From Amycolatopsis bartoniae (GTDB lineage: Bacteria > Actinomycetota > Actinomycetes > Mycobacteriales > Pseudonocardiaceae), in the NCBI RefSeq assembly GCF_014191255.1, contig NZ_JACHWH010000004.1, forward strand, positions 299,001 through 363,000: DNA of 64,000 nucleotides. Direction: 5' to 3'. Below, one piece after another: positions 1-64,000 of the stretch. Made by a program: the position numbers and the translations under genes. A model generated the notes under the pieces. That model was not told the origin of the DNA. It made no database searches and was given only the letters and a program-made list of their open reading frames with translations. The stretch's first letter is position 1. Every line of letters starts with the position of its first letter.

Positions 1-337
1 CACCGGCGGGGTAGGCGGCCCAGCCTTCGACACCGCCGGGCGTGAGGCCGGGGATCTCCAGCGGGTCCGCCTGCTGGATGCGCCCGTCCGAGCCGAGCGT
101 GGAGACGGTCAGCAGCTGGTCGTCGCGCGGCGAGGCCGCGGCGGCGATGCGGTGCGGCAGGGCGAAGGGCAGGACGAAGCCGTCGTTGTAGTCGGTGTGC
201 TCGCCAATCAGGTTGACCCGTCCGGGGGCGGACCACACCCCGGCCGGAGCGCGGTCGTGCACCGAACGGAACGCTTCGGCGGCGGCTTCGTGCGCCTGGA
301 ACTGCGCGGGCCCTTCCGCGCTCACCGGGCTGTCCAT
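1..337 (-). CDS. galK: Galactokinase, N-terminal part (runs off left edge)
   Basis: Galactokinase phosphorylates alpha-D-galactose to galactose-1-phosphate with ATP in the Leloir pathway (GHMP kinase family, cytosolic). Only the first 112 codons are in the window. Translating the minus strand from ATG at 337 gives the family signature [19 protein letters not shown] at about residues 36-54, the sugar-binding motif of GalK. About 35 residues precede it, close to the usual N-terminus. The frame stays open upstream as far as 733, but that stretch has no GalK similarity, so the ATG at 337 is preferred. The 3' end lies outside the window. The family call is secure from the signature alone. Confidence 0.9.
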
Positions 338-936
338 GTCGTTCACCCTCACCCATTTCTGCCGGGGACCACTGCCCCTGTGCCGGAGCGGAATCCCACC
401 CTGCCGGGATCCCGCCGCCCGGGCTCGGGTCTGTCGCCTCGGCCCGGACCCGTGCCTTCCGATCCTGCCGTGACCCGGTGCTCGTGTCAGCTGAATCCCT
501 CGTCCTCCCGATCCTGCCTGACCGTCCGGAGCAGCTGCGGGCGGGCTGGGCGTCGGAGGCCGGGAGCCGGAGGGTAGGCGCACCGCGAAGGCGTGCTTGC
601 GGCGACCGAAGCCCGGGTGCTGACCGAACGACCGACAGCTTCGGCTGAACGCGCCGCTGGGCACGTCGATCACGAAGCCGGAACCGGCAGCCTCACCGAG
701 CTGCACCAGCACGTGGCGGCGCCGCCACTTCACCTCAGATGAGCTACAGCGGCACGTGACAGCGAGCGCTGCACGCCAGAACCCCAGAACCCGCCGCCTC
801 GACGAGCAGCCGAACACCCCCAGTGACAGCCGGGCAACCGGCCGTCGAACCCCACCACGGACAGGAGGACTCCCGATGCGACACCTTGCCCGGAAACCAC
901 CCTCACGGGGCTCTCGGGCGCGCCGGCCGCGAGAGG
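338..936. other. Intergenic region without a convincing gene
   Basis: About 600 bases separate galK from the ideR-type gene. Both strands contain long open frames because of the high GC content, including a minus-strand frame open from 733 into galK, but their translations are Arg/Pro/Gly-rich and match no family I know. An ATG at 876 with a good AGGAGGA ribosome site upstream would encode 43 residues but overlaps the ideR 3' end antisense. I see no RNA gene or clear terminator. Confidence 0.5.
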
Positions 937-1632
937 TCAGCGAGCCTGCGCCAGCACCGCGTGCAGCACCGACATGGGCACCTGCACCGAGGAGGCCTCG
1001 CCGGTGACCTCGACCGTGCCGCCGCCCGCCGCGCGGCCCACCTTCACCGTGGTGCCCGGCACGATGCCCGCCGCCTTGAGGTCGATCATCATCTTCTCGT
1101 CGATCTGCACGTGCTCGGCGATGCGGCGGATCTCCGCGTCACCACCACCCGCGCGGGCGAACTCGTCGAGGCGGATGAGGTCGGCCTCCGGCTGCGGGGC
1201 AGGCAGGCTGCCCTGGTCCAGCTTGTCGAGCCCCGGGATCGGGTTGCCGTACGGGGACGTGGTCGGGTGGTTGAGCAGCTTGATCAGCTTGCGCTCCACC
1301 GCCTCGCTCATCACGTGTTCCCAGTGGCACGCCTCGGTGTGCACCTGCTCCCACTCGAGCCCGATGACGTCGAGCAGCAGCCGCTCGGCCAGCCGGTGCT
1401 TGCGCATGACGGCGGTGGCGAGCTCGCGCCCGTGGTCGGTGAGCTGGAGGTGGCGGTCGTCGGCCACGCGCACCAGGCCGTCCCGTTCCATCCGGGCCAC
1501 GGTCTGGCTCACCGTGGGCCCGCTCTGCTCCAGCCGCTCGGCGATACGGGCACGGAGCGGTACGACACCCTCTTCTTCGAGCTCGAAGATGGTTTTCAAG
1601 TACATCTCTGTGGTGTCGATGAGATCGTTCAC
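937..1632 (-). CDS. ideR: Iron-dependent repressor, DtxR/IdeR family
   Basis: A metal-activated transcription factor that, in related actinomycetes, represses siderophore and iron uptake genes when bound to Fe(II). The 231-residue length from GTG at 1632 matches IdeR/DtxR (about 230). Every metal ligand known in this family is at its expected position counted from this start: Met10, Cys102, Glu105 and His106 for the primary site, and His79, Glu83 and His98 for the ancillary site. The N-terminal winged helix-turn-helix (about 1-70), dimerisation domain and C-terminal SH3-like domain (about 150-231) are all present. GGGGA precedes the start. It is divergent from the acuC-like gene. An Mn-responsive member is less likely because of Cys102. 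Confidence 0.9.
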
Positions 1633-1738
1633 GATGTCCCCTTCGTCCGCAGGAATCCATGGTAGTGCCTGGCACCGACAGTCAGCCGAGGTGATCGGGG
1701 CGGCAAAACCCGGTCCAGCCCGGCTACCATCGGGGTGC

Positions 1739-2911
1739 ATGGAGCCGCCCGCCGTCGTCTGGGATCCCGCGCTGCTCGGTTACGATCTCGGCGGCGATCA
1801 TCCGTTCAACCCCGTCCGGCTGCAGCTGACCATCCGCCTGGCCACCGAGCTGGGCGTCCTCGACGGGGTGTCGCTGCTCATCCCCGAGCCCGCTACCGAA
1901 ACCGAGTTGCTCCGCGTGCACGCCGCCGAGTACCTGGAAGCCGTCAAACAGGCGCCGCTGGCCGGCTGGGACGTCGGGCACGGGCTCGGCACCGCCGACA
2001 ACCCCGTCTTCAGCGAGATGCACGACTCGTCGGCACTGGTCGTCGGCTCCACGCTGCTCGCCGCGCGGAAGATTGCGGACGGCGAAGCGCGCCGTGCGGT
2101 CAACATCGCCGGTGGCCTGCACCACGCCATGCGCGACCACGCCGCCGGCTTCTGCATTTACAACGACTGCGCCGTCGCCATCTCGTGGCTCCTCGACCAC
2201 GGCTTCGAGCGCATCGCGTACGTCGACACCGACGTCCACCACGGCGACGGCGTGCAGGCCGCGTTCTACGACGACCCGCGCGTCCTGACGGTCTCACTCC
2301 ACCAGCACCCCTTCACGCTGTGGCCGGGCACGGGGTACTCCGGCGAGGTGGGCGCGGGCGAGGCCGAAGGCAGTGCGGTGAACATCCCGCTGCCGCCCGG
2401 CACCAAGGACCCCGGCTGGCTGCGGGCGTTCCACGCGGTCGTGCCGTCGCTGCTGGCGGAGTTCCGGCCGCAGCTGCTGGTCACCCAGTGCGGGGTCGAC
2501 TCGCACGAGGAGGACCCGCTGGCCGACCTGTCCCTCTCCGTCGACGGGCATCGGGCGATCTACGCGACGCTGCGGGAGCTGGCCGAGCGCTACGCGGGCG
2601 GCAAGTGGCTCGCGGTCGGCGGCGGTGGGTACCAGCTGATCCGGGTGGTGCCGCGGTCGTGGACGCACCTGCTCGCGACCGTGCTCGACCGGGATGTCGA
2701 GCCCGAGACGCCCATTCCGGCGGGGTGGTCCGAGATGGTGCGCAAGGCCGCGCCGCACGCGGAGCTGCCGCGCGAGATGTCCGACGGGGCGGACGTCACT
2801 CATAGCCCCTGGGGCGACGGCGACGACGACCCGGTGGACGTCGCCATCCGCGACACCCGCCGTGCGGTCTTCCCGCTGCACGGCCTCGATCCGGACGATC
2901 CGAGGGACTGA
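1739..2911 (+). CDS. acuC: AcuC-type class I histone-deacetylase-like deacylase
   Basis: Predicted zinc-dependent lysine deacylase of 390 residues. AcuC proteins remove acetyl groups from acetyl-CoA synthetase and so regulate acetate or acetoin use. The HDAC signatures are visible: the GGLHHAM active-site histidine segment, GFCIYND, the zinc-binding [11 protein letters not shown], and the distal [11 protein letters not shown] and GGGGY motifs. The ATG at 1739 puts the family N-terminal motif at once after the start ([18 protein letters not shown]). The next large gene encodes a protein acetyltransferase, so deacetylase and acetyltransferase sit side by side, which supports opposing roles in reversible protein acylation. 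The substrate is inferred. Confidence 0.85.
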
Positions 2912-2913
2912 TC

Positions 2914-3081
2914 ATGGCGGCTGACTACTTGTGGGTGACGGGGGAGCGGGTGCTCCGGGGCCACGACCGCCGGGGCGTGACCGGGAGTGAGGGCGCGGCC
3001 GACACGGGTAGCCGGGCGCGACGCGACGTGACCGACATGACGAGACAGGGACAGACGGGCCGAGGAAGGCCGAGGGGCTGA
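2914..3081 (+). CDS. Possible small ORF between deacylase and acetyltransferase genes
   Basis: A 55-codon ORF opens 2 bases after the deacylase stop and closes 8 bases before the acetyltransferase start. The product begins MAADYLWVTGERVLRGHD and becomes Arg/Gly-rich. I recognise no domain. Its position suggests coupling within an operon, but composition alone could produce such an ORF here. Low confidence that it is translated. Confidence 0.25.
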   Translation: MAADYLWVTGERVLRGHDRRGVTGSEGAADTGSRARRDVTDMTRQGQTGRGRPRG

Positions 3082-3089
3082 GCGAACCG

Positions 3090-6020
3090 ATGAGCACCGG
3101 CGACGGCAGCGGCGACCGCGGGGCCAGTGGCGACCGCGGCGGCAGTGCAGACAGTGGCGGCAGTGGGGTCAGTGCTGACCGCGGTGGCAGTGGGGTGGGT
3201 GGCGGCAGTGGGATCAGCGGTGATCGCGGCGGCGGTGCGGTGAGTGGTGACCGCGGGGTCAGTGGCGACAGTGGGGTAAGTGGCCGCGGGGTGAGTGGTG
3301 ATCGCGGCGGCAGTGCTGACAGCGGCGACAGCGGGGTCAAGCACGGGCCCCGCGATGCGTACGACTACCCGCGGCAGTGGGAGGCGGATGTGGTGCTCTC
3401 CGACGGGGGCACTGTCCACTTGCGACCAATCGTGCCGAGTGACGCCGAGGCGCTCGTCAAGTTCCACGGCCGGCTCTCCGAGCGCACCCGCTACCTCCGC
3501 TACTTCGGCGCGTACCCCCGCATCCCGCAGCGGGACCTCGAACGCTTCACCGTCGTCGACCACCACGACCGGGTGGCGTTCGTCGCACTGCTGGGGGACG
3601 ACATCGTCGCCGTCGGGCGGTACGAGCGGCTCGGTCACAAACCGTCCGCGGAGGTGGCCTTCGTCGTCGACGACGGGCACCAGGGGCGCGGGCTCGGGTC
3701 CATCCTGCTGGAACACCTCGCCGCCGCCGCGTCGGAGTCCGGGTTGCGGCGCTTCGTCGCCGAGGTGCTCGCCGAGAACTCCGCCATGGTGCGCGTCTTC
3801 CGCGACGCCGGGTACCAGGTCAGCCGCGCCATCGAGGAAGGCGTGCTGCACCTCGAGTTCGACATCGACCCCACCGAGGAGTCCCTCGCCGTCGCCCGCG
3901 CGCGCGAACAGGCCGCCGAGGCGCGCAGCGTGCACAACCTCCTGCACCCGCGTTCCGTCGCCGTCATCGGGGCCAGCACCGACTCCACCAAGGTCGGCTA
4001 CGTCGTCTTCTCCAACCTGCTCACCGCCGACTTCGCGGGCACCGTCTACCCGGTCAACCCGGAACACCGCTCGGTGCGGGGCGTGCGCGCGTACAAATCG
4101 GTGCTGGAGATCCCCGACCCCGTCGACCTCGCCGTCGTCGCCGTGCCCGCCGACCAGGTCGAGTCCGTCCTCGACGGGGCGCTCGCCAAGGGCGTCAAGA
4201 CACTCCTGATCGTCACCGCCGGATTCGCCGAGGCCGGGCCGCACGGCCTGCACGCCGAGCTGCGGCTCGTCGGCGAGGCCCGCGCCCACGGCATGCGCGT
4301 CGTCGGGCCCAACGCGCTCGGCGTGCTCAACACCGACCCCTCGGTGCGCCTCAACGCCACCCTCGCCCCGCGCCTGCCCGCCCGCGGCCGCGCCGGGTTC
4401 TTCTGCCAGTCCGGTGCGCTGGGCACCGCGATCCTCGCCGACGCGGAGTCGCGCGGGCTCGGGCTGTCGACGTTCGTCTCCGCGGGCAACCGCGCCGACG
4501 TCTCCGGCAATGACCTGCTGCAGTACTGGGAAACCGACCCCGCCACCGACCTCGTGCTGCTGTACCTGGAGTCCTTCGGCAACCCGCGCAAGTTCGCGCG
4601 GCTCGCCCGGCGGCTCGGGCGCAGCAAGCCGATCGTCGCGGTCAAGTCCGGGCGCCACGCCGTGCGCCCGCAGCTGGCCGCGAACTCCGCCGAGGTCGAC
4701 GAGTCCAGCGTGCAGGCGCTGTTCGAGCAGGCCGGGGTCGTGCGGGTGGAGACACTGGCGCAGCTGTTCGACACCGCGCTCGTGTTCGCGCACCAGCCGC
4801 TGCCCGCGGGACCGCGGGTCGGCATCGTCGGCAATTCCAGCGCGATCGGCCTGCTCGCCGCCGACACCGCCCGCGCGCAGGGGTTGCGGCTGGCGTTCGA
4901 GCCGGTGGACATCGGGCCGCAGGCGGGCCCGGAGGAGTTCGCCGCGGCCGTGCGCGAAGCGCTGAACTCGCCGGAGACCGACGCGCTCGTGGCGGTGTTC
5001 GTGCCGCCCGTCGCCACGCCGGGCGCGGAGTACGCGCGGGCGCTGCGCGACGCCGTGCAGGAGCTGAACCTCAACAAGCCGATCGTGTCGACCTTCCTCG
5101 CCGTCGAGGGCGTGCCCGCCGAGCTCGCGGTGTCCGATGAGGACGGTGCGCCGGGCAAGGGTTCGATCCCGTCGTTCTCCAGCCCCGAGCGTGCGGTCGT
5201 CGCGCTGGCGCGGGTCGTGCGGTACGCGGCGTGGCGGCAGCGGCCGCAGGGACACCTGGTGCGGCCGGCCGGGATCCACGCCGAAGCGGCGCAGGACATC
5301 GTGCGTGAAATCCTCGACGAGCAGGACCGGAACGTGGTGCTGGAGGACTCCGACGTCGTGCGACTGCTGGGCTGCTACGGCGTCGACGTCGTGCCGTTCC
5401 GGGTCGTCTCGACCCCCGACGACGCCGTCGCGGCCGCCGAGGAACTGGGGTATCCCGTGGCGGTGAAGGCGGTCGACGAGCGGTTGCGCGGGCGCCCGGA
5501 TCTCGCGGGGGTGCGGCTGGACCTGGGCTCGGAGGACTCGGTCCGGCGTGGTTACCGCGATCTGCGCGAGGTGTCGCACGAGGACGACATGTACGTGCAG
5601 CGGATGGCGCCCAAGGGCATCTCGTGCTTCATCGGCTTGCAGGACGACCCGTCGTTCGGCTCGCTGGTGTCGTTCGGGTTGTCGGGATTGGTGAGCACGC
5701 TGCTGGGTGACCGGGCGTACCGGGCGGTGCCACTGACGGATGTCGACGCCGCGACGCTCATCCGCGAGCCGAAGAGCGCGCCGCTGCTGACCGGCTACCG
5801 CGGCGACGAACCCGCGGACCTGGCGGCGTTGCAGGACGTGGTGTTGCGGGTGGCGGCGCTGGCGGAGGACAACCCGGAGGTGCGGTCGCTGAGCCTCGAC
5901 CCGGTGATGGCGTCCCCGGAGGGCGCGTTCGTGGCCAACGCGCGGATCGTGCTCGGCCCGCCGCCCGCCCGCCCGGACACCGGGCCACGCCGGCTGAGGC
6001 CGATCAACTCGCTGGATTGA
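3090..6020 (+). CDS. GNAT acetyltransferase / ADP-forming acyl-CoA synthetase fusion (Pat-type)
   Basis: A 976-residue fusion of the actinobacterial Pat/AcsPat type, expected to acetylate lysines of AMP-forming acyl-CoA synthetases and so switch them off. Domain order: a Gly/Ser/Asp/Arg repeat tail (1-85), a GNAT domain (about 100-260) with the acetyl-CoA loop DGHQGRGLGSILL near residue 196, an NDP-forming acyl-CoA synthetase CoA-binding domain starting at LLHPRSVAVIGAS near 283, ligase-type domains (FCQSGALGTA near 436), and an ATP-grasp domain from about 750. Here the GNAT domain is N-terminal. It follows a deacylase gene, fitting opposed functions. The start is uncertain: a GTG within the repeat tail could serve, and homologues would be expected to align only from about residue 86. 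Confidence 0.85.
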   Translation: MSTGDGSGDRGASGDRGGSADSGGSGVSADRGGSGVGGGSGISGDRGGGAVSGDRGVSGDSGVSGRGVSGDRGGSADSGDSGVKHGPRDAYDYPRQWEADVVLSDGGTVHLRPIVPSDAEALVKFHGRLSERTRYLRYFGAYPRIPQRDLERFTVVDHHDRVAFVALLGDDIVAVGRYERLGHKPSAEVAFVVDDGHQGRGLGSILLEHLAAAASESGLRRFVAEVLAENSAMVRVFRDAGYQVSRAIEEGVLHLEFDIDPTEESLAVARAREQAAEARSVHNLLHPRSVAVIGASTDSTKVGYVVFSNLLTADFAGTVYPVNPEHRSVRGVRAYKSVLEIPDPVDLAVVAVPADQVESVLDGALAKGVKTLLIVTAGFAEAGPHGLHAELRLVGEARAHGMRVVGPNALGVLNTDPSVRLNATLAPRLPARGRAGFFCQSGALGTAILADAESRGLGLSTFVSAGNRADVSGNDLLQYWETDPATDLVLLYLESFGNPRKFARLARRLGRSKPIVAVKSGRHAVRPQLAANSAEVDESSVQALFEQAGVVRVETLAQLFDTALVFAHQPLPAGPRVGIVGNSSAIGLLAADTARAQGLRLAFEPVDIGPQAGPEEFAAAVREALNSPETDALVAVFVPPVATPGAEYARALRDAVQELNLNKPIVSTFLAVEGVPAELAVSDEDGAPGKGSIPSFSSPERAVVALARVVRYAAWRQRPQGHLVRPAGIHAEAAQDIVREILDEQDRNVVLEDSDVVRLLGCYGVDVVPFRVVSTPDDAVAAAEELGYPVAVKAVDERLRGRPDLAGVRLDLGSEDSVRRGYRDLREVSHEDDMYVQRMAPKGISCFIGLQDDPSFGSLVSFGLSGLVSTLLGDRAYRAVPLTDVDAATLIREPKSAPLLTGYRGDEPADLAALQDVVLRVAALAEDNPEVRSLSLDPVMASPEGAFVANARIVLGPPPARPDTGPRRLRPINSLD
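3096..3345 (+). repeat. Degenerate short tandem repeat encoding a Gly/Ser/Asp/Arg tail
   Basis: About 250 bases at the 5' end of the acetyltransferase gene are built from variants of GGCAGTG, GGGGTCAGTG and GTGACCGCGG units. In frame they read as SGDRG, SADSG and SGVSG modules. The unit length is not constant and no spacer pattern exists, so it is a low-complexity coding repeat rather than CRISPR. Confidence 0.7.
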
Positions 6021-6165
6021 GGGCTGGGGACGGTGGCAGTTCAACTCGGTCGGCGCCGGGATCGGCTGGTGCCGGTTCGTGGCGGGGTGCACCGCCGGGT
6101 CGGGCCGTCGCCTGCCCGGCCGCGCCGGGCCGCGGCGGTTGCGGCCGGTCAACTCGCTTGGTCGA
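5981..6165 (+). repeat. Imperfect direct repeat of the acetyltransferase gene 3' end
   Basis: The 40 bases at 5981-6020, which encode the C-terminal GPRRLRPINSLD and stop, recur at 6126-6165 with 32 of 40 identities by hand alignment. The second copy, in the equivalent frame, reads GPRRLRPVNSLG, so most differences are third-position or conservative. It lies beyond the stop codon and partly underlies the 3' end of the convergent fadD17. It looks like a duplicated or formerly longer gene end. Confidence 0.55.
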
Positions 6166-7642
6166 CCGCTGAGACGGGTTGATACGAACACCCGGCGCGG
6201 ATCCACACCGGGTCCGCACAATGAGGGCCCTCGGCGGACAACTGGCGTTTGACGACCTTGAACGTCGCCGTTCGGGGGAGTTCCGCGGCGATGCGGACGT
6301 AGCGGGGCACCTGTTTCGGGCCGAGGTCCGGCTGCTCCGCGACGAACTCCCCGAACTCCGCCGGGTCGAGGGGGCGTGCCAGGACCAACGCGGCCATCAC
6401 CTGGTCGCCCGCCACCGGGTCCGGGACCGCGTACACCGCCGCCTCCGCAACGGCCGGGTGGCGGCGCAGGACGCGTTCGATCGGGGCTGTGCCGAGGTTT
6501 TCGCCGTCCACTCTGAGCCAGTCGCCCAGGCGGCCGGCGAAATAGCAGTAGCCCTCGGAGTCCACGTACGCCAGGTCGCCGGTGTGGTACCAGCCGTCGC
6601 GCATCCGCTCGGCGTCCGCCGCCGGGTCGCGGTAGTAGCCTGCGAACGCGCCCGCGCCCGCCGTGTTGACCAGTTCACCGACGACGCCGGCCGGACACCG
6701 CTGTCCGGTTTCCGGATCGACCACCAGCACGCCCTCCGGCAACGGGCCCAGCGAACCGGACGGCGTGTCCGGCGTGCGGGAGAAGCCGATACCGCCCTCC
6801 GTCGAGCCGAAAGCGTCGACCACGCGGCAGCCGAACCGTCGTTCGAACGAGCGGAGATCCGCCTCCGCGCCTTCGTTGCCGTACACGATGCGCAACGGAT
6901 TCTCGGCATCGTCCGGCCGCTCGGGCGTGGTCAGCACGTACGACAGCGGCTTGCCGACGTAGTTCGCATACCTGGCACCGAACTTCCGGACATCGGGCAG
7001 GAAACCCGAAGCCGAGAACCGGCGGCGCAACGCGATCGTCGCCCCGGCCGCGAGACCGACGCCCCAGCCCGCCATCACCGCGTTGGAGTGGAACATCGGC
7101 ATCGACACGTACACGGTGTCCGCAGTGGACAGTTCAAACCGCGAAGCCAGCATCACCCCGGGACCGGTGATCTTCTCATGCGTACAACGCACCGCCTTCG
7201 GATCGCCACTGGTGCCGGAGGTGAAGATCAGCATCAGCAGGTCCTCCGGCGCGGCCGGCACCGGATCGAAAGCCGAACGGGGCGGGGTTTCCAGCAGGTG
7301 CACCGGCACGTCGAGCCCGTCGAGCAACGGCGCGTACCGCGGTTCCGTCAGCACGAACTGGCAGTCGGCCAGCCGGACGTCCCGTGCCAGCGCCTCGCCG
7401 CGGCGCGTCGGGTTCAGGCCCACCAGCACCGAACCCGACAACGCGCAGCCGCCGAGCAGGAACGAAAACGCCGGGATGTTGTCCGCCAGCAGCCCGACAT
7501 GCGGTGGCGCGCCCGGACGGAGCATCCGCCGCAGCATCGCCGCGTGGTCCACGCACGCCCGCACGTGCTCGTCGCCGGTGTAGCACTCGTCCTCGAACCG
7601 CAGGCCGGGGCGGCGGGAGAGCAGCAGCTCGGTGACCGTCAT
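6149..7642 (-). CDS. fadD17: Acyl-CoA synthetase, FadD17-like
   Basis: An AMP-forming acyl-CoA ligase of 497 residues that activates a carboxylic acid, probably a steroid side chain or fatty acid, to its CoA thioester. The AMP-binding P-loop LIFTSGTSGDPKAVRCTH, the DAFGSTEGG segment and the YHTGDLAYVDSEGYCYFAGR motif are all present. Its ATG overlaps the stop of the upstream acyl-CoA dehydrogenase gene by 4 bases, so fadE26-fadE27-fadD17 form one leftward operon. The same order occurs next to mce4 in M. tuberculosis (Rv3504-Rv3506), which is the basis for the symbol. The last residues (CSYQPVSAVDQAS) are encoded opposite the repeat copy at 6126-6165 and may be a recent extension. Confidence 0.85.
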   Translation of the reverse strand: MTVTELLLSRRPGLRFEDECYTGDEHVRACVDHAAMLRRMLRPGAPPHVGLLADNIPAFSFLLGGCALSGSVLVGLNPTRRGEALARDVRLADCQFVLTEPRYAPLLDGLDVPVHLLETPPRSAFDPVPAAPEDLLMLIFTSGTSGDPKAVRCTHEKITGPGVMLASRFELSTADTVYVSMPMFHSNAVMAGWGVGLAAGATIALRRRFSASGFLPDVRKFGARYANYVGKPLSYVLTTPERPDDAENPLRIVYGNEGAEADLRSFERRFGCRVVDAFGSTEGGIGFSRTPDTPSGSLGPLPEGVLVVDPETGQRCPAGVVGELVNTAGAGAFAGYYRDPAADAERMRDGWYHTGDLAYVDSEGYCYFAGRLGDWLRVDGENLGTAPIERVLRRHPAVAEAAVYAVPDPVAGDQVMAALVLARPLDPAEFGEFVAEQPDLGPKQVPRYVRIAAELPRTATFKVVKRQLSAEGPHCADPVWIRAGCSYQPVSAVDQAS

Positions 7643-8643
7643 GCGGGTTCCGCGGCCAGCAGGTCGCCGAGCGCACGCAGGTGCGCGGTCGCGCCGCCCA
7701 AGGTGAACTCGATCCGCTTGGCCACCGCGAAGTACCGGTGCACCGGGTGCTCGACGTCGATGCCGACCCCGCCGTGCAGGTGGACCGCGGTGTGCGCGAC
7801 GCGGTGCCCGGCCTCCGCGGCCCAGTACTTGGCCGTCGCGACCTCCTCCGCCGCGGGCAACCCCTCCGCGAGCCGCCACGCGGCCTGCCACAACGACAAC
7901 CGCACGGCCTCGACGTCGATGTACGCGTCCGCCAGCCGTTGCCGCACCGCCTGGAACCCGGCGAGCGGATGGCCGAACTGCTCTCGCTCCCGGGCGTACC
8001 GGGCGGTGCGTTCCAGCGCGCTCTCCAGCACACCGAGCTGCACCGCGCACAGCCCCACCGTGCCCCGCAAGCGCAACCATTCGGCCGAAACAGCCAGCGA
8101 GGCACCGGAAACACCTTCGAGCCGCACCAGTGCCGCATCGGCCGCGTCGATCACGCTCTGCCGCTGCACGTCGGCGTGCTCGACGAGGAAGACCCCCTCA
8201 TCGGTGGGGACCACGAACCCGTCCGCGAACGCGCCGAACGGCACCGCCGTCTGCTCGCCGGAAATCCGGCCGTCCTCGACCGAAAACCCCGGCGCGGCGC
8301 CGACGTCCGGCAGCGCCACCGCGAGCACCCGCTCGCCCCGCACCACCGGCATCGCCCACCGCTCGATCTGCTCGGGCGTGCCGAAGGCGAAGATCGCCGC
8401 CGCGGCCGTGGTCCGCGACGGCAGGTACGGCACCGGCGCGACGGCCCGGCCGATCTCGGTCAGCACCGCGCACTGCTCCAGCAGGCCGAAGTCCGCGTCG
8501 ACGACGCCGACGCGGCCCAGCTCACGCCACAGCCCGGGGTCGAACCCGCCTTCCCCGTGCTGCCCGGGTTTCGTGCGGTCGCCGAGCACGCGACGGGTGA
8601 GCGCGGCCAGCTCCCGCTGGGCTTCGCTGAGCGAAAAATCCAC
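7639..8643 (-). CDS. fadE27: Acyl-CoA dehydrogenase subunit, FadE27/ChsE5-like
   Basis: A 334-residue acyl-CoA dehydrogenase-fold protein. In mycobacteria FadE26 and FadE27 form an alpha2beta2 enzyme (ChsE4-ChsE5) that dehydrogenates CoA thioesters of the intact cholesterol side chain. The C-terminal helical domain is clear (REQFGHPLAGFQAVRQRLAD, then HLHGGVGIDVEHPVHRYF). The protein is shorter than catalytic family members and, as for ChsE5, probably supplies part of the FAD site rather than the catalytic base. GTG start at 8643 with GAGGAG upstream, 9 bases after fadE26. The name rests on synteny and family resemblance. Confidence 0.82.
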   Translation of the reverse strand: MDFSLSEAQRELAALTRRVLGDRTKPGQHGEGGFDPGLWRELGRVGVVDADFGLLEQCAVLTEIGRAVAPVPYLPSRTTAAAAIFAFGTPEQIERWAMPVVRGERVLAVALPDVGAAPGFSVEDGRISGEQTAVPFGAFADGFVVPTDEGVFLVEHADVQRQSVIDAADAALVRLEGVSGASLAVSAEWLRLRGTVGLCAVQLGVLESALERTARYAREREQFGHPLAGFQAVRQRLADAYIDVEAVRLSLWQAAWRLAEGLPAAEEVATAKYWAAEAGHRVAHTAVHLHGGVGIDVEHPVHRYFAVAKRIEFTLGGATAHLRALGDLLAAEPA

Positions 8644-8652
8644 GACGGCTCC

Positions 8653-9825
8653 TCACCGGGTGACGGGCAGGGCGAGCGCGGTGGCGGCGATCAGGTCGCG
8701 CTGGATCTCGTTGGTGCCGCCGCCGAAGGTCAGGATCAACGCGGACCGGTGCGCGCGTTCGAGCCGGCCGCGCAGCACCGCGCCCGGCGAGCCCTCGCGG
8801 ACCACCGCGCCCGCGCCGACGACCTCCATCAGCAGCCGGTACGCCTCGATGGCCAGCTCGGTGCCGAACACCTTCGTCGCCGACGCCTCCGCCGGGCCCA
8901 GGTCCGGGGTGGACGCGATCCGCCAGTTCCGCAGCTTGAGGTACTCGCCGTGGGCGTGCACGCGGGCGAGGTGCAGCCGGACCCATTCGGCGTCGATCAC
9001 GCGGCTGCCGTCCGGCTGTTTCGTCTCCTGCGCCCACCGCCGCACCTCGCGCAGCGCCGACAGCACGGGCGCGGCCGAGGTGAGCGCGACGCGTTCGTGG
9101 TTGAGCTGGTTGGTGATCAGCGGCCAGCCCGCGTTCTCCTCGCCGATGCGCGCGCTCACCGGCACGCGGACGCCGTCGTAGTACGTGGCGCTGGTGCCCA
9201 CACCCGCGACCGTGCGGACCTTCGTCCACGAGAAGCCGTCCGCGGTGGTCGGCACCATCAGGATGCTGAGGCCCTTGTGCTTGCGGGCGTCCGGATCGGT
9301 GCGGGCCGCGAGCCACACGTAGTCGGCGTACTCGATGAGGCTCGTCCACATCTTCTGCCCGGTGATGACGTACTCGTCGCCGTCTCGGACCGCGCGCGTG
9401 CGCAGCGACGCGAGGTCCGTGCCCGCGCCCGGTTCGGAGTAACCGATCGAGAAGTGCAGCTCGCCCGCGGCGATCTTCGGCAGGTAGAACGTCTTCTGTT
9501 CTTCGGTGCCGAACCGCATGATCGTGGGACCCACGGTGTTGACCGTCAGGAACGGCACCGGCACCCCGGCGACGGCCGCCTCGTCGGTGAAGACGAGCTG
9601 TTCCAGCATGGAGCGCGCCTGCCCGCCGTAGGCTTCCGGCCACCCGATCGCGAGCCAGCCGTCGCGGCCTAGTTCGCGCACGATCTCCTTGTATGCCAAG
9701 CCGTTTCCGTATTCGCCATTGTCGGCGGCAAGCGCTTCCCGGCGGTCGGGGGTCATCAGCTTCGCGAAGTAGGTGCGCAGCTCGTCCCGCAGTTCCCGCT
9801 GCTGCGCGGTGTAGTCGATCCGCAT
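8653..9825 (-). CDS. fadE26: Acyl-CoA dehydrogenase catalytic subunit, FadE26/ChsE4-like
   Basis: A flavin-dependent alpha,beta-dehydrogenase of 390 residues and the presumed partner of the adjacent FadE27-like protein in cholesterol side-chain beta-oxidation. Visible motifs include the FAD-binding GYSEPGAGTDLASLRTRA and the C-terminal FGGGTNEIQRDLIA. The glutamate of LNHERVAL (residue 244) is close to the catalytic Glu247 reported for M. tuberculosis FadE26. The ATG at 9825 has a strong GGAGGTGA ribosome site. It is the first gene of the leftward operon and faces fdxD across a KstR-type palindrome, so induction by steroid catabolites is likely. Confidence 0.85.
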   Translation of the reverse strand: MRIDYTAQQRELRDELRTYFAKLMTPDRREALAADNGEYGNGLAYKEIVRELGRDGWLAIGWPEAYGGQARSMLEQLVFTDEAAVAGVPVPFLTVNTVGPTIMRFGTEEQKTFYLPKIAAGELHFSIGYSEPGAGTDLASLRTRAVRDGDEYVITGQKMWTSLIEYADYVWLAARTDPDARKHKGLSILMVPTTADGFSWTKVRTVAGVGTSATYYDGVRVPVSARIGEENAGWPLITNQLNHERVALTSAAPVLSALREVRRWAQETKQPDGSRVIDAEWVRLHLARVHAHGEYLKLRNWRIASTPDLGPAEASATKVFGTELAIEAYRLLMEVVGAGAVVREGSPGAVLRGRLERAHRSALILTFGGGTNEIQRDLIAATALALPVTR

Positions 9826-9881
9826 GCGTCACCTCCGGGGCACCCGCTCGTTCTGGTAGCGAAGCGGGCGCGGCGCTAGTC

Positions 9882-9895
9882 TAGAACCTGTTCTA
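9882..9895. promoter_or_regulatory. KstR-type operator (TAGAACCTGTTCTA)
   Basis: A perfect palindrome with a 2-base centre, matching the published TnnAACnnGTTnnA KstR consensus. It lies between the divergent fadE26 start (9825) and fdxD start (9927), and one more base on each side (C and G) extends the symmetry. KstR is a TetR-family repressor of cholesterol catabolism genes released by steroid-CoA intermediates. The kstR gene is not in this window. Confidence 0.88.
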
Positions 9896-9926
9896 GTTCT
9901 ACCAGCTCTGCCCGACGGGAGGAAGC

Positions 9927-10121
9927 ATGCGCGCCGAGGTCGACCGGGACCTGTGTGAGGCGAACGGGGTGTGCGCGGGGCTCGCGCCGGCCGTGTTCGA
10001 GCTGGACGACGAGGACGAGCTGGTCGTCAAGCAGTCCGAGGTTCTGCCCGAAGAAGTAGAACGTGTTACTCAAGCGGTGGCCGCTTGTCCGCGAAATGCC
10101 CTGTTCATCCGGGATCGATAG
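9927..10121 (+). CDS. fdxD: Small ferredoxin, FdxD-like
   Basis: A 64-residue 3Fe-4S-type ferredoxin carrying electrons to a partner such as a steroid cytochrome P450 or another oxygenase. The cysteines are spaced as CEANGVC near the N-terminus, with CP near the C-terminus (AACPRNAL), the single-cluster actinobacterial pattern. The ATG has GGGAGGA upstream. M. tuberculosis carries a comparable ferredoxin (Rv3503c) at the equivalent place beside fadE26, which supports the name. It sits directly downstream of the KstR-type operator, so it should be coregulated with steroid catabolism. Confidence 0.85.
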   Translation: MRAEVDRDLCEANGVCAGLAPAVFELDDEDELVVKQSEVLPEEVERVTQAVAACPRNALFIRDR

Positions 10122-10136
10122 CCTCTTGCCGAAGAC

Positions 10137-10150
10137 GAGAACAGATTCTA
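10137..10150. promoter_or_regulatory. Possible second, weaker KstR-type site
   Basis: GAGAACAGATTCTA, 58 bases before the alcohol dehydrogenase start, matches the 14-base operator at 9882 except at two positions. It falls just after the fdxD stop, where an internal promoter for the dehydrogenase genes could lie. The mismatch in the GTT half-site makes it uncertain. Confidence 0.35.
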
Positions 10151-10208
10151 GTCTGTGCCGGAGGAGGCGGGCCGACGAGGGCTTGCCGCGCCAGCGAGGA
10201 GGCTGCCC

Positions 10209-11297
10209 GTGAGAGCCGCCGTACTGAACGCGATCGGCGATGACAAGCTCGAGCTGCGCGACGACGTCACCACCGTCGATCCCGGCCCGCACGAGGTGCG
10301 GATCAAGGTCCGGGCCTCGGGCATCTGCCACAGCGACCTCTCCGCGATGGACGGGACGCTGCCCGCGCTCGCGCCGGGGATCGTGGGGCACGAGGGCGCG
10401 GGGGAGATCGTCGACGTGGGGTCCGCGGTCGAGCACCTCGCGCCGGGCGACCACGTCACCGTCTCGTTCGTGCCGCCGTGTGGCGCCTGCCCGAGCTGCC
10501 TCCGGGGCGAGCCCAACCTCTGCGCGGTGCACGCGATCGCCGCGTTCACCACGCCGCGCTTCCGGCTCGGCGAAACGCCGGTGTTCGGCTACGCGGGGCT
10601 CGGCACGTTCGCCGAGGAGCTCGTCGTACCGGCCTCGGGTGCCATCAAGGTGGACCCGGACGTGCCGTTCGAGACGGCCGCGCTCATCGCGTGCGGCGTG
10701 CTGACCGGCGTCGGCGCGGTGCTGAACACCGCGAAGGTGCGTCCGGGCTCCACGGTCGTCGTGATCGGCTGCGGTGGCGTCGGCATCTCGGTGATCCAGG
10801 GCGCGCGGCTCGCGGGCGCGACGACGATCGTCGCCGTCGACCCGGTGGAGGGCAAGCACGCCATCGCGAAGCGGTTCGGCGCCACGCACGCCACCACGCC
10901 CGACGGGCTGGAGGCGCTCAAACAGCAGGTCACGAACGCCGAGGGGTTCGATTACGCCTTCGACGTCGTCGGACTGCCCGTCACCATCCGGTCGGCGTGG
11001 GACTCCGCGCGCCGCGGCGGTTCCGTGGTCGTCGTGGGCGCCGGGCGCGGGGACGCGATGGTCCAGTTCAGCGCCCAGGAGCTGTTCCTGCACGACAAGA
11101 AGATCCTCGGCTCGTTCTACGGTTCCTCGCACGTGCACCACGACACCGGGCAGATGCTGCGGTTCTGGCGCGCTGGCCTGCTGGACCTCGACGGCATGAT
11201 CTCCCGGCGCCTGCCGTTCGACGAGCTCAACGACGGCCTCGCCACGCTGCGCGACGGCAGCACCGACGTGATCCGCCAGGTGGTGACTCTCGGGTGA
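10209..11297 (+). CDS. Zinc-dependent alcohol dehydrogenase (MDR family)
   Basis: A 362-residue medium-chain dehydrogenase that interconverts an alcohol and an aldehyde with a nicotinamide cofactor. Catalytic zinc ligands are in CHSDL and GHEGAGEIV. The structural zinc cysteines lie in CGACPSCLRGEPNLC, and the Rossmann motif is VIGCGGVG. GTG at 10209 follows an AGGAGG site; a further-upstream start at 10155 would add residues with no family match. It overlaps the next SDR gene by 4 bases and precedes an aldehyde dehydrogenase, so the set could convert an alcohol to an acid. Given the steroid context, a cholesterol side-chain alcohol or a degradation fragment is a plausible substrate, but this is inference. 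Confidence 0.82.
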   Translation: MRAAVLNAIGDDKLELRDDVTTVDPGPHEVRIKVRASGICHSDLSAMDGTLPALAPGIVGHEGAGEIVDVGSAVEHLAPGDHVTVSFVPPCGACPSCLRGEPNLCAVHAIAAFTTPRFRLGETPVFGYAGLGTFAEELVVPASGAIKVDPDVPFETAALIACGVLTGVGAVLNTAKVRPGSTVVVIGCGGVGISVIQGARLAGATTIVAVDPVEGKHAIAKRFGATHATTPDGLEALKQQVTNAEGFDYAFDVVGLPVTIRSAWDSARRGGSVVVVGAGRGDAMVQFSAQELFLHDKKILGSFYGSSHVHHDTGQMLRFWRAGLLDLDGMISRRLPFDELNDGLATLRDGSTDVIRQVVTLG

Positions 11298-12121
11298 ACC
11301 GGGTCGCCATTGTCACCGGCGCCGGGGCCGGGCTGGGGCGCGCGGAAGCGCTCGCGCTGGCCCGGGACGGCGCGGCCGTCGTCGTCAACGACGTGGCCGA
11401 CACCGACGTGGTCGACGAGATCGAAGCCGCGGGCGGAAAAGCGTTGCTGGTCAAGGGAGACGTGGGCGAGCGCGAAACCGCCGACGCACTCGTGGCCGCC
11501 GCGCTGGAACACTTCGGCGGGTTGCACGTGGTGGTCAACAACGCCGGGGTGCTGCGTGACCGGATGATCTTCTCGATGTCCGACGAGGAGTGGGACACCG
11601 TGCTCCGCGTGCACCTGCGCGGGCACTTCCTGCTGTCCCGCAACGCCACCGCGCACTGGCGGCAACAGTCCAAAGTGGAAGGACGACAGGTCTACGCGCG
11701 GATCGTCAACACAGCGTCCGAAGCCTTCCTGTTCGGTTCCGCCGGACAACCCAACTACGCCGCCGCCAAGGCCGGGATCGCCGCGCTCACCGTGGCGACG
11801 GCCCGCGGCTGCGCCCGCTACGGCGTGCGCGCCAACGCGATCTGCCCGCGGGCACGCACCGCGATGACGGCGGGGACCTTCGGCGACGCGCCGGAAGGGC
11901 CGGACCCGCTGTCGGTCGACCACGTGGCGCCCTTCGTCGCCCATCTCGCCTCACCCGAGGCGGAACCCGTCAACGGCCAGGTCTTCGTGGTGCACGGCGG
12001 AAAGGTCGCGCTCGTGCGGCCGCCGTCGCTGGAACGCACGTGGGACCTCGCCGACCTTCCCGAGCTGCCCGGCTGGTTCGCCGGCCGGGACCGGATGTTC
12101 GCCAGTCAGGAGCTGCTATGA
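11294..12121 (+). CDS. Short-chain dehydrogenase, Hsd4A-like
   Basis: An NAD(P)-dependent SDR of 275 residues. The cofactor motif TGAGAGLGRAEALALARDGA and the NNAGVLRD motif are intact, and the catalytic Tyr and Lys are in YAAAKAG. This N-terminal sequence type is typical of the multifunctional-enzyme/17beta-HSD type 4 SDRs. In M. tuberculosis an SDR of that type (Rv3502c) sits between fdxD and mce4, and mycobacterial Hsd4A is reported to act on 17beta-hydroxysteroids and on beta-hydroxyacyl-CoA. The GTG start overlaps the upstream stop and the stop overlaps the aldehyde dehydrogenase start, showing tight coupling. Function by synteny and family only. Confidence 0.8.
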   Translation: MNRVAIVTGAGAGLGRAEALALARDGAAVVVNDVADTDVVDEIEAAGGKALLVKGDVGERETADALVAAALEHFGGLHVVVNNAGVLRDRMIFSMSDEEWDTVLRVHLRGHFLLSRNATAHWRQQSKVEGRQVYARIVNTASEAFLFGSAGQPNYAAAKAGIAALTVATARGCARYGVRANAICPRARTAMTAGTFGDAPEGPDPLSVDHVAPFVAHLASPEAEPVNGQVFVVHGGKVALVRPPSLERTWDLADLPELPGWFAGRDRMFASQELL

Positions 12122-13629
12122 CCCTCACCGTGCAACCGCACCGCGAATCCGTCGGGCTCAAGACCGGGCAGCTGCTCGTCGACGGCCAGTGGGGACCGGG
12201 CAGCGGCGGCGGAACCTGGACCCACCGGCACCCGGCCACCGGCGAGGAGATCGGCGAGTTCGCCGTCGCGACGGCCGCCGACGTGGACGCGGCCGTCGAG
12301 TCCGCGCGCCGCGCCTTCGACTCCGGTGCCTGGTCGAACTCCCGCGCGGGCGTCCGGATCAAGCTGCTGCACCGCTACGCCGACCTGTTGCGTGAGCACG
12401 CCGAGGAGCTGCGGTCGTTGCAGGCGCTGGACAACTCGGTGCCGTTGTCGTTCAGCGGCAACATCTACGCCACCTCCGTCGAGGCCGCCGCGGACGTGTT
12501 CGACCACCACGCCGGGTGGGTCGACAAGCTCGGCGGGCAGACTCTGCCGCCGTACCAGGGCGGCGACCACCTGGCGATGACGTTCCGCGAGCCGATCGGT
12601 GTGGTGGCGGCGATCCTGCCGTGGAACGCGCCGTTCCTGCTGTTCGCGCAGAAGGTCGCGCCCGCGCTCGGCGCCGGCTGCACGATCGTGCTCAAGCCGT
12701 CGGAGTACTGCACGTTCACCGTGCTGCGGATGGTCGAGCTGCTGACCGAGGCGGGGCTGCCGCCGGGCACGCTCAACGTCGTCACCGGCCCGGGCGATCC
12801 GGTCGGCGAGGCGCTGATCACGCACCGGGACGTCGACAAGATCAGCTTCACCGGCAGCCGCGGTGTGGGCAAGCACATCGTCGAGGCGTCTGCCGGCACG
12901 CTCAAGCGCGTTTCCCTGGAGCTGGGCGGAAAGAGCCCGGCGCTGGTGTTCGCCGACGCGCCGAACGTCGGGCTCGCGGCCGCCACCACGATCGGCGCGG
13001 TCACGATGGGCCTGTCCGGGCAGGCGTGCGTCGCCAACACCCGCGCGCTGGTGCACCGCGAGGTCTACGACGAGTTCATCGCCGCCGCACAGGGCATGGC
13101 CGCCGCGATCACCTACGGCGACCCGTTCGACCCGGGCGTGCTGTCCTGCCCGCTGATCAACGAACGGCAGCTCGACCGCGTGCTCGGCTACATCGAGCAG
13201 GGCAAGCGGGAGGCGCGGCTGGTCACCGGCGGCGAACGGCTCGGCGGCGACCTCGCGGCGGGCAACTTCGTCGCGCCGACGATCTTCGCCGACGTCGCCA
13301 ACGACGCCACCATCGCGCAGGAGGAGATCTTCGGCCCGGTGCTCGCGGTCGTCCCGTTCTCCGACGAGGACGAAGCGGTGCGCCTGGCCAACGACACCGA
13401 GTACGGCCTCGGCGCGAGCGTGTTCAGCGCCGACGCCCAGCGCGCGTTCCGCGTCTCACGGAAGCTCAAGGCGGGCACGATCGGCGTCAACGGCTTCCAG
13501 ATCGAGCCGCACCTGCCGTTCGGCGGGTTCAAGCAGTCCGGGCTCGGCCGCGAGGGCGGGCTCTCCGCCATCGAGGCCTACACCGAGCTGAAGTCGGTGT
13601 TCATGCCGCTGACCGATGAGCTGATGTAG
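12118..13629 (+). CDS. NAD(P)-dependent aldehyde dehydrogenase
   Basis: A 503-residue aldehyde dehydrogenase oxidising an aldehyde to the acid. The catalytic cysteine is in GLSGQACVANTR and the general base glutamate is in LELGGKSPAL. The cofactor-binding segments ILPWNAPFLLF and FTGSRGVGKHIVE are intact, and the C-terminal PFGGFKQSGLGREGG is typical. Length is usual for the family. Its ATG overlaps the preceding SDR stop and its stop directly abuts the next SDR start, so it is inside a four-gene transcription unit. Together with the alcohol dehydrogenase it could complete a two-step alcohol-to-acid oxidation. Substrate unknown. Confidence 0.85.
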   Translation: MTLTVQPHRESVGLKTGQLLVDGQWGPGSGGGTWTHRHPATGEEIGEFAVATAADVDAAVESARRAFDSGAWSNSRAGVRIKLLHRYADLLREHAEELRSLQALDNSVPLSFSGNIYATSVEAAADVFDHHAGWVDKLGGQTLPPYQGGDHLAMTFREPIGVVAAILPWNAPFLLFAQKVAPALGAGCTIVLKPSEYCTFTVLRMVELLTEAGLPPGTLNVVTGPGDPVGEALITHRDVDKISFTGSRGVGKHIVEASAGTLKRVSLELGGKSPALVFADAPNVGLAAATTIGAVTMGLSGQACVANTRALVHREVYDEFIAAAQGMAAAITYGDPFDPGVLSCPLINERQLDRVLGYIEQGKREARLVTGGERLGGDLAAGNFVAPTIFADVANDATIAQEEIFGPVLAVVPFSDEDEAVRLANDTEYGLGASVFSADAQRAFRVSRKLKAGTIGVNGFQIEPHLPFGGFKQSGLGREGGLSAIEAYTELKSVFMPLTDELM

Positions 13630-14385
13630 ATGGGCAGGCTCGACGGGAAGGTGGCATTGGTCACCGGTGCGGCGCGCGGCCAGGGTGCCGCGGCCGCCCG
13701 GCGGTTCACCGAAGAAGGCGCCCGCGTGGTGGTCGCCGACGTGCTCGACGACGAGGGCAAGGCGCTCGCGGACGAGCTGGGCGCGGAGTACCAGCACCTC
13801 GACGTGTCCAGCGAGGACGACTGGGCCGCGGCGGTCGAGCGGACGGAACAGGAGTTCGGCTCGCTCACCGTGCTCGTCAACAACGCGGGAATCCTGCACT
13901 TCTCGGAACTCGCGAAGACCAGTCTTGCCGATTACGAACGCGTGATCAGGGTGAACCAGATCGGTGCGTTTCTCGGCATGCGCTCGGTCGTTGAACCCAT
14001 GACCCGCGCGGGTGGCGGTTCGATCGTCAACGTGTCCTCAGTGGAAGGACTGGCCGGAATGCCGTTCCTGATCGCCTACACCGCGAGCAAGTTCGCGATT
14101 CGCGGAATGACGAAGGGGGCGGCGCTGGAACTGGGACCGAAGGGCATCCGGGTCAATTCCGTGCACCCCGGCATGATCGACACGCAGATGGTCTCCGACG
14201 CCGCGATGGGCGCGAAGATCGACACTTCCTGGGTGAACAAGAAGGTGGCACTGGGGCGGATCGGGCAGCCGGAGGAGGTCGCGCAGCTGGTGGTCTTCCT
14301 CGCCAGCGACGAGAGCTCGTACAGCACGGGTGCGGAGTTCGTCGTGGACGGCGGCGCGACCGCCACGCACGCACTGAGGCCGTGA
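13630..14385 (+). CDS. SDR resembling 3alpha/20beta-hydroxysteroid dehydrogenase
   Basis: A 251-residue classical SDR. It has the cofactor motif TGAARGQGAAAARRF, the NNAGIL motif, the catalytic serine region VNVSSVEGLAGMP and the YTASKFAIRG active site. The sequence pattern, including ASDESSYSTGAEFVVDGG near the C-terminus, is strongly reminiscent of mycobacterial FabG3 (Rv2002), a 20beta-hydroxysteroid dehydrogenase. That suggests a steroid substrate here, in keeping with the adjacent mce4 importer. It begins immediately after the aldehyde dehydrogenase stop. A 114-base gap with small hairpins separates it from yrbE4A. Confidence 0.82.
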   Translation: MGRLDGKVALVTGAARGQGAAAARRFTEEGARVVVADVLDDEGKALADELGAEYQHLDVSSEDDWAAAVERTEQEFGSLTVLVNNAGILHFSELAKTSLADYERVIRVNQIGAFLGMRSVVEPMTRAGGGSIVNVSSVEGLAGMPFLIAYTASKFAIRGMTKGAALELGPKGIRVNSVHPGMIDTQMVSDAAMGAKIDTSWVNKKVALGRIGQPEEVAQLVVFLASDESSYSTGAEFVVDGGATATHALRP

Positions 14386-14449
14386 CGGGGACCACTGGGA
14401 GGCCGCCGATCCGATCATGTGAACACCGCTAACGGAAAGCGGACACCCA

Positions 14450-14468
14450 TCGTGAGCAAGACTCACGA
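14450..14468. promoter_or_regulatory. Inverted repeat upstream of the mce4 operon
   Basis: TCGTGAG and CTCACGA form a perfect 7-base inverted repeat around a 5-base loop, 31 bases before yrbE4A. It is the main structure in the gap between the SDR gene and the transporter operon. It could be an operator or a weak attenuator; it has no T-run and is unlikely to be a complete terminator. Confidence 0.35.
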
Positions 14469-14499
14469 GCGACGAAGCTGAGGGGTCGGCGGAGGTGTG

Positions 14500-15294
14500 A
14501 TGGGTTCGCGCAGTGGTACGGCCGCGGTTCCGGGTGCCGCCGCGCTGGCTCAGGTGGGGCGCCTGGCGACGCTCGCCTGGGAGGTGCTGTGCGCGATCCC
14601 GCGCCGGCCGTTCCAGTTCCGAGAGTGGATCCAGCAGTGCTGGTTCTTCGCGAGCGTCACGATCCTGCCCACCGCGCTCGTCGCGATCCCGTTCGGCGCC
14701 GTGATCGCGCTGCAGCTCGGTTCGCTCACGCAGCAGATCGGCGCGCAGTCGTTCACCGGCGCCGCGAGCGCGCTCGCGATCGTGCAGCAGGCCGCGCCGC
14801 TCATCACCGCCCTGCTCGTGGCGGGCGCGGGCGGCAGCGCGGTCTGTGCTGATATCGGCGCGCGGAAGATCCGGGAAGAGATCGACGCGATGGAGGTGCT
14901 CGGGGTCAACCCGATCCAGCGCCTCGTGGTGCCGAGGGTGCTCGCCGCGATCGTCGTGTCGCTCCTGCTCAACGGGCTGGTCAGCGTGGTCGGCGTGCTC
15001 GGCGGCTACTTCTTCAACGTCGTCATGCAGGGCGGCACGCCCGGCGCGTACCTGGCGAGCTTCAACGCCCTCGCCCAGCTGCCAGACCTCTACGTCAGCG
15101 AGGTCAAGGCGCTGCTGTACGGGTTCGTCGCCGGGGTGGTCGCGGCCTTCCGCGGGCTGAACCCGGCGGGCGGGCCGAAGGGCGTCGGTGACGCGGTGAA
15201 CCAGGCGGTGGTCATCACGTTCCTGCTGCTGTTCCTGATCAACGTCGTGCTGACGGCCATCTACCTGCGGCTCGTGCCGCCGAAGGCGCTGTGA
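14500..15294 (+). CDS. yrbE4A: Mce4 transporter permease YrbE4A
   Basis: An MlaE/YrbE-family integral membrane permease of 264 residues, one of two that form the membrane core of the Mce4 lipid importer, which takes up cholesterol in mycobacteria. Hydrophobic helices are evident near residues 50-75, 100-120, 145-180, 205-225 and 235-258. The conserved cytoplasmic coupling segment ICADIGARKIREEIDAMEVLG is represented as CADIGARKIREEIDAMEVLG. GTG (14497) and ATG (14500) are both possible starts; the ATG is better spaced from GGAGG. The ATPase (MceG/MkL type) is not in the window, as expected because it is usually unlinked. Confidence 0.9.
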   Translation: MGSRSGTAAVPGAAALAQVGRLATLAWEVLCAIPRRPFQFREWIQQCWFFASVTILPTALVAIPFGAVIALQLGSLTQQIGAQSFTGAASALAIVQQAAPLITALLVAGAGGSAVCADIGARKIREEIDAMEVLGVNPIQRLVVPRVLAAIVVSLLLNGLVSVVGVLGGYFFNVVMQGGTPGAYLASFNALAQLPDLYVSEVKALLYGFVAGVVAAFRGLNPAGGPKGVGDAVNQAVVITFLLLFLINVVLTAIYLRLVPPKAL

Positions 15295-16151
15295 TGACGA
15301 CGGCCGTGGAGACCGACGAGCGCCCGGACCGGACGCTCGAACTGATCGCGCGCCCCGGCGCGATCTTCGAGGGCTTCGGCGAGCAGCTGTCGTTCTACTT
15401 CCGCGCGCTGGCGTGGGCGCCGCGCACGCTCAAGCGGTACTCCGGCGAAACGCTGCGGCTGCTGACCGAGGTGTGCTTCGGCACCGGCGGGCTCGCCGTG
15501 ATCGGCGGCACGCTCGGCGTGATGATCGGCATGACGATGTTCACCGGTCTCATCGTCGGCATGCAGGGTTACGCGGCGCTGAACCAGCTCGGCACCGCCG
15601 CGCTCACCGGGTTCATCTCGGCCTACTTCAACACCCGCGAGGTCGCGCCGCTGGCCGCCGGGCTCGCGTTGTCGGCGACGGTCGGCTGCGGGTTCACCGC
15701 GCAGCTGGGCGCGATGCGGATCTCGGAGGAGATCGACGCGCTCGAAGTGATGGCCGTGCCGAGCATGCCGTACCTCGTCACCACGCGCGTGCTCGCCGGG
15801 ATCGCCGCCGTGATCCCGCTGTACGCGGTTGGGCTGCTGTCGTCCTACCTGGCGTCGCGGCAGATCACGGTGTGGCTCTACGGCCAGTCCCCGGGCACCT
15901 ACGACCACTACTTCACGCTGTTCCTGCCGCCCGAGGACGTGCTCTGGTCGTTCCTGAAGGTGGTGTTCTTCAGTGCGATCGTGATCCTGTCCCACTGCTA
16001 CTACGGCTACACCGCCGACGGCGGCCCGGCGGGCGTGGGAGTCGCGGTGGGCCGGGCGGTGCGCACGTCGATCGTGCTGATCTCGCTGCTCGACTTCTTC
16101 CTCAGCCTCGCGATCTGGGGTGCGACGACGACGGTCAGGATCTCGGGATGA
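15294..16151 (+). CDS. yrbE4B: Mce4 transporter permease YrbE4B
   Basis: The second MlaE/YrbE permease, 285 residues, pairing with YrbE4A. It has a cytoplasmic N-terminal stretch of about 60 residues followed by membrane segments, and the coupling motif GFTAQLGAMRISEEIDALEVMA. The ATG overlaps the yrbE4A stop (TGATG); a GTG three bases earlier is an alternative. Its stop overlaps mce4A. Cluster position between yrbE4A and six mce genes matches the standard mce operon. Confidence 0.9.
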   Translation: MTTAVETDERPDRTLELIARPGAIFEGFGEQLSFYFRALAWAPRTLKRYSGETLRLLTEVCFGTGGLAVIGGTLGVMIGMTMFTGLIVGMQGYAALNQLGTAALTGFISAYFNTREVAPLAAGLALSATVGCGFTAQLGAMRISEEIDALEVMAVPSMPYLVTTRVLAGIAAVIPLYAVGLLSSYLASRQITVWLYGQSPGTYDHYFTLFLPPEDVLWSFLKVVFFSAIVILSHCYYGYTADGGPAGVGVAVGRAVRTSIVLISLLDFFLSLAIWGATTTVRISG

Positions 16152-17479
16152 ACAGGGCGGTCCTGCGGCGCAGGTTGTGGCACCAGCTGCTCGGGCTGGT
16201 CTTCCTCGTCGTGTGCGCGTTGTTCTTCGTCACCACCGTCGCGATCTACAAGAAGGCGTTCACCCCGGTGGACATGGTGCGCCTGGAGACCGACCACGTC
16301 GGCAACCAGCTCGTCGCGGGCTCGGACGTGAAGGTCCGCGGCGTGGTCGTCGGCGAGGTCCGGGTGGTCAACGCGCTCGGCGACCACGCCGCGATCGACC
16401 TCGCGCTGGACCCGGGCAAGATCGGCCAGATCCCGGAGAACGTGTCCGCGCGGCTGCTGCCGAAGACACTGTTCGGTGAACGTTACGTGGCACTGCAGCT
16501 GCCCGACCGGCCGTCGTCGCGGTCGCTGGCGGCGGGGGACGTGATCCCGCAGGACCGCAGCAGCTCGGCCGTCGAGCTGGAGAAGGTGCTCGACGACGTG
16601 ATGCCGCTGCTGCAGTCGGTCCAGCCGCAGAAACTGTCCGCGACGCTGAGCGCGGTGTCGACGGCGTTGCAGGGCCGCGGCGAGCAGCTGGGGCAGACGC
16701 TGGGCAAGCTGTCGGACTACCTCGGCGGGCTCAACCCGTCGCTGCCCGACATCAAGGCCGACATCACGAGCTTTGCGAACGTGACGGACGTGTACGACAA
16801 GGCCGCTCCGGACTTCCTGCAGGCGCTGTCCGACCTCACCACCACCAGCAAGACCGTGGTGGAGAAACAACAACAGCTGACGCAGGTGTACGAGTCGGTC
16901 ACCAACGTCTCGAACGACCTGACGAGCTTCCTGCGGGTCAACGAGAACAACATCATCCGGCTCACCGCCACCTCACAGTCCACATTGGACGTCCTGGCGA
17001 AGTACGCGCCCGAGTACCCCTGCCTGCTCCAGCAGTTCGCCGAGTCCGTGCCGCGCGCGTACGAGGCGTTCGGCTACGGCACCGACCAGATGAACCACGT
17101 GACGATCCGCTTCGTCGCCGACCGCACCAAGTACGTGCCCGGCCAGGACGAGCCGAAGTACACCGACAAGCGCGGCCCCCGCTGCTACCCGCAGGTGCTG
17201 CCGCCCGGGCGCTGGCCGCAGTACCCGCCGGGCGGCCCCGTCCAGGACGGCTCGACGCACCCGCCCGTGCCGCCGGGGGAGAACACGCCGTTGCCCAGCA
17301 ACGGGATCATCACCGGCGGCTCGGGCACCACCGGGTCCGTCGCGAACTCCCCGGCCGAGCAGGACCTCATCGGCGTGCTCACCGCGCCTGCCCTGGACAC
17401 CACCCCCGACCAGGTGCCGGGCTGGACGAGCCTGCTCGTCGGCCCGCTGTACCGGGGCACGGAGGTGGACGTCCAATGA
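16148..17479 (+). CDS. mce4A: Mce family protein Mce4A
   Basis: A periplasmic/cell-wall substrate-binding component of the Mce4 importer, 443 residues. An N-terminal membrane anchor (about 10-35) is followed by the MlaD/Mce domain (about 45-125, containing GSDVKVRGVVVGEV and LLPKTLFGERYVALQ). A long helical region rich in Leu, Ser and Gln then leads to a Pro/Gly-rich tail beyond residue 350. Mce A-F subunits assemble into a tunnel that carries lipid to the YrbE pair. The C-terminal tail with PPGG and PVPPGEN segments is probably disordered. The ATG overlaps the yrbE4B stop. Confidence 0.9.
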   Translation: MNRAVLRRRLWHQLLGLVFLVVCALFFVTTVAIYKKAFTPVDMVRLETDHVGNQLVAGSDVKVRGVVVGEVRVVNALGDHAAIDLALDPGKIGQIPENVSARLLPKTLFGERYVALQLPDRPSSRSLAAGDVIPQDRSSSAVELEKVLDDVMPLLQSVQPQKLSATLSAVSTALQGRGEQLGQTLGKLSDYLGGLNPSLPDIKADITSFANVTDVYDKAAPDFLQALSDLTTTSKTVVEKQQQLTQVYESVTNVSNDLTSFLRVNENNIIRLTATSQSTLDVLAKYAPEYPCLLQQFAESVPRAYEAFGYGTDQMNHVTIRFVADRTKYVPGQDEPKYTDKRGPRCYPQVLPPGRWPQYPPGGPVQDGSTHPPVPPGENTPLPSNGIITGGSGTTGSVANSPAEQDLIGVLTAPALDTTPDQVPGWTSLLVGPLYRGTEVDVQ

Positions 17480-18519
17480 GGAACATCGCCGCGCCGCTGA
17501 TCAAGATCGTGCTCTTCGCCGTGGTCACCGTGCTGCTCACCGGCATCCTCGGCGCGACCATCGCCAACACGAACTTCGGCGTCACCGCCGGCTACACCGC
17601 ACGCTTCACCGACGCCTCCGGCCTGCACGAGGGCGACGACGTGCGCATCGTGGGCGTCAAGGTCGGGCAGGTGGACGGGATTTCCGTCGCCGAGGACGGC
17701 GACCGCACGCTGGCGGACGTGCACTTCTCGATCTCCTCGGCCTACCACCTGCCCGCCGCCGTCACCGCCACCGTCAAGTACCGCAACCTCGTCGGCCAGC
17801 GCTACCTCGCGCTCGGGACCACTGTGGACGGTGCCGGTCAGCTGCCCGAGGGCGGCACCATCCCGCCCGAGCGCACGCAGCCCGCGCTCAACCTCACCGT
17901 GTTGTTCAACGGGTTCAAGCCGCTCTTCCAGGCGCTCGACCCGCAGCAGGTCAACCAGCTGTCCTACGAGATCATCCAGGTCTTCCAGGGCGAGGGCGGC
18001 ACGATCGACAGCCTGCTGACCCACACCGCGTCGATCACCTCGGCCATCGCCGACAAGGACAAGGTGATCGGGCAGGTCATCGACAACCTCAACACCGTGC
18101 TGGCGACCGTCAACCAGCGCGGCCCGCAGCTGGGGAACCTGATCGACCAGACGCAGCAGCTGGTCACGGGGCTCGCCCAGCAGCGCCAGCCGATCGGCGA
18201 CGCGCTGTCCGCGCTGGGCGACCTCACGAACACCACCGCGGGCCTCGTGCGGGACGCGCGCCCATCGGTCAAAGAGGACATCGCGCAGCTGGGAGTGCTT
18301 TCGGGCACCTTGTCCGACTCCGGGCAGCTGCTCGACGAGCTGCTGCAGAAGATGCCCGGCAACCTGGAGAAGTTCACCCGGACCCTGAGCTACGGCAGCT
18401 GGTACAACTACTACCTCTGCGACCTGTCCGGCACCATCGGCATCTCCGCCTTGAACATCACCCTGCCGTTGCTGCCCATCCCGGGCACCGAGATGCCGGA
18501 GAGGTGCAAGCCGTCGTGA
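17476..18519 (+). CDS. mce4B: Mce family protein Mce4B
   Basis: A 347-residue Mce subunit with an N-terminal membrane anchor (about 5-30) and an Mce domain containing GDDVRIVGVKVGQVDG and VKYRNLVGQRYLALG. A helical region follows, ending in a conserved Trp/Tyr/Cys segment (YGSWYNYYLCDLSG) typical of B-type Mce proteins. It is predicted to be one ring component of the hexameric lipid channel. Four-base overlap with mce4A upstream and with mce4C downstream indicates coupled translation and stoichiometric production. Confidence 0.9.
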   Translation: MRNIAAPLIKIVLFAVVTVLLTGILGATIANTNFGVTAGYTARFTDASGLHEGDDVRIVGVKVGQVDGISVAEDGDRTLADVHFSISSAYHLPAAVTATVKYRNLVGQRYLALGTTVDGAGQLPEGGTIPPERTQPALNLTVLFNGFKPLFQALDPQQVNQLSYEIIQVFQGEGGTIDSLLTHTASITSAIADKDKVIGQVIDNLNTVLATVNQRGPQLGNLIDQTQQLVTGLAQQRQPIGDALSALGDLTNTTAGLVRDARPSVKEDIAQLGVLSGTLSDSGQLLDELLQKMPGNLEKFTRTLSYGSWYNYYLCDLSGTIGISALNITLPLLPIPGTEMPERCKPS

Positions 18520-19544
18520 AACGCCTGCGCGAGCGCAACCAGGCCGCGGTCGGTGCCGTGACGCTGGTGCTGGTCGTCCTCGGCACCCTCGTGTCGTACT
18601 TCTCCGACGAGCTCCCGTTGCTGGGGACGGGCACCACGTACCAGGCGTACTTCGCCGAGTCCGGTGGTCTCGTGCCGGACAACGAGGTGCAGGTGGCCGG
18701 GGTCAAGGTGGGCCAGGTCAGCTCCGTGACGCTGGCGGGCAAGCAGGTGCTGGTGAAGTTCAAGGTCAGCGACACCCGCCTCGGCGCCGCCACCACCGCG
18801 TCCATCGAGATCAAGACGCTGCTGGGCGACAAGTACCTCGCCCTGCAACCGAAGGGCGGCGGCGCGCTCGACCCGGACACCCCGATCCCGGTCAGCCGCA
18901 CCACCACGCCGTTCCAGCTGCAGGACGCCTTCCAGCAGCTGTCGCAGACCGTCGGCGACATCAATACGCAACAGCTCGCGCAGAGCTTCGAGACGGTGTC
19001 GGCCGCGTTGCAGGACACGCCGCAGCCGCTCAAGGACACGCTCAACGGCCTGTCCGCGCTGTCGAAGACGGTGTCCTCACGCGACCAGGAGCTGGCGAAC
19101 CTGCTCAGCAACACCAGTCAGGTCTCGAAAACGCTGTCCGACCGCAACACCCAGCTGCAGCGCGTCATCGACGACGGCAACCTGCTGCTGACCGAGCTGC
19201 AGCAGCGCCGGGACGCGATCAGCCGCCTGCTCAAGGGCACGCAGGACCTCTCCGCGCAGCTGAGCGGGCTCGTCGCGGACAACCGCGCGCAGCTGCGGCC
19301 GACACTGGACAAGCTCAACGACGTCACCACGATCCTGCAGCGCAACCAGGACAACCTCGGCCGCAGCCTCGCGCTGCTCGCGCCGTTCACGCGCGTCGGC
19401 ACCAACGCCACCGGCAACGGCCGCTGGTTCGAGGGTTACATCTGCGGCCTGCTGCCGCCGGTGATCAAGGCGGGCGGGCTGTCGGTCAACCCGGAGGGCT
19501 GCACCCCGCCGATCTCCGCGCCCGACCAGGGAATGGGCAACTGA
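18516..19544 (+). CDS. mce4C: Mce family protein Mce4C
   Basis: A 342-residue Mce subunit. The N-terminal hydrophobic segment (about 10-28) anchors it, and the Mce domain carries DNEVQVAGVKVGQVSSV and KTLLGDKYLALQP. A long amphipathic helical region then leads to a Cys-containing C-terminus (GYICGLLPPV and NPEGCTPP). I prefer GTG at 18516, which overlaps the mce4B stop as GTGA; GTG at 18504 would add four residues. It is predicted to contribute to the steroid-conducting channel between outer membrane and permease. Confidence 0.9.
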   Translation: MKRLRERNQAAVGAVTLVLVVLGTLVSYFSDELPLLGTGTTYQAYFAESGGLVPDNEVQVAGVKVGQVSSVTLAGKQVLVKFKVSDTRLGAATTASIEIKTLLGDKYLALQPKGGGALDPDTPIPVSRTTTPFQLQDAFQQLSQTVGDINTQQLAQSFETVSAALQDTPQPLKDTLNGLSALSKTVSSRDQELANLLSNTSQVSKTLSDRNTQLQRVIDDGNLLLTELQQRRDAISRLLKGTQDLSAQLSGLVADNRAQLRPTLDKLNDVTTILQRNQDNLGRSLALLAPFTRVGTNATGNGRWFEGYICGLLPPVIKAGGLSVNPEGCTPPISAPDQGMGN

Positions 19545-19545
19545 C

Positions 19546-20733
19546 ATGACCATCGACAGCGAGCCGAAGCGCAGCGCGTACCGCTGGGTGGCCGCGGCGT
19601 GCGTGGTCGCGCTGGTGCTGACCGCCGGGCTGTGGCTGGTGTTCCGCAACTCGGGCGGCACCAGGGTGTCCGCGTTGTTCGACAAGACCGTGGGTCTCTA
19701 CGCCGGGTCCTCGGTGCGCGTGCTGGGCGTGCAGGTCGGGCAGATCACCAGTGTGACGCCGCAGGGTGACGTGGTGCGCGTGGACATGCGAGTCGATCCC
19801 GGGGTGCAGATCCCCGCAAACGCGGGCGCCGTCGTCGTCGCGCCCTCGCTGGTCAGCGACCGGTACGTGCAGCTCACCCCGGCCTATGACAGCGGTCCGG
19901 TGCTGGCGTCGGGCACGGTGATCCCGAAGGAGCGCACCGCGACGCCGATGGAGATCGACGACCTCTACGGCAGCCTCGACGAGCTGTCGCAGAGCCTCGG
20001 TCCCAACGGCGCCAACGCCAACGGCGCGCTGTCGGACCTGCTCGACACCGCTGCGAAGAACCTCGACGGCAGCGGCAAGAACCTGGGCGACACCGTGAAC
20101 GAGCTGGCGAACCTGTCCCGCACGCTCGACGACTCCAAGGGCGACCTGTTCGCGACGATCCGGAACCTGCAGTCGTTCACCACGGCGCTGTCCGACAGCG
20201 ACAACCAGCTCAACCAGTTCTACGCCCGGATGGCCGACGTGGCAGGTTTCCTGGCCGGCGACTCCGACGACGTGGGGCGGGCGCTGTCGTCGCTCGCCGG
20301 CTCGCTCGGCGACGTGCAGACCTTCGTCTCGGAGAACCGCGACCTGCTGGAGTCCAATGTGGACAAGCTGGCGAGCGTGACGCAGGTGCTCGTGGACCAG
20401 CGTGCCGCGCTCGCCGAGGTGCTCGACGTGGCGCCGACGGGCATGACGAACTTCATCAACTCCTACGACGCCGCGTCCGGCAGCGTCGCGATCCGCTACA
20501 ACGCCAACGAGCTCACCAACCCGCTCGTGACGACGTTGTGCCGGATCCTCAAGGCGTCCACCCCGGTCGGCCTGCCGGACGTGGTCGGCAACCTGTGCAC
20601 CGTGCTCCAGCCGGTGGTCGACGGGGTCGCGAAGATCCCCTCGATCCCGCAGCTGCTCGCCGACATCGGCAGCGGCAAGCTGCCGCCGCTGCCGTTGCTG
20701 CCGCTCGTCGAGATCCCGGAGAGTGGCTCGTGA
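19546..20733 (+). CDS. mce4D: Mce family protein Mce4D
   Basis: A 395-residue Mce subunit with a short cytoplasmic N-terminus, a membrane anchor (about 13-33) and an Mce domain (GSSVRVLGVQVGQITSV, then PSLVSDRYVQLTP). The helical part includes an Asn/Gly-rich patch (GPNGANANGALSDL), and the C-terminal tail is rich in Leu and Pro (KLPPLPLLPLVEIP). Mce D proteins commonly have longer C-terminal tails than this one. It starts one base after the mce4C stop region and overlaps mce4E. Confidence 0.9.
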   Translation: MTIDSEPKRSAYRWVAAACVVALVLTAGLWLVFRNSGGTRVSALFDKTVGLYAGSSVRVLGVQVGQITSVTPQGDVVRVDMRVDPGVQIPANAGAVVVAPSLVSDRYVQLTPAYDSGPVLASGTVIPKERTATPMEIDDLYGSLDELSQSLGPNGANANGALSDLLDTAAKNLDGSGKNLGDTVNELANLSRTLDDSKGDLFATIRNLQSFTTALSDSDNQLNQFYARMADVAGFLAGDSDDVGRALSSLAGSLGDVQTFVSENRDLLESNVDKLASVTQVLVDQRAALAEVLDVAPTGMTNFINSYDAASGSVAIRYNANELTNPLVTTLCRILKASTPVGLPDVVGNLCTVLQPVVDGVAKIPSIPQLLADIGSGKLPPLPLLPLVEIPESGS

Positions 20734-21902
20734 AGCGCCTGCTCGGGGTCCTGGTCGTGGTGCTGCTGCTCGGCGGCTGCGGCACCGGCGGCTTTTCGGG
20801 GCTGTACGACCTGCCGCTGCCCGGCGGCGCCGATCTCGGCGACCACCCTTACCACGTCAGCGCGCGGTTCGCCGACGTGCTCGACCTCGTGCCGCAGGCG
20901 AGCGTGAAGGTCAACGACGTCGCCGTGGGCCGCGTGGACAAGATCGAGCTGGCGCCGGACACGCGGTCGGCGATCGTCGACATGCGGGTCAACGGCGACG
21001 TGAAGCTGCCCGCGAACTCCTACGCCGACCTGCGCCAGTCGAGCCTGCTGGGGGAGAAGTTCGTCGAGCTGCGTGAGCCCGCGTCCGGCGCCGAGGGCAC
21101 GCTGACCGACAACGCGGTCATCCCGCTCGACCACACGAACCGCAACCCCGAGGTCGAGGAGGTCCTCGGCGCGCTGTCGCTGCTGCTCAACGGCGGCGGG
21201 GTGAACCAGCTGGCCGACATCACGCGCGAGCTGAACAAGACGCTCACCGGGAACGAGGCCGAGATCCGGGCGCTGCTGTCGCGGGTGGACCAGCTCGCGA
21301 CCGAGCTGGACGGGCAGAAGAGCGAGATCATCCGCGCGATCGACGGGCTCAACCGCCTGTCCAGCACGCTCACCGGGCAGACGGCGAACCTGAGCAACGC
21401 GCTGGACAACCTCGCGCCCGGGCTGCAGGTCCTGACGCAGCAGCGCGACCAGCTCGTCGGGATGCTGCAGTCGCTCGACACGCTGTCCGGCGTCGCGGTG
21501 AACACGATCGACCAGAGCAAGGACCAGCTGATCGACAACCTGAAAGCGCTTACTCCCACGCTCACCAAGCTCGCCGAGGCGGGCCAGAACCTGCCCACCG
21601 CGTTGAAGATCCTGCCCACGTACCCGCTGCCGGACGTCGCCGGTGACGTGGTGAAGGGCGACTACGCGAACGTGAAGGCCCGTGTCGACCTCGACCTGAG
21701 CGGGATCCTGCAGAACATCGAGAATGCCGGGCGCGTCCAGATCGACACGCCCGCGGGCACGATCGGGATCGGGCAGGGCACGTCGTCGTCCGCGCCGCCG
21801 CTGCCGTTGCCGCAGGAGCAGCCCGCGCCGACGACTCCGTCCACACAGGACGGTGGTCTGCTCGGGAACCTGCTCGGCTCGCTGCTGGGAGGAAACCGAT
21901 GA
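20730..21902 (+). CDS. mce4E: Mce lipoprotein Mce4E (LprN-like)
   Basis: The E-position Mce subunit is a lipoprotein in mce operons, and this one begins with a basic start, a hydrophobic run and the lipobox LLGGC, predicting signal peptidase II processing and lipid anchoring at Cys17. The mature protein of about 374 residues has the Mce domain (ASVKVNDVAVGRVDKIE, then SSLLGEKFVELRE), a long coiled helical region (about 150-290) and a Ser/Pro-rich C-terminal tail. GTG at 20730 overlaps the mce4D stop. LprN is the M. tuberculosis counterpart. Confidence 0.9.
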   Translation: MKRLLGVLVVVLLLGGCGTGGFSGLYDLPLPGGADLGDHPYHVSARFADVLDLVPQASVKVNDVAVGRVDKIELAPDTRSAIVDMRVNGDVKLPANSYADLRQSSLLGEKFVELREPASGAEGTLTDNAVIPLDHTNRNPEVEEVLGALSLLLNGGGVNQLADITRELNKTLTGNEAEIRALLSRVDQLATELDGQKSEIIRAIDGLNRLSSTLTGQTANLSNALDNLAPGLQVLTQQRDQLVGMLQSLDTLSGVAVNTIDQSKDQLIDNLKALTPTLTKLAEAGQNLPTALKILPTYPLPDVAGDVVKGDYANVKARVDLDLSGILQNIENAGRVQIDTPAGTIGIGQGTSSSAPPLPLPQEQPAPTTPSTQDGGLLGNLLGSLLGGNR

Positions 21903-23137
21903 TCACCAGGCGGCACCGGGTCAAGCTGCTCGCGTTCGGGCTCATCGCGGTGGTCTCCGTCGGTTACGTCGGCGGCAAGTACGCGGGGCTGGACCGGTTG
22001 TTCGGCTCGCGCGGGTACGTCGTCACGGCGCAGCTGGCCGACTCCGGCGGCATCTTCGTCAACGCCGAGGTGACCTACCGCGGGGTGTCGGTGGGCCGGG
22101 TGGCCGCGATGCGGCTGGACGAGCAGGGCGTGGCCGTGGACCTCGACATCGACTCGGGCACCGAGATCCCGGCGGCCTCGCAGGCCGTCGTCGCGGACCG
22201 CTCCGCGGTCGGCGAGCAGTACGTGGACCTGCGGCCCAGCTCCGAGGAGGGGCCGTACCTGCACGACGGGTCGGTGATCGAGCGGGCGAAGACGGCGTTG
22301 CCGGTGTCGCCGGACACCGTGCTGGCCAACCTCGACCAGTTCGTGTCCAGTGTGGACCCGGCGTCGCTGCGGACGGTGGTGGACGAGACGTACGACGCGT
22401 TCGCCGGCCGCGGCCCGGACCTGCAGCAGCTGCTCGACACCGCGGGGTCGTTCACGGACTCGGCGGCGGAGAACCTGCCGCAGACCCAGAAGCTGCTCAG
22501 CGACGGCCGCACGGTGCTGGCGACGCAGGAGCGGCAGGCGCAGAACATCACCTCACTCGCCGCTGGGTTGCGCCAGATCGCGGGGCAGCTCAAGACGTCC
22601 GACCCGGACCTGCGGAAGGTGGTCGACGAGGCGCCGCAGCTCGCGGACGACGTGGACCAGATCCTGTCCGTGTCCGGCAGCGACCTCGGCGTGCTCGTCG
22701 CGAACCTGCTGACCACGATGCAGGTGACGTCGGTGCGCACGGACGCCATCGAGGAGCAGCTGGTCGCGCTGCCGGTGATCTCGGCGTTCACGCGGTCGGT
22801 GTGGTCGAACGGCGAGGGGCACCTGGGGCTGGTGCTGAACTTCTTCGACCCGCACTCGTGCACCAAGGGCTACGAGACGACGAAGGAGCGCCCGGCGAAC
22901 GACACCTCCGAGGCGCCCGCGAACACGCAGGCGTACTGCGCGGAGCCGCCCGGCAGCCCCACCGGCGTGCGGGGCGCGCAGAACGCGCCGTACGCGGGCG
23001 TGCCGGTGACGCCGGCGAAGACGTCTTCTTCGTCGCCCGCGGTGGCTCAGCAGCAGGCGCAGCTGCCCGGTCTGCTGGGCCTGTTGTCGGGGCCGGGTGC
23101 GACGGGAATCGGGCAGCTGCTGGGATTGCCAGGGTGA
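21899..23137 (+). CDS. mce4F: Mce family protein Mce4F
   Basis: The last Mce subunit, 412 residues: N-terminal anchor (about 8-25), Mce domain (NAEVTYRGVSVGRVAAM and RSAVGEQYVDLRP), a helical region, and a long Pro/Ser/Gln-rich C-terminus that includes FFDPHSCTKGYETT and a late CAEPPGSP segment. The final residues are Gly/Leu-rich (LLGLLSGPGATGIGQLLGLPG-like), which is unusual for a secreted tail and may contact membrane. It overlaps mce4E upstream and the first mas gene downstream by 4 bases each. Confidence 0.88.
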   Translation: MITRRHRVKLLAFGLIAVVSVGYVGGKYAGLDRLFGSRGYVVTAQLADSGGIFVNAEVTYRGVSVGRVAAMRLDEQGVAVDLDIDSGTEIPAASQAVVADRSAVGEQYVDLRPSSEEGPYLHDGSVIERAKTALPVSPDTVLANLDQFVSSVDPASLRTVVDETYDAFAGRGPDLQQLLDTAGSFTDSAAENLPQTQKLLSDGRTVLATQERQAQNITSLAAGLRQIAGQLKTSDPDLRKVVDEAPQLADDVDQILSVSGSDLGVLVANLLTTMQVTSVRTDAIEEQLVALPVISAFTRSVWSNGEGHLGLVLNFFDPHSCTKGYETTKERPANDTSEAPANTQAYCAEPPGSPTGVRGAQNAPYAGVPVTPAKTSSSSPAVAQQQAQLPGLLGLLSGPGATGIGQLLGLPG

Positions 23138-23628
23138 GGTCTCCTGCGATGGTGGTGGCGAGCGTGCTGGCCGCCGTGTCGGTGCTGGTCGCGGCGTGGT
23201 TCGGCTGGTCGTGGTGGCGTGCGGCCCACGACGACGCGGCCCGCCGCGCGGACGACCGTGACGCCGTGCTGACCGCGGCGTCCGATGCGTTGTCGGCGTT
23301 GAACACGATCGATTACCACGATCCGGGTCCGGCGGTGGACCGGTGGCTGGACGTGACGACGGGACAGCTGGGCCGGACGCTGTCGGGTGACCGGGAGGAG
23401 CAGATCGGCCGCGCCACGGCGAGCAAGACGGTGGCGAGCGCGCGGATCGACCAGGCGGCGGTGGCCGACCTGGACTCCGGCAAGGGCACGGCCAGGGTGC
23501 TCGCGGTGCTGGACGTGCAGCTGAGCACGAACGGCGCCCCGTCGGCGCAGTCGCGGGCGAGGCTGAACGCGACGCTGACCCGCACCGACGCGGGCTGGAA
23601 GGTCGACTCCGTGCAGGCGGCGGCGTGA
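23134..23628 (+). CDS. Mce-associated membrane protein (Mas4A-like)
   Basis: A 164-residue protein with one N-terminal membrane helix (about 6-30, ending in a Trp-rich FGWSWWRAAHDD) and a small extracytoplasmic domain. That domain has the Mas-type pattern of a helical neck (LTAASDALSALNTIDY, WLDVTTGQL) followed by a beta-rich part (VLAVLDVQLSTNG). Mas proteins stabilise mce importers. GTG at 23134 overlaps the mce4F stop; ATG at 23149 is an alternative. Position and topology match Rv3493c; residue-level similarity is expected to be low in this family. Confidence 0.8.
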   Translation: MRSPAMVVASVLAAVSVLVAAWFGWSWWRAAHDDAARRADDRDAVLTAASDALSALNTIDYHDPGPAVDRWLDVTTGQLGRTLSGDREEQIGRATASKTVASARIDQAAVADLDSGKGTARVLAVLDVQLSTNGAPSAQSRARLNATLTRTDAGWKVDSVQAAA

Positions 23629-23801
23629 TGACGGCAGGCAGAGCGGCGGTGGGACGCGCGTCGGCGCGGACTGTGGTGGGCGAGGTGGCGTCGGGCCGGG
23701 CGGTGGTGGCGCGGGGCGTGCTGGCGGCCCGGTCGAGGGTGCCTGCCGCGGGCGGGGTGGCGCTGGCGTGGTGCGCTGCGGGTGCCGAGGTGGCGTCGTG
23801 A
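23628..23801 (+). CDS. Small ORF coupled between the two mas genes
   Basis: ATG at 23628 shares its A with the upstream mas stop (TGATG) and its TGA at 23799-23801 overlaps the GTG of the next mas gene. The 57-residue product is Ala/Val/Gly/Arg-rich (MTAGRAAVGRASARTVVGEV...) with no recognised domain and no convincing membrane helix. Precise coupling on both sides, in an operon where every other junction is coupled, argues for translation. It may also serve to reinitiate ribosomes onto the downstream gene. Composition alone cannot exclude a chance ORF. Confidence 0.5.
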   Translation: MTAGRAAVGRASARTVVGEVASGRAVVARGVLAARSRVPAAGGVALAWCAAGAEVAS

Positions 23802-24301
23802 AGGCGGACCGGCGGGCGACGGTGCTCGCGGTGCTGACTGCGGTGGTCGTGCTGGCCATCGGCGCGGCGGTGTGGTCGATCCTCCAGGTGCGGGCGATCC
23901 ACGGCGGCAACCGCGCGGTGGCCGACACGACGGCGACGGCCGAGGTCACCGATCAGGTCGGGAACGACGTGAAGGCGCTCTTCTCCTACGACTACGCGAA
24001 CCTGGCCCGCACCGAACGGGCCGCGGCGAGCGTGCTGGTGGACGAGGCGGTGGGGCAGTACCAGTCGGGCTACGCGGCGGCCAAGCAGCAGGCGCTCGAC
24101 CAGAAGCTGGTGCGCACCACGACGATCAGCGCGGCGGGCGTGCAGGACCTGCGCGGCGACACGGCGCACGTGCTGGTGTTCCTCGACCAGCAGACGCTGG
24201 TGACCACGTCGAACCAGCAGTCCTCGGCCTCGGCGGCGCTCGCGGTGACGGCCCGCCGGGTCGACGGCACATGGAAAATCGCGAGCATGACCGCCCTGTA
24301 G
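23798..24301 (+). CDS. Mce-associated membrane protein (Mas4B-like)
   Basis: A 167-residue protein with a single N-terminal membrane helix (about 8-28: VLAVLTAVVVLAIGAAVWSI) and an extracytoplasmic Mas domain. Conserved-type features include NDVKALFSYDYANLARTERAA and a C-terminal beta-rich part ending RRVDGTWKIASMTAL. These proteins accompany mce operons and are thought to stabilise the complex. GTG at 23798 overlaps the small ORF upstream. It is probably the last gene of the mce4 operon. Confidence 0.8.
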   Translation: MKADRRATVLAVLTAVVVLAIGAAVWSILQVRAIHGGNRAVADTTATAEVTDQVGNDVKALFSYDYANLARTERAAASVLVDEAVGQYQSGYAAAKQQALDQKLVRTTTISAAGVQDLRGDTAHVLVFLDQQTLVTTSNQQSSASAALAVTARRVDGTWKIASMTAL

Positions 24302-24317
24302 CCGCCACGATGGGGGC

Positions 24318-24950
24318 GTGGACGGCAAGGGCTACCTGGAACGCCTGATCGCGGACCGCCTGGCGCCGCGCGGCGGGTTCGACCTGCACGAGGTGCGGGG
24401 CATCGCGCGCGGCCTGGAGGCGGCGGGCGCGCTGTCACACGCCGACGGGGAGCGGATCCTCGCCGACCTCGAAGCGACGATGCGGAGCCTGGGCATGCTG
24501 CGGACTCGCCGGGTGTCAGGCTCGGCGACGTCGGAACCGGCACTCTTCACGCGCGCTGCGGGCCGGGAGCGCCCGGAGTGGCAGGAGGCGGTGGAACAGC
24601 CGCCGATCCCGGAGCTGCGGGCCGTCCGGGCGCTGGCGGGAACCACGCTGGAGGCGGGCCCGTTCCGCCTGGAGTTCACGAGCCTGGAGCGGTGGTCGAC
24701 GCTGCTGGTGCTGCGTTACGCCTACCAGGCCGCACCACGGGAGGGCCTCTTCCGCACCGGCTACCGCTGGACCGCGCGGGACGACGCCGCAACTCACTAC
24801 CTTGTGGGCTCCGGCGGTGGCTCGGGCCTGCACGGCTGGATGTTCGAGCACAGTGTCCTGCGCCCCGCCCCACTACCCGGCGCGACGACCCTCACCGTGA
24901 CCCTGTCCAATAAGGACACCAGCGCCTCGGCCGTCCTCCCGCTGCCCTAG
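24318..24950 (+). CDS. Hypothetical protein, 210 residues
   Basis: I do not recognise this protein. It begins 16 bases after the last mas gene with GTG. The N-terminal 60 residues look helical (a small bihelical domain: YLERLIADRLAPRGGFDLHEVRGIARGLEAAG). A beta-rich C-terminal half (about 110-205) contains RTGYRWTARDDAATHYL and repeated Gly (VGSGGGSGLHGWMF), suggesting a beta-sandwich. There is no signal peptide or membrane segment. It could be cotranscribed with mce4. Codon use resembles the neighbours. It converges with the leftward 84-residue gene and overlaps it by 4 bases. Confidence 0.6.
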   Translation: MDGKGYLERLIADRLAPRGGFDLHEVRGIARGLEAAGALSHADGERILADLEATMRSLGMLRTRRVSGSATSEPALFTRAAGRERPEWQEAVEQPPIPELRAVRALAGTTLEAGPFRLEFTSLERWSTLLVLRYAYQAAPREGLFRTGYRWTARDDAATHYLVGSGGGSGLHGWMFEHSVLRPAPLPGATTLTVTLSNKDTSASAVLPLP

Positions 24951-25201
24951 GAGTCCTCGCCGAGGGGCGGCAACCAGTCCCAGTCACCCGGGTGTTTCCG
25001 CAGCTGTTCATAGACGCGCCGGAAACCGGCCTCGATCGTCGGCGCGTCAGTCCTGACGTAGCCGCCTTCGCCGAGGGACGGGCCGGAGACCAGGACGGTC
25101 CACGGCTTCGTTCCCTCGGCGAGGCGCTCGTGATCGATCTTGAGCAGGACACTGAAACCCCGGCTGCCGAACTCCAGCAGTACCCGCTCGACGGCCCTCA
25201 C
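24947..25201 (-). CDS. Hypothetical protein, 84 residues, after fadD15
   Basis: A small soluble protein that I cannot assign. GTG at 25201 lies 2 bases beyond the fadD15 stop, so the two are almost certainly cotranscribed. The product is beta-rich at the start (VLLEFGSRGFSVLLKIDHERL, WTVLVSGPSL) and ends in Trp-containing DWDWLPPLGEDS. Longer frames upstream run antisense to and within fadD15 and are not credible. The near-abutting junction is the main evidence that it is a gene. Confidence 0.6.
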   Translation of the reverse strand: MRAVERVLLEFGSRGFSVLLKIDHERLAEGTKPWTVLVSGPSLGEGGYVRTDAPTIEAGFRRVYEQLRKHPGDWDWLPPLGEDS

Positions 25202-25203
25202 GC

Positions 25204-27006
25204 TCAACGGGCGTAGAGGGATTCGATGGTGTCCGAGTAGTTCTTGCTCACCACGTTGCGCTTCAGCTTCAGGCTCGGCGTGATCTCGCCCGTCGCCTCG
25301 CTGAAGTCGTGCGCCAGGATCACGAACTTCTTGATCGCCTCCGCGTGCGAGACCTGCTTGTTCGCCTCGTCGACCGCCGCCTGGACGGCTGCCTTCAGGT
25401 CCGCGTCGTCGGCCAGGTCGGCCACCGTCGCGGACTCCGGCTTGCCGTGCTGCGCCTTCCACGCCGGGAAGAACTCCTCGTCGATCGTCACCAGCACCCC
25501 GATGAACGGCCGCCGGTCGCCGACCACCATCGCCTGGCTGATCAGCGGGTTCGCGCGCAGCGTGTCCTCCAGCCCGGACGGCGCCACGTTCTTGCCGCCC
25601 GCCGTGACGATGATCTCCTTCTTGCGGCCGGTGATCTTGAGGAAACCGTCGTCGTCGAGCTCGCCGAGGTCGCCGGTGTGGAACCAGCCGTCCTCCAGCG
25701 ACTCCTTCGTGGCCTGCTCGTTGTTGAAGTACGCCCGGAACACGACGTCCCCCTTGAGCAGGACCTCACCGTCGTCCGCGATGCGCACCGACGTGCCCGC
25801 CACCGGCCTGCCGACGGTGCCCACCCGGAACGCCGTCTGCGTGTTCACGTTCGCCGCCGCCGACGTCTCCGTCAGGCCGTAGCCCTCGAACACCGGCACG
25901 CCGATCCCGCGGAAGAAGTGCGCCAGCCGCGCCCCCAGCGGGGCGCCACCGGACACCGCCGCGATGCAGCGCCCGCCCAGCGCGGCCCGCAGCTTCGTGA
26001 AGACCAGCTTGTCGAACACGAGGTGCTTCGCCTTGAGCCCGAGGCCCGCGCCGCCGGAGTCCTGAGCCTCGCTGTACGCGACCGCGACGGCCTCGGCCTG
26101 GTCGAAGATCTTGCCCTTGCCCTCGCTGTGCGCCTTCTGCTTCGCCGAGTTGTAGACCTTCTCGAACACGCGCGGCACGGCGACCACGAACGTCGGCCGG
26201 AACGTGCCCAGGTCCGCCACCAGGTTCTTCACGTCCGGCGTGTGGCCGAGGGTGACGCGCGCGGTGATCGCGGTCACGGCGATGGCCCGCGCCAGCACGT
26301 GCGCCAGCGGCAGGAAGCACAGCAGCGAGTTGCCCGCCTCCATCAGCTGCGGGAACGCGGCGATGTCGGCGCGGATCTCGGCGAGCAGGTTGCGGTGGGA
26401 CAGCTCGACGCCCTTGGGACGGCCCGTGGTGCCCGAGGTGTAGACGATGGTGGCCAGCTCGTCGGCCTTCACCCCCCGGCGCCGCTCGTGCACGGTGTCG
26501 TCGGCGACCTTCGAGCCCAGCGCGGTCAGCTCGGCGACCGCGCCGCCGGTGTGGCTGTTCTCGATCTGCCACACGTACTGCAGGTCCCCGAGCCGGTCGC
26601 GCACCTGGTCGACGTTCCCGAGGTGCTCGTCGGTCTCGACGAAGACGCCCTTGGCGCCCGAGTCGGACAGGATCCAGTGCACCTGCTCGGGTGACGACGT
26701 GTCGTAGATGGGCACGGTGACCGCGCCCGCGGCCCAGATCGCGAAGTCGAGCAGCTGCCACTCGTACCGCGTCTTGGACATCAGCCCGATGCGGTCGCCG
26801 TGCTCGACCCCCGCCTCGATCAGCCCCTTCGCGACGGCGAGCACCTGCGCGGCGAACTCGCGGGCGGTGACGTCCAACCAGGACCCGTCGACCTGGCGCC
26901 GGAAGCTGATCGACTCCGGGAACCGCTCCGCGTTCGCCCACAGGATGTCGCTGAGGTTCTCGTCATCGGCTACCGGCTTCGCCGCCGGGGCGCTGTACTC
27001 GCGCAC
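25204..27006 (-). CDS. fadD15: Long-chain fatty-acid-CoA ligase, FadD15-like
   Basis: A 600-residue AMP-forming long-chain acyl-CoA synthetase. Motifs: the P-loop IVYTSGTTGRPKGVELSH, the LPLAHVLARA segment, GYGLTETSAAANVNT, and GWFHTGDLGELDDDGFLKITGRKKEI. Length and N-terminal architecture fit FadD15/FAA1-type enzymes that activate C16-C18 fatty acids for lipid synthesis or beta-oxidation. GTG start at 27006. Its neighbours on the other strand (SRPBCC proteins and an ArsA-type ATPase) reproduce the fadD15 neighbourhood of M. tuberculosis (Rv2183c-Rv2187). It could be a target of the lysine acetyltransferase at 3090. Confidence 0.9.
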   Translation of the reverse strand: MREYSAPAAKPVADDENLSDILWANAERFPESISFRRQVDGSWLDVTAREFAAQVLAVAKGLIEAGVEHGDRIGLMSKTRYEWQLLDFAIWAAGAVTVPIYDTSSPEQVHWILSDSGAKGVFVETDEHLGNVDQVRDRLGDLQYVWQIENSHTGGAVAELTALGSKVADDTVHERRRGVKADELATIVYTSGTTGRPKGVELSHRNLLAEIRADIAAFPQLMEAGNSLLCFLPLAHVLARAIAVTAITARVTLGHTPDVKNLVADLGTFRPTFVVAVPRVFEKVYNSAKQKAHSEGKGKIFDQAEAVAVAYSEAQDSGGAGLGLKAKHLVFDKLVFTKLRAALGGRCIAAVSGGAPLGARLAHFFRGIGVPVFEGYGLTETSAAANVNTQTAFRVGTVGRPVAGTSVRIADDGEVLLKGDVVFRAYFNNEQATKESLEDGWFHTGDLGELDDDGFLKITGRKKEIIVTAGGKNVAPSGLEDTLRANPLISQAMVVGDRRPFIGVLVTIDEEFFPAWKAQHGKPESATVADLADDADLKAAVQAAVDEANKQVSHAEAIKKFVILAHDFSEATGEITPSLKLKRNVVSKNYSDTIESLYAR

Positions 27007-27102
27007 GGGGGACCTCCGCGTCCTTCGGTGTTACTCGCCAGTCAACTTAGCGTCAGTACCACCTTACGACCAAGGCGGTGGGACCATGACATTCTGGACC
27101 CC

Positions 27103-27501
27103 GTGAGCACGCTGAACGGCGCCCCGCCCGCGATCGACGTGGTCGACGAGACCTTCCTCGCGGTGCCGCCGGCCACGGTGAAGGCGGCCTTCGCCGCGCC
27201 GGCCGCGTGGCGCCGCTACTGGCCGGATCTGCAGCTCGAGGTGTACACCGACCGCGGCGACGAGGGCCTGCGGTGGACGGTCAAGGGCGCGCTCGTGGGC
27301 ACCATGGAGGTGTGGCTGGAGCCCGTGCTCGACGGCACCCTGCTGCACTACTTCCTGCGCGCGACCCCCCAGGGCCCGCTGCGCCCACGTGATCTTCGTC
27401 GCGAAGGCGACCGCCGCGCCCGGGCGGCGAAGGGCATCGCGCTGGAGCTGAAGGAGATCCTGGAGGACGGACGCGAGCCTGGAGTGCCGCCGAAGTCCTG
27501 A
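27103..27501 (+). CDS. SRPBCC/polyketide-cyclase-like protein
   Basis: A 132-residue small protein with the helix-grip pattern of the START/SRPBCC superfamily: VDETFLAVPPATVKAAFAAPAAWRRYWP, followed by beta strands (LRWTVKGALVGTMEVWLEP, TLLHYFLRATPQG) and a C-terminal helix (AAKGIALELKEILED). Such proteins bind hydrophobic ligands. GTG at 27103 is the first start giving a proper N-terminus. It is divergent from fadD15, as Rv2186c is from Rv2187, which it may correspond to. Ligand and role unknown. Confidence 0.65.
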   Translation: MSTLNGAPPAIDVVDETFLAVPPATVKAAFAAPAAWRRYWPDLQLEVYTDRGDEGLRWTVKGALVGTMEVWLEPVLDGTLLHYFLRATPQGPLRPRDLRREGDRRARAAKGIALELKEILEDGREPGVPPKS

Positions 27502-27578
27502 GGTGCGGCCGTCCACTGGCACCGCCTCAGGTTCCGCTACCCGCACCGACTTGCAAGTCAGTTCACTAATCTGTGTTC

Positions 27579-28370
27579 ATGCGCGTACATGTCGTCTCCG
27601 ATGTGCACGGCAACGCGGAGGCGCTCGCCAGGGCGGGTGAGGGTGCCGACGCGCTCGTCGTGCTGGGTGATCTCCTCGACTTCGTCGACTACCACGAGCA
27701 CGACAGGGGCATCCTCGGCACGCTGTTCGGCCCGGAGAAGGTGGGCACGTTCGCCCGCCTGCGCCGTGAGGGCACCCGCGACGAGACGGTCGCCTTCTCC
27801 CGTTCCCTGTGGAACAGCCTCGACGACCCGGGCGGCGCGGTCGAGGAGGCCATCCGCGCCCAGTACGCCGAGCTGTTCGCCGCGATGACCGCCCCCACCT
27901 ACGCCACCCCGGGCAACGTCGACTCGCCGCACCTGTGGCCGGAGTTCGCCGGCGACGGGCTGACCATCGTCGACGGTGAGGTGATCGAGCTGGGCGGGTT
28001 GCGGTTCGGTTTCGTCGGCGGCGTCGTGCTGCCCCCGGGTGCCACCGTGCGCCGCACGAACCCGGTGTGGCGGCCGTACCTGCGCGAGCGCGACGAGTTC
28101 GACGCCGCGGTCGACAAGCTCGACGACGTCCAGGTGCTGTGCACCCACGTCCCGCCGGCGTTTCCCGAGCTCACCTACGACGTCGTCGCCCGCCGCCAGG
28201 AGCTGGGGTCCACCGCGCTGCGAGCGCTGATCGACGAGCAGCAGCCGCGCTGGTCGCTGTTCGGGCACGTGCACCAGCCGCTGTCGCCGCGGCTGCGGGC
28301 GGGCCGGACCGAATGCCGTAACGTCGGACACTTCAAGGTCACGGAACGTCCGTACGTGCTGCGGCTTTGA
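27579..28370 (+). CDS. Metallophosphoesterase
   Basis: A 263-residue calcineurin-like phosphoesterase. The dimetal motifs appear in order: SDVHGN (about 7-12), GDLLD (about 31), GNVDS (about 109), the histidine of CTHVPP (about 190) and GHVHQ (about 229). The substrate cannot be deduced; relatives hydrolyse phosphodiesters or phosphoproteins. I chose ATG at 27579, which starts immediately before the MRVHVVSDVHG strand; GTG at 27573 would add two residues. It probably leads a rightward operon with the following SRPBCC and ATPase genes, 21 bases downstream. Confidence 0.85.
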   Translation: MRVHVVSDVHGNAEALARAGEGADALVVLGDLLDFVDYHEHDRGILGTLFGPEKVGTFARLRREGTRDETVAFSRSLWNSLDDPGGAVEEAIRAQYAELFAAMTAPTYATPGNVDSPHLWPEFAGDGLTIVDGEVIELGGLRFGFVGGVVLPPGATVRRTNPVWRPYLRERDEFDAAVDKLDDVQVLCTHVPPAFPELTYDVVARRQELGSTALRALIDEQQPRWSLFGHVHQPLSPRLRAGRTECRNVGHFKVTERPYVLRL

Positions 28371-28391
28371 CCGACCGGTAACCTCTCCGCC

Positions 28392-28838
28392 ATGGCCGAG
28401 CAGTCCACGCAGTCCATCGAGGTCGACGCGCCGCCCGAGCGGGTCATGGCGGTGATCGCGGACTTCGGGTCGTACCCGGAGTGGGCGAAGCAGGTCCGCG
28501 AGACCGAGGTCCTCGCCACCGACGCCGACGGCAACCCGAAGCAGGTCAAGCTGACTCTGGACGCGGGCCCGATCAAGGACGTCTACACCCTGGAGTACGA
28601 CTGGGCGGCCGACGGGCGCTCGGTGAGCTGGCACCTGGTCAAGGGCCAGATGCAGAAGGCGCAGGACGGCCGCTACGAGCTGGCCGAGACGCCGGGCGGC
28701 GGCACGAAGGTGACGTACACGTTGTCGGTCGAGCTGGCGCTGCCGATGATCGGCCTGCTGCGCCGCAAGGCGGAGAAGATGGTGATGGACACGGCGCTCA
28801 AGGAGCTCAAGCGCCGCGTGGAGAGCGGCCCCGCCTGA
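28392..28838 (+). CDS. SRPBCC (START-like) protein, Rv2185c-like
   Basis: A 148-residue helix-grip protein with the classic START-like beginning (QSIEVDAPPERVMAVIADFGSYPEWAKQVRETEVL), a beta-sheet body (VKLTLDAGPIKDVYTLEYDW) and a long C-terminal helix (RRKAEKMVMDTALKELKRRVES). It probably binds a lipid or other apolar ligand. The ArsA-type ATPase gene begins one base after its stop. This pair is conserved beside fadD15 in mycobacteria, where Rv2185c and Rv2184c occupy the same positions. A cell-envelope or lipid role is plausible but unproven. Confidence 0.8.
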   Translation: MAEQSTQSIEVDAPPERVMAVIADFGSYPEWAKQVRETEVLATDADGNPKQVKLTLDAGPIKDVYTLEYDWAADGRSVSWHLVKGQMQKAQDGRYELAETPGGGTKVTYTLSVELALPMIGLLRRKAEKMVMDTALKELKRRVESGPA

Positions 28839-28839
28839 G

Positions 28840-29976
28840 ATGCGCCTGCTGCTGTTCACCGGCAAGGGGGGTGTCGGGAAGACGACCCTGGCCGCGGCGA
28901 CGGCGGCCGGGCTCGCCTCGCGCGGGCACAAGACGCTGGTGGTCTCCACCGACCCGGCGCACTCCCTCGGCGACGCGTTCGCCCAGCGGCTCGGCGCCGA
29001 GCCCGCCGAGGTGGACCACTGCCTGCACGCCGCGCAGGTCGACTCGCGCGGGCTCGTCGACGGCATCTGGCAGGAGCTGCGCGGGCGGCTGAAATCGGCG
29101 CTGGCGGGCGCGGGCGTCGACGAGCTGGACGCCGAGGAGCTGACCGTGCTGCCCGGGGTGGACGAGCTGCTCGCGCTGACCGAGGTGCAGCGGCTGGCCG
29201 AGTCCGGGCGCTGGGACACCGTCGTCGTCGACTGCGGGCCCACCGCCGAAACGCTGCGCCTGCTCGCGCTTCCCGAGGCGGTTTCGGGGTACCTCAACAG
29301 GATGTGGCAGGTGAAGCTCGCGGGCCCGCGCGGGACCGTCGAGGCGGTGCGGAAGCTGGCCGCGCACCTGGAGTCGCTGCGGAGCCTGCTCACCGATCCC
29401 GCGAGGACCGGCGTGCGGCTGGTGCTGACCCCGGAACGGGTCGTCGTCGCCGAGGCGCGCCGCACGCTGACTTCCCTTGCGCTGCGCGGAATCCGTGTCG
29501 ACGGCCTGATCGTGAACCGGCTGATGCCCGCGCCCGGTGTGTGGCGCGGTGCGGCGGCGGCGTGGCTGCGCACCCGCCGCCGCGAGCAGGACGCGGTGCT
29601 CGCGGAACTGGCCGACGCGGGCGTGCCGGAGTTCGCGCGGGTCGAGCACCGGGCGGTCGAGCCGGTCGGGCTGCCCGCGCTGCTGGAGATCTCGCGAGAG
29701 CTGTACGGCGAGGAGAACCCGTTGGCGGGCAACGGGAACACGGGTGTCCCGCTGCTGGACGTGTCCGAAGTGGACGGCGGCTACGAGCTGCGGGTGGCGA
29801 TGCCGCTCGACCCGGCCGCGGTCGTCGACCTGGCCAGGGTGGACGACGAGCTGGCGATCACCGTGGACGGCTTCCGCCGTCTCGTCGCGCTGCCGGAGGC
29901 GCTGCGGCCGTGCCGGATCACCGGCGCCGCGTCGGACGAGCGCGGGCTGGTCGTGTCGTTTGAGGAGGAGGCATGA
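28840..29976 (+). CDS. ArsA/GET3-family ATPase, Rv2184c-like
   Basis: A 378-residue deviant Walker-A ATPase. The P-loop is FTGKGGVGKTTLAAATAAG at residues 5-23, and switch I contains VVSTDPAHSLGDAF. The Walker-B/switch-II segment is VVVDCGPTAETLRLL, and a C-terminal extension from about 290 has beta-rich repeats (VDGGYELRVAMPLDPAA), like the small alpha-crystallin-type domain of Rv2184c-type proteins. No arsenite-binding cysteine triplet is evident, so it is unlikely to be an arsenic pump. A GET3-like chaperone or regulatory function with the adjacent SRPBCC protein is the better guess. Confidence 0.83.
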   Translation: MRLLLFTGKGGVGKTTLAAATAAGLASRGHKTLVVSTDPAHSLGDAFAQRLGAEPAEVDHCLHAAQVDSRGLVDGIWQELRGRLKSALAGAGVDELDAEELTVLPGVDELLALTEVQRLAESGRWDTVVVDCGPTAETLRLLALPEAVSGYLNRMWQVKLAGPRGTVEAVRKLAAHLESLRSLLTDPARTGVRLVLTPERVVVAEARRTLTSLALRGIRVDGLIVNRLMPAPGVWRGAAAAWLRTRRREQDAVLAELADAGVPEFARVEHRAVEPVGLPALLEISRELYGEENPLAGNGNTGVPLLDVSEVDGGYELRVAMPLDPAAVVDLARVDDELAITVDGFRRLVALPEALRPCRITGAASDERGLVVSFEEEA

Positions 29977-30347
29977 CCGAGACCGACGCGACGAGCCTCG
30001 CCGACGAGGTGCGGCTGCTCGTCGAGATGGTGATCGAGCGCGCGGCGCCATGGCTGGAAGGTCTCGTGAGCGCCGGGCACGGCGAGGGCGAGCACGCGAC
30101 GGCCGACTGCGCGTGGTGCCCGCTGTGCGCGGTGGTCGCCGTGGTGCGTGGCGAGCGGCCCGAGTTCGCCGCCCGGCTGATCGAGCACCTCGGCCAGCTG
30201 GTCGCGCTGCTGCGCGCGGTGCTGGCCGACCGCTGGGACCCCGAGCACGGGTTCCACATGCCCGGCTTCTCCCCGGAGCCGAAACCCCAGCCGCCGAGTC
30301 CCCGGGTGCAGCGCATTCCCGTGCGGTGGCGCGGCGAGGTGGCCTGA
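29973..30347 (+). CDS. Small Cys-rich protein, Rv2183c-like
   Basis: A 124-residue soluble protein whose start overlaps the ATPase stop by 4 bases. The centre carries ADCAWCPLCAVVAVVRGERPE, a C-x2-C-x2-C motif that could bind a metal or iron-sulfur cluster, flanked by helices. The C-terminus is Pro-rich (PEPKPQPPSPRVQRIPV) and probably disordered. Position after the ArsA-type ATPase matches Rv2183c in M. tuberculosis. Function unknown; the coupling suggests it acts with the ATPase. Confidence 0.7.
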   Translation: MTETDATSLADEVRLLVEMVIERAAPWLEGLVSAGHGEGEHATADCAWCPLCAVVAVVRGERPEFAARLIEHLGQLVALLRAVLADRWDPEHGFHMPGFSPEPKPQPPSPRVQRIPVRWRGEVA

Positions 30348-31292
30348 GTGCGCGCGATCGGACTGGACGTCGGGGGCACGAGCGTCCGTGCGGCGGTGGT
30401 GGACGAGCAGGGGTCCATTCTGGACACCGACCGCGTGGGCACGCCGAGTGAGGAGGACGCGCTCGAGGACGCCATCGCCGGCGTGATCGAGGAGTTGCGC
30501 AACCGGCACGAGGACGTGGGGGCGGTGGGCCTGGCGGTAGCGGGGTTCGTCGCGAACGACCGCAACACGGTGATGTTCGCGCCGCACCTCGCGTGGCGCG
30601 CGGCGCCGGTGGCCGACCGGATCGCCAAGCGCGTGGACCTGCCGGTGACGCTGGAGCACGACGCGAACGCGGCGGCGCTCGGCGAGCACCGGTTCGGCGC
30701 GGCGCGGGGAACGCGGGTGGCGGCGCTGGTGGCGATCGGCACCGGGATCGGCGCGGGCCTGCTGCTGGAGGGCGAGATCTACCGCGGTGCGTACGGGGTG
30801 GCGCCGGAGCTGGGGCACCTCACGGTGGTGCCGGGTGGGCGGGCGTGCCCGTGCGGCAAGTACGGCTGCTGGGAGCGGTACTGCAGCGGGACGGCGCTGG
30901 CGGCGACGGCGGTCGAGCTGCTGGCGCGGCATCCGGGGCAGTCAACGGTGCTGGCGCGCGAGACGTCGGGCGATCCCGGGTCGATCACCGGACGGCGGGT
31001 GGCGGGCGCGGCGCGGGACGGCGACCCGATCGCGCAGCGGGCCGTGGCGGAGCTGGCGAAGTGGCTCGGGGAAGGGCTCGCGCTGGTGGCGGACGTGTTC
31101 GACCCGGAGATCGTGGTGATCGGCGGCGGCGTGTCCGGTTCGGCGCCGCTGTTTCTCGACGAGGCGCGCGAGCACTACACGGCGGCGATCACCGGGGCCC
31201 GGCACCGGCCGCTGGCCCGCATCCGCACCGCGCACCTCGGTGACGACGCGGCGATGGTGGGTGCCGCGGCGCTGGCGCTGGAAGCGGCGTGA
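30348..31292 (+). CDS. ROK-family sugar kinase (glucokinase-like)
   Basis: A 314-residue ROK kinase, most likely phosphorylating glucose or a related hexose with ATP. The N-terminal phosphate-binding motif is GLDVGGTSVRAAVVDE, the sugar-binding region contains LEHDANAAALGEHRFGAARG, and VAIGTGIGAGLL is intact. The zinc signature CPCGKYGCWERYCSG is intact. The C-terminal VVIGGGVSGSAPLF is typical. GTG starts one base after the stop of the preceding gene. Glucokinase is the best guess, but N-acetylglucosamine kinase or another hexokinase activity cannot be excluded. There is no DNA-binding N-terminal domain, so it is not a NagC-type repressor. Confidence 0.85.
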   Translation: MRAIGLDVGGTSVRAAVVDEQGSILDTDRVGTPSEEDALEDAIAGVIEELRNRHEDVGAVGLAVAGFVANDRNTVMFAPHLAWRAAPVADRIAKRVDLPVTLEHDANAAALGEHRFGAARGTRVAALVAIGTGIGAGLLLEGEIYRGAYGVAPELGHLTVVPGGRACPCGKYGCWERYCSGTALAATAVELLARHPGQSTVLARETSGDPGSITGRRVAGAARDGDPIAQRAVAELAKWLGEGLALVADVFDPEIVVIGGGVSGSAPLFLDEAREHYTAAITGARHRPLARIRTAHLGDDAAMVGAAALALEAA

Positions 31293-32161
31293 TGGACGGT
31301 GACGGGTTCGTCGAATGCGCCGCGGGGCACCGGCACTGGGGCCGCTTCGGTGCCGCGGGGTTGCTGCTGACCGATCCCGAGCGCGGGGTCCTGTTGCAGC
31401 ATCGGGCGTGGTGGACACACCACGGCGACACGTGGGCGCTGCCGGGTGGCGCGCGGGACAGCCACGAGGACGCGTGGCAGGCGGCGACGCGGGAGGCCGA
31501 GGAGGAGGCCGGGATCCCCGGCGACGCGGTGCGGCCGCTGTCGGCGTGGACGGTCGACCACGGCGGCTGGACCTACACGACGGTGCTGGCGCAGACCGTG
31601 CGGCCGGTGCGCGAGCAGGTGATGAACCACGAGAGCGACGAGCTGCGGTGGGTGCGGCCGCAGGACGTGCCGGGTTACCCGCTGCACCACGACTTCGCGT
31701 CGGCGTGGCCGTCGCTGGTCCCGCAGCTGGGCCGGGAGCTGGTGCTGGTGGTCGACGGGGCGAACGTGGTCGGCTCCCGCCCGGACGGCTGGTGGCGCGA
31801 CCGGGCGGGAGCCGCGGGCCGGCTGCGGGACCGCCTGGCGACCCTCGTCCGCAGCGGCGTGCGGGGCTCGGCCTTCGAGGTGACGGACGGCCCGGAGTGG
31901 TCGTGGTGGCCACGGGTCGTGCTGGTGGTCGAAGGCCAGGCGAAGGGCGTCCCGGCGAGCGAGGAGGTCGAGGTGGTGTCCGCGGCGCAGGACGGCGACT
32001 CGGCGATCGTCGACACGGTGCGTTCGTTGCGGGTTTCGCGCCCGGCGGACCACGTGACAGTCGTGACGGCGGACCGCGAACTGCGCAGCAGGATCACGGC
32101 GGAGGGCGCGGGCTACCTCGGCCCGGGCACACTGCTGGCCGCTTTGGACGATCAGGGCTGA
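31292..32161 (+). CDS. NUDIX hydrolase fused to NYN/PIN-like domain
   Basis: A 289-residue two-domain protein. The NUDIX domain occupies about 1-145 with the NUDIX box GGARDSHEDAWQAATREAEEEAG in the canonical G-x5-E-x7-R-E-x2-E-E spacing (quoted part: ATREAEEEAG). A second domain from about 148 begins LVLVVDGANVVGSRPDGWW and later has AQDGDSAIVDTV and VVTADRELRSR, the acidic residues of NYN/YacP-type PIN-like nucleases. A dual role in hydrolysing a nucleotide and cleaving RNA is possible. ATG overlaps the ROK kinase stop (TGATG); GTG three bases upstream is an alternative. Its 3' end overlaps the convergent deacetylase gene by 10 bases. Confidence 0.8.
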   Translation: MDGDGFVECAAGHRHWGRFGAAGLLLTDPERGVLLQHRAWWTHHGDTWALPGGARDSHEDAWQAATREAEEEAGIPGDAVRPLSAWTVDHGGWTYTTVLAQTVRPVREQVMNHESDELRWVRPQDVPGYPLHHDFASAWPSLVPQLGRELVLVVDGANVVGSRPDGWWRDRAGAAGRLRDRLATLVRSGVRGSAFEVTDGPEWSWWPRVVLVVEGQAKGVPASEEVEVVSAAQDGDSAIVDTVRSLRVSRPADHVTVVTADRELRSRITAEGAGYLGPGTLLAALDDQG

Positions 32162-33015
32162 CGCGTGCGCAGGTAGTGCTCGGCGATCTCGTCGCTCGTG
32201 GTGAGCCAGACGTCGGGTTGGGCGGCGAGGTGCGCCAGCGCCCGGTCGAGGTACTTGTGCCGGAACGGCTGCCCGATCACGAAGGGGTGCAGGGCGAGTG
32301 CCATCACCCGGCCACTGTGCTCGGAGTCCGCGTGCAGCTGCTCGTACTGGTCCTGGACCATCCGCAGGAACTCCGGGCCGGTGTGCCCCCTGCCGAACAG
32401 GATCAGGTCGTTCAGCTCGACCGAGTACGGCACGCTGATCATCCCCGGCACGTCCAGCGGATAGGGCTGGTCGTCGTTGGTCCAGTCCAGTACGTAGCTC
32501 AGGCCGAGTTCGGCGAGCAGCTCCGGGGTGTTGAACGTCTCCGTCAGGCCGGGCCCCATCCAGCCTCGTGGTCGCTGTCCCGTGGCCGTCGCGATCGTGT
32601 CGACGACTTCGGTCAGGAAACGCCGCTCCTCGTCGCGGCCCATGCCCGTGTGCGGGATCGAGTTGGTCCGCCCGTGCGCGATCCAGCTCCAGTTCCGCTC
32701 GACCCCGGCCTGGACGATCTGCGGGTGGTGGTGGGCGACCGCTGAGTTCAGCAGCACGCTCGCCCTGATGCCGTGGCGGTCGAGGCTTTCGACCGTGCGC
32801 CAGATGCCGACGCGCGGTCCGTAGTCGCGCCAGCCGTGGTTCAGCGCGTCGGGAACCAGGTCCGCCGAGCCCGGCCAGATGCACGTGGACGGGCGGTCGA
32901 TGAGGAAGTGCTCGACGTTCAGCCCGACGTAGACGGCGACCCGGGCACCACCGGGCCAGGTGATCGGGGATCGCTCGGTGATCGGGCTGTAGGAGAAGGG
33001 TTCGGTAGGTGTCAT
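32152..33015 (-). CDS. Polysaccharide deacetylase family protein
   Basis: A 287-residue NodB-homology/CE4-like hydrolase of the type found in allantoinase-like PuuE proteins. It has no signal peptide, so it is probably cytosolic. Features: VAVYVGLNVEHFLIDRP near the N-terminus, the pattern ASVLLNSAVAHHHP, IAHGRTNS, and HPFVIGQPFRHKYLDRAL towards the end. The canonical D-D metal motif is not clearly preserved, as in other members of this subgroup. It is divergent from the MerR-type regulator at 33075, with a palindrome in the gap, suggesting control by that regulator. Substrate unknown. Confidence 0.75.
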   Translation of the reverse strand: MTPTEPFSYSPITERSPITWPGGARVAVYVGLNVEHFLIDRPSTCIWPGSADLVPDALNHGWRDYGPRVGIWRTVESLDRHGIRASVLLNSAVAHHHPQIVQAGVERNWSWIAHGRTNSIPHTGMGRDEERRFLTEVVDTIATATGQRPRGWMGPGLTETFNTPELLAELGLSYVLDWTNDDQPYPLDVPGMISVPYSVELNDLILFGRGHTGPEFLRMVQDQYEQLHADSEHSGRVMALALHPFVIGQPFRHKYLDRALAHLAAQPDVWLTTSDEIAEHYLRTRQP

Positions 33016-33031
33016 GCGGCCAAGGTAGGAG

Positions 33032-33046
33032 TTAACATCGATGTCA
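33032..33046. promoter_or_regulatory. Palindrome between deacetylase and merR genes (candidate operator)
   Basis: TTAACATCGATGTCA contains a perfect ACATCGATGT core. It lies in the 59-base gap between divergent starts at 33015 and 33075. MerR-family regulators bind dyads of this kind between the -35 and -10 elements of their targets, and the MerR-type gene is adjacent. The assignment is inferred from position. Confidence 0.45.
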
Positions 33047-33074
33047 GGTTCAAGCTCGCCGACGGGGGAGGCGG

Positions 33075-33569
33075 ATGAAGATCGGTGAACTCGCCCGGCG
33101 CACCGGGGTCAGCGAACGGTCACTGCGGTACTACGAGCAGCAGGGGCTGCTGACGGCCGATCGCACGCCCGGCGGGCACCGCGACTACCCGGAGCGGGCG
33201 GTCGACCGCGTCATCCGGATCCAGGAGCTGTTCGCCGCGGGCCTGCACAGCAGGAAGATCGCGAGCCTGCTGCCGTGCCTGCGCGACACCGACGGCGGTC
33301 CCGCCGAGACCGCCACCCCGCGGCTGGTCGAAGAACTCACCGCCGAACGGGCGCGCATCGACAGGCTGATCGCCGGTCTGCACACCACCCGCGAGGTGCT
33401 GGACGAGGTGATCGACGCGGCGTCGGAGCCGCGCGACGAGCCTCACGTCCAAGCGTCGATGACGTGCACCAGCCGCGCACCCGGATCATCCGTGCCCGCC
33501 ACTGACAGCTCCGCCGCCGGGAAACCCGCTTCCCGCAAGGCATCCGCCGCCTCCAGCTCGGACTCGTAG
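33075..33569 (+). CDS. MerR-family transcriptional regulator
   Basis: A 164-residue protein. The N-terminal 70 residues form a complete MerR winged helix (MKIGELARRTGVSERSLRYY, EQQGLLTADRTPGGHRDY), followed by the dimerisation coiled coil (ELTAERARIDRLIAGLHTTREVLDEVID). Residues beyond about 122 are Ser/Ala-rich and low complexity, and are encoded antisense to the downstream methyltransferase gene (about 127 bases overlap). Typical relatives end near there, so the natural stop may have been lost. The cysteine in LLPCLRD is single and does not define a metal sensor. It is likely to regulate the divergent deacetylase and itself. Confidence 0.85.
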   Translation: MKIGELARRTGVSERSLRYYEQQGLLTADRTPGGHRDYPERAVDRVIRIQELFAAGLHSRKIASLLPCLRDTDGGPAETATPRLVEELTAERARIDRLIAGLHTTREVLDEVIDAASEPRDEPHVQASMTCTSRAPGSSVPATDSSAAGKPASRKASAASSSDS

Positions 33570-34249
33570 TGCAGGTGCACGCGGCCCCGGACGAGGGCCT
33601 GCAGCAGTTCCGTGCCCAGCCGTGCGGCCGGGGACCGCGCGCCCGGCCGCAGCACCACGTCCGCGAAGTACGCGCCGTTCGGGAAGCGGCGCAGCACGTC
33701 GGCGAAACGGGCCCACATCCCGGAAACCGCCTCGCGGTCGAAGTAGTTCAGCAGGCCCTCCGTGACGATCGCCGTGCCGACCGACGGGTCCAGGGTGTCC
33801 GCCAGCGCGCCGATGCTGTCCGGGCCGTCGTCGGCCAGCGCGTCCACCGTCGTCACGCGCGGGCCACCACCGAGCCGCTCCAGCAGTTCCCGCTTCCGCG
33901 AAGCCATCCGCGGGAGATCGGCCTCCACATAGGTCACGTCGTACCGCCGCGTGAACCGCCAGCCGCGCGCCGACAGGCCGGCCGCGATCTCGATCACCTG
34001 CCCGACCTCGCCGCGCTCGATCGCGCCCGCCAGCAACACGTCGAGCATCCGGTGCCGGGCCACCAGCAGCCCCTCGAACGTCGGCTGCCCGAGCAGCCTG
34101 CCGAGCCGCATCGCCGGCTCCAGCGCGTGGAAGAGCAACCGCCCCTCCGCGGTCGCCAGCTCCCGCGGCGCGAGGTCGTGGCGGACCCACACGTACCCCG
34201 TGTAATGACCGGTCGGGCTGATGGCCTCGGCACCACGCGGGAGCAACAC
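33443..34249 (-). CDS. Class I SAM methyltransferase, leucine-carboxymethyltransferase-like
   Basis: A 268-residue methyltransferase of the LCM/Ppm1 type common in actinomycetes. The SAM-binding motif is VGQVIEIAAGLSARGWRFTRRY, with the acidic strand YVEADLPRMASRKRELL, and a later TEGLLNYFDREAVSGMW segment typical of this subgroup. I place the start at GTG 34249, since longer frames run antisense through the convergent neighbour and are compositionally unlike a protein. The ribosome site is weak, so the start is uncertain. Target unknown. Its 3' end is antisense to the MerR-type gene. Confidence 0.75.
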   Translation of the reverse strand: MLLPRGAEAISPTGHYTGYVWVRHDLAPRELATAEGRLLFHALEPAMRLGRLLGQPTFEGLLVARHRMLDVLLAGAIERGEVGQVIEIAAGLSARGWRFTRRYDVTYVEADLPRMASRKRELLERLGGGPRVTTVDALADDGPDSIGALADTLDPSVGTAIVTEGLLNYFDREAVSGMWARFADVLRRFPNGAYFADVVLRPGARSPAARLGTELLQALVRGRVHLHYESELEAADALREAGFPAAELSVAGTDDPGARLVHVIDAWT

Positions 34250-34301
34250 AACCGGGATCGTAGAGACTGGTACCGCTTCGCGCGACGGAAGGCGGTGCCG
34301 G

Positions 34302-35171
34302 GTGGTCCTCGGGGTGGTGTGCGCGGTGCTCGCCGCGGGCGCGAACGCGGCCGGGTCGGTGCTGCAGCGCATGGGCGCGCGACGCAAACCCGGGCTGCTG
34401 GAACTCGTGCGCAAACCGACGTGGCTCAGCGGCGTGCTGGCGACGTTCGCGGGGCTCGTCCTGCAGACCGTCGCGCTCGCGAACGCGCCGATCGTGCTGG
34501 TCCAGTCCCTGCTGATCGGCGAGCTGGGGTTCGTCCTGCTGCTGGCGAGCGTCGTGTTCCGCACCCGGCTGCCGCCGCTGGAGTGGGTCGCGCTCGCCGG
34601 GCTCGGCGCCGGCATGGCGCTGCTGCTCGTGTCGCTGTCCGCGCAGGGCGGGGACTCGCTGCACGTGCCCGCCGGGGTGTGGCTGCTGGGCGTCGGGGCG
34701 ACCTTCGCGGCCGTCGGGGTGCTCCTCGCCGTCGGCTCCAAGCGGCACCACCTGAAGCGCGCCGCCTGCTTCGGTGCCGCCGCGGGGATCTGGTTCGGGT
34801 TCACCGCCGTACTGGTCGACGGCATCGGCGCGACCTTCACCAACGGCTTCTCCGGCGTGTTCTCGGCGTGGCAGACCTACGCGATGCTCGTCTGCGGTCC
34901 GGCCGGGTTCCTGCTGCTGCAGCAGGCGCTGCGCGCCGGGCCGCTCGTCGCCTCACAGCCCGGGCTCACGCTCGCCAACCCGCTGGCCGCGCTCGGCTGG
35001 GGCCTGCTGGCGTTCCACGAGGACGTGCGCGGCGGCGCGTGGCTCGCCGGCGACCTGACCGCGCTGGTGCTGATCACGGCCTGCACCGTCCAGCTGGCCC
35101 GCTCCAGCCTGCTCGACGGGCGCGACGAGGTCAGCCGATCGCCGCGGTCAGCTCCCGCATCCCCGCGTTGA
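34302..35171 (+). CDS. DMT/EamA-like multi-pass membrane protein
   Basis: A 289-residue integral membrane protein with about nine to ten hydrophobic helices, starting VVLGVVCAVLAAGANAAGSVLQRMG. It resembles the DMT-type family of actinobacterial magnesium-transporter-like (NIPA-related) or EamA proteins, with repeats such as PIVLVQSLLIGELGFVLLLA and LVASQPGLTLANPLAALGW. The transported compound is not deducible. GTG at 34302 gives a helix directly at the N-terminus; earlier starts would add polar residues. Its C-terminal coding region overlaps the convergent mftR gene by about 41 bases. Confidence 0.75.
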   Translation: MVLGVVCAVLAAGANAAGSVLQRMGARRKPGLLELVRKPTWLSGVLATFAGLVLQTVALANAPIVLVQSLLIGELGFVLLLASVVFRTRLPPLEWVALAGLGAGMALLLVSLSAQGGDSLHVPAGVWLLGVGATFAAVGVLLAVGSKRHHLKRAACFGAAAGIWFGFTAVLVDGIGATFTNGFSGVFSAWQTYAMLVCGPAGFLLLQQALRAGPLVASQPGLTLANPLAALGWGLLAFHEDVRGGAWLAGDLTALVLITACTVQLARSSLLDGRDEVSRSPRSAPASPR

Positions 35172-35721
35172 GCAGACCCGGCAGGTCGGCGTCCGGCAGC
35201 CGCAGCCACTGCTCGTACGCGGCCAGCGCCACGCCCAGCGTCGCGTACGCGATCGCTTGTGGCGCAAGGGATTCCGGCGGGGCTTCGAGGCGCTGGGCGA
35301 TGAACTCGGCGAGCACCCGGCGCCACTCGGCGTACCGCAGCGTGGAGTGCGCCTGCAGCGCGGGCGTGGTGAGGATCAGCTCCATCCGGCGCCGGTGCCA
35401 CGGCGCCTCGCGTGGGTCGATGCGGTTGAAGTCCACCAGCGCCTCGCGGATCGCATCCACGAGCGGCACGTCCGGCGGATAGCCGGCGAGCTGCTTGCGC
35501 ATCCGCTTCAGCTCGCCGTCGAAGTCGCCCCACGCGATGTCGTTCTTCGACGGGAAGTACCGGAAGAACGTGCGCCGCCCGATGCCCGCGGCCTGCGCGA
35601 TGTCGTCGACCGTCGTGCGCTCGAAGCCCTGGCGGGCGAACAGTTCGAACGCGGCGTGCTCGACCTCGGCGCGCGACGTGATCGGCCGGCGTCCCGCGCG
35701 CGAGTTCCCCTGATCGGTCAT
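35131..35721 (-). CDS. mftR: Mycofactocin operon regulator MftR (TetR family)
   Basis: A 196-residue TetR-family repressor. The DNA-binding domain reads AAFELFARQGFERTTVDDIAQAAGIGRRTFFRYFPSKNDIAWGDF (seen as FELFARQGFERTTVDDIAQ then GIGRRTFFRYFPSKNDI), with the RTFFRYFPSKN recognition helix, and a helical ligand-binding domain follows. Mycobacterial MftR senses long-chain acyl-CoA and represses mft genes. It is divergent from mftA, as in other mycofactocin loci. ATG at 35721 has AAGAGG upstream; ATG at 35733 would add four residues. The palindrome at 35736 is close to its start and may be its operator. Confidence 0.85.
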   Translation of the reverse strand: MTDQGNSRAGRRPITSRAEVEHAAFELFARQGFERTTVDDIAQAAGIGRRTFFRYFPSKNDIAWGDFDGELKRMRKQLAGYPPDVPLVDAIREALVDFNRIDPREAPWHRRRMELILTTPALQAHSTLRYAEWRRVLAEFIAQRLEAPPESLAPQAIAYATLGVALAAYEQWLRLPDADLPGLLNAGMRELTAAIG

Positions 35722-35735
35722 CGCCTCTTCCATTC

Positions 35736-35748
35736 GGCACTCGGTGCC
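35736..35748. promoter_or_regulatory. Candidate MftR operator (GGCACTCGGTGCC)
   Basis: A perfect 5-base inverted repeat around TCG, just upstream of mftR and 57 bases before the mftA start. It is the only clear dyad in the 83-base divergent gap. The position fits a TetR-type operator controlling both genes; its binding is inferred. Confidence 0.4.
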
Positions 35749-35804
35749 ATTATCGTCTGGAACACGGGCCGCACCGGGGCGGCCGCGACGGAAGGGAGCA
35801 TCCC

Positions 35805-35909
35805 ATGTCCGAGACCGAGCAGGTTGCCCAGACGCGCGACGAGGGTCTGGTGGAGGAGGAGCTGCTCGTCGAAGAGGTCTCCATCGACGGTATGTGCGGG
35901 GTCTACTGA
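35805..35909 (+). CDS. mftA: Mycofactocin precursor peptide MftA
   Basis: A 34-residue ribosomal precursor from which mycofactocin is made. The acidic leader (MSETEQVAQTRDEGLVEEEL) is followed by the invariant C-terminal core IDGMCGVY. The last two residues, Val-Tyr, are decarboxylated and cyclised by MftC, released by MftE and further modified to the redox cofactor. ATG at 35805 follows GAAGGGAG. It is too short to be picked up by length-based gene calling. The MftB gene starts almost immediately after. Recognition is secure. Confidence 0.97.
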   Translation: MSETEQVAQTRDEGLVEEELLVEEVSIDGMCGVY

Positions 35910-35914
35910 CCGCC

Positions 35915-36181
35915 GTGTTCGAGCCCGACCAGCCCTACCGGTGCTCCCCGCGCGTCGCGCTCCGGCCCGAGCCGTTCGGCGCGCTGGCGTACGACTTCGG
36001 CACCCGCAGGCTGTCGTTCCTCAAGACGAAACTGCTGGTCGAGGTGGTGCGCACGCTGGGGGAGCAGCCCGACGTGCACACCACCCTCGACGAGGCCGGG
36101 GTCCCCGAGGACCAGCGGCCCTCCTATCTCAAGGCGCTCGAAGGGCTGGAGCGCACCGGAACCATCGAGCGACGGACCTGA
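35915..36181 (+). CDS. mftB: Mycofactocin chaperone MftB (RRE)
   Basis: An 88-residue RiPP recognition protein that binds the MftA leader and presents it to the radical SAM enzyme MftC. The sequence (YRCSPRVALRPEPFGALAYDFGTRRLSFLKTKLLVEVV) shows the PqqD-like winged-helix pattern, and the C-terminal part has a helical segment ending GTIERRT. I prefer GTG at 35915, 5 bases after the MftA stop; GTG at 35894 is in frame but would overlap mftA. The gene ends 10 bases before mftC. Confidence 0.88.
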   Translation: MFEPDQPYRCSPRVALRPEPFGALAYDFGTRRLSFLKTKLLVEVVRTLGEQPDVHTTLDEAGVPEDQRPSYLKALEGLERTGTIERRT

Positions 36182-36191
36182 AAGGCGTGCG

Positions 36192-37361
36192 ATGAAGCTC
36201 GTCGAACACTTCAAGGAAGGTCTCAACTCACCCATCTGCCTGACGTGGGAGTTGACCTACGCCTGCAACCTCTCCTGTGTGCACTGCCTGTCCTCCTCGG
36301 GGCGGCGCGACCCGCGGGAGCTGAGCACCGCGGAGTGCAAGGCGGTGATCGACGAGCTGCAGCGGATGCAGGTGTTCTACGTGAACATCGGCGGCGGCGA
36401 GCCGACGGTGCGCTCGGACTTCTGGGAGCTCGTCGAGTACGCCGTCGCCCACCAGGTGGGTGTCAAGTTCTCCACCAACGGGGTGAAGCTGACGCCGGAG
36501 CGGGCGCGGTGGCTCGCCGCCACCGACTACGTGGACGTGCAGATCTCGCTGGACGGGGCCACCGCGGAGGTCAACGACGCCGTTCGCGGGCCCGGCTCGT
36601 TCGACACCGCGATCCGGGCGATGACCAACCTGCGGGACGCCGGGTTCCGCGACTTCAAGCTGTCCGTCGTGATGACGCGGCAGAACGTGGGCCAGCTGGA
36701 CGCCTTCGCCGAGATCGCCGACACCTACGGCGCGCAGCTGCGGATCACCCGCCTGCGGCCGTCCGGTCGCGGCGCCGACGTGTGGGACGAGCTGCACCCG
36801 ACCGCGGAGCAGCAGCTGCAGCTGTACGACTGGCTGGTCGCGCGCGGCGAAAAAGTTCTGACCGGGGACTCGTTCTTCCACCTCAACGCGCTCGGCTCGG
36901 ACCCGCTGCCGGGGCTGAACCTGTGTGGCGCCGGGCGGGTGGTGTGCCTGATCGACCCGGTCGGCGACGTCTACGCCTGCCCGTTCGCGATCCACCAGGA
37001 GTTCCTGGCGGGCAACGTGCGCGACGAGGGCGGGTTCGCGCGGGTGTGGGGCGAGTCGGAGCTGTTCACCCGCCTGCGCGGGCCGCAGACCGGCGGCGCG
37101 TGCACGTCGTGTTCGGCGTACGACTCGTGCCAGGGCGGCTGCATGGCGGCGAAGTTCTTCACCGGCCTGCCACTCGACGGGCCCGACCCGGAATGCGTGC
37201 AGGGGCACGGCGCCCGCGCGCTGGAGACGGCCGGCGCCGCGCCGCGGTCCGATGTGGACCATTCGCACCGCAAGAGCCGCAAGGTGCCGGTGAACATCGG
37301 GTTCGGTCCGCCGCGTCCCGACCGCGCCTGCGACACGAGTCCCCTCGCCGGGCTGCGATGA
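36192..37361 (+). CDS. mftC: Mycofactocin radical SAM maturase MftC
   Basis: A 389-residue radical SAM/SPASM enzyme that oxidatively decarboxylates the MftA C-terminal tyrosine and then forms the Val-Tyr carbon-carbon crosslink. The radical SAM cluster motif is ACNLSCVHC at residues 20-28, followed by GGGEP in NIGGGEPTVRSDF. The SPASM region has CGAGRVVCLIDPVGDVYACPF and a final Cys set in CTSCSAYDSCQGGCMAAKF for auxiliary clusters. Length and order match known MftC. Its stop overlaps the next start (ATGA), so the flavoprotein gene is translationally coupled to the maturase. Confidence 0.96.
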   Translation: MKLVEHFKEGLNSPICLTWELTYACNLSCVHCLSSSGRRDPRELSTAECKAVIDELQRMQVFYVNIGGGEPTVRSDFWELVEYAVAHQVGVKFSTNGVKLTPERARWLAATDYVDVQISLDGATAEVNDAVRGPGSFDTAIRAMTNLRDAGFRDFKLSVVMTRQNVGQLDAFAEIADTYGAQLRITRLRPSGRGADVWDELHPTAEQQLQLYDWLVARGEKVLTGDSFFHLNALGSDPLPGLNLCGAGRVVCLIDPVGDVYACPFAIHQEFLAGNVRDEGGFARVWGESELFTRLRGPQTGGACTSCSAYDSCQGGCMAAKFFTGLPLDGPDPECVQGHGARALETAGAAPRSDVDHSHRKSRKVPVNIGFGPPRPDRACDTSPLAGLR

Positions 37362-39226
37362 CCACGCTCACCGCTCCGTTCGAGATCGCGGGGCGGACGG
37401 CGCCGAGCCGCGTGCTGTTCGGTCCACATGAGACGAACCTCGCGCGCGGCCGGGTGCTGTCCGACCGTCATGTCGCCTACTACGCCGCCCGCGCGGCCGG
37501 TGGCGCCGGGATCATCGTGACCGAGACCGCGAGCGTGCACGACTCGGACTGGCCCTACGAGCGGGCTCCGCTGGCCTCGTTGTGCGGTCCGGGCTGGCGG
37601 TCCGTTGTGGACGCCTGTCGTGGCGCGATCGTGCTGGCGGGGCTCGGACATGCCGGTTCACAGGGCTCCTCGGCGTTCAGCCAGTCCGCGTTGTGGGCGC
37701 CCTCCCGGGTGCCGGACGTGGCCAGCCGCGAGCTGCCAATGGAGCTGGAGGCCGCGGAGATCGAGGCGCTCGTCGCCGGGTTCCGCGACGCCGCCGCGCT
37801 GGCCGTGGAGTCCGGAATGGACGGTGTCGAGATCGACGCCGGGCAGTACTCGTTGCTGCGCCAGTTCTCCTCCGGCCTGACCAACCAGCGGGGCGACGAG
37901 TACGGCACCGACAGGTCGCGGCTGCTCCGGGAAGTCCTCGGTGCGGTGCGGGAGTCCGGTGGGATCGTCGGGCTGCGGCTGTCGTGTGACGAACTGGCTC
38001 CCTGGGCCGGTCTCACACCCGAACAGGCGGCGGTGCTCGCCGCGGATCTCGCCGCGTCGGTCGACTACCTCGTGCCCGTACGCGGCTCGGCGATGAGCGC
38101 CTCCGCGACGCGGCCCGACCTGCACACCGAGCCTGGGTTCAACCTCGACCTGTGCCGCCGGATCACCGAAGCCGTCGACGGCCGGACGCTGACGGTGTTG
38201 CAGGGCAGCGTCGTCGATCCCGCGCAGGCGCAGCAGGCGCTCGACGACGGCGTGGCGAGCCTGGTCGAGATGACGCGGGCGCAGATCGCCGAACCGGAGC
38301 TGGTGAACAAGGTGCGCGCGGGCGCCGCGCCGCGGCCGTGTGTGCTGTCGAACCAGAAGTGCCGGGTGCGCGACAACCGCAACCCGATCGTCTCGTGCAT
38401 CGGCGAGCCGCGCAGCGGGCATGAGACCGAGGATCCCTCCCCGCAAGGCGCCGACGCGCCGGGGGACGTGCTCGTGATCGGCGGCGGTCCGGCGGGGCTG
38501 GAGGCCGCGCGGGTGCTGGCGATGCGCGGGCACCGGGTGGAGCTGCGCGAGCGGTCGGAACACCTGGGCGGAATGCTGCGCGTGGCGGCGAAAGTCGGGG
38601 GCCGGTCGCGGCTCGCGCGTCTCGCCGAGTGGCTGGAGTCCGAGGTTCACCGCCTGGGCGTGCACGTCCGGACCGGGGTCGAGGTCACCGACGTGCCCGC
38701 GGGCGCGATCGTCGCGACCGGCTCGGTGCCGGGGCCCCGGAACTACGTGGTGCACGGCCGCGTCATCGACGTGGTCGACTTCCTCAACGGCGCCGAACTG
38801 CCGTCCGGACCAGTGGTGGTCGCCGATCCGGTGGGTGACTTCGTCGGGGTCGGAGTGGCGGAACTGCTGGCCGCGCAAGGAAGGCAGATCGCGATCGTGA
38901 GCCAGGACCAGGTGATCGGCACGCAGCTCGCGCTCACCGGCGACCTCGCCGACGCCAACACCCGCCTCCAGCAGGCCGGGGTGGCACTGGCGAAGCGGTC
39001 GCTGCTGCGTGAGGTGCACGAGGACCACGTGGTACTCGAAGACGTGTTCACCGCAGAGCGCAGGGAACTCGAAGCCGCCGTCGTCGTCCACTGTGGACAC
39101 CGGTTGCCCGACGAGCTGCCCGGTGCGCTCAGGGCCGGAGACTGCGTCGCCCCTCGCACGGTGCACGAAGCCATCCTCGAAGGCCGTCGCGCGGCGCTGA
39201 CACTCGTGACGGGGGCGTTGGTGTGA
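37358..39226 (+). CDS. Mycofactocin-associated OYE/FadH-type flavoprotein 1
   Basis: A 622-residue oxidoreductase with a 2,4-dienoyl-CoA reductase layout: FMN-binding TIM barrel (about 10-320), an iron-sulfur segment (about 325-350) and a C-terminal FAD/NAD(P) domain with VLVIGGGPAGLEAARVLAMRG at about 369. This is the family called mycofactocin system FadH/OYE oxidoreductase 1. In the 4Fe-4S motif the second cysteine is serine: C328-V-L-S331-N-Q-K-C335 and C347, whereas OYE 2 keeps all four Cys. The cluster may therefore be altered or lost. Substrate unknown. The start overlaps mftC, and it sits where mftD would be expected. Confidence 0.85.
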   Translation: MTTLTAPFEIAGRTAPSRVLFGPHETNLARGRVLSDRHVAYYAARAAGGAGIIVTETASVHDSDWPYERAPLASLCGPGWRSVVDACRGAIVLAGLGHAGSQGSSAFSQSALWAPSRVPDVASRELPMELEAAEIEALVAGFRDAAALAVESGMDGVEIDAGQYSLLRQFSSGLTNQRGDEYGTDRSRLLREVLGAVRESGGIVGLRLSCDELAPWAGLTPEQAAVLAADLAASVDYLVPVRGSAMSASATRPDLHTEPGFNLDLCRRITEAVDGRTLTVLQGSVVDPAQAQQALDDGVASLVEMTRAQIAEPELVNKVRAGAAPRPCVLSNQKCRVRDNRNPIVSCIGEPRSGHETEDPSPQGADAPGDVLVIGGGPAGLEAARVLAMRGHRVELRERSEHLGGMLRVAAKVGGRSRLARLAEWLESEVHRLGVHVRTGVEVTDVPAGAIVATGSVPGPRNYVVHGRVIDVVDFLNGAELPSGPVVVADPVGDFVGVGVAELLAAQGRQIAIVSQDQVIGTQLALTGDLADANTRLQQAGVALAKRSLLREVHEDHVVLEDVFTAERRELEAAVVVHCGHRLPDELPGALRAGDCVAPRTVHEAILEGRRAALTLVTGALV

Positions 39227-41172
39227 GTTACCGGTACCTGTTCTCGCCGTTGCGCCTGGGTCCGCTCGTGGTGCGCAACCGGATCGTGTTCTCGGCCCAC
39301 CTGACCAACTACGCGCAGCACGGCCTGCCCAGCGAGCAGCACGCCGAGTACTACGCGGCGCGCGCGGCCGGTGGCGCCGGGCTGATCATCACCGAGGAGC
39401 ACTCGACCCACCGCACGGACTGGCCGTACGAAAAGCTGATCCACGGCTTCAACCGCGAGGTCATTCCCGGCTACCGGCGCATCACCGAAGCCGTGCACGC
39501 GCACGGCACGCCGATCCTCGCGCAGCTCAACCACAATGGCGGCCAGGCTTCGTCGATGTACTCGCGGCTGCCGGTGTGGGCGCCCTCGCCGGTGCCGGAC
39601 CCGATGTTCCGCGAGGTGCCGAAGGCGATCGACACGCGGGAGATCGCCGAGGTCGTCGCGGGCTACGGCACCGTCGCCGGGCACTGCGCCGAGGGCGGGT
39701 TCGACGGCGTCGAGCTGCAGTGCTCGCACTCCTCGATCGTGCGCGGTTTCCTGTCCCCGGCGACGAACAAGCGCACCGACTCCTACGGCGGTTCGCTGGA
39801 GAACCGGGCCCGGATCCTGCTGGAGATCATCGACGCCGTGCGCGAGGCCATCGGGCCCGAGCGCGCGCTCGGAGTCCGGTTGTGCGGGGACGAGCTGATC
39901 GAGGGCGGCACCACGATCGACGAGGCGGTCGAGGTGGCGAAGCTGGTGGAGGCGACCGGCAAGGTCGACTACATCAACACCTCCATCGGAGTGGCCACCT
40001 CGACACTGTTCATGATCGAGGCGTCGATGGCCATCCCGCCCGGCTACGCGCTGTTCATCGCCAACGCGATCCGTGAGGCCGTGCGGCTGCCGGTGATCGG
40101 CGTCGGCCGGATCAAGGACCCGGTGCAGGCCGAACGTGCGCTCTCCGAAGGGCACTGCGACCTGGTCGGCGTGGTGCGCGGCCAGATCGCGGACCCGGAC
40201 TTCGTCGCCAAGGCCCGCGCCGGGCACGCGCCCGAGATCCGCACCTGCCTGTCGTGCAACCAGGAGTGCGTCGGCCGGATGGGCCTCAACCGCTGGCTCG
40301 GCTGCATCGAAAACCCGCGCACGGGCAGGGAAAGCGTGCCGCTGCCGATGCCGGGGCCACGGCCGAAGCGCGTGCTGGTCGTCGGCGGCGGCCCGGCGGG
40401 GCTGCAGGCCGCGTCCACCGCCGCGCAACGCGGGCACCACGTGACGTTGTTCGAGCGCAACGAGGGCACCGGCGGTCAGGTCACGCTCGCCGCGAGCGTG
40501 CCCAGCCGCGCCGAGTTCCTCGACGTGGTGCGGAACCTGCTCGCCGAATGCCAGCGCTACGGCGTGGACCTCAAGACCGGTGCCGAGGCCACCGCCGACC
40601 TGCTGCGCTCGGAGTCGCCGGACGCCGTCGTGCTCGCGACGGGCGCGAAACCGCAGGCGCCGTACTGGGCGAACGGGCTCGACCGCGTGGTGGACGTGCG
40701 GGACGTGCTCGAAGGGCGCGCGGCGCCGGAGGGCGAGGTCGTGGTGCTCGACGACCTCGGGTTCCACCAGGCCACGTCGGTCGCGGAGCTGCTGGCGGAC
40801 CGCGGCTGCTCGGTGCGGCTGACCACCTCGGGCATGGTGGTGGGGCAGGACCTCGGCGTCACGCTGGACATGGAGACGTTCAACGTCCGCGCGCACGCGA
40901 AGGGCATCCGGCAGCACACCGACGAGGTGATCCTGGCCGCGTCCGAAGTGGACGGACGAATCGTGTTGCAGGTGCTCACGCACACCACCGGTGTCACGCG
41001 GGAGGTCGTCTGCGACTGGGTGGTCTGCGCGACCCACCAGGCGCCCGAGGACGAGCTGTGGCACCAGTTGAAGGACGCGCCGTTCCCCGTGCACCGGGCC
41101 GGGGACTGCGTCACGCCGCGCCGCGCGCACGCGGCCGTCGTCGAGGGACACCGGGTGGGGGTGGCGCTGTGA
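39223..41172 (+). CDS. Mycofactocin-associated OYE/FadH-type flavoprotein 2
   Basis: A 649-residue partner of the previous protein with the same three-part layout. The TIM barrel starts YLFSPLRLGPLVVRNRIVFS and contains HNGGQASSMYSRLPVWAPSP. The iron-sulfur motif is intact (CLSCNQEC then GCIENP). The FAD domain has VLVVGGGPAGLQAASTAAQRG (about 386), and a later NAD(P)-type segment begins VVVLDDLGFHQATSVAELL. FadH-type enzymes use NADPH to reduce conjugated C=C bonds via FAD, 4Fe-4S and FMN. The substrate is unknown, and reduction of an enone or of a mycofactocin precursor is a guess. GTG start overlaps the previous stop. Confidence 0.85.
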   Translation: MSYRYLFSPLRLGPLVVRNRIVFSAHLTNYAQHGLPSEQHAEYYAARAAGGAGLIITEEHSTHRTDWPYEKLIHGFNREVIPGYRRITEAVHAHGTPILAQLNHNGGQASSMYSRLPVWAPSPVPDPMFREVPKAIDTREIAEVVAGYGTVAGHCAEGGFDGVELQCSHSSIVRGFLSPATNKRTDSYGGSLENRARILLEIIDAVREAIGPERALGVRLCGDELIEGGTTIDEAVEVAKLVEATGKVDYINTSIGVATSTLFMIEASMAIPPGYALFIANAIREAVRLPVIGVGRIKDPVQAERALSEGHCDLVGVVRGQIADPDFVAKARAGHAPEIRTCLSCNQECVGRMGLNRWLGCIENPRTGRESVPLPMPGPRPKRVLVVGGGPAGLQAASTAAQRGHHVTLFERNEGTGGQVTLAASVPSRAEFLDVVRNLLAECQRYGVDLKTGAEATADLLRSESPDAVVLATGAKPQAPYWANGLDRVVDVRDVLEGRAAPEGEVVVLDDLGFHQATSVAELLADRGCSVRLTTSGMVVGQDLGVTLDMETFNVRAHAKGIRQHTDEVILAASEVDGRIVLQVLTHTTGVTREVVCDWVVCATHQAPEDELWHQLKDAPFPVHRAGDCVTPRRAHAAVVEGHRVGVAL

Positions 41173-42068
41173 AGCCCGTACTCGCGGTCGTCGTCGTGCG
41201 TGACGGCGTGCTGCCGCTCGGCGCGGACGAAACCGTGGCCGAAGCCGGTGGCGCGGCGCTGCTCGTCGGCACCGGCGTCAAGGAGGCCGCCGGTGAACTG
41301 CCGTCGTTGAGCACCGGCTGGCTCGCCGGCAACGGCGCCTTCGCGCCCGGCCGCTGGGCGCGGCAGCTCGCGAAGGTGCTGGCGGACACCGAACGCGTGC
41401 TGCTGCCCGCGTCGGCCGACGGCCGTGACCTCGCGCCCCGGCTCGCCGCCGAACTGGGCCGCCCCCTGCTGGCCGGGGCGATGCGCGTGACCGGCCAGGG
41501 CGCGGAAGTGGCGCGCTGGGGTGGCCGCGTGTGCGTCGACCTCGTCGCCGACGGGCCGTTCGTCGCGACGCTGCAACCGGGTGTCCGGGGGAGCGTGCCG
41601 GCACAATGCCAGACGCTCGACGAGATCACCCTGCCCGCCGCCGACGCCCGTGACGTGACGGTCGTCGAGGTGCTCGACCCCGAGCCGGGCACGGTGGACC
41701 TCGCCGAAGCACCGCGGATCTTCGGCGCCGGTGCCGGGCTGGGCGGCCCGGAAGCCGTGGCGCTGCTGGAAAAGGTGGCCACCGCGATGGGCGCCTCGCT
41801 CGGCGCGACCCGGGTGGTCACCGACGCGGGGTGGACGGGTTACCAGCGGCAGATCGGCACCACCGGCGTGGTGGTGCACCCCGAGCTGTACGTCGCGTTC
41901 GGGATCTCCGGCGCGGCGCAGCACCTCGGCGGGCTCGGCGATCCCGCGCACGTGGTGAGCGTGAACACCGACCCGTCGTGCCCCATGACCACCATGGCGG
42001 ACCTCGGTATCGTCGCTGACGCCCCCGCCGTCCTCGCCGAGCTGGCCCGGATCCTGGAGGTGCGATGA
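41169..42068 (+). CDS. etfA: Electron transfer flavoprotein alpha subunit (mycofactocin-associated)
   Basis: A 299-residue EtfA-type protein. The C-terminal FAD-binding domain is clear (GAGAGLGGPEAVALLEKVA, VTDAGWTGYQRQIGTTG, VVHPELYVAFGISGAAQHLGG, VNTDPSCPMTTMADLGIVAD). The N-terminal part is a less conserved Rossmann-like half. With EtfB (43716) it would form a heterodimer carrying FAD and passing electrons to the FixC/FixX pair encoded between them. The ATGs and stops of etfA, fixC and fixX all overlap by 4 bases. The group forms part of the mycofactocin operon, so its electron donor is probably a mycofactocin-linked enzyme. Confidence 0.88.
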   Translation: MKPVLAVVVVRDGVLPLGADETVAEAGGAALLVGTGVKEAAGELPSLSTGWLAGNGAFAPGRWARQLAKVLADTERVLLPASADGRDLAPRLAAELGRPLLAGAMRVTGQGAEVARWGGRVCVDLVADGPFVATLQPGVRGSVPAQCQTLDEITLPAADARDVTVVEVLDPEPGTVDLAEAPRIFGAGAGLGGPEAVALLEKVATAMGASLGATRVVTDAGWTGYQRQIGTTGVVVHPELYVAFGISGAAQHLGGLGDPAHVVSVNTDPSCPMTTMADLGIVADAPAVLAELARILEVR

Positions 42069-43417
42069 CCTACGCCGGACCGGGTTCGGAGTCCACTGTG
42101 GTCGGTGAGGTGACGAGGACGTTCGACGTCGTCGTGGTCGGCGCCGGACCCGCGGGCTCGGCCGCCGCGCTCGAAGTGGCACGCGCCGGGCATTCCGTCG
42201 CCCTCGTCGAGCGGGGTCCGTTCCCCGGCTCCAAGAACGTCTACGGCGGGGTGGTCTACGGGCGCGTCCTCGACGAGCTGGTGCCGCGGTGGTGGGAGCG
42301 GATGCCCGTGCAGCGCTGGGTGACCCGCCGCTCGACCATGGTCATGACGCCGACGCAGGCGCTCACCGTCGACTTCCGGACGCAGGACTGGGGCAGCCCG
42401 CCGTACAACGGGGCCACCGCGCACCGCGCCGACCTGGACGCGTGGCTCGCCGAGCTGGCCATCGAGGCGGGCGCGGTGCTCATACCGTCCACTGTGGCCA
42501 CTGGGTTGCTGCGGGACCGCTCGGGGCAGGTCGTCGGCGTGCGCACCGACCGGCCGGACGGCGACCTCACCGCGGGCGTGGTCATCGCCTGTGACGGGGT
42601 GAACTCGTTCCTGGCCAAGGAAGCCGGCATGTACCGCGTCGCGAACGAGGCCGCGCACCTGACGCTGGGCGTCAAGCAGACCCTCGCGCTGCCCCGCCAG
42701 GCCATCGAGGAGCGGTTCGCGGTGAGCGGCCGCGACGGCGTGGACATCGAGATCCTCGGCTGCACGCGCGGCATCCCCGGCGGCGGCTTCCTGTACACGA
42801 ACCTGGACTCCGTCAGCATCGGCGTGGTGCTGGGCCTCGAAGGCATCCGCGACGCCAGGACCCGGCCGGAGGAGCTGATCGCGGACCTCAAGCGGCATCC
42901 GGCCGTCGCGCCGCTGATCAAGGGTGGCGAGCAGATCGAGCACTCCGCGCACCTCATCCCCGAGGGCGGCTACCACGCGATGCCCGAGCTGATCGGCGAC
43001 GGCATGCTCGTCGCCGGGGACGCCGCGGCGATGTGCCTGGCCGCCGGGATCTGGCTGGAGGGCGTGAACTTCGCACTCGGCGCCGGGATGTACGCCGGGC
43101 GTGCGGCCGCCGCCGCGCTGGCGGCGGGGGACACGTCGAAACAGGGCCTCGCCGGGTACCGCACGCTGCTGGAACGCTCGTTCGTGCTGGCCGACCACCG
43201 CAGGCTGGCGAACTTCCCGCAACTCGTGCTGTCGGACCGGGTGCAGCGCGACTACCCTGGGTTTCTCTGCGACGTCGTGCAAGGGCTGTTCCAGGTCGAC
43301 AACCCGCAGCCGAAGCCGGGCCTGCGTACGCTGGTGAGGCGCAGCGCCCGCCGCAACGGCGTGCGGATGCGTGACCTGGTGCGGGACTCCTGGACCGGAA
43401 TGCGGGGGCTGCGATGA
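42065..43417 (+). CDS. fixC: FixC/ETF-quinone oxidoreductase-like flavoprotein
   Basis: A 450-residue FAD protein of the FixC/ETF-dehydrogenase family. The dinucleotide-binding motif VVVVGAGPAGSAAALEVARAGHSVALVERG lies at about residues 19-48 (quoted here as GAGPAGSAAALEVARAG), and the SKNVYGGVVYGRVLDEL segment is typical. The FAD domain ends with LIGDGMLVAGDAAAMCLA. ETF-QO proteins accept electrons from ETF and reduce quinone; the Fe-S part is here a separate protein, FixX, as in FixABCX. It may be membrane-associated. Start and stop overlap both neighbours. Confidence 0.88.
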   Translation: MTYAGPGSESTVVGEVTRTFDVVVVGAGPAGSAAALEVARAGHSVALVERGPFPGSKNVYGGVVYGRVLDELVPRWWERMPVQRWVTRRSTMVMTPTQALTVDFRTQDWGSPPYNGATAHRADLDAWLAELAIEAGAVLIPSTVATGLLRDRSGQVVGVRTDRPDGDLTAGVVIACDGVNSFLAKEAGMYRVANEAAHLTLGVKQTLALPRQAIEERFAVSGRDGVDIEILGCTRGIPGGGFLYTNLDSVSIGVVLGLEGIRDARTRPEELIADLKRHPAVAPLIKGGEQIEHSAHLIPEGGYHAMPELIGDGMLVAGDAAAMCLAAGIWLEGVNFALGAGMYAGRAAAAALAAGDTSKQGLAGYRTLLERSFVLADHRRLANFPQLVLSDRVQRDYPGFLCDVVQGLFQVDNPQPKPGLRTLVRRSARRNGVRMRDLVRDSWTGMRGLR

Positions 43418-43713
43418 CCGACCAGCGTTACGTCGAGCCGGCGTTCGAGGACGTACTGTCCACTGTGGAGTTCCGTGTCGCCGAGCGCCCGCACATCACC
43501 GTGGACACCGAGGTCTGCCGGTCGTGCACCACGCAGGCGTGTGTCTACGCGTGCCCGGCGGACCTGTTCGTGCCGACCAGCGACGGCGGCATCCTGTTCA
43601 ACTACGAGCAGTGCTTCGAGTGCGGCACCTGCTACCAGATCTGCGACGGCCAGGGCGCGATCAGCTGGAGCTACCCCGACGGGGGCTACGGCGTCGTGTT
43701 CCGGAAGGGATAG
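43414..43713 (+). CDS. fixX: FixX-type ferredoxin
   Basis: A 99-residue ferredoxin-like partner of FixC. Cysteine motifs: CRSCTTQACVYACPADLF and CFECGTCYQIC, with spacing suited to one 4Fe-4S cluster (the second CxxCxxxC-type set being the conserved one). Additional Cys residues could support another cluster. It corresponds to the C-terminal iron-sulfur domain of ETF-quinone oxidoreductase. Placement directly after fixC, with a 4-base overlap, confirms a split ETF-QO-like pair. Confidence 0.88.
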   Translation: MTDQRYVEPAFEDVLSTVEFRVAERPHITVDTEVCRSCTTQACVYACPADLFVPTSDGGILFNYEQCFECGTCYQICDGQGAISWSYPDGGYGVVFRKG

Positions 43714-43715
43714 CG

Positions 43716-44543
43716 ATGCTCGTCGTGGCCGCTCTGCGCTGGAGCGATCAGCGCGCCGCCGTCGACCCGCTGACGGGCGAGGTCCGCACCGACGCCCGCA
43801 CCAGCGGGGCGAGCGCGGCCGACCGGGCCGCGCTGGAGCACGCGCTGCGCCTCGCCGAGGCCTTCGACGGGCGGTGTCTCGCCGTCACCGTCGGGCCGCC
43901 CGAGGCGGAGGAGATGCTGCGCGAGGCGCTGGCCACCGGGGCGCACGAGGTCGTGCGGGTCGACGGCCCGGCCGCGACGGTGACCGAGGACGGCAGCGAG
44001 ACCGCGCGGCTGCTGCTCGACGGCCTGCCCGACCGGCCGGACGTCGTGCTGTGCGGGGACTCGTCGGCCGACCGCGGCACCGGCAGCACGCCGGCGTTCC
44101 TGGCGCAGCGGCTCGGCGCGGCCCAGGCGCTCGGCCTCGTCGAGCTGAGCGTCGCGGGCGGCGAGCTGCGGGGCGTCCGGCGGCTCGACGGCGGACGGCG
44201 GGAGCGGCTGGTGTTCGGGCCGCCCGCGGTGTGCTCGGTGGAACCGGCGGACGTCGTGCTGCGCCGCGCGTCCCTGCCCGCCGTGATCGCGTCGAGGACC
44301 GCGGAAATCCCGGTCGCGCGGCCGGGCTCGCTGCGTTACCTGCGGGCCGGGGCGCCTCGCGCGTACCGGCCGCGAGCGCGTGCGTTACCGGCCCCGCGCG
44401 AAGCGGACCCGCACCAGCGGATGCTGTCGTTGACGGGTGCGCTGGTCGAGCGCACCCCGCCCACGGTCGTGCGGCCCGCGACCGCCGAGGAGGCCGCCCG
44501 CCAGCTGCTGGACTACCTGCGACGGCGCGGTTACACGCGATGA
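43716..44543 (+). CDS. etfB: Electron transfer flavoprotein beta subunit (mycofactocin-associated)
   Basis: A 275-residue EtfB-type protein. Recognisable features: LVVAALRWSDQRAAVDP at the N-terminus, LEHALRLAEAFDGRCLAVTVGPPEAEEMLREALATGA (AMP-binding region), DVVLCGDSSADRGTGSTPAFLAQRLGAAQA, and the C-terminal strand with PAVIASRTAEIPVARPG. It pairs with EtfA. Starts two bases after the fixX stop and overlaps the next SDR gene. The C-terminus is extended and Pro/Arg-rich, which is longer than in typical EtfB (about 255). Confidence 0.85.
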   Translation: MLVVAALRWSDQRAAVDPLTGEVRTDARTSGASAADRAALEHALRLAEAFDGRCLAVTVGPPEAEEMLREALATGAHEVVRVDGPAATVTEDGSETARLLLDGLPDRPDVVLCGDSSADRGTGSTPAFLAQRLGAAQALGLVELSVAGGELRGVRRLDGGRRERLVFGPPAVCSVEPADVVLRRASLPAVIASRTAEIPVARPGSLRYLRAGAPRAYRPRARALPAPREADPHQRMLSLTGALVERTPPTVVRPATAEEAARQLLDYLRRRGYTR

Positions 44544-45322
44544 GCCGGGTGGCGGTGGTGACCGGAGCGGCGCGGGGCATCGGCGCCGCGGTGGTCGAAC
44601 GCCTCGCCACGGACGGCTGGCGGGTCGTGGCCGTGGACGTCGCCGCCGACCAGCCCGGGTTGCACTACTCCTTGGGGCGCAAGGAAGATCTGGTCGCCCT
44701 CGCCCGTCGCTGGCCGGGCCGGGTGCTCGACCTGGTAGCCGACGTGCGCGAGCCGGAAGCGTTGACCGAAGCCGTCGCGCTCGCCGAGCGGGAGTTCGGC
44801 GGGCTCGACGCCGCCGTTGCCGCCGCCGCGGTCATGGCGGGCGGGAAACCGTTGTGGGAGACCACGGACGCGGAGTGGGACGCGTTGTTCGACGCCGGGG
44901 TGCGTGGAGTGTTCCACCTCGCCCGCGCCGCCGTGCCCGCGTTGCTGCGACGGCCCGAGCCGCGGTCGGGCCGCTTCGTCGCGCTCGCGTCCGCAGCCGC
45001 GCACCGCGGGTTGTGGCACCTCGCGGGCTACAACGCTTCGAAGCACGCCGTCGTGGGCCTGATCCGGGGCCTGGCCACGGATCTGCGTGGCACCGGCGTG
45101 ACGGCCACGGCGGTGTCGCCGGGCTCCACGCGCACGGCGATGCTCGACGCGACGGCCGCGCTCTACGACCTCGACGACGTCGAGGAGTTCTCGCAGCACC
45201 AGCTCGTGGAACGGCTGCTGGACCCGGCCGAGGTCGCCGCCGCGGTGTGCTGGCTGTGCGGGGAGCAGTCGTCGGCCGTCACCGGAACCGTCGTGCACGC
45301 CGACGGGGGGTTCACGGCATGA
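44540..45322 (+). CDS. SDR oxidoreductase of the mycofactocin cluster
   Basis: A 260-residue short-chain dehydrogenase. Cofactor motif VVTGAARGIGAAVVERLATDG, catalytic YNASKHAVVGL, and the C-terminal HADGGF end typical of SDRs. The usual NNAG is changed to AAAAVMAGG, which is unusual. SDRs encoded with mycofactocin carry tightly bound nicotinamide and often need mycofactocin as external electron acceptor. Substrate is unknown. The start overlaps the etfB stop and the stop overlaps mftF. Confidence 0.82.
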   Translation: MSRVAVVTGAARGIGAAVVERLATDGWRVVAVDVAADQPGLHYSLGRKEDLVALARRWPGRVLDLVADVREPEALTEAVALAEREFGGLDAAVAAAAVMAGGKPLWETTDAEWDALFDAGVRGVFHLARAAVPALLRRPEPRSGRFVALASAAAHRGLWHLAGYNASKHAVVGLIRGLATDLRGTGVTATAVSPGSTRTAMLDATAALYDLDDVEEFSQHQLVERLLDPAEVAAAVCWLCGEQSSAVTGTVVHADGGFTA

Positions 45323-46641
45323 AGCTGGAGGTTCGCCTCGACCCGGGAACGAAGGTCCTCGGGCGGACCCTGCTGGGCGGCGCGCCGCTGCGCGTGCTGC
45401 GGCTGTCCGAGCCGGGCGCGCGGATCGTGCGCGAGTGGCGCCACGGGGCTGTCGTGACCACGCCACAGCAACGGAAGCTGGCGGACAGGCTCATCGACGC
45501 CGGAATGGCGCACCCGCTCTACGGGGAAACGCACCTCACGCGCGCGGACGTCACGGTCGTCGTGCCCGCACGCGACCCGGAGGCGCTCCCGCCCGGCGCC
45601 GACGTGGTGGTCGACGACGGCTCCCGCACGCCGATTTCCGTTGCCGCGGAACGGCATCCGGTCGCACGCGGCCCGGCAGCGGCCCGCAACACCGGCCTGC
45701 GGCACGTGCGGACGGAACTGACCGCGTTCCTCGACGCCGACACCGTTCCCCAGCCCGGCTGGCTCGACAGTCTTTTGCCGCACTTCGAGGACCCACAGGT
45801 GGTCGCCGTCGGGCCCCGGGTGCGCAGCGCTCCCGGTTCGTCGGTGGTCGAGCGGTACGAACAGGCCCGCTCGTCGCTCGACCTCGGCGACGGGCCCGGC
45901 CCGGTCCGCCCGGGCGCGCGCGTGACGTACCTGCCGACGGCCGCGCTCGTCGTGCGCACCGCCGCGGTCCGGGAGATCGGCGGGTTCGACGAGCGGCTGC
46001 GGTTCGGTGAGGACGTCGACCTCGTGTGGCGGCTCGTCGCCCAAGGTGGCCGGGTGCGCTTCGAACCGGCGTCCGAAGTGGTCCACCAGCCGCGGAAAAC
46101 CTGGCGGGCGTGGGCGAAGCAGCGGTTCGACTACGGCACCTCCGCCGCCCCGCTCGCGAAACGGCACGGGCACAAGGCGATCGCGCCGCTGAAGATCTCC
46201 GGCTGGACCGCGCTGGCGTGGGCCCTCGCGGCAGTGCGGAAACCCGGGCTCGGCGCGGCGGTCGCGCTGGGCACCGCGGCGTTGCTGCCACGCAAGCTCC
46301 GGCCGGTCGGCGTACCGCCCCGGGAAGCGCTCACCCTCGCCCTGCGCGGTCACCTCGGCGCCGGGCGGTACCTCGCGGACGTCCTCACCCGCACGTGGGG
46401 GCCGGTCGCGATGCCGTTGCTGGCGGCGACTCCACGCGGCCGGATCGTGCTCGCGCTGGCGCTGGCCCGGCACCTCACGGAGTGGCGGCGCCTGCGGCCG
46501 GACCTCGATCCGGTGCGCTGGCTGCTGGCCCGCACCGCCGACGATTTCGCCTACGGCGCAGGGGTCTGGCGTGGTTGTGCCCGGGAAAGGACCGCCCTGC
46601 CGTTGGTTCCGGACCTGTCGAACTGGCCGGGCAGGAAATGA
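45319..46641 (+). CDS. mftF: Mycofactocin glycosyltransferase MftF
   Basis: A 440-residue GT2-family transferase that attaches a beta-1,4-glucan chain to premycofactocin. The start has the MftF pattern (KVLGRTLLGGAPLRVLRLSEPG); the GT2 domain covers about 80-310, with VVVPARD, VVDDGSRTPIS, the FLDADTVPQPGW DxD motif and the acceptor motif GFDERLRFGEDVDLVWRL. The C-terminal region has hydrophobic helices (about 315-400). Coupled to the neighbours by overlapping starts and stops. Confidence 0.93.
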   Translation: MKLEVRLDPGTKVLGRTLLGGAPLRVLRLSEPGARIVREWRHGAVVTTPQQRKLADRLIDAGMAHPLYGETHLTRADVTVVVPARDPEALPPGADVVVDDGSRTPISVAAERHPVARGPAAARNTGLRHVRTELTAFLDADTVPQPGWLDSLLPHFEDPQVVAVGPRVRSAPGSSVVERYEQARSSLDLGDGPGPVRPGARVTYLPTAALVVRTAAVREIGGFDERLRFGEDVDLVWRLVAQGGRVRFEPASEVVHQPRKTWRAWAKQRFDYGTSAAPLAKRHGHKAIAPLKISGWTALAWALAAVRKPGLGAAVALGTAALLPRKLRPVGVPPREALTLALRGHLGAGRYLADVLTRTWGPVAMPLLAATPRGRIVLALALARHLTEWRRLRPDLDPVRWLLARTADDFAYGAGVWRGCARERTALPLVPDLSNWPGRK

Positions 46642-47342
46642 AGGACCTCGCCTGGCCCGAACTCGTGCCGCGCCTGCTCGCGGTGCCGCTCGGCGCGACC
46701 GAGCAACACGGCCCGCACCTGCCGTTCACGGTGGACACCGAGATCGCCGTCGCCCTCTGCGAACGGCTGGCGCAGCGGCGGAACGACGTGGTGGTCGCGC
46801 CCGCGCTGCCGTACGGCTCCAGCGGCGAGCACGCGGGTTTTCCCGGCACGCTCTCGATCGGGCAGGAGGCCACGGAACACGTCCTCGTCGAGCTCGTGCG
46901 CTCCGCGGACGCGTTCACCGGCGTGGTCCTCGTGTGCGCCCACGGCGGCAACGTCGAGCCGTTGCGCCGCGCGATCGCGAAACTACGGTACGAAGGCCGT
47001 GCCGTGCGCGCGTGGTGTCCCGACGCCCCGCCCGACGACACGCACGCCGGACGCACCGAAACATCGGTGATGCTCGCGTTGCGACCGTCCGCGGTGCGCC
47101 TCGACCGGCTGGAAACCGGTGTCACTGAGCCACTTCCTGCGTTGCTGGACCGGTTGCGGAAAGGAGGTGTGCGTGCCGTGAGCCCCACCGGGACGCTCGG
47201 TGACCCGCGCGGGGCGAGCGCGGAGGAAGGCCGGGAAACTTTGCTCCGGTGGGTGGAAAGTCTACTTAACGCTGTCGGGACGCTGGTTTCGGATGTCATG
47301 ATGAAGCCGTCCGTGCCTGCGACCCACGTCACAAAGAGGTGA
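46638..47342 (+). CDS. mftE: Mycofactocin peptidase MftE (creatininase family)
   Basis: A 234-residue metal-dependent peptidase that releases the crosslinked Val-Tyr dipeptide from the MftA core. Metal ligands are visible in PLGATEQHGPHLPF, VDTEIAVALCERL and CAHGGNVEPLRRA, with DDTHAGRTETSVML in the C-terminal half. Size fits the creatininase fold. The stop is followed 8 bases later by the alcohol dehydrogenase gene; AAAGAGGTGA, the ribosome site of that gene, overlaps the mftE stop. It completes the core maturation set apart from mftD. Confidence 0.93.
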   Translation: MKDLAWPELVPRLLAVPLGATEQHGPHLPFTVDTEIAVALCERLAQRRNDVVVAPALPYGSSGEHAGFPGTLSIGQEATEHVLVELVRSADAFTGVVLVCAHGGNVEPLRRAIAKLRYEGRAVRAWCPDAPPDDTHAGRTETSVMLALRPSAVRLDRLETGVTEPLPALLDRLRKGGVRAVSPTGTLGDPRGASAEEGRETLLRWVESLLNAVGTLVSDVMMKPSVPATHVTKR

Positions 47343-47349
47343 GAGCGTC

Positions 47350-48465
47350 GTGAAGACGAAAGCCGCTGTCCTGCACGATCCGCACAAGCCGTTCGAGATC
47401 GAGGAGCTCGAGCTCGACGGCCCCCGCGAGGGCGAAGTCCTCATCAAGTACACCGCGGCCGGGCTGTGCCACTCGGACCTGCACCTGATCGACAACGACC
47501 TCGTGCCGCGGTTCCCCATCATCGGCGGGCACGAGGGCGCCGGCATCATCGAGGACGTCGGCCCCGGCGTCACGAAGGTCAAGCCGGGCGACCACGTCGT
47601 GTGCAGCTTCATCCCGAACTGCGGCACCTGCCGCTACTGCGCCACCGGCCGCTCGAACCTGTGCGACATGGGCATCACGATCCTCGACGGCGGGATGCCG
47701 GACGGCACGTTCCGCTTCCACCGCGGCGGCACCGACTACGGCGCCATGTGCATGCTCGGCACGTTCTCCGAGCGCGCCACGATCTCCCAGCACTCGGTCG
47801 TGAAGGTCGACGACTGGCTCCCGCTGGAGACCGCCGTGCTGGTCGGCTGCGGCGTGCCCACGGGCTGGGGCACCGCGAACTACGCGGGCGGTGTGCGGGC
47901 CGGGGACACGACGGTCGTCTACGGCATCGGCGGGATCGGCATCAACGCCGTGCAGGGCGCGGCGCACGCGGGTGCCGCCAACGTGATCGCGGTGGACCCG
48001 GTGGAGTTCAAGCGTGAGACCGCGCTGAAGCTCGGCGCCACGCACGCGTTCGCGACCGCGGACGAGGCGCTGGCGAAGATCGCCGAGCTGACGTGGGGCC
48101 AGATGGCCGATCAGGCCCTGGTGACGGTCGGCGTGGTGGACGAGGACGTGGTGACCGCCGCGTTCAACGCCGTCGGCAAGGGCGGCACCGTGGTGGTCAC
48201 GGGCCTGGCCAACCCGGAGAAGCTCACCGTGCACGTCTCGGGCGGGATACTGACGCTGTTCGAGAAGACCATCAAGGGCACGCTGTTCGGCTCCGCCAAC
48301 CCGCAGTACGACATCGTCCGGCTGCTGCGCCTGTACCAGGCGGGCGCGATCAAGCTCGACGAGCTGGTCACCCGCCGCTACACACTGGAGCAGGTCAACG
48401 AGGGCTACCAGGACCTCCGCGACGGCAAGAACATCCGCGGCGTGGTGATGCACGAGGCGAACTGA
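47350..48465 (+). CDS. NDMA-type, mycofactocin-linked alcohol dehydrogenase
   Basis: A 371-residue zinc alcohol dehydrogenase of the AdhD/NDMA-dependent type, which keeps NADH bound and needs an external acceptor, in vivo presumed to be mycofactocin. Zinc ligands are in AAGLCHSDLHL and GGHEGAGIIEDV, and the structural zinc cysteines in CGTCRYCATGRSNLC; YGIGGIGINAVQG is the Rossmann motif. The sequence closely recalls M. tuberculosis Rv3086 and the Rxyl_3153-type family. GTG start with an excellent AAAGAGGTGA site. It is the last gene before a strong terminator, so it is within the mycofactocin operon. Confidence 0.92.
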   Translation: MKTKAAVLHDPHKPFEIEELELDGPREGEVLIKYTAAGLCHSDLHLIDNDLVPRFPIIGGHEGAGIIEDVGPGVTKVKPGDHVVCSFIPNCGTCRYCATGRSNLCDMGITILDGGMPDGTFRFHRGGTDYGAMCMLGTFSERATISQHSVVKVDDWLPLETAVLVGCGVPTGWGTANYAGGVRAGDTTVVYGIGGIGINAVQGAAHAGAANVIAVDPVEFKRETALKLGATHAFATADEALAKIAELTWGQMADQALVTVGVVDEDVVTAAFNAVGKGGTVVVTGLANPEKLTVHVSGGILTLFEKTIKGTLFGSANPQYDIVRLLRLYQAGAIKLDELVTRRYTLEQVNEGYQDLRDGKNIRGVVMHEAN

Positions 48466-48475
48466 CCGCTTCGCG

Positions 48476-48507
48476 AAGGGCCCGGCGCGGAGGTGCCGGG
48501 CCCTTTT
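48476..48507 (+). terminator. Rho-independent terminator after the mycofactocin operon
   Basis: AAGGGCCCGGC and GCCGGGCCCTT form a perfect 11-base stem with an 8-base loop, starting 11 bases after the alcohol dehydrogenase stop and followed by TT. It is the strongest hairpin terminator seen in the window and marks the end of the operon. Confidence 0.85.
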
Positions 48508-48617
48508 GTACGCCATCCGGCCGCACGTTGTACGACATTCAGGTGTGTCGGCGTCACAGTCTTGGCGACTCCGGCTGTCACCTCGTCACAGGAATCGCGC
48601 CGAGTGGCTACGGATCG

Positions 48618-48647
48618 TTGACCCTGCGGGCAAGCGCTTTCTATCGT
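48618..48647 (+). promoter_or_regulatory. Candidate promoter of the molybdenum hydroxylase genes
   Basis: TTGACC (48618-48623) and TATCGT (48642-48647) are separated by 18 bases and lie 34 bases before the start of the large subunit. The elements match the SigA-type consensus moderately. Position after a terminator and before an operon supports the call. Confidence 0.4.
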
Positions 48648-48681
48648 GGCGGCGGTCACCGTCCGTGCTGAGAGGACTTCC

Positions 48682-50988
48682 ATGGCAGATCACCGTCGAT
48701 CGCCGCTGCCCGGAGTGGAGCGCCGCCGGTTCCTCGGCTACCTGCTCGCCGCGCCGACCCTCGCCGTCGCCGCCCGCATCGGGCTGGACACCGCGCACCC
48801 GGCTCCCGCGGCCGCCGCCGTCCCGTCCCCGCCCGAGCCCGCCGACCTGCTCGACCTCGGTGACGCGCTCACTCTCGCCGCCGCGCCCACCTCCGGCCTC
48901 ATCGCGTTGCAGGTCAACCGCGACGACACCGTCTCGTTCGCGCTGCCGCGGGCCGAGGTGGGCCAGGGCATCACCACCACCATCGCGATGCTCATCGCCG
49001 AGGAGCTGGACCTGCCGCTGGACAAGGTGCGCGTCACCCTCGCCGACGCCCGGCCCGAACTGGTCTTCAACCAGCTGACCGGCGGTTCCAACTCGGTGCG
49101 GTCGATGTACACGCCGGTGCGCACGGTTTCCGCGATCGCACGGGCCCGGCTGCTGTCCACCGCGGCCGGCCAGTGGGGGGTCGCACCGTCCACACTGACC
49201 GTCCACAACGGAGTAATCAGCTCGCCGACGGGCCACACCGCGACCTACGGCTCGCTCGCCGAAGCCGCCGCCAGCAGCCGGACCGAGCAGGTCACCGCGC
49301 AGCCCAAGGCCGAGTCGTCCTTCAAGCTCGTCGGCACGCCGCAGAACCGGATCGACGCGCGGGACGCCGTCACCGGGCGCAAGCAGTTCACCATGGACCT
49401 CCAGCTGCCGGACGCGCTGCCCGCCATGGTCTGCCGGCCGCCGACGATCGGCGGCACGGTCAAGTCGGTGCAGAACCTCGCCGAGGTCAAGGCGATGCCG
49501 GGCATCACCGACGTCGCCGTCATCTCCACCGGCGTGGCCGTGCGGGGCCGGACCACCACGCACTGCATCGACGCCGTGCGGGCGCTGAAGGTGACGTGGA
49601 ACCCGGGCCCGGTGGACGCCGAGTCGGACGCCACCGTGCTGAAGAAGCTGCGCGCGGCGACGCTGCCGATGGCCGTCCCACCCGTGCTGACCAGCTCGAT
49701 CGACGCCGAGTTCACCTTCGCGTTCGCCAGCAACAGCGCGCTGGAGACCAACTGCGCGGTCGCCGACGTCCGGTCCGACCGGGCCGAGATCTGGGCCGGG
49801 CTGAAGTCGCCGATCGTCACGCAGGAGCAGATCGCGACGATGCTCGGGCTGCCCGTGACCGCGGTGAAGGTGCACGTCATGCAGGGCGGCGGATCGTTCG
49901 GCCGCAAGCTGTTCGGCGACGCCGCGCTCGAAGCCGCCGAGTTCTCGAAGAAGATCGGCAAGCCGGTCAAGCTGATGTGGCACCGCACCGACGACTTCCG
50001 CCACGGCCGCGCGCACCCGATGTCGCTCTCGCGGATCCGGGTGAACTACGCGCTCGGCAACGTCGTCAGCTACGAGCAGCGGCACACGAGCGTCACCACC
50101 GACTTCGGGCACGGCCTCGGCGAGCTGCTCACGGCCGTCGCCGCGAAGCTGCCGGTCGGGGACATCGGGTTCTCGCAGACGGTGTTCGAGCTGTCCCAGT
50201 CGATGCCGTACGACTTCGGCGTCACCACGCAGCTGCTCAACGAGGTGCCGCTCAAGTTCCACACCGCCAGCATGCGCAACGTCTACTCGCCGAACGTGGT
50301 GTGCGCGCGGGAGCTGGTGATCGACCAGCTGGCCGCGAAGCTGGGCAAGGACCCGGTGCAGTTCCGCCGGTCCTTCTTCAAGAACGACCGCTACCGCGCG
50401 GTGCTCGACAAGGTGGCCGAGGCCGGGCAGTGGGGGCGCAAGATGCCGGCGGGTACCGCGCAGGGCATCGGGTTCCACGCCGAGTACAAGAGCTGTGTCG
50501 CCGTGCTCGTGGAGATCGACTGCCGGCCGGAGACCGTCAACCGCAAGGTGCGTGACGGCGTGACCGGGCCGCGGGTCACGAAGGCCGTGATGGCCGTGGA
50601 CGCCGGGCTGGCGCTCAACCCGCGTGGGCTCGAAGCGCAGATGATGGGCTGCCTCAACGACGGCATCGGCCTCGCGCTGACCGAGAGCCTGCACATCGAC
50701 CAGGGCCTGCCGCTGGAAGGCAGCTGGGACAACTTCTTCTACACCCGACAGTGGAACACCCCGCCGGAGATGGAGATCTTCGTGATGCCCGCGACCGGGG
50801 AGCCCGGCGGTGCCGGGGAGCTGGGCGTCGCGAGCTCGTTCGCCGCGGTGGCGTGCGCCTACGGGCGGGCGGTCGGGAAGATGCCCACCAGCTTCCCGAT
50901 CAACCACGGCACGCTGAGCTTCGAGCCACTGCCCCGTGTTCCGTCCATTCCGGACTCGCCCGTCGACGGCCTCTCCTACGCGCAGTGA
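48682..50988 (+). CDS. Molybdopterin-dependent hydroxylase large subunit, IorB-like
   Basis: A 768-residue protein of the isoquinoline 1-oxidoreductase beta-subunit type, carrying the molybdenum cytosine-dinucleotide cofactor and oxidising aldehydes or N-heterocycles. A twin-arginine signal (VERRRFLGYLLAAPTLAVAA) precedes an Ala/Pro-rich linker, so export by Tat is predicted. Cofactor motifs include LPRAEVGQGITTTI, LTGGSNSVRSMY, HVMQGGGSFGRKLFGDAA and PGGAGELGVASSFAAVA, with the active-site glutamate probably within GGAGELG. ATG at 48682 keeps the RR close to the N-terminus; a start 12 codons earlier is possible. It is the first of two genes. Confidence 0.88.
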   Translation: MADHRRSPLPGVERRRFLGYLLAAPTLAVAARIGLDTAHPAPAAAAVPSPPEPADLLDLGDALTLAAAPTSGLIALQVNRDDTVSFALPRAEVGQGITTTIAMLIAEELDLPLDKVRVTLADARPELVFNQLTGGSNSVRSMYTPVRTVSAIARARLLSTAAGQWGVAPSTLTVHNGVISSPTGHTATYGSLAEAAASSRTEQVTAQPKAESSFKLVGTPQNRIDARDAVTGRKQFTMDLQLPDALPAMVCRPPTIGGTVKSVQNLAEVKAMPGITDVAVISTGVAVRGRTTTHCIDAVRALKVTWNPGPVDAESDATVLKKLRAATLPMAVPPVLTSSIDAEFTFAFASNSALETNCAVADVRSDRAEIWAGLKSPIVTQEQIATMLGLPVTAVKVHVMQGGGSFGRKLFGDAALEAAEFSKKIGKPVKLMWHRTDDFRHGRAHPMSLSRIRVNYALGNVVSYEQRHTSVTTDFGHGLGELLTAVAAKLPVGDIGFSQTVFELSQSMPYDFGVTTQLLNEVPLKFHTASMRNVYSPNVVCARELVIDQLAAKLGKDPVQFRRSFFKNDRYRAVLDKVAEAGQWGRKMPAGTAQGIGFHAEYKSCVAVLVEIDCRPETVNRKVRDGVTGPRVTKAVMAVDAGLALNPRGLEAQMMGCLNDGIGLALTESLHIDQGLPLEGSWDNFFYTRQWNTPPEMEIFVMPATGEPGGAGELGVASSFAAVACAYGRAVGKMPTSFPINHGTLSFEPLPRVPSIPDSPVDGLSYAQ

Positions 50989-50998
50989 GGAAACTTCC

Positions 50999-51475
50999 TT
51001 GTCGCAACACAGTTTCGTTCTGAATGGCAAGCAGGTCACCGTCGACACCGACGACAACGTGCGCCTGCTGTGGGTGCTGCGTGACCTGCTCGGCGTGACC
51101 GGGCCGAAGTACGGGTGCGGCCTCAACGTGTGCAAGGCGTGCACGAGCCACATCAACGGCAAGGCGTTCAACCCGTGCTCCGTGCCCGTCTCGGACATCA
51201 AGCCCACCGACGAGATCACCACGATCGAGGGGCTGGAGGACGAGCGGACCGGTGAGCTGCATCCGATGCAGGAGGCGTGGCTCGCGCACGACGTCGCCCA
51301 GTGCGGCTACTGCCAGCCGGGCCAGATCATGATGGCCATCGCGAAGGTCCGCGCGGCGAAGGCCGAGGGCCGGGAACTCACCGACGAGGACTTCGACGGC
51401 ATCCGGAACATCTGCCGCTGCGGCACCTACCACCGCATCCGCGAGGCGATCCGCACCGCCGAGGCCCGCATGTGA
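50999..51475 (+). CDS. Molybdenum hydroxylase 2Fe-2S subunit, IorA-like
   Basis: A 158-residue subunit with two 2Fe-2S clusters. The plant-type ferredoxin motif is YGCGLNVCKACTSHINGK, with a fourth Cys in PCSVPV; the second cluster uses CGYCQPGQIMM and ICRCGTYHRIR. It delivers electrons from the large subunit to the acceptor. The start is TTG at 50999, which precedes SQHSFVLNGKQVTVD and follows GTGAGGAAA; no ATG or GTG gives the complete N-terminus. It has no signal peptide, consistent with Tat export in complex with the large subunit. No separate FAD subunit is present. Confidence 0.88.
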   Translation: MSQHSFVLNGKQVTVDTDDNVRLLWVLRDLLGVTGPKYGCGLNVCKACTSHINGKAFNPCSVPVSDIKPTDEITTIEGLEDERTGELHPMQEAWLAHDVAQCGYCQPGQIMMAIAKVRAAKAEGRELTDEDFDGIRNICRCGTYHRIREAIRTAEARM

Positions 51476-51479
51476 GCGA

Positions 51480-51530
51480 GGAACCGCAGCTGCGGAACGA
51501 GGCGAGAAGTCCTTCCGCAGCTGCGGTTCC
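51480..51530. promoter_or_regulatory. Long inverted repeat with two internal palindromes
   Basis: GGAACCGCAGCTGCGGA (51480-51496) and TCCGCAGCTGCGGTTCC (51514-51530) form a perfect 17-base inverted repeat around a 17-base loop. Each arm contains the palindrome CCGCAGCTGCGG, centred 31 bases apart. There is no T-run. It could end transcription of the iorA-like gene, or be a paired operator for the PucR-type regulator whose gene begins at 51624. Confidence 0.6.
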
Positions 51531-51623
51531 GCGAACCGTCCACATTCCACTCGCGCCGTTCACGGGTTAGATTCGTCTTCCGATGGCACTCGACGGGGAG
51601 TGCCGGAAGTGAGGACGACGCCC

Positions 51624-52832
51624 ATGCGGTACACGGGTGCCGAACCCGCGGTCGCGCGGCTCGCGGACGCCGCGCGCGCCAGGTTGCCGGAGCTGACCGA
51701 GACCACCTTCGCGGCCATCATCGGCGAGATGCGGGTCTACTCCGACGCCCGCTTCGTGTCCCACGACGACCTCCGCTCCTCCTGCGCCGCGAACCTCGCG
51801 TTCCTGCTGCGGGCGCTCGCCGAGCCCGGCACGCCCGACCTCAGCCAGGCCGCGGCCACCGGGCGGGAGCGGGCCCGGCAGGGTGCCCCGCTGCCGGAGC
51901 TGCTGCGGGCCTTCCGGATCGGGTTCACCGAGGTGTGGCAGCGGTTCGTGGAGAGCACGGTGTCCGATCACGACACCGGGGGCCTCGTCGCGGCGACCCG
52001 TGCGTTGTGGACACTCATCGACGACTACACCGAGACGCTGACCGAGGCGTACCGCGAAACGCTTGCGGAGATCACCAGGACGCGCCACGAACGGCGGCTC
52101 GCGCTCGTCGAGGCGCTGTTCAACGGCGCCACGGCGACCGAGGGAACGTTGTGGGAGATCGCCCGCCTGCTCGACCTCTCGCTCGACGGCACCTACCTCG
52201 TGGTCGCCGCCGAGACGCCCGGCGTGGGCCGCGAACCGTTGCCCGCCATCGAGAACGTGCTCGGCGAACGGCGGCACGCCTCGGCCTGGCGGCTCACCCC
52301 GGATCTCCAGGTCGGCGTGGTCTCGCTGCGTGACCCGGAGGCCGCGGAGCCGATACTGGCGCTGCTGAAGGAAAAAGCGAACGGGCGGGTCGGGGTGAGT
52401 CCGGTGTTCACGGGGCTGGGCAACACCGCCCGCGCCCTGCACCTCGCGCGCGTCGCGCTGTCGAGCCTCCTGCCGGGTGCGGCCGATGTCGTCCAGTTCG
52501 CCGAGTCACCGCTGGCCGGGCTCGTCGCCAGCGACCCCGAAGCCTCCGCCCAGCTCGCGCACGAGGTACTGAGACCCGTGCTGCGGTTGCCCGCGGAGGA
52601 GCGCACCGTCCTGCTGGCGACGCTGCGCGCGTGGTTCGACTGCCGTGGCTCCACCAAGTCCACCGCCGAGCGCGTCTACTGCCACCCCAACACCGTCCGG
52701 CACCGGCTCAAGCGGATCACCGACGAGCTCGGCCGCTCGCTCACCGACCCCGCCGACATCGCGGAGCTCGGTACCGCCCTGCGTGCGCTGACCATGTTCC
52801 CCGACGCCGCCCACCTGCCGCCGGGGCCTTAG
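51624..52832 (+). CDS. PucR/CdaR-family transcriptional regulator
   Basis: A 402-residue regulator. The N-terminal 150 residues are a helical sensor (PELLRAFRIGFTEVWQRFVESTVS), followed by a GGDEF-like CdaR domain (about 165-290). A C-terminal PucR helix-turn-helix (TLRAWFDCRGSTKSTAERVYCHPNTVRHRLKRI) ends about 30 residues before the stop. Such proteins activate catabolic genes in response to a metabolite. Its neighbourhood suggests regulation of the upstream hydroxylase pair. ATG at 51624 follows GTGAGG; GTG at 51600 would add eight residues. The inducer is unknown. Confidence 0.85.
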   Translation: MRYTGAEPAVARLADAARARLPELTETTFAAIIGEMRVYSDARFVSHDDLRSSCAANLAFLLRALAEPGTPDLSQAAATGRERARQGAPLPELLRAFRIGFTEVWQRFVESTVSDHDTGGLVAATRALWTLIDDYTETLTEAYRETLAEITRTRHERRLALVEALFNGATATEGTLWEIARLLDLSLDGTYLVVAAETPGVGREPLPAIENVLGERRHASAWRLTPDLQVGVVSLRDPEAAEPILALLKEKANGRVGVSPVFTGLGNTARALHLARVALSSLLPGAADVVQFAESPLAGLVASDPEASAQLAHEVLRPVLRLPAEERTVLLATLRAWFDCRGSTKSTAERVYCHPNTVRHRLKRITDELGRSLTDPADIAELGTALRALTMFPDAAHLPPGP

Positions 52833-52841
52833 GCGGAAAGG

Positions 52842-53105
52842 TCAGTCCTTCTCGAGTTTCTCGCCCGTCGCCTTCTCGAACGCCTGCGCCCCACCGCGGT
52901 CCACCACTGCCTTCACCAGCCCGAAGATGGCCCCCTGCAGCGCCGCCGCCAGCAGCACCTCCTGCATCTTCCGGTCGGTGGCCGTCGCCTTCGGGGCGTC
53001 GTCGTCACCCGAGATCGCCTTCCACGCCTGCTTGAACACCGCACCCGCGAGCACCCCGCCGAGCGCGCTGATGATGAGGCTCAAGGGTTTGTAGAGCAGT
53101 TTCAT
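52842..53105 (-). CDS. DUF4235 membrane protein
   Basis: An 87-residue protein of the actinobacterial DUF4235 family. The N-terminal half contains a hydrophobic segment (LIISALGGVLAGAVFKQAWKAISG), and a second, less hydrophobic helix lies at 48-68 (QEVLLAAALQGAIFGLVKAV). The C-terminus is acidic and basic (FEKATGEKLEKD). Typical composition for the family: MKLLYKPLSLI start and short length. Function unknown. It is convergent with the PucR-type gene and divergent from the cold-shock gene. Confidence 0.8.
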   Translation of the reverse strand: MKLLYKPLSLIISALGGVLAGAVFKQAWKAISGDDDAPKATATDRKMQEVLLAAALQGAIFGLVKAVVDRGGAQAFEKATGEKLEKD

Positions 53106-53230
53106 ACTCGCGGGCTTACCCGGACGGGCGCACCTTCACACCGCCGTTGTGCCGGTGGCGGCGGAAGCGGTACCTTGGCGCGACATCTTGTGGGGCGGTT
53201 CTCGGCCCTCGATCCGAGGCGGGGTTTGCA

Positions 53231-53605
53231 GTGGTGGTCACGGGTAAGGTCGTGCGGTTCGACGAAATCCGCGGGTACGGTTTCGTGGCGCCGGAGGGCG
53301 GCGGTGAGGACGTGTTCGTGCACGTCAACGACCTCGACGTGGACAAGCGGCTGATCGCGCCGGGCACGGTCGTCGAGTTCACTGTGGAGGATGGCGAGCG
53401 CGGGCCCAAGGCGTCCAACGTCCGGGTCGTGCGCAACTCGCGCCCCGCGCTCGACGACGACTACCTGCCGCCCGGCCTCGACTTCCGCGAGGAGCTCACC
53501 GAGGCGCTGCTGGCCGGCGTGCCCACGCTCACCGCCGAGCAGGTGCTGCGGGTGCGCAAGGCCGTGCTCGACCTCGTGCACGACCACGGCTGGCTCGACG
53601 AGTAG
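53231..53605 (+). CDS. Cold-shock-domain protein with C-terminal extension
   Basis: A 124-residue protein whose first 65 residues are a cold-shock domain (TGKVVRFDEIRGYGFVAPEGGGEDVFVHVNDL). RNP1-like GYGFV and RNP2-like VFVHV are intact, indicating single-stranded nucleic acid binding. A helical extension of about 50 residues (DFREELTEALLAGVPTLTAEQVLRVRKAVLDLVHDHGWLDE) is characteristic of a larger actinobacterial subgroup and may mediate dimerisation. GTG at 53231 precedes VVTGKVVRF. I assign no gene symbol. Confidence 0.88.
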   Translation: MVVTGKVVRFDEIRGYGFVAPEGGGEDVFVHVNDLDVDKRLIAPGTVVEFTVEDGERGPKASNVRVVRNSRPALDDDYLPPGLDFREELTEALLAGVPTLTAEQVLRVRKAVLDLVHDHGWLDE

Positions 53606-53665
53606 GTTTGCCGCCGCCACGCCCGGCTAACCGGTGCCCGAAACGGGACACGGAAGGGGCTGGGC

Positions 53666-54856
53666 ATGAAGGCGGTCGCGTGGCACGGCAAGCGGGACGT
53701 CCGGGTGGACACGGTGCCGGACCCGAAGATCCAGGAGCCGACCGACGCCGTCATCCGGGTCACGTCCTCGGGGATCTGCGGCTCGGACCTGCACCTGTAC
53801 GAGGTGCTCGGCCCGTTCCTCGACGAGGGTGACATCCTCGGCCACGAGCCGATGGGCATCGTGGAGGAGGTCGGCTCGGCGGTGCCGAACCTCAAGCCCG
53901 GTGACCGGGTCGTCGTGCCGTTCAACATCTCCTGCGGCCACTGCTACATGTGCATCACCGGGCTGCAGTCGCAGTGCGAGACCACCCAGGTCACCGAGCA
54001 CGGCAAGGGCGCCGCCCTGTTCGGCTACACCAAGCTCTACGGCCAGGTCCCCGGCGGCCAGGCCGAGTACCTGCGCGTGCCGCAGGCCCAGTACGGCCCG
54101 ATCAAGGTGCCCGAGGGCCCGTCCGACGAGCGCTTCGTCTACCTCTCCGACGTCGTGCCGACCGCGTGGCAGGCCGTCGAGTACGCCGGCATCCCCGACG
54201 GCGGCAGCGTCGTCGTGTTCGGGCTCGGGCCGATCGGCCAGATGTGCTGCCGCATCGCCCGCCACCGGGGCGCCGGCCAGGTGATCGGCGTCGACCTGGT
54301 GCCCGAGCGGCTCACGGTCGCGTCGCGCTACGACGTCACCACGCTCGACCTGCGTGACCACAAGGACATCGCGGGCGCGGTGCGGGAGCTGACCTCGGGC
54401 CGCGGCGCGGACTCGGTGATCGACGCCGTCGGCATGGAGGCGCACGGCGCGCCGGTCGGGAAGCTCGCCCACCAGCTGGTGAACCTCCTGCCGCAGCCGA
54501 TCGCGGCGAAGGTGACCGAGACCGCGGGCATCGACCGGCTCAGCGTGCTCAACGCGGCCATCCACACGGTCCGGCGCGGCGGCACGATCTCCCTGAGCGG
54601 CGTCTACGGCGGCATGGTCGACCCGATCCCGATGATGGAGCTGTTCGACCGGCAGATCCAGCTGCGGATGGGCCAGGCGAACGTGCGGCGCTGGCTCGAC
54701 GACGTGCTCCCGCTGGTCCAGGACGACGCCGACCCGCTCGGCGTGGAGGACCTCGCGACGCACCGGCTGCCGCTGGAGGACGCGCCCGAGGCGTACCGGC
54801 TGTTCCAGCAGAAGCGCGACGGCGTGATCAAGGTGCTGCTCAAGCCTTCGGCGTGA
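53666..54856 (+). CDS. Zinc-dependent dehydrogenase, FdhA-like
   Basis: A 396-residue medium-chain dehydrogenase of the glutathione-independent formaldehyde dehydrogenase subgroup. Zinc ligands in SSGICGSDLHLYE and ILGHEPMGIVEEV; the structural cysteines lie in CGHCYMCITGLQSQC. The characteristic subgroup insert and the VFGLGPIGQMCCRIARHRGA Rossmann motif are present, as is the segment DSVIDAVGMEAHGAP. These enzymes oxidise formaldehyde or related short aldehydes and alcohols with bound NAD. GGAAGGGGC precedes the ATG. Substrate is unconfirmed. Confidence 0.85.
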   Translation: MKAVAWHGKRDVRVDTVPDPKIQEPTDAVIRVTSSGICGSDLHLYEVLGPFLDEGDILGHEPMGIVEEVGSAVPNLKPGDRVVVPFNISCGHCYMCITGLQSQCETTQVTEHGKGAALFGYTKLYGQVPGGQAEYLRVPQAQYGPIKVPEGPSDERFVYLSDVVPTAWQAVEYAGIPDGGSVVVFGLGPIGQMCCRIARHRGAGQVIGVDLVPERLTVASRYDVTTLDLRDHKDIAGAVRELTSGRGADSVIDAVGMEAHGAPVGKLAHQLVNLLPQPIAAKVTETAGIDRLSVLNAAIHTVRRGGTISLSGVYGGMVDPIPMMELFDRQIQLRMGQANVRRWLDDVLPLVQDDADPLGVEDLATHRLPLEDAPEAYRLFQQKRDGVIKVLLKPSA

Positions 54857-54991
54857 GCAACCCGCGGCGGCGGGATTTTCCGGCGATCGGTGCGCGGCGC
54901 CTGACGATCGTCCGGCTATGATCTGCCTTCCTGGGACTGTCCAGCAGCGTGGCACCCGTGTACGAGAGCTTTGCACAGGAGCCACACACGC

Positions 54992-55666
54992 ATGTCCACC
55001 AAGCCGGATCCGTTGTCCGCGCTGCCCGCAGGTCAGAGCGCCGACCAGGTCGGGATGTACCACTGGGACGTCCTGTCCGACACCTGGTCCTGGTCGTCGG
55101 AGATCTACCTCATGTACGGCTACCAGCCCGGTTCCGTCACCCCTGACCTGGGCATCGTGGCCAAGCACGGGCATCCGGCGGACCGGCCGGGCCTGGCGGA
55201 CGTGTTCACCCGGGCCCGCCGGACGGGGCAGCCGTTCAGCTGCCAGCAGCGGATCGCGGCGGCGGACGACAGCACGCGGGCGGTGGTCGTGGTGGGCGAC
55301 GTCGACACCACCGACGGCAGCGCGTCCGCGGTGCACGGCTACTACGTGGACCTGACGAGCGCCCGGCTGCGGGAGGCCGAGCACCTGTCCGAGCTGGCGG
55401 GCGAGGCCGCCGGGCTGCAGCGCGCGATGGCTTCGCGCGCGACGATCGAGCAGGCCAAGGGCATGATCATGTTCGCGTACGGCTGCGACTCGGCGCGGGC
55501 GTTCGACATCCTCATCGGCACCTCCCAGCGGGCCAACATCAAGCTGCGGGAGCTCGCCGAGGGGCTTGTCGCGGCCGTGCAGGAGCCCGACGAGCAGCCC
55601 GAACGCGCCCGGGAGTACCTCGAAGCCGTGCTCACGCGCCTCGCCAGACCCAGCGAGGACGTGTAG
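54992..55666 (+). CDS. PAS-like plus ANTAR domain regulator
   Basis: A 224-residue protein with an N-terminal PAS-like fold (about 15-140: MYHWDVLSDTWSWSSEIYLMYGYQPG) and a C-terminal ANTAR RNA-binding domain (about 150-205: SRATIEQAKGMIMFAYGCDSARAFDIL). ANTAR proteins bind tandem hairpins in leader transcripts and prevent termination. The input signal is unknown. ATG at 54992 is chosen because the product begins MSTKPDPLSALPAG; a start 7 codons upstream is possible. Similar PAS-ANTAR proteins are common in actinomycetes. Confidence 0.85.
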   Translation: MSTKPDPLSALPAGQSADQVGMYHWDVLSDTWSWSSEIYLMYGYQPGSVTPDLGIVAKHGHPADRPGLADVFTRARRTGQPFSCQQRIAAADDSTRAVVVVGDVDTTDGSASAVHGYYVDLTSARLREAEHLSELAGEAAGLQRAMASRATIEQAKGMIMFAYGCDSARAFDILIGTSQRANIKLRELAEGLVAAVQEPDEQPERAREYLEAVLTRLARPSEDV

Positions 55667-55720
55667 ACCCCTCCCGCTGAGGTACCCGGCTGACGGGAAC
55701 CACAGAAGGGAGCACATTCG

Positions 55721-56179
55721 ATGAGCACGATCACCGAAACCGTCGATGTCGACGTCCCGGTGACCACTGCCTACAACCAGTGGACGCAGTTCGAGTCGTT
55801 CCCCCAGTTCATGGAGGGCGTCGAGCAGATCCGCCAGCTCGACGACACGCACCTGCACTGGGTGACGAAGGTCGGTGGCGCCACCCGTGAGTTCGACGCG
55901 ACGATCACCGAGCAGCACCCGGACGAGCGGGTCGCGTGGAAGTCCGACAGCGGCCCCAACCACGGCGGTGTGGTCACGTTCCACCGGCTGAGCGACGCCA
56001 CCACCCGGGTCACCGCGCAGATGGACGTGGACCCCGAGGGCTTCGTCGAGCAGGTCGGCGACAAGCTGGGCGTGCTGAACCGCCGCGTGAAGGGCGACCT
56101 GCGTCGCTTCAAGGAGTTCATCGAGCACCGCGGCGGCGAGACCGGCTCCTGGCGCGGTGACGTCCAGCGGCCGAGCTGA
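55721..56179 (+). CDS. SRPBCC/cyclase-dehydrase family protein
   Basis: A 152-residue helix-grip protein: TVDVDVPVTTAYNQWTQFESFPQFMEGVEQIRQLDD at the start, GGATREFDATITEQHPDERVAW in the middle and a final helix LNRRVKGDLRRFKEFIE. Such polyketide-cyclase-like proteins are frequent stress-associated proteins in actinomycetes. ATG is preceded by GAAGGGAG. The DNA glycosylase gene starts 3 bases after its stop, so they may be cotranscribed. Ligand unknown. Confidence 0.8.
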   Translation: MSTITETVDVDVPVTTAYNQWTQFESFPQFMEGVEQIRQLDDTHLHWVTKVGGATREFDATITEQHPDERVAWKSDSGPNHGGVVTFHRLSDATTRVTAQMDVDPEGFVEQVGDKLGVLNRRVKGDLRRFKEFIEHRGGETGSWRGDVQRPS

Positions 56180-56182
56180 GCC

Positions 56183-56824
56183 GTGGCCGCGAAGACCAGG
56201 CGGGACGCCTCCGAGTTCGTGCCGGACAGCATTGAGCTGTCCCGGCTCCGGGAGGCGTCCCGTTCCTGCCGTGGGTGCGATCTGTACCAGGACGCGACCC
56301 AGACGGTCTTCGGCGAGGGACCGCGGCAGGCCGACGTGCTGGTGCTGGGGGAGCAGCCGGGAGACCGGGAAGACCGTGAAGGCGAACCGTTCGTCGGCCC
56401 GGCGGGCAAACTGCTCGACCGCGCCCTCGTCGAAGCGGGCATCGACCGCGAGCGGGTGTACGTCACGAACGCGGTGAAGCACTTCAAGTTCACCCGCTCG
56501 GAGCGGGGCAAGCAGCGCATCCACAAGAAGCCCGCCCGGGGTGAGATCGTCGCCTGCAGGCCATGGTTGCTGGCCGAGTTGAAGGCGGTGCAGCCGAAGC
56601 TGGTGGTACTGCTGGGCGCGACGGCGGCGTCGTCGCTGATGGGGCCTTCGTTCCGGGTGACCGAGCACCGCGGGGAGCTGATCGAGGCACCGGAGGAGTT
56701 CGGCGGGTGCCCGGAACGGGTGTTGCCCACGGTGCACCCGTCGTCGGTGCTGAGGGCCCCGGACCGGGACGAGGCGTACGCGGCGCTGGTCAAGGATTTG
56801 AAGGAAGTACCGCGCGGGCTTTGA
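56183..56824 (+). CDS. udgX: Uracil-DNA glycosylase UdgX
   Basis: A 213-residue UdgX-type glycosylase. UdgX removes uracil from DNA and forms a covalent bond to it through a histidine. The family-4 signatures are GEQPGDREDREGEPFVGPAGK and VTNAVKHFKF, with HPSSVLR. The UdgX-specific loop reads KQRIHKKP, keeping the catalytic His of KRRIH but with Gln for the second Arg. Four cysteines (CRGCDLY near the N-terminus, CRPW and GCPER) fit a 4Fe-4S cluster. GTG start three bases after the SRPBCC gene. The assignment is strong. Confidence 0.9.
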   Translation: MAAKTRRDASEFVPDSIELSRLREASRSCRGCDLYQDATQTVFGEGPRQADVLVLGEQPGDREDREGEPFVGPAGKLLDRALVEAGIDRERVYVTNAVKHFKFTRSERGKQRIHKKPARGEIVACRPWLLAELKAVQPKLVVLLGATAASSLMGPSFRVTEHRGELIEAPEEFGGCPERVLPTVHPSSVLRAPDRDEAYAALVKDLKEVPRGL

Positions 56825-56843
56825 GAACCGTTATGCTGGTTTC

Positions 56844-56912
56844 GGGCCGTGACTGGCGTTCGGGTGGAGTACCACCGGGGAGCGGCCCGGCCTGTAGCCG
56901 CGCGCCTGGGTG
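56844..56912 (+). promoter_or_regulatory. ZTP (pfl) riboswitch upstream of folD
   Basis: The leader carries the ZTP/pfl consensus: GGGCCGTGACTGGCG (56844 onwards), a GGTGG/CCACC hairpin with the GGGGAGCGGCCC segment, then GCGCCTGGG. Helix P1 pairs GGGCCG (56844-56849) with CGGCCC (56883-56888). ZTP riboswitches turn on purine/one-carbon genes when 10-formyl-THF is low and ZMP/ZTP accumulates. folD begins 28 bases after, which fits the known association. Confidence 0.92.
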
Positions 56913-56939
56913 ATCCGACCTCTTTCCGAGGAGCGTGAC

Positions 56940-57788
56940 ATGCCCAGGCTGATGAACGGCGCCGAGCTGGCCGGCGAAATCGTCGAGCGGGCCGCGAAGC
57001 GGGCGGCGAGCTTTCTGGAGAAGACGGGCCGCAAGCCCTGTCTGGCCACGGTGCTGGTGGGCGACGACCCCGCTTCGGTGACGTACGTGCGGATGAAGCA
57101 GCGGCGGTGCGCGGGGGCGGGGGTCGAATCACGGCACGTGCAGCTTCCTGCTGCCACGACGACTGCGGAGGCCGTGGCGCAGGTGCGCGAGCTGTCGGAA
57201 GATCCGGCGGTGGACGGAATTCTGGTGCAGCACCCGGTTCCGGCGCACGTCGACGAGCGGGCCGTGTTCGAGGCGATCGCCCCGGGAAAGGACGTCGACG
57301 GCGTCACGATGCACTCGTTCGCCGCGATGGCGCTGGGGGAACCGGGTTTCCTGTCGTGCACGCCGGGCGGGATCCTGCGGTTGCTGGACGCGCACGGGGT
57401 GGAGATCGAGGGCAAGCACGCGGTGGTGATCGGCCGCAGTCCCATCCTGGGCAAGCCCGCGGCGTTGCTGCTGCTGGCCCGCAACGCGACGGTGACCGTG
57501 TGCCATTCCCGGACCGCGGACCTGAAGGCGGTGGTGCGCACGGCGGACATCGTGGTAGCGGCGGTGGGGAAGCCGGAGTTCGTCCGCGGGGAGTGGCTGA
57601 AGCCCGGTGCCGCGGTGGTTGACGCCGGGTACAACCCCGGGAACGTGGGGGACGTGGACTTCAAGTCGGCGGAGCCGGTGGCCGGCTGGCTGACCCCGGT
57701 GCCAGGCGGTGTGGGGCCGACGACCATCGCGGTGCTGCTGGAGCAAACAGTGGAGGCGGCATGGGAAGGCAACTCCACTCCCCGGTGA
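56940..57788 (+). CDS. folD: Bifunctional methylenetetrahydrofolate dehydrogenase/cyclohydrolase
   Basis: FolD interconverts 5,10-methylene-THF and 10-formyl-THF (NADP-dependent dehydrogenase plus cyclohydrolase), supplying formyl groups for purines. The 282-residue length is standard. Signatures: the Tyr-x3-Lys active site in SVTYVRMKQ, DGILVQHPVP, KDVDGVTMHS and the VIGRSPILGKP dinucleotide motif, with PVPGGVGPTT near the end. ATG at 56940 follows GAGGAG. It lies downstream of the ZTP riboswitch, so expression should rise with ZTP. Its 3' end is 13 bases from the convergent P450 gene. Confidence 0.96.
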   Translation: MPRLMNGAELAGEIVERAAKRAASFLEKTGRKPCLATVLVGDDPASVTYVRMKQRRCAGAGVESRHVQLPAATTTAEAVAQVRELSEDPAVDGILVQHPVPAHVDERAVFEAIAPGKDVDGVTMHSFAAMALGEPGFLSCTPGGILRLLDAHGVEIEGKHAVVIGRSPILGKPAALLLLARNATVTVCHSRTADLKAVVRTADIVVAAVGKPEFVRGEWLKPGAAVVDAGYNPGNVGDVDFKSAEPVAGWLTPVPGGVGPTTIAVLLEQTVEAAWEGNSTPR

Positions 57789-57801
57789 CGGCCATCCAAC
57801 A

Positions 57802-59088
57802 TCAGCGTTTGGGGCGTACGGAGAAGGTCAAGCCGAAGTTGTCCAGTGTGGACGGTTGTTTGTGGGCTGGGCCCAGGCGTTGGCCCGAGGTGAGCAGGTA
57901 GTCGCGGCTTTCCATCAACGCCGCCAGGAGGATGCTGGTCACCATCAGTACCAGGTTCCGTGCCGGGCATTCGCCTGGGCCCGCGCTGAACGGGACCAGC
58001 GCCGGGTTCTGCTGGGCCCTGCCGTCCAGCCAGATCTCCGGCGCGAAGCTGTGGGCGTAGGGCAGGTTCTGGTCGTCCCGGTGGAAGAACGGGGTGTACA
58101 CCAGTATCCCCGTTCCCTCTGGCAGGCCCTCGACTTCCTTCGTCGTGTCGCGCAGGATTGCCGGGGTTGTCGGCCAGAGGCGCACCGTGTCCAGGATGCT
58201 CGCCCTCAGGTACGGCAGGTCCGGTGTGGACGGTGCCTCTTCGATCGCGAGCTGGCGGGCGTGGGGGTGCGTCGCCAGCAACGCGAGAGCGCGGAAGGCC
58301 ACCATGCCCGCCGCGTCGAAGGCGAACAGCCAGTGGCCCACCTGGCTCGCCGGATCGTCGTCCTCCGTCTTCGGGGTCCGCGCGATCACCTCGGCCAGGC
58401 TGCCTTCCTCCGCACGCTTGAGGTGCCCCCGCAAGCGGCCCAGAACGCGCTCCTGCAAACCCGCGTGGCGTGGCGAAAGGTAGGACCAGTTCGCCGACAA
58501 CCGCAAGCGGCCCAACAGGTCCGTGGTCGTCTCGTCGTCACGGGCGCTGTCGCCCAGCACAATCCTGCGGACGATTCGCCACCACACCGTCGCGTACTGG
58601 TCCCAGTCCAGCACCCCGGACGTCGGCAGCGCCGCGACCTCCTGCCGGACCCGTTCGATCACCAGCGGCGTCAGGTGGTGCAGCGGCTGTGGCGTCTCCA
58701 GCGCTTTCTCGTTGAACTCACGCCGACGAGCACGGGCCCCGCCCTCCGAAATCAACACGCCGTGCGGCTGGAACTTGTCCAGCGCACGGCGTTTCTCCAG
58801 GTTCGCCGGGCTGAACGGCTCCGGCGACTCCGCCAGCACGTGACCGACCTCGTCGGCCGACAGCACCAGCGCGAACGACCGTCCCGGCACCGCCAGGCGC
58901 AACAGCGGCACGTCGTACTTCGCCCGCAGGTCCTGCATGATCTGCACGGCACTGGTGTCGGCCTGCACCTTCTCCAGCAGCCTCATTACCTTCGGCCGGC
59001 GCTTGATCACGCCACCCGCCAGCGTCGGGCCCAGCACGCCCGTGGCCACCTTCACCGTGTCGAGCCGGGAAGCGGTCGGTGCGCTCAC
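57802..59088 (-). CDS. Cytochrome P450 with non-canonical K-helix
   Basis: A 428-residue P450. The heme-ligand loop is FSAGPGECPARN, with the thiolate Cys in place. The K-helix motif, usually ExxR, reads DTVR (in ILDTVRLWPTTP), and the I-helix region (LFAFDAAGMVAFRAL) lacks the usual acid-alcohol pair. Both differences could alter heme insertion, oxygen activation or reaction type (for example peroxygenase or non-oxidative activity). Its GTG start overlaps the upstream hydrolase stop (GTGA). No ferredoxin gene is adjacent. Substrate unknown; the cluster suggests a small-molecule or polar lipid pathway. Confidence 0.85.
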   Translation of the reverse strand: MSAPTASRLDTVKVATGVLGPTLAGGVIKRRPKVMRLLEKVQADTSAVQIMQDLRAKYDVPLLRLAVPGRSFALVLSADEVGHVLAESPEPFSPANLEKRRALDKFQPHGVLISEGGARARRREFNEKALETPQPLHHLTPLVIERVRQEVAALPTSGVLDWDQYATVWWRIVRRIVLGDSARDDETTTDLLGRLRLSANWSYLSPRHAGLQERVLGRLRGHLKRAEEGSLAEVIARTPKTEDDDPASQVGHWLFAFDAAGMVAFRALALLATHPHARQLAIEEAPSTPDLPYLRASILDTVRLWPTTPAILRDTTKEVEGLPEGTGILVYTPFFHRDDQNLPYAHSFAPEIWLDGRAQQNPALVPFSAGPGECPARNLVLMVTSILLAALMESRDYLLTSGQRLGPAHKQPSTLDNFGLTFSVRPKR

Positions 59089-59993
59089 GCGCGTCCTCCT
59101 CTGACGACCAGGTGCGCGATGCGCGCCGAAGCCTGCTTCGCCTCCGGGAAACTCGCGATCATCCAGGCGTGGAACATGTCCGGGTACTCCCAGTACTCCA
59201 CGGGCACACCGTGCGCCGCCGCCTTGTCGCGGAAACGGCGCGCGTCCGACAGCAGCACGTCACGGGTGCCGACGAACACGCTCAGCGAACCGAGCCCGGT
59301 GACGTCGCCGTTGAGCGGGCTCACCAGGGGATCGGCGGGGTCGAGCCCGCCCGCGTAGAGCCGCCCGGCCTCCAGCAGGCCGTTGATCGCGAGGTACGGG
59401 TCGTGCCGGTCGTATTCGAGCTGCGCCGGGTCGCTCATCGTGATGTCCAGCCACGGCGACAGCAGCACGATCTCCTTCGGCTGCGGACTGCCCTCGTCCC
59501 GCAGCGACTGGGCGAGCACCAGCGCGAGCCCGCCGCCCGCCGAGTCGCCCATCAGGATCTGGTCGTCACTCGCCAGCCCGCTCAGCTTCTCCTTGTACAC
59601 CGCCTTGATCACGGAGATCGTGTCGTTGTAGCGGTTGTCGGGCGCGAGTGGATACAGCGGCGCGGTCGCCGTGCAACCCGTCTCGCTGACGAGCCGCGCG
59701 AGGAACGACCAGTGGTCCTTCTGGATCTGGTGCACGTAGGCGCCACCGTGGAAGTACAGCACGTGCCGCGACGAGTAGCCCCGCCGCGGCCGCAGCGTGT
59801 ACACCGGCCGGTCGTGGATTTCCTGCTTGGTCACCAGGACGCGTTCGCGGACCGAGGCAGGCGGCTCCGCGTCGTCGGGCCGCTGCCTCGGCTCCATGCT
59901 GCGATGCAGCGCGGCCACGTCGGCGAAAGTCTTCTTCCGCCGGGTGAGGCGCATCGCCGCGATCATGGCTCTCGCGTGCAGACTCGGTTTCAC
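59085..59993 (-). CDS. Alpha/beta hydrolase, hormone-sensitive-lipase-like
   Basis: A 302-residue esterase. The oxyanion-hole motif HGGAY (YFHGGAYVHQI), the nucleophile elbow GDSAGGGLALVL, the catalytic Asp in FVGTRDVLLSD and the His in YPDMFHAWMIAS are in the usual order for the HSL family. Expected to hydrolyse short or medium acyl esters or amides. GTG start at 59993. It lies between a CocE-type hydrolase 30 bases upstream and the P450, which it overlaps, so it forms a compact transcription unit. Substrate unknown. Confidence 0.88.
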   Translation of the reverse strand: MKPSLHARAMIAAMRLTRRKKTFADVAALHRSMEPRQRPDDAEPPASVRERVLVTKQEIHDRPVYTLRPRRGYSSRHVLYFHGGAYVHQIQKDHWSFLARLVSETGCTATAPLYPLAPDNRYNDTISVIKAVYKEKLSGLASDDQILMGDSAGGGLALVLAQSLRDEGSPQPKEIVLLSPWLDITMSDPAQLEYDRHDPYLAINGLLEAGRLYAGGLDPADPLVSPLNGDVTGLGSLSVFVGTRDVLLSDARRFRDKAAAHGVPVEYWEYPDMFHAWMIASFPEAKQASARIAHLVVRGGRA

Positions 59994-60023
59994 ACCGACG
60001 GGGTTACCCGGACTCCTGCTCGA

Positions 60024-62048
60024 TCACACGTGGTCCCGCGGGAAGGTGTACCGCCAGTTCCGCGAAAACGCCCGGTGCGGGCCCTCGTAACCGTCCAGCG
60101 TCGCGTGCAGCACGAACTCGTCCGGAGTGCACGTGAGCAGGATCTTCGTGTCCGTCCGTGCTTCCCAGTCGCCGCGCGAGAACGTCATCGACCAGTCGGT
60201 TTCGCCCGCGGGCGAGGCGAAGTCGTCGGCCACGGAGGTGTACCGCTCGTAAGCGCACCGCGACACCTCCAGGTCGATGTCGTCGAACCGCTCGGTGCCC
60301 GCGTCCTTGAGGATCTCCAGCGTCTGCTCGTAGTTCACCAGGTCACGCGAGACCTGCCACTTCTGCCGCGTCGGCTTGACCTGCGTGGTGGAGATCGGCT
60401 GCGCGCCCTCGGGCTCGTCGAACACGTGCGCGCCGACCTCGTCGGTTTCCGTCGTCGGCCGCACCGGCAGGGTCAGGTTGCTTGATCCCGTGTGGACGGT
60501 CAGGCGCGCGGCTTCCGGTGGCGGCCAGGCCAGCGGCCAGTACGACGTGGACAGCGACAGCCGGATGCGGTGCCCCGGCGGAAACGCCTGCGCCACCCCG
60601 TTGAGCGTGATCTCCACCTGGTACCGCTTGCCCGGTTCGAGTGGTTGTGGATCGTCGTGCCCGTCACGGTGGGTGAGGTTCAGCAGCCCGTACGTGACCC
60701 GCGTGGCGCGCCCGTCCGGCGCCACGTCAGACAGCCGCGCGGCCACCATCGCCACGGGCTTGTCCGCGCACACGTCCAGGTGCACCACCGGCGCGCCGAG
60801 GATTTCGCACGTCTCGGTCAGCTCGTCGGTGTCGAACACCAGCGAACCGCCGTCCTCCTCGCGCTGGTCGTACGGCAGGTCCGGCGGCGCGTTGTAGGAC
60901 GCCCACTTCCCGGCGAACTGGCCCACCGACAGCGGCGACTCGACGCTCAGCGCGCGCTCGGGGATCTCCTCACCGGGCTGCGCGATCCGGTGCGGCGCGA
61001 GACAGAGCGTCTGCGGCTTGATGTGCGGCGATGGCCACTCCGGCTCGCCGACCCAGCGGCCGGGCCGGTCCTCGTAGGCCGTCGACGGCGGCACGCTGTC
61101 CTGCATCCACGCCAGCAGCATCGGCCCTGCCATGACGTCGTTGTCGACGCCCTTGAGCCAGTGGTCCCACCAGCGCACGACCTCCTGCAGGTAGCCGATC
61201 GCCGGGCCGGGCTGGCCCAGGTGCGGGTACTTGTGCGACCACGGCCCGACCAGGCCCTTGCGCGGCACGTCGAGGTTCGCCAGCAGGCGCGTGACGGCGT
61301 TGGAGTAGCCGTCGGCCCAGCCGCTGGACGCGAGCACCGGCACCCGCACCGACGAGTAGTCCTCGCACACCGAGGCGTGCCGCCAGTAGTCGTCGCGGCG
61401 CTGGTGGCGCAGCCATTCGTCGACCCACGGGCCCGCCGCCTCGATCCGCTCCCGCCACATGTCGCGCCACCGGTCCCCGACGAGCGCCGGGTCCGGCGGC
61501 AGCGTGCTGTAGGCGAACATGGTGCCGGCCTCGGCGAGGTTGTCCGACAGCATGCAGCCGCCCATGTAGTGGAAGTCGTCGCTGTACCGGTCGTCGGTGA
61601 ACGACGAGATGACGATCGCCCGCAGGCTCGGCGGCCGCCGGGCGGCGACCTGCAGCGAGTTGAAGCCACCCCACGAGATGCCCATCATCCCGGTGTTCCC
61701 GTCGCACCAGGGCTGCCGCGCGATCCAGGCCAGCACGTCCTCGGCGTCGCGCTGTTCCTGTTCGAGGTACTCGTCCACCAGCACGCCCTCGGACTCGCCC
61801 GTGCCGCGGATGTCCACGCGCACGCACGCGTAACCGTGGCCCGCCAGGTACGGGTGGTGGATCGAGTCGCGCCCGGCCGTCAGATCCCTTTTGCGGTAAG
61901 GAATGTATTCGAGGATGCCGGGCACCGGCTGGTCGTCGGAACAGACCGGCCGCCAGATCCGCGCGGCGAGCCGGGTGCCGTCGGAGACCGGTATCCACAC
62001 GTGCTCGGACTCGGTGATTTCGTACGGCAGGGAGCTGACCGCGCGCAA
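60024..62048 (-). CDS. CocE/NonD-family hydrolase (X-Pro dipeptidyl-peptidase-like)
   Basis: A 674-residue enzyme with an N-terminal alpha/beta hydrolase domain. The nucleophile lies in MGISWGGFNSLQ, the Asp in ASSGWADGYSNAV and the His in GPWSHKYPHLG. A C-terminal jelly-roll domain follows, with PPGHRIRLSLSTSYWPLAWPP. CocE and PepX proteins hydrolyse esters or X-Pro amides. The start is TTG at 62048, 8 bases after a GGAGG site; the product then reads MRAVSSLPYEI. No signal peptide is apparent, so the enzyme is probably cytosolic. It separates the ATP-grasp gene (77 bases upstream) from the esterase gene. Confidence 0.88.
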   Translation of the reverse strand: MRAVSSLPYEITESEHVWIPVSDGTRLAARIWRPVCSDDQPVPGILEYIPYRKRDLTAGRDSIHHPYLAGHGYACVRVDIRGTGESEGVLVDEYLEQEQRDAEDVLAWIARQPWCDGNTGMMGISWGGFNSLQVAARRPPSLRAIVISSFTDDRYSDDFHYMGGCMLSDNLAEAGTMFAYSTLPPDPALVGDRWRDMWRERIEAAGPWVDEWLRHQRRDDYWRHASVCEDYSSVRVPVLASSGWADGYSNAVTRLLANLDVPRKGLVGPWSHKYPHLGQPGPAIGYLQEVVRWWDHWLKGVDNDVMAGPMLLAWMQDSVPPSTAYEDRPGRWVGEPEWPSPHIKPQTLCLAPHRIAQPGEEIPERALSVESPLSVGQFAGKWASYNAPPDLPYDQREEDGGSLVFDTDELTETCEILGAPVVHLDVCADKPVAMVAARLSDVAPDGRATRVTYGLLNLTHRDGHDDPQPLEPGKRYQVEITLNGVAQAFPPGHRIRLSLSTSYWPLAWPPPEAARLTVHTGSSNLTLPVRPTTETDEVGAHVFDEPEGAQPISTTQVKPTRQKWQVSRDLVNYEQTLEILKDAGTERFDDIDLEVSRCAYERYTSVADDFASPAGETDWSMTFSRGDWEARTDTKILLTCTPDEFVLHATLDGYEGPHRAFSRNWRYTFPRDHV

Positions 62049-62125
62049 GTTCTAGTCCTCCTCTGTGTCTTGCGGGACACCCGCACCCGATCGGCCTCGA
62101 TGACCGGCTTCGCCATTATCGGTCA

Positions 62126-63418
62126 TCAGGCCTCTTGGACGTCCTCGAACTCGAAGTGCAGCGAATCGATGGTCCGCTGGTACTTCTCCTTCAGTTCCGC
62201 TTCGCTGTCCGCGCCGACGTAGACGAAGGCCAGCTCGTAGCTGTAGCTGTCCTGGGCGTCCATATCGGACAGTCGCTGGCCCTCCTGCGGCACGAGGTCC
62301 ACGACCACACCCGGGATGTCCCGCTGGATCCGCTCGATCTCCTCGTCGGTCGGCAGCCTGCGCACGATCCCGTCGGTGAACCGGCGGTGGTACCACTTCG
62401 CGCCGATCCGGTACTCGCCCTTCCCGTGCGGCATGTCCGGCCGGTTGCCCAGGCCCAGCTGCACCATGCAGTGGTGGTTGGGCACGCCGTCGACGAACTC
62501 GAACATCTCCGCGTGCGACTGCGAGTGCCGCGCGTTGATCTCCAGCACGTTCACCTCGCCCGTGTCGGGGCGGGCGAAGAACTCGATGGAGAACGTCGAG
62601 TTGTCGAGGCCCAGCTGCTTGATGACCTTCTTCGACACCTCGATCATCTGCCGCACCACCGGTTCCGGCAGCTGCGAGGGGTACTGGTGGCGCAGGAACG
62701 ACGAGCTGTCGGGGTAGTTGATCGAGTCGAGCGCGCCGTTGACGACGACCTCGCCGTTGTAGACGTAACCCTCGGTCGCGGCCTGTTCACCCGTCAGCGA
62801 CTCCTCGGCGAGGCACGCGAGCGCGCCCGCGTCGGCCACCTCCGGCGGCAGCTGCAGCTCCGGCGCGTGGTCGAGCACGTACTGGAACGGTTTGCCGACG
62901 CGCCCGATGCCGTCCCGGATCTCCGCCACCGCGTCGGCGAAGTCGTCCTCGTTCTTGGCCTGGAACGCCAGTTCCGAGGAGAACGACTTGACGGGCTTGA
63001 GCCACATGGGGAACGACAGGTCGGCGGGCGGTTTCTCGTCGCCGTCGAGGTCGACGAGCGCGAACTTCGGCAGGTTGTCGATCACCTTCGCCTGTTCGAG
63101 GCGGCTCCAGTACTTGTGCTCGGCCTTGATGACGCCTTCCAGGTTGGGGTGCGGCACGCCGTAGCGCTTGCCCAGGATCGGCACGATCGACGTGGACGGG
63201 AAGTCCCAGTAGCCCACGATCGCGTCGATGTTCCCGTCGAAGGCGTCCAGCTGCCGGACCGCCTTGTCGATCAGGTCGGCGATGGGGATTTCGCCTTCCT
63301 GGATCTCGGGCACGGTGAGCAGCGTGTGGTACCGGTAGTTCTCGGCTCCGGGCACCCGCTGCAGGGTTCTCAGGTTGTTCTCGTCCAGTCCTACGACGAA
63401 AATGTTCTTGGTAGTCAC
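62126..63418 (-). CDS. ATP-grasp ligase-like protein
   Basis: A 430-residue ATP-grasp protein. It has an N-terminal Rossmann-like part (KNIFVVGLDENNLRTLQRVPG), a central ATP-grasp fold with FPMWLKPVKSFSSELAFQ and GYVYNGEVVVNGA, and the metal/ATP-binding IEFFARPDTGEVNVLEINARHSQSHAE. ATP-grasp enzymes activate a carboxylate as an acyl phosphate and join it to an amine or thiol. GTG at 63418 is the only start giving the VTTKNIFVVG N-terminus. It probably leads the leftward group that contains the CocE-type hydrolase, the esterase and the P450. Substrates unknown. Confidence 0.85.
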   Translation of the reverse strand: MTTKNIFVVGLDENNLRTLQRVPGAENYRYHTLLTVPEIQEGEIPIADLIDKAVRQLDAFDGNIDAIVGYWDFPSTSIVPILGKRYGVPHPNLEGVIKAEHKYWSRLEQAKVIDNLPKFALVDLDGDEKPPADLSFPMWLKPVKSFSSELAFQAKNEDDFADAVAEIRDGIGRVGKPFQYVLDHAPELQLPPEVADAGALACLAEESLTGEQAATEGYVYNGEVVVNGALDSINYPDSSSFLRHQYPSQLPEPVVRQMIEVSKKVIKQLGLDNSTFSIEFFARPDTGEVNVLEINARHSQSHAEMFEFVDGVPNHHCMVQLGLGNRPDMPHGKGEYRIGAKWYHRRFTDGIVRRLPTDEEIERIQRDIPGVVVDLVPQEGQRLSDMDAQDSYSYELAFVYVGADSEAELKEKYQRTIDSLHFEFEDVQEA

Positions 63419-63484
63419 GCGACTTCGGGTCCCCGGGGGTGATCGCGGGTAAACCAACCCCCCGTCTGGGTTAGGGTGCTGGGC

Positions 63485-64000
63485 GTGGCGGATTTGAGCG
63501 AGTACCGGCGGAAACGGGATCCGAAGCGGACTCCCGAGCCGGTGCCTGCCGAGGAGGCGCTGCCGAAGGGCGACGACGACACGTTCGTCATCCAGGAGCA
63601 CCACGCCCGCCGCCTGCACTGGGACGTGCGTTTCGAGCGCGAGGGGGTGCTCGTTTCCTGGGCGGTGCCGAAGGGTCTGCCCCCGTTGCCGGACACGCCG
63701 CGCCTCGCCGTGCACACCGAGGACCACCCGTTGGAGTACTCGACCTTCGAGGGCACGATTCCCGCGGGCGAGTACGGCGGCGGCGTGATGAAGATCTGGG
63801 ACCGCGGCTTCTACGAGACGCTGCACTGGGGCGACCACAAGGTCGAGGTGGTCCTGCACGGCTCGCGGGTCAGGGGCAAGTACCTGTTCGTCAACCGGCA
63901 TTCCCAGGAGGAACAACGGGACTGGATCGTCCGACGGCTGGATCCCCCGCAGCGCAAGGATTTCGCGGAGCTGCCGGAGTTCGTGCAACCGATGGTGCCG
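63485..64000 (+). CDS. ligD: LigD-type 3'-phosphoesterase domain, start of ATP-dependent ligase gene (partial)
   Basis: The first 172 residues run off the right edge. They contain the LigD phosphoesterase domain: FVIQEHHARRLHWDVRFE, SWAVPKGLPPLPDTPRLAVH, TEDHPLEYSTFEGTIPAGEY and GGGVMKIWDRG, with His residues (HHARRLH and DHPLEY) as metal ligands. The last residues (FVQPMVP) look like the beginning of an ATP-dependent ligase domain. LigD proteins repair double-strand breaks with Ku. A polymerase domain is absent at the N-terminus, so this looks like a PE-ligase type. GTG start at 63485. Confidence 0.88.
   Translation, partial: MADLSEYRRKRDPKRTPEPVPAEEALPKGDDDTFVIQEHHARRLHWDVRFEREGVLVSWAVPKGLPPLPDTPRLAVHTEDHPLEYSTFEGTIPAGEYGGGVMKIWDRGFYETLHWGDHKVEVVLHGSRVRGKYLFVNRHSQEEQRDWIVRRLDPPQRKDFAELPEFVQPMVP

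Follow-up and report, generated by a model that had tools for sequence, protein, structure and literature searches.

Conserved ligase-hydrolase pair extended by an esterase and an unusual P450 in a predicted general-stress operon of Amycolatopsis

What brings a ligase, two hydrolases and a cytochrome P450 together in one compact gene cluster? In the window, by which we mean the whole 64,000-nucleotide stretch of Amycolatopsis bartoniae DNA analysed here, an open reading frame check placed four minus-strand genes at 57802-63418, in the order ATP-grasp ligase (62126-63418, GTG start, 430 aa), CocE/NonD, S15-type alpha/beta hydrolase with a PepX_C domain (60024-62048, TTG start, 674 aa), HSL-type (Abhydrolase_3) esterase (59085-59993, GTG start, 302 aa) and cytochrome P450 (57802-59088, GTG start, 428 aa). 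The intergenic gaps are 77, 30 and -4 bases, the P450 start overlapping the esterase stop by 4 bases. Place, strand and gaps agree with a preliminary description of this locus, which had also recognised a single co-directional, tightly packed unit. Outside the operon, a divergent plus-strand reading frame lies 57 bases from the ligase start (63476-64000), which we take to be the beginning of a LigD-type protein. The preliminary description had further found no scaffold-making enzyme and known of no described pathway with this gene set; domain scans of the four proteins likewise revealed no such enzyme, and a keyword search of the open-access literature found no such pathway.

The conservation of the four genes is uneven. 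Of 298 genomes of the order, 29 held ligase matches at E <= 1e-40. At 24 of the order's 30 ligase loci, the next gene downstream on the ligase strand was CocE; the ligase matches come mainly from two genera, so the counts are not independent. Outside the order, where it reaches other actinobacterial classes, the pair was found in ligase-CocE order at 5 of 12 loci and reversed at 1. Among the loci examined, the four-gene form was seen only in Amycolatopsis, where ligase, esterase and P450 are co-stranded in the same order, leaving about 2 kb at the CocE position, in 14 of 19 genomes including the window's own. Some named Amycolatopsis loci may be the same species as other genomes counted, and two duplicates of the window (L074, L075) were excluded from most counts. 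The arrangement is thus kept beyond the species; neither a restriction to it nor unrelated control of the genes, which the preliminary description had held would count against its reading, was found. Both the P450 and the esterase also occur without the ligase-CocE pair. The P450 was present in 22 of 29 ligase genomes versus 36 of 269 other genomes of the order, so that 36 of the 58 P450-bearing genomes in the sample lacked a ligase match at the thresholds applied. From these 58, 13 P450 loci were hand-chosen, not at random, for an uncontrolled family scan that took in operon-internal genes besides heads. Furthermore, in 23 of the 29 ligase genomes the P450 was at least 27 kb away, on another contig or not found. 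The esterase was detected in 3 of 8 loci of genus g16, with a further short match in a fourth locus. Mapped onto the P450 tree, nearness to the ligase, a state assigned to 13 of 40 rows, needed five changes, four of them forced by well-supported branches; such changes may be gains or losses, and a repeated P450-ligase association is therefore suggested only. The best reading is that the ligase-CocE pair forms the core of the operon, with esterase and P450 added in Amycolatopsis. The earlier proposal of a free-standing four-enzyme biosynthetic or detoxification route is not supported by these distributions, and a plain biosynthetic-cluster reading was dropped because the four-gene unit was seen in this genus only, whereas pair and P450 are each more widely spread.

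Pfam and NCBIfam matches upheld the family assignments made from the sequence earlier. The ligase matched PF13535 (ATP-grasp_4; 37.6 bits, cut-off 27), and its domain scan returned ATP-grasp-type domains only. K144, E279, E293 and R297, which we take to be nucleotide/metal residues of an ATP-grasp ligase, are invariant in 37 of 37 aligned rows and N295 in 36 of 37, the window's row included. Searches of solved structures returned generic ATP-grasp relatives only (4dim, carbamoyl-phosphate synthases, BL00235, VanA) and none that would fix the substrate; a proteasome match was at chance level, and the predicted ligase model was poor (pLDDT 56) and left out of the structure search. An amide- or peptide-forming activity is what we infer from the sequence. 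The CocE hydrolase matched PF02129, PF08530 and TIGR00976 CocE_NonD (the last with 234 bits, cut-off 66.3). With the cocaine esterase/S15 family (PDB 3i2g, 1ju3) it shares a Ser-Asp-His triad (S125 in a GxSxG motif, D246, H272), as well as a tyrosine in an IPYRK segment to which we presumptively assign a functional role; triad and tyrosine are invariant in 34 of 34 rows, again including the window. It differs from that family in about 150 C-terminal residues lying outside the Pfam matches. The esterase matched PF07859 (Abhydrolase_3), and its HGG motif, S142, D236 and H266 are invariant in 15 of 15 rows including the window's, numbered from a start 9 residues later than the called one.

The P450 had been called unusual, and its helices bear this out. 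The predicted model (pLDDT 72) has a P450 fold, with a Foldseek match at E 9e-11 and VIA alignments to many P450s at a Z of about 22. The PF00067 match (63.7 bits) covers residues 268-394 only. The haem-ligand motif FxxGxxxC is present as FSAGPGEC, and its Cys is found in 40 of 40 rows. The ExxR motif is a typical P450 signature that has exceptions and does not define the family; in helix K of the window protein it is replaced by DTVR (D-x-x-R). Of 40 rows across the family, 13 have D at the first position and 27 have E, with the Arg retained, and the A. sacchari protein carries ETVR. Helix I reads WLFAFDAAG and lacks the threonine of the acid-alcohol pair in the canonical [AG]Gx[DE]T. Thr is absent from its usual place, residues 258-262, in 40 of 40 rows, row L070 alone having a Ser, at 259. 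Profile alignments of helix I permit two registers, which put Ala opposite the Thr in both and Asp258 opposite the acid in one. The best solved relative by profile (65 bits) is CYP184A1 of Streptomyces avermitilis (PDB 7wzl), to which the window model aligns with Z 22.4 and rmsd 3.7 over 368 residues at 21% identity, other P450s tying in Z; its helix I reads AGHETT where the window protein has FDAAG. A weak NCBIfam match to ApyO (46 bits, cut-off 525) was set aside as an identity. With the I-helix threonine missing, either a group on the substrate would supply protons or the standard route of oxygen activation may not be used.

What might control the operon is suggested by its upstream sequence. 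A predicted sigma-B/sigma-F-type promoter, GTTTAC-N14-GGGGAC, lies at 63429-63454 on the minus strand, read against the consensus in PMC8346170 and PMC4694148. Only 10 bases part its -10 hexamer from the ligase GTG, and the transcript should have a very short leader or none. The pattern GTTT-N14-17-GGGNA preceded 1 of the 27 gene heads of the window, that of the ligase, and 2 of 225 control heads, the latter taken from hand-picked places, one in each of 20 genomes, of which 19 belong to the family of the window. Allowing GTTT-N13-17-GGG[GTA]A, the site preceded the ligase in 9 of 9 Amycolatopsis, 8 of 8 g16 and 1 of 1 g10 loci (control 2/225), with the GGGTA form in all eight g16 loci; four loci in which no ligase start was located (L062, L141-L143) were unscored. 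By genus, the pattern was found in 3 of 13 scored and missing in 10. The GGGNA form also precedes the ligase in L207, from another family, and in a diverged copy (L219). In the set that includes these two, only 2 of 11 loci with usable upstream sequence carried the pattern, and only 1 of 20 P450 heads of the first locus set did. The type of promoter is shared with regulons of the Streptomyces coelicolor sigma-B homologue and Mycobacterium smegmatis sigma-F (PMC8346170, PMC4694148); the mapped S. coelicolor promoters given there include GTTTAC-N14-GGGCAC (rrnEp2) and GTTTAT-N15-GGGGAC (SCO4189p) (PMC8346170). In M. smegmatis, the P450 gene MSMEG_1775 has GTTT-N15-GGGTA at position 9 from the start codon and is lowered in a sigF mutant; its likeness to the window operon lies in this annotation and in the promoter type, and the text of that paper contains no 'ATP-grasp' (PMC4694148). 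On sequence grounds, stress control of the operon is a well-supported prediction.

The surroundings of the relatives tell a similar story. At other gene heads of the islands, the strict form GTTT-N13-17-GGGTA occurred in 31 of 344 cases at ligase loci and 22 of 310 at P450-only loci, versus 1 of 225 controls, and GNNT-N14-16-GGGTA[CT] in 47 of 344 and 30 of 310 versus 4 of 225. These counts exclude L010 and, for the P450-only set, also L013, L014, L148 and L152-L154. Compared with this outside control, the islands as a whole are enriched in sigma-B sites. A first test with a same-island background found modest enrichment of strict sites before the ligase (8/34) and none before the P450 (2/20), versus 80 of 741 other heads. 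SigH/R-type sites (GGAA[CT]-N16-19-GTT) were not enriched (P450 0/20, ligase 1/34, other heads 28/741). Among the neighbours at P450-only loci, 107 of 330 genes had a homologue in the locus of another genus, versus 10 of 281 control genes, in a comparison of 16 matched pairs covering 16 of 28 such loci. The relatives of the P450 elsewhere are located in stress islands. A role in the general stress response, a possibility that the preliminary description had not considered, is what promoter and neighbours together suggest.

Taking together the gene content, the conservation of genes and promoter and the stress-island context, we give about an even chance to an operon of the general stress response in which the core pair synthesises and also turns over an amide- or peptide-like compound, esterase and P450 being additions. 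A sigma-B/sigma-F-family factor would read the promoter at 63454-63429 and a single transcript would span all four genes. The ATP-grasp enzyme would activate a carboxylate as an acyl phosphate and couple it with an amine to form an amide or a peptide-like molecule, whose acyl group the CocE/S15 hydrolase might then cleave or transfer; in that case the pair would both make this molecule and turn it over during osmotic or oxidative stress. The P450 would act with protons delivered by a substrate group or through non-standard oxygen activation. Substrate class, direction of flux and P450 reaction are here deduced from the proteins and their context. Dipeptide osmolyte systems likewise combine a ligase and a peptidase, and the N-acetylglutaminylglutamine amide (NAGGN) system resembles the operon in outline, being a stress-linked ligase with a peptidase. 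The NAGGN ligase, however, carries an acetyltransferase domain, which the domain scan did not find in the window ligase, and an asparagine-synthase-type gene is absent among the four window genes.

Many unrelated genes are found in stress islands, and the regulon might simply carry esterase and P450 along. Clustering of general-stress genes would then explain the neighbourhood without a shared pathway, leaving the ligase-CocE pair as the sole functional unit, a reading that is possible but that we would not bet on. The recurrence of neighbour families at P450-only loci, the finding of P450 and esterase without the pair and the separation of P450 from ligase in most ligase genomes all fit it, but the overlap of esterase and P450 in the window and the order kept across most Amycolatopsis genomes argue against it, and the P450 tree suggests, without proving, repeated association with the ligase. 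An unlikely alternative in our judgement is a small dedicated natural-product route triggered by stress, in which the ligase builds an amide that P450 and hydrolases tailor. These enzymes are a familiar tailoring set, and a GCS2 carboxylate-amine ligase and a haem-oxygenase-like iron enzyme adjoin in g1, g16 and g10 loci; yet scaffold or carrier domains are absent among the four proteins, although the partly annotated flanks may hold transport or resistance genes, and pair and P450 each have their own wider distribution. We think it very improbable that the operon degrades or detoxifies a compound entering or arising under stress, with the ligase conjugating it. Two hydrolases and a P450 would suit such a role, as would the importer genes beside alphaproteobacterial CocE homologues, but importer, ferredoxin and reductase are absent among the four genes, and an ATP-costing ligase ahead of hydrolases is unusual in catabolism.

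The general-stress operon reading can be widened into a proposal that we offer as speculation and consider rather doubtful: a stress-metabolite module in which the actinobacterial ligase-hydrolase pair would make a new protectant of amide- or peptide-like nature and turn it over. In some lineages the pair would have been joined by a P450 family that lacks the I-helix threonine, may use non-standard haem chemistry such as peroxide use, and would have been placed under general-stress control separately in actinobacteria, through sigma-B/F-type promoters, and in alphaproteobacteria, through EcfG-like sites. Actinobacterial general-stress regulons hold many genes of unknown role. With a unit that is compact and conserved, whose chemistry can be recognised and which has one strong predicted promoter, one can ask what small molecule such a regulon makes; one can also ask why distantly related bacteria should have a P450 in their general stress response.

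In alphaproteobacteria, the published EcfG form GGAAC-N16-CGTT was not found directly upstream of the P450 genes. A looser GGAAC-N16-18-GTT, a form set after the first sites and without background, was present upstream of the P450 in 5 of 5 plasmid loci read, and none was seen upstream of it in Telmatospirillum (L013). The NCBIfam matches of the Rhizobium etli sigma gene RHE_RS26680, directly upstream of a P450, do not name it as the EcfG2/PF00052 of PMC3188799. EcfG-like control of these P450s is thus only weakly indicated. At 9 of 9 plasmid loci of alphaproteobacteria, hand-picked from 216 records with a CocE match, genes for an ABC importer adjoin the CocE gene; at 46-51% identity, this context may not apply to the window's CocE. 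In one of the nine, Xaa-Pro peptidase and oxoprolinase-family genes are close to CocE, and in genus g33 an AbgT transporter and an M20 peptidase precede the ligase-CocE pair in 2 of 3 loci (one scanned, one by cluster). The importer context and the g33 neighbours hint at an amide or peptide substrate.

The preliminary description of the minus-strand genes at 57802-63418 of the window was confirmed: with gaps of 77, 30 and -4 bases, they encode an ATP-grasp ligase (PF13535), a CocE/NonD S15-type hydrolase (CocE), an HSL-type esterase and a P450. The three non-haem enzymes, ligase, CocE and esterase, retain the expected catalytic residues, and the P450 fold was present in a predicted structure model. 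None of 40 P450 rows carried threonine at residues 258-262, the I-helix segment (one had serine), and the Glu of ExxR was replaced by Asp in 13 of them. P450s without the I-helix threonine exist, such as P450eryF and CYP74, and its loss is therefore no proof against monooxygenase activity.

We analyzed the distribution of the genes in genus, order and phylum samples. Among 19 genus genomes, the ligase was found in 15, the esterase in 15 and the P450 in 16. In 14/19 these three were co-directional and arranged as in the window, with a CocE-sized space between; this count is based on ligase, esterase and P450, and the nine Amycolatopsis loci that we read do contain CocE. One genome (G340) had diverged, differently arranged copies, one had the P450 alone, and three had none of these three genes. 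The best named relatives were A. sacchari, which carried the whole operon with a P450 match of 82% (tblastn), and four other named Amycolatopsis species that shared the gene order, which suggests this genus for the window as well. Of the 298 genomes of the order sample, 29 had a ligase match (E <= 1e-40), 32 a strong CocE match (E <= 1e-150; 28 at >= 59% identity) and 58 a P450 match (E <= 1e-50). In 24/30 ligase loci a co-directional CocE gene came next after the ligase, no more than 100 bases away. Genus g16 had ligase-CocE-esterase in 3/8 loci and a short esterase match in a fourth. The phylum sample held the ligase in 13/198 genomes, counting the window's own; the 12 other loci showed ligase-CocE in order in five, reversed in one, a contig end just past the ligase in three and a stretch without CocE in three. 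These distributions show that the conserved unit is the ligase-CocE pair, and that the four-gene form is an extension of it seen in one genus. The four-gene set, which had been put forward for a search across actinomycetes, was kept within the genus, but the wider unit was the pair alone. On the P450 tree, proximity to the ligase required five changes, gains or losses, four of them forced by well-supported branches. Two loci were disrupted: about 1.3 kb with two other ORFs, resembling an insertion, interrupts the ligase gene at L062:4550-7084, and the ligase-adjacent P450 at L071:8902-9933 lacks the part matching residues 116-194, probably by deletion.

A predicted promoter, GTTTAC-N14-GGGGAC, lies 10 bases upstream of the ligase GTG in the window. 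Published S. coelicolor promoters of SigB homologues carry an almost unvarying GGG together with A as the fifth base of the -10 region; GTTTAT-N15-GGGGAC and GTTTAC-N14-GGGCAC are among them (PMC8346170). The M. smegmatis sigF consensus is GTTT-N14-19-GGGTA (PMC4694148). GTTT-N14-17-GGGNA occurred at 1/27 window gene heads, that of the ligase, and at 2/225 control heads. The form GTTT-N13-17-GGG[GTA]A, in which GGGGA was allowed only after the window site was seen (the published rule does cover GGGGA), preceded the ligase in 9/9 Amycolatopsis, 8/8 g16 and 1/1 g10 loci, and in none of ten other genera scored. A much looser form picked up loci of three of those ten (control 6/225). Beyond the scored genera, the promoter form preceded the ligase in L207, from another family, and L219, a diverged copy, and was not found in nine other extra loci with usable upstream sequence.

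Strict GTTT-N13-17-GGGTA was also found at other gene heads of ligase loci (31/344 vs control 1/225; Fisher 2e-6, kinship uncorrected) and of P450-only loci, which have this P450 family without the ligase (22/310 vs 1/225; Fisher 5e-5, kinship uncorrected). In the latter, neighbour families were shared between genera for 107/330 genes, compared to 10/281 in the control. Families in the ligase or P450 loci, assigned by Pfam scans of representatives, include hemerythrin, PAS-ANTAR, SRPBCC, GCS2 ligase, haem-oxygenase-like iron enzyme, FAD/Rieske oxidoreductase and topoisomerase IB; other genes there look from their sequence like Ku, LigD and UDG. The promoter was present at only 1/20 P450 heads of the first set, and before the P450 itself in 6 of 13 further loci, chosen by us rather than randomly from the 58 P450 genomes (12 of the 13 from other families); three of the 13 had a SigB/F-type sigma gene within ~6 kb of the P450, two of these three having been scanned. 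Three of four annotated alphaproteobacterial loci (L155, L157 and L170; not L171) placed the P450 near ferritin-like, ECF sigma, manganese catalase or DUF892 genes, and a catalase gene adjoins it in Rhodococcus. At L155:8301-10284 (Rhizobium etli p42f), the ECF sigma gene lies directly upstream of the P450 and may be EcfG2/PF00052, an oxidative-stress survival regulator. A haem-oxygenase-like iron enzyme, a GCS2 carboxylate-amine ligase and a HemK-like methyltransferase recurred beside the ligase, in most cases with the FAD/Rieske oxidoreductase (L121, L122, L123, L124, L126, L127, L128, L144 and L145).

The strongest rival to a shared pathway is that the four genes form a common regulon and serve no common pathway. 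A shared amide or peptide-like chemistry is hinted at by the enzyme classes and by the CocE and pair neighbourhoods: ABC importer genes adjoin CocE homologues in 9/9 alphaproteobacterial plasmid loci that we picked, and an AbgT transporter and an M20 peptidase precede the pair in two g33 genomes. In such a pathway the ligase would form an amide or peptide-like bond, CocE would open or transfer that bond, and the esterase and P450 would modify the compound. Keyword searches of an open-access library returned no paper on the ligase/CocE/esterase/P450 set, and ATP-grasp and CocE did not occur together in any of the matches listed, which does not prove absence from print.

Two other clusters in the window were recognised by eye. 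Positions 35131-47342 resemble a mycofactocin-type cluster, with TetR, a small protein, a radical SAM protein, oxidoreductases and a creatininase-like protein, and 14554-23137 resembles an mce-type transport operon with YrbE-like and Mce-like ORFs.
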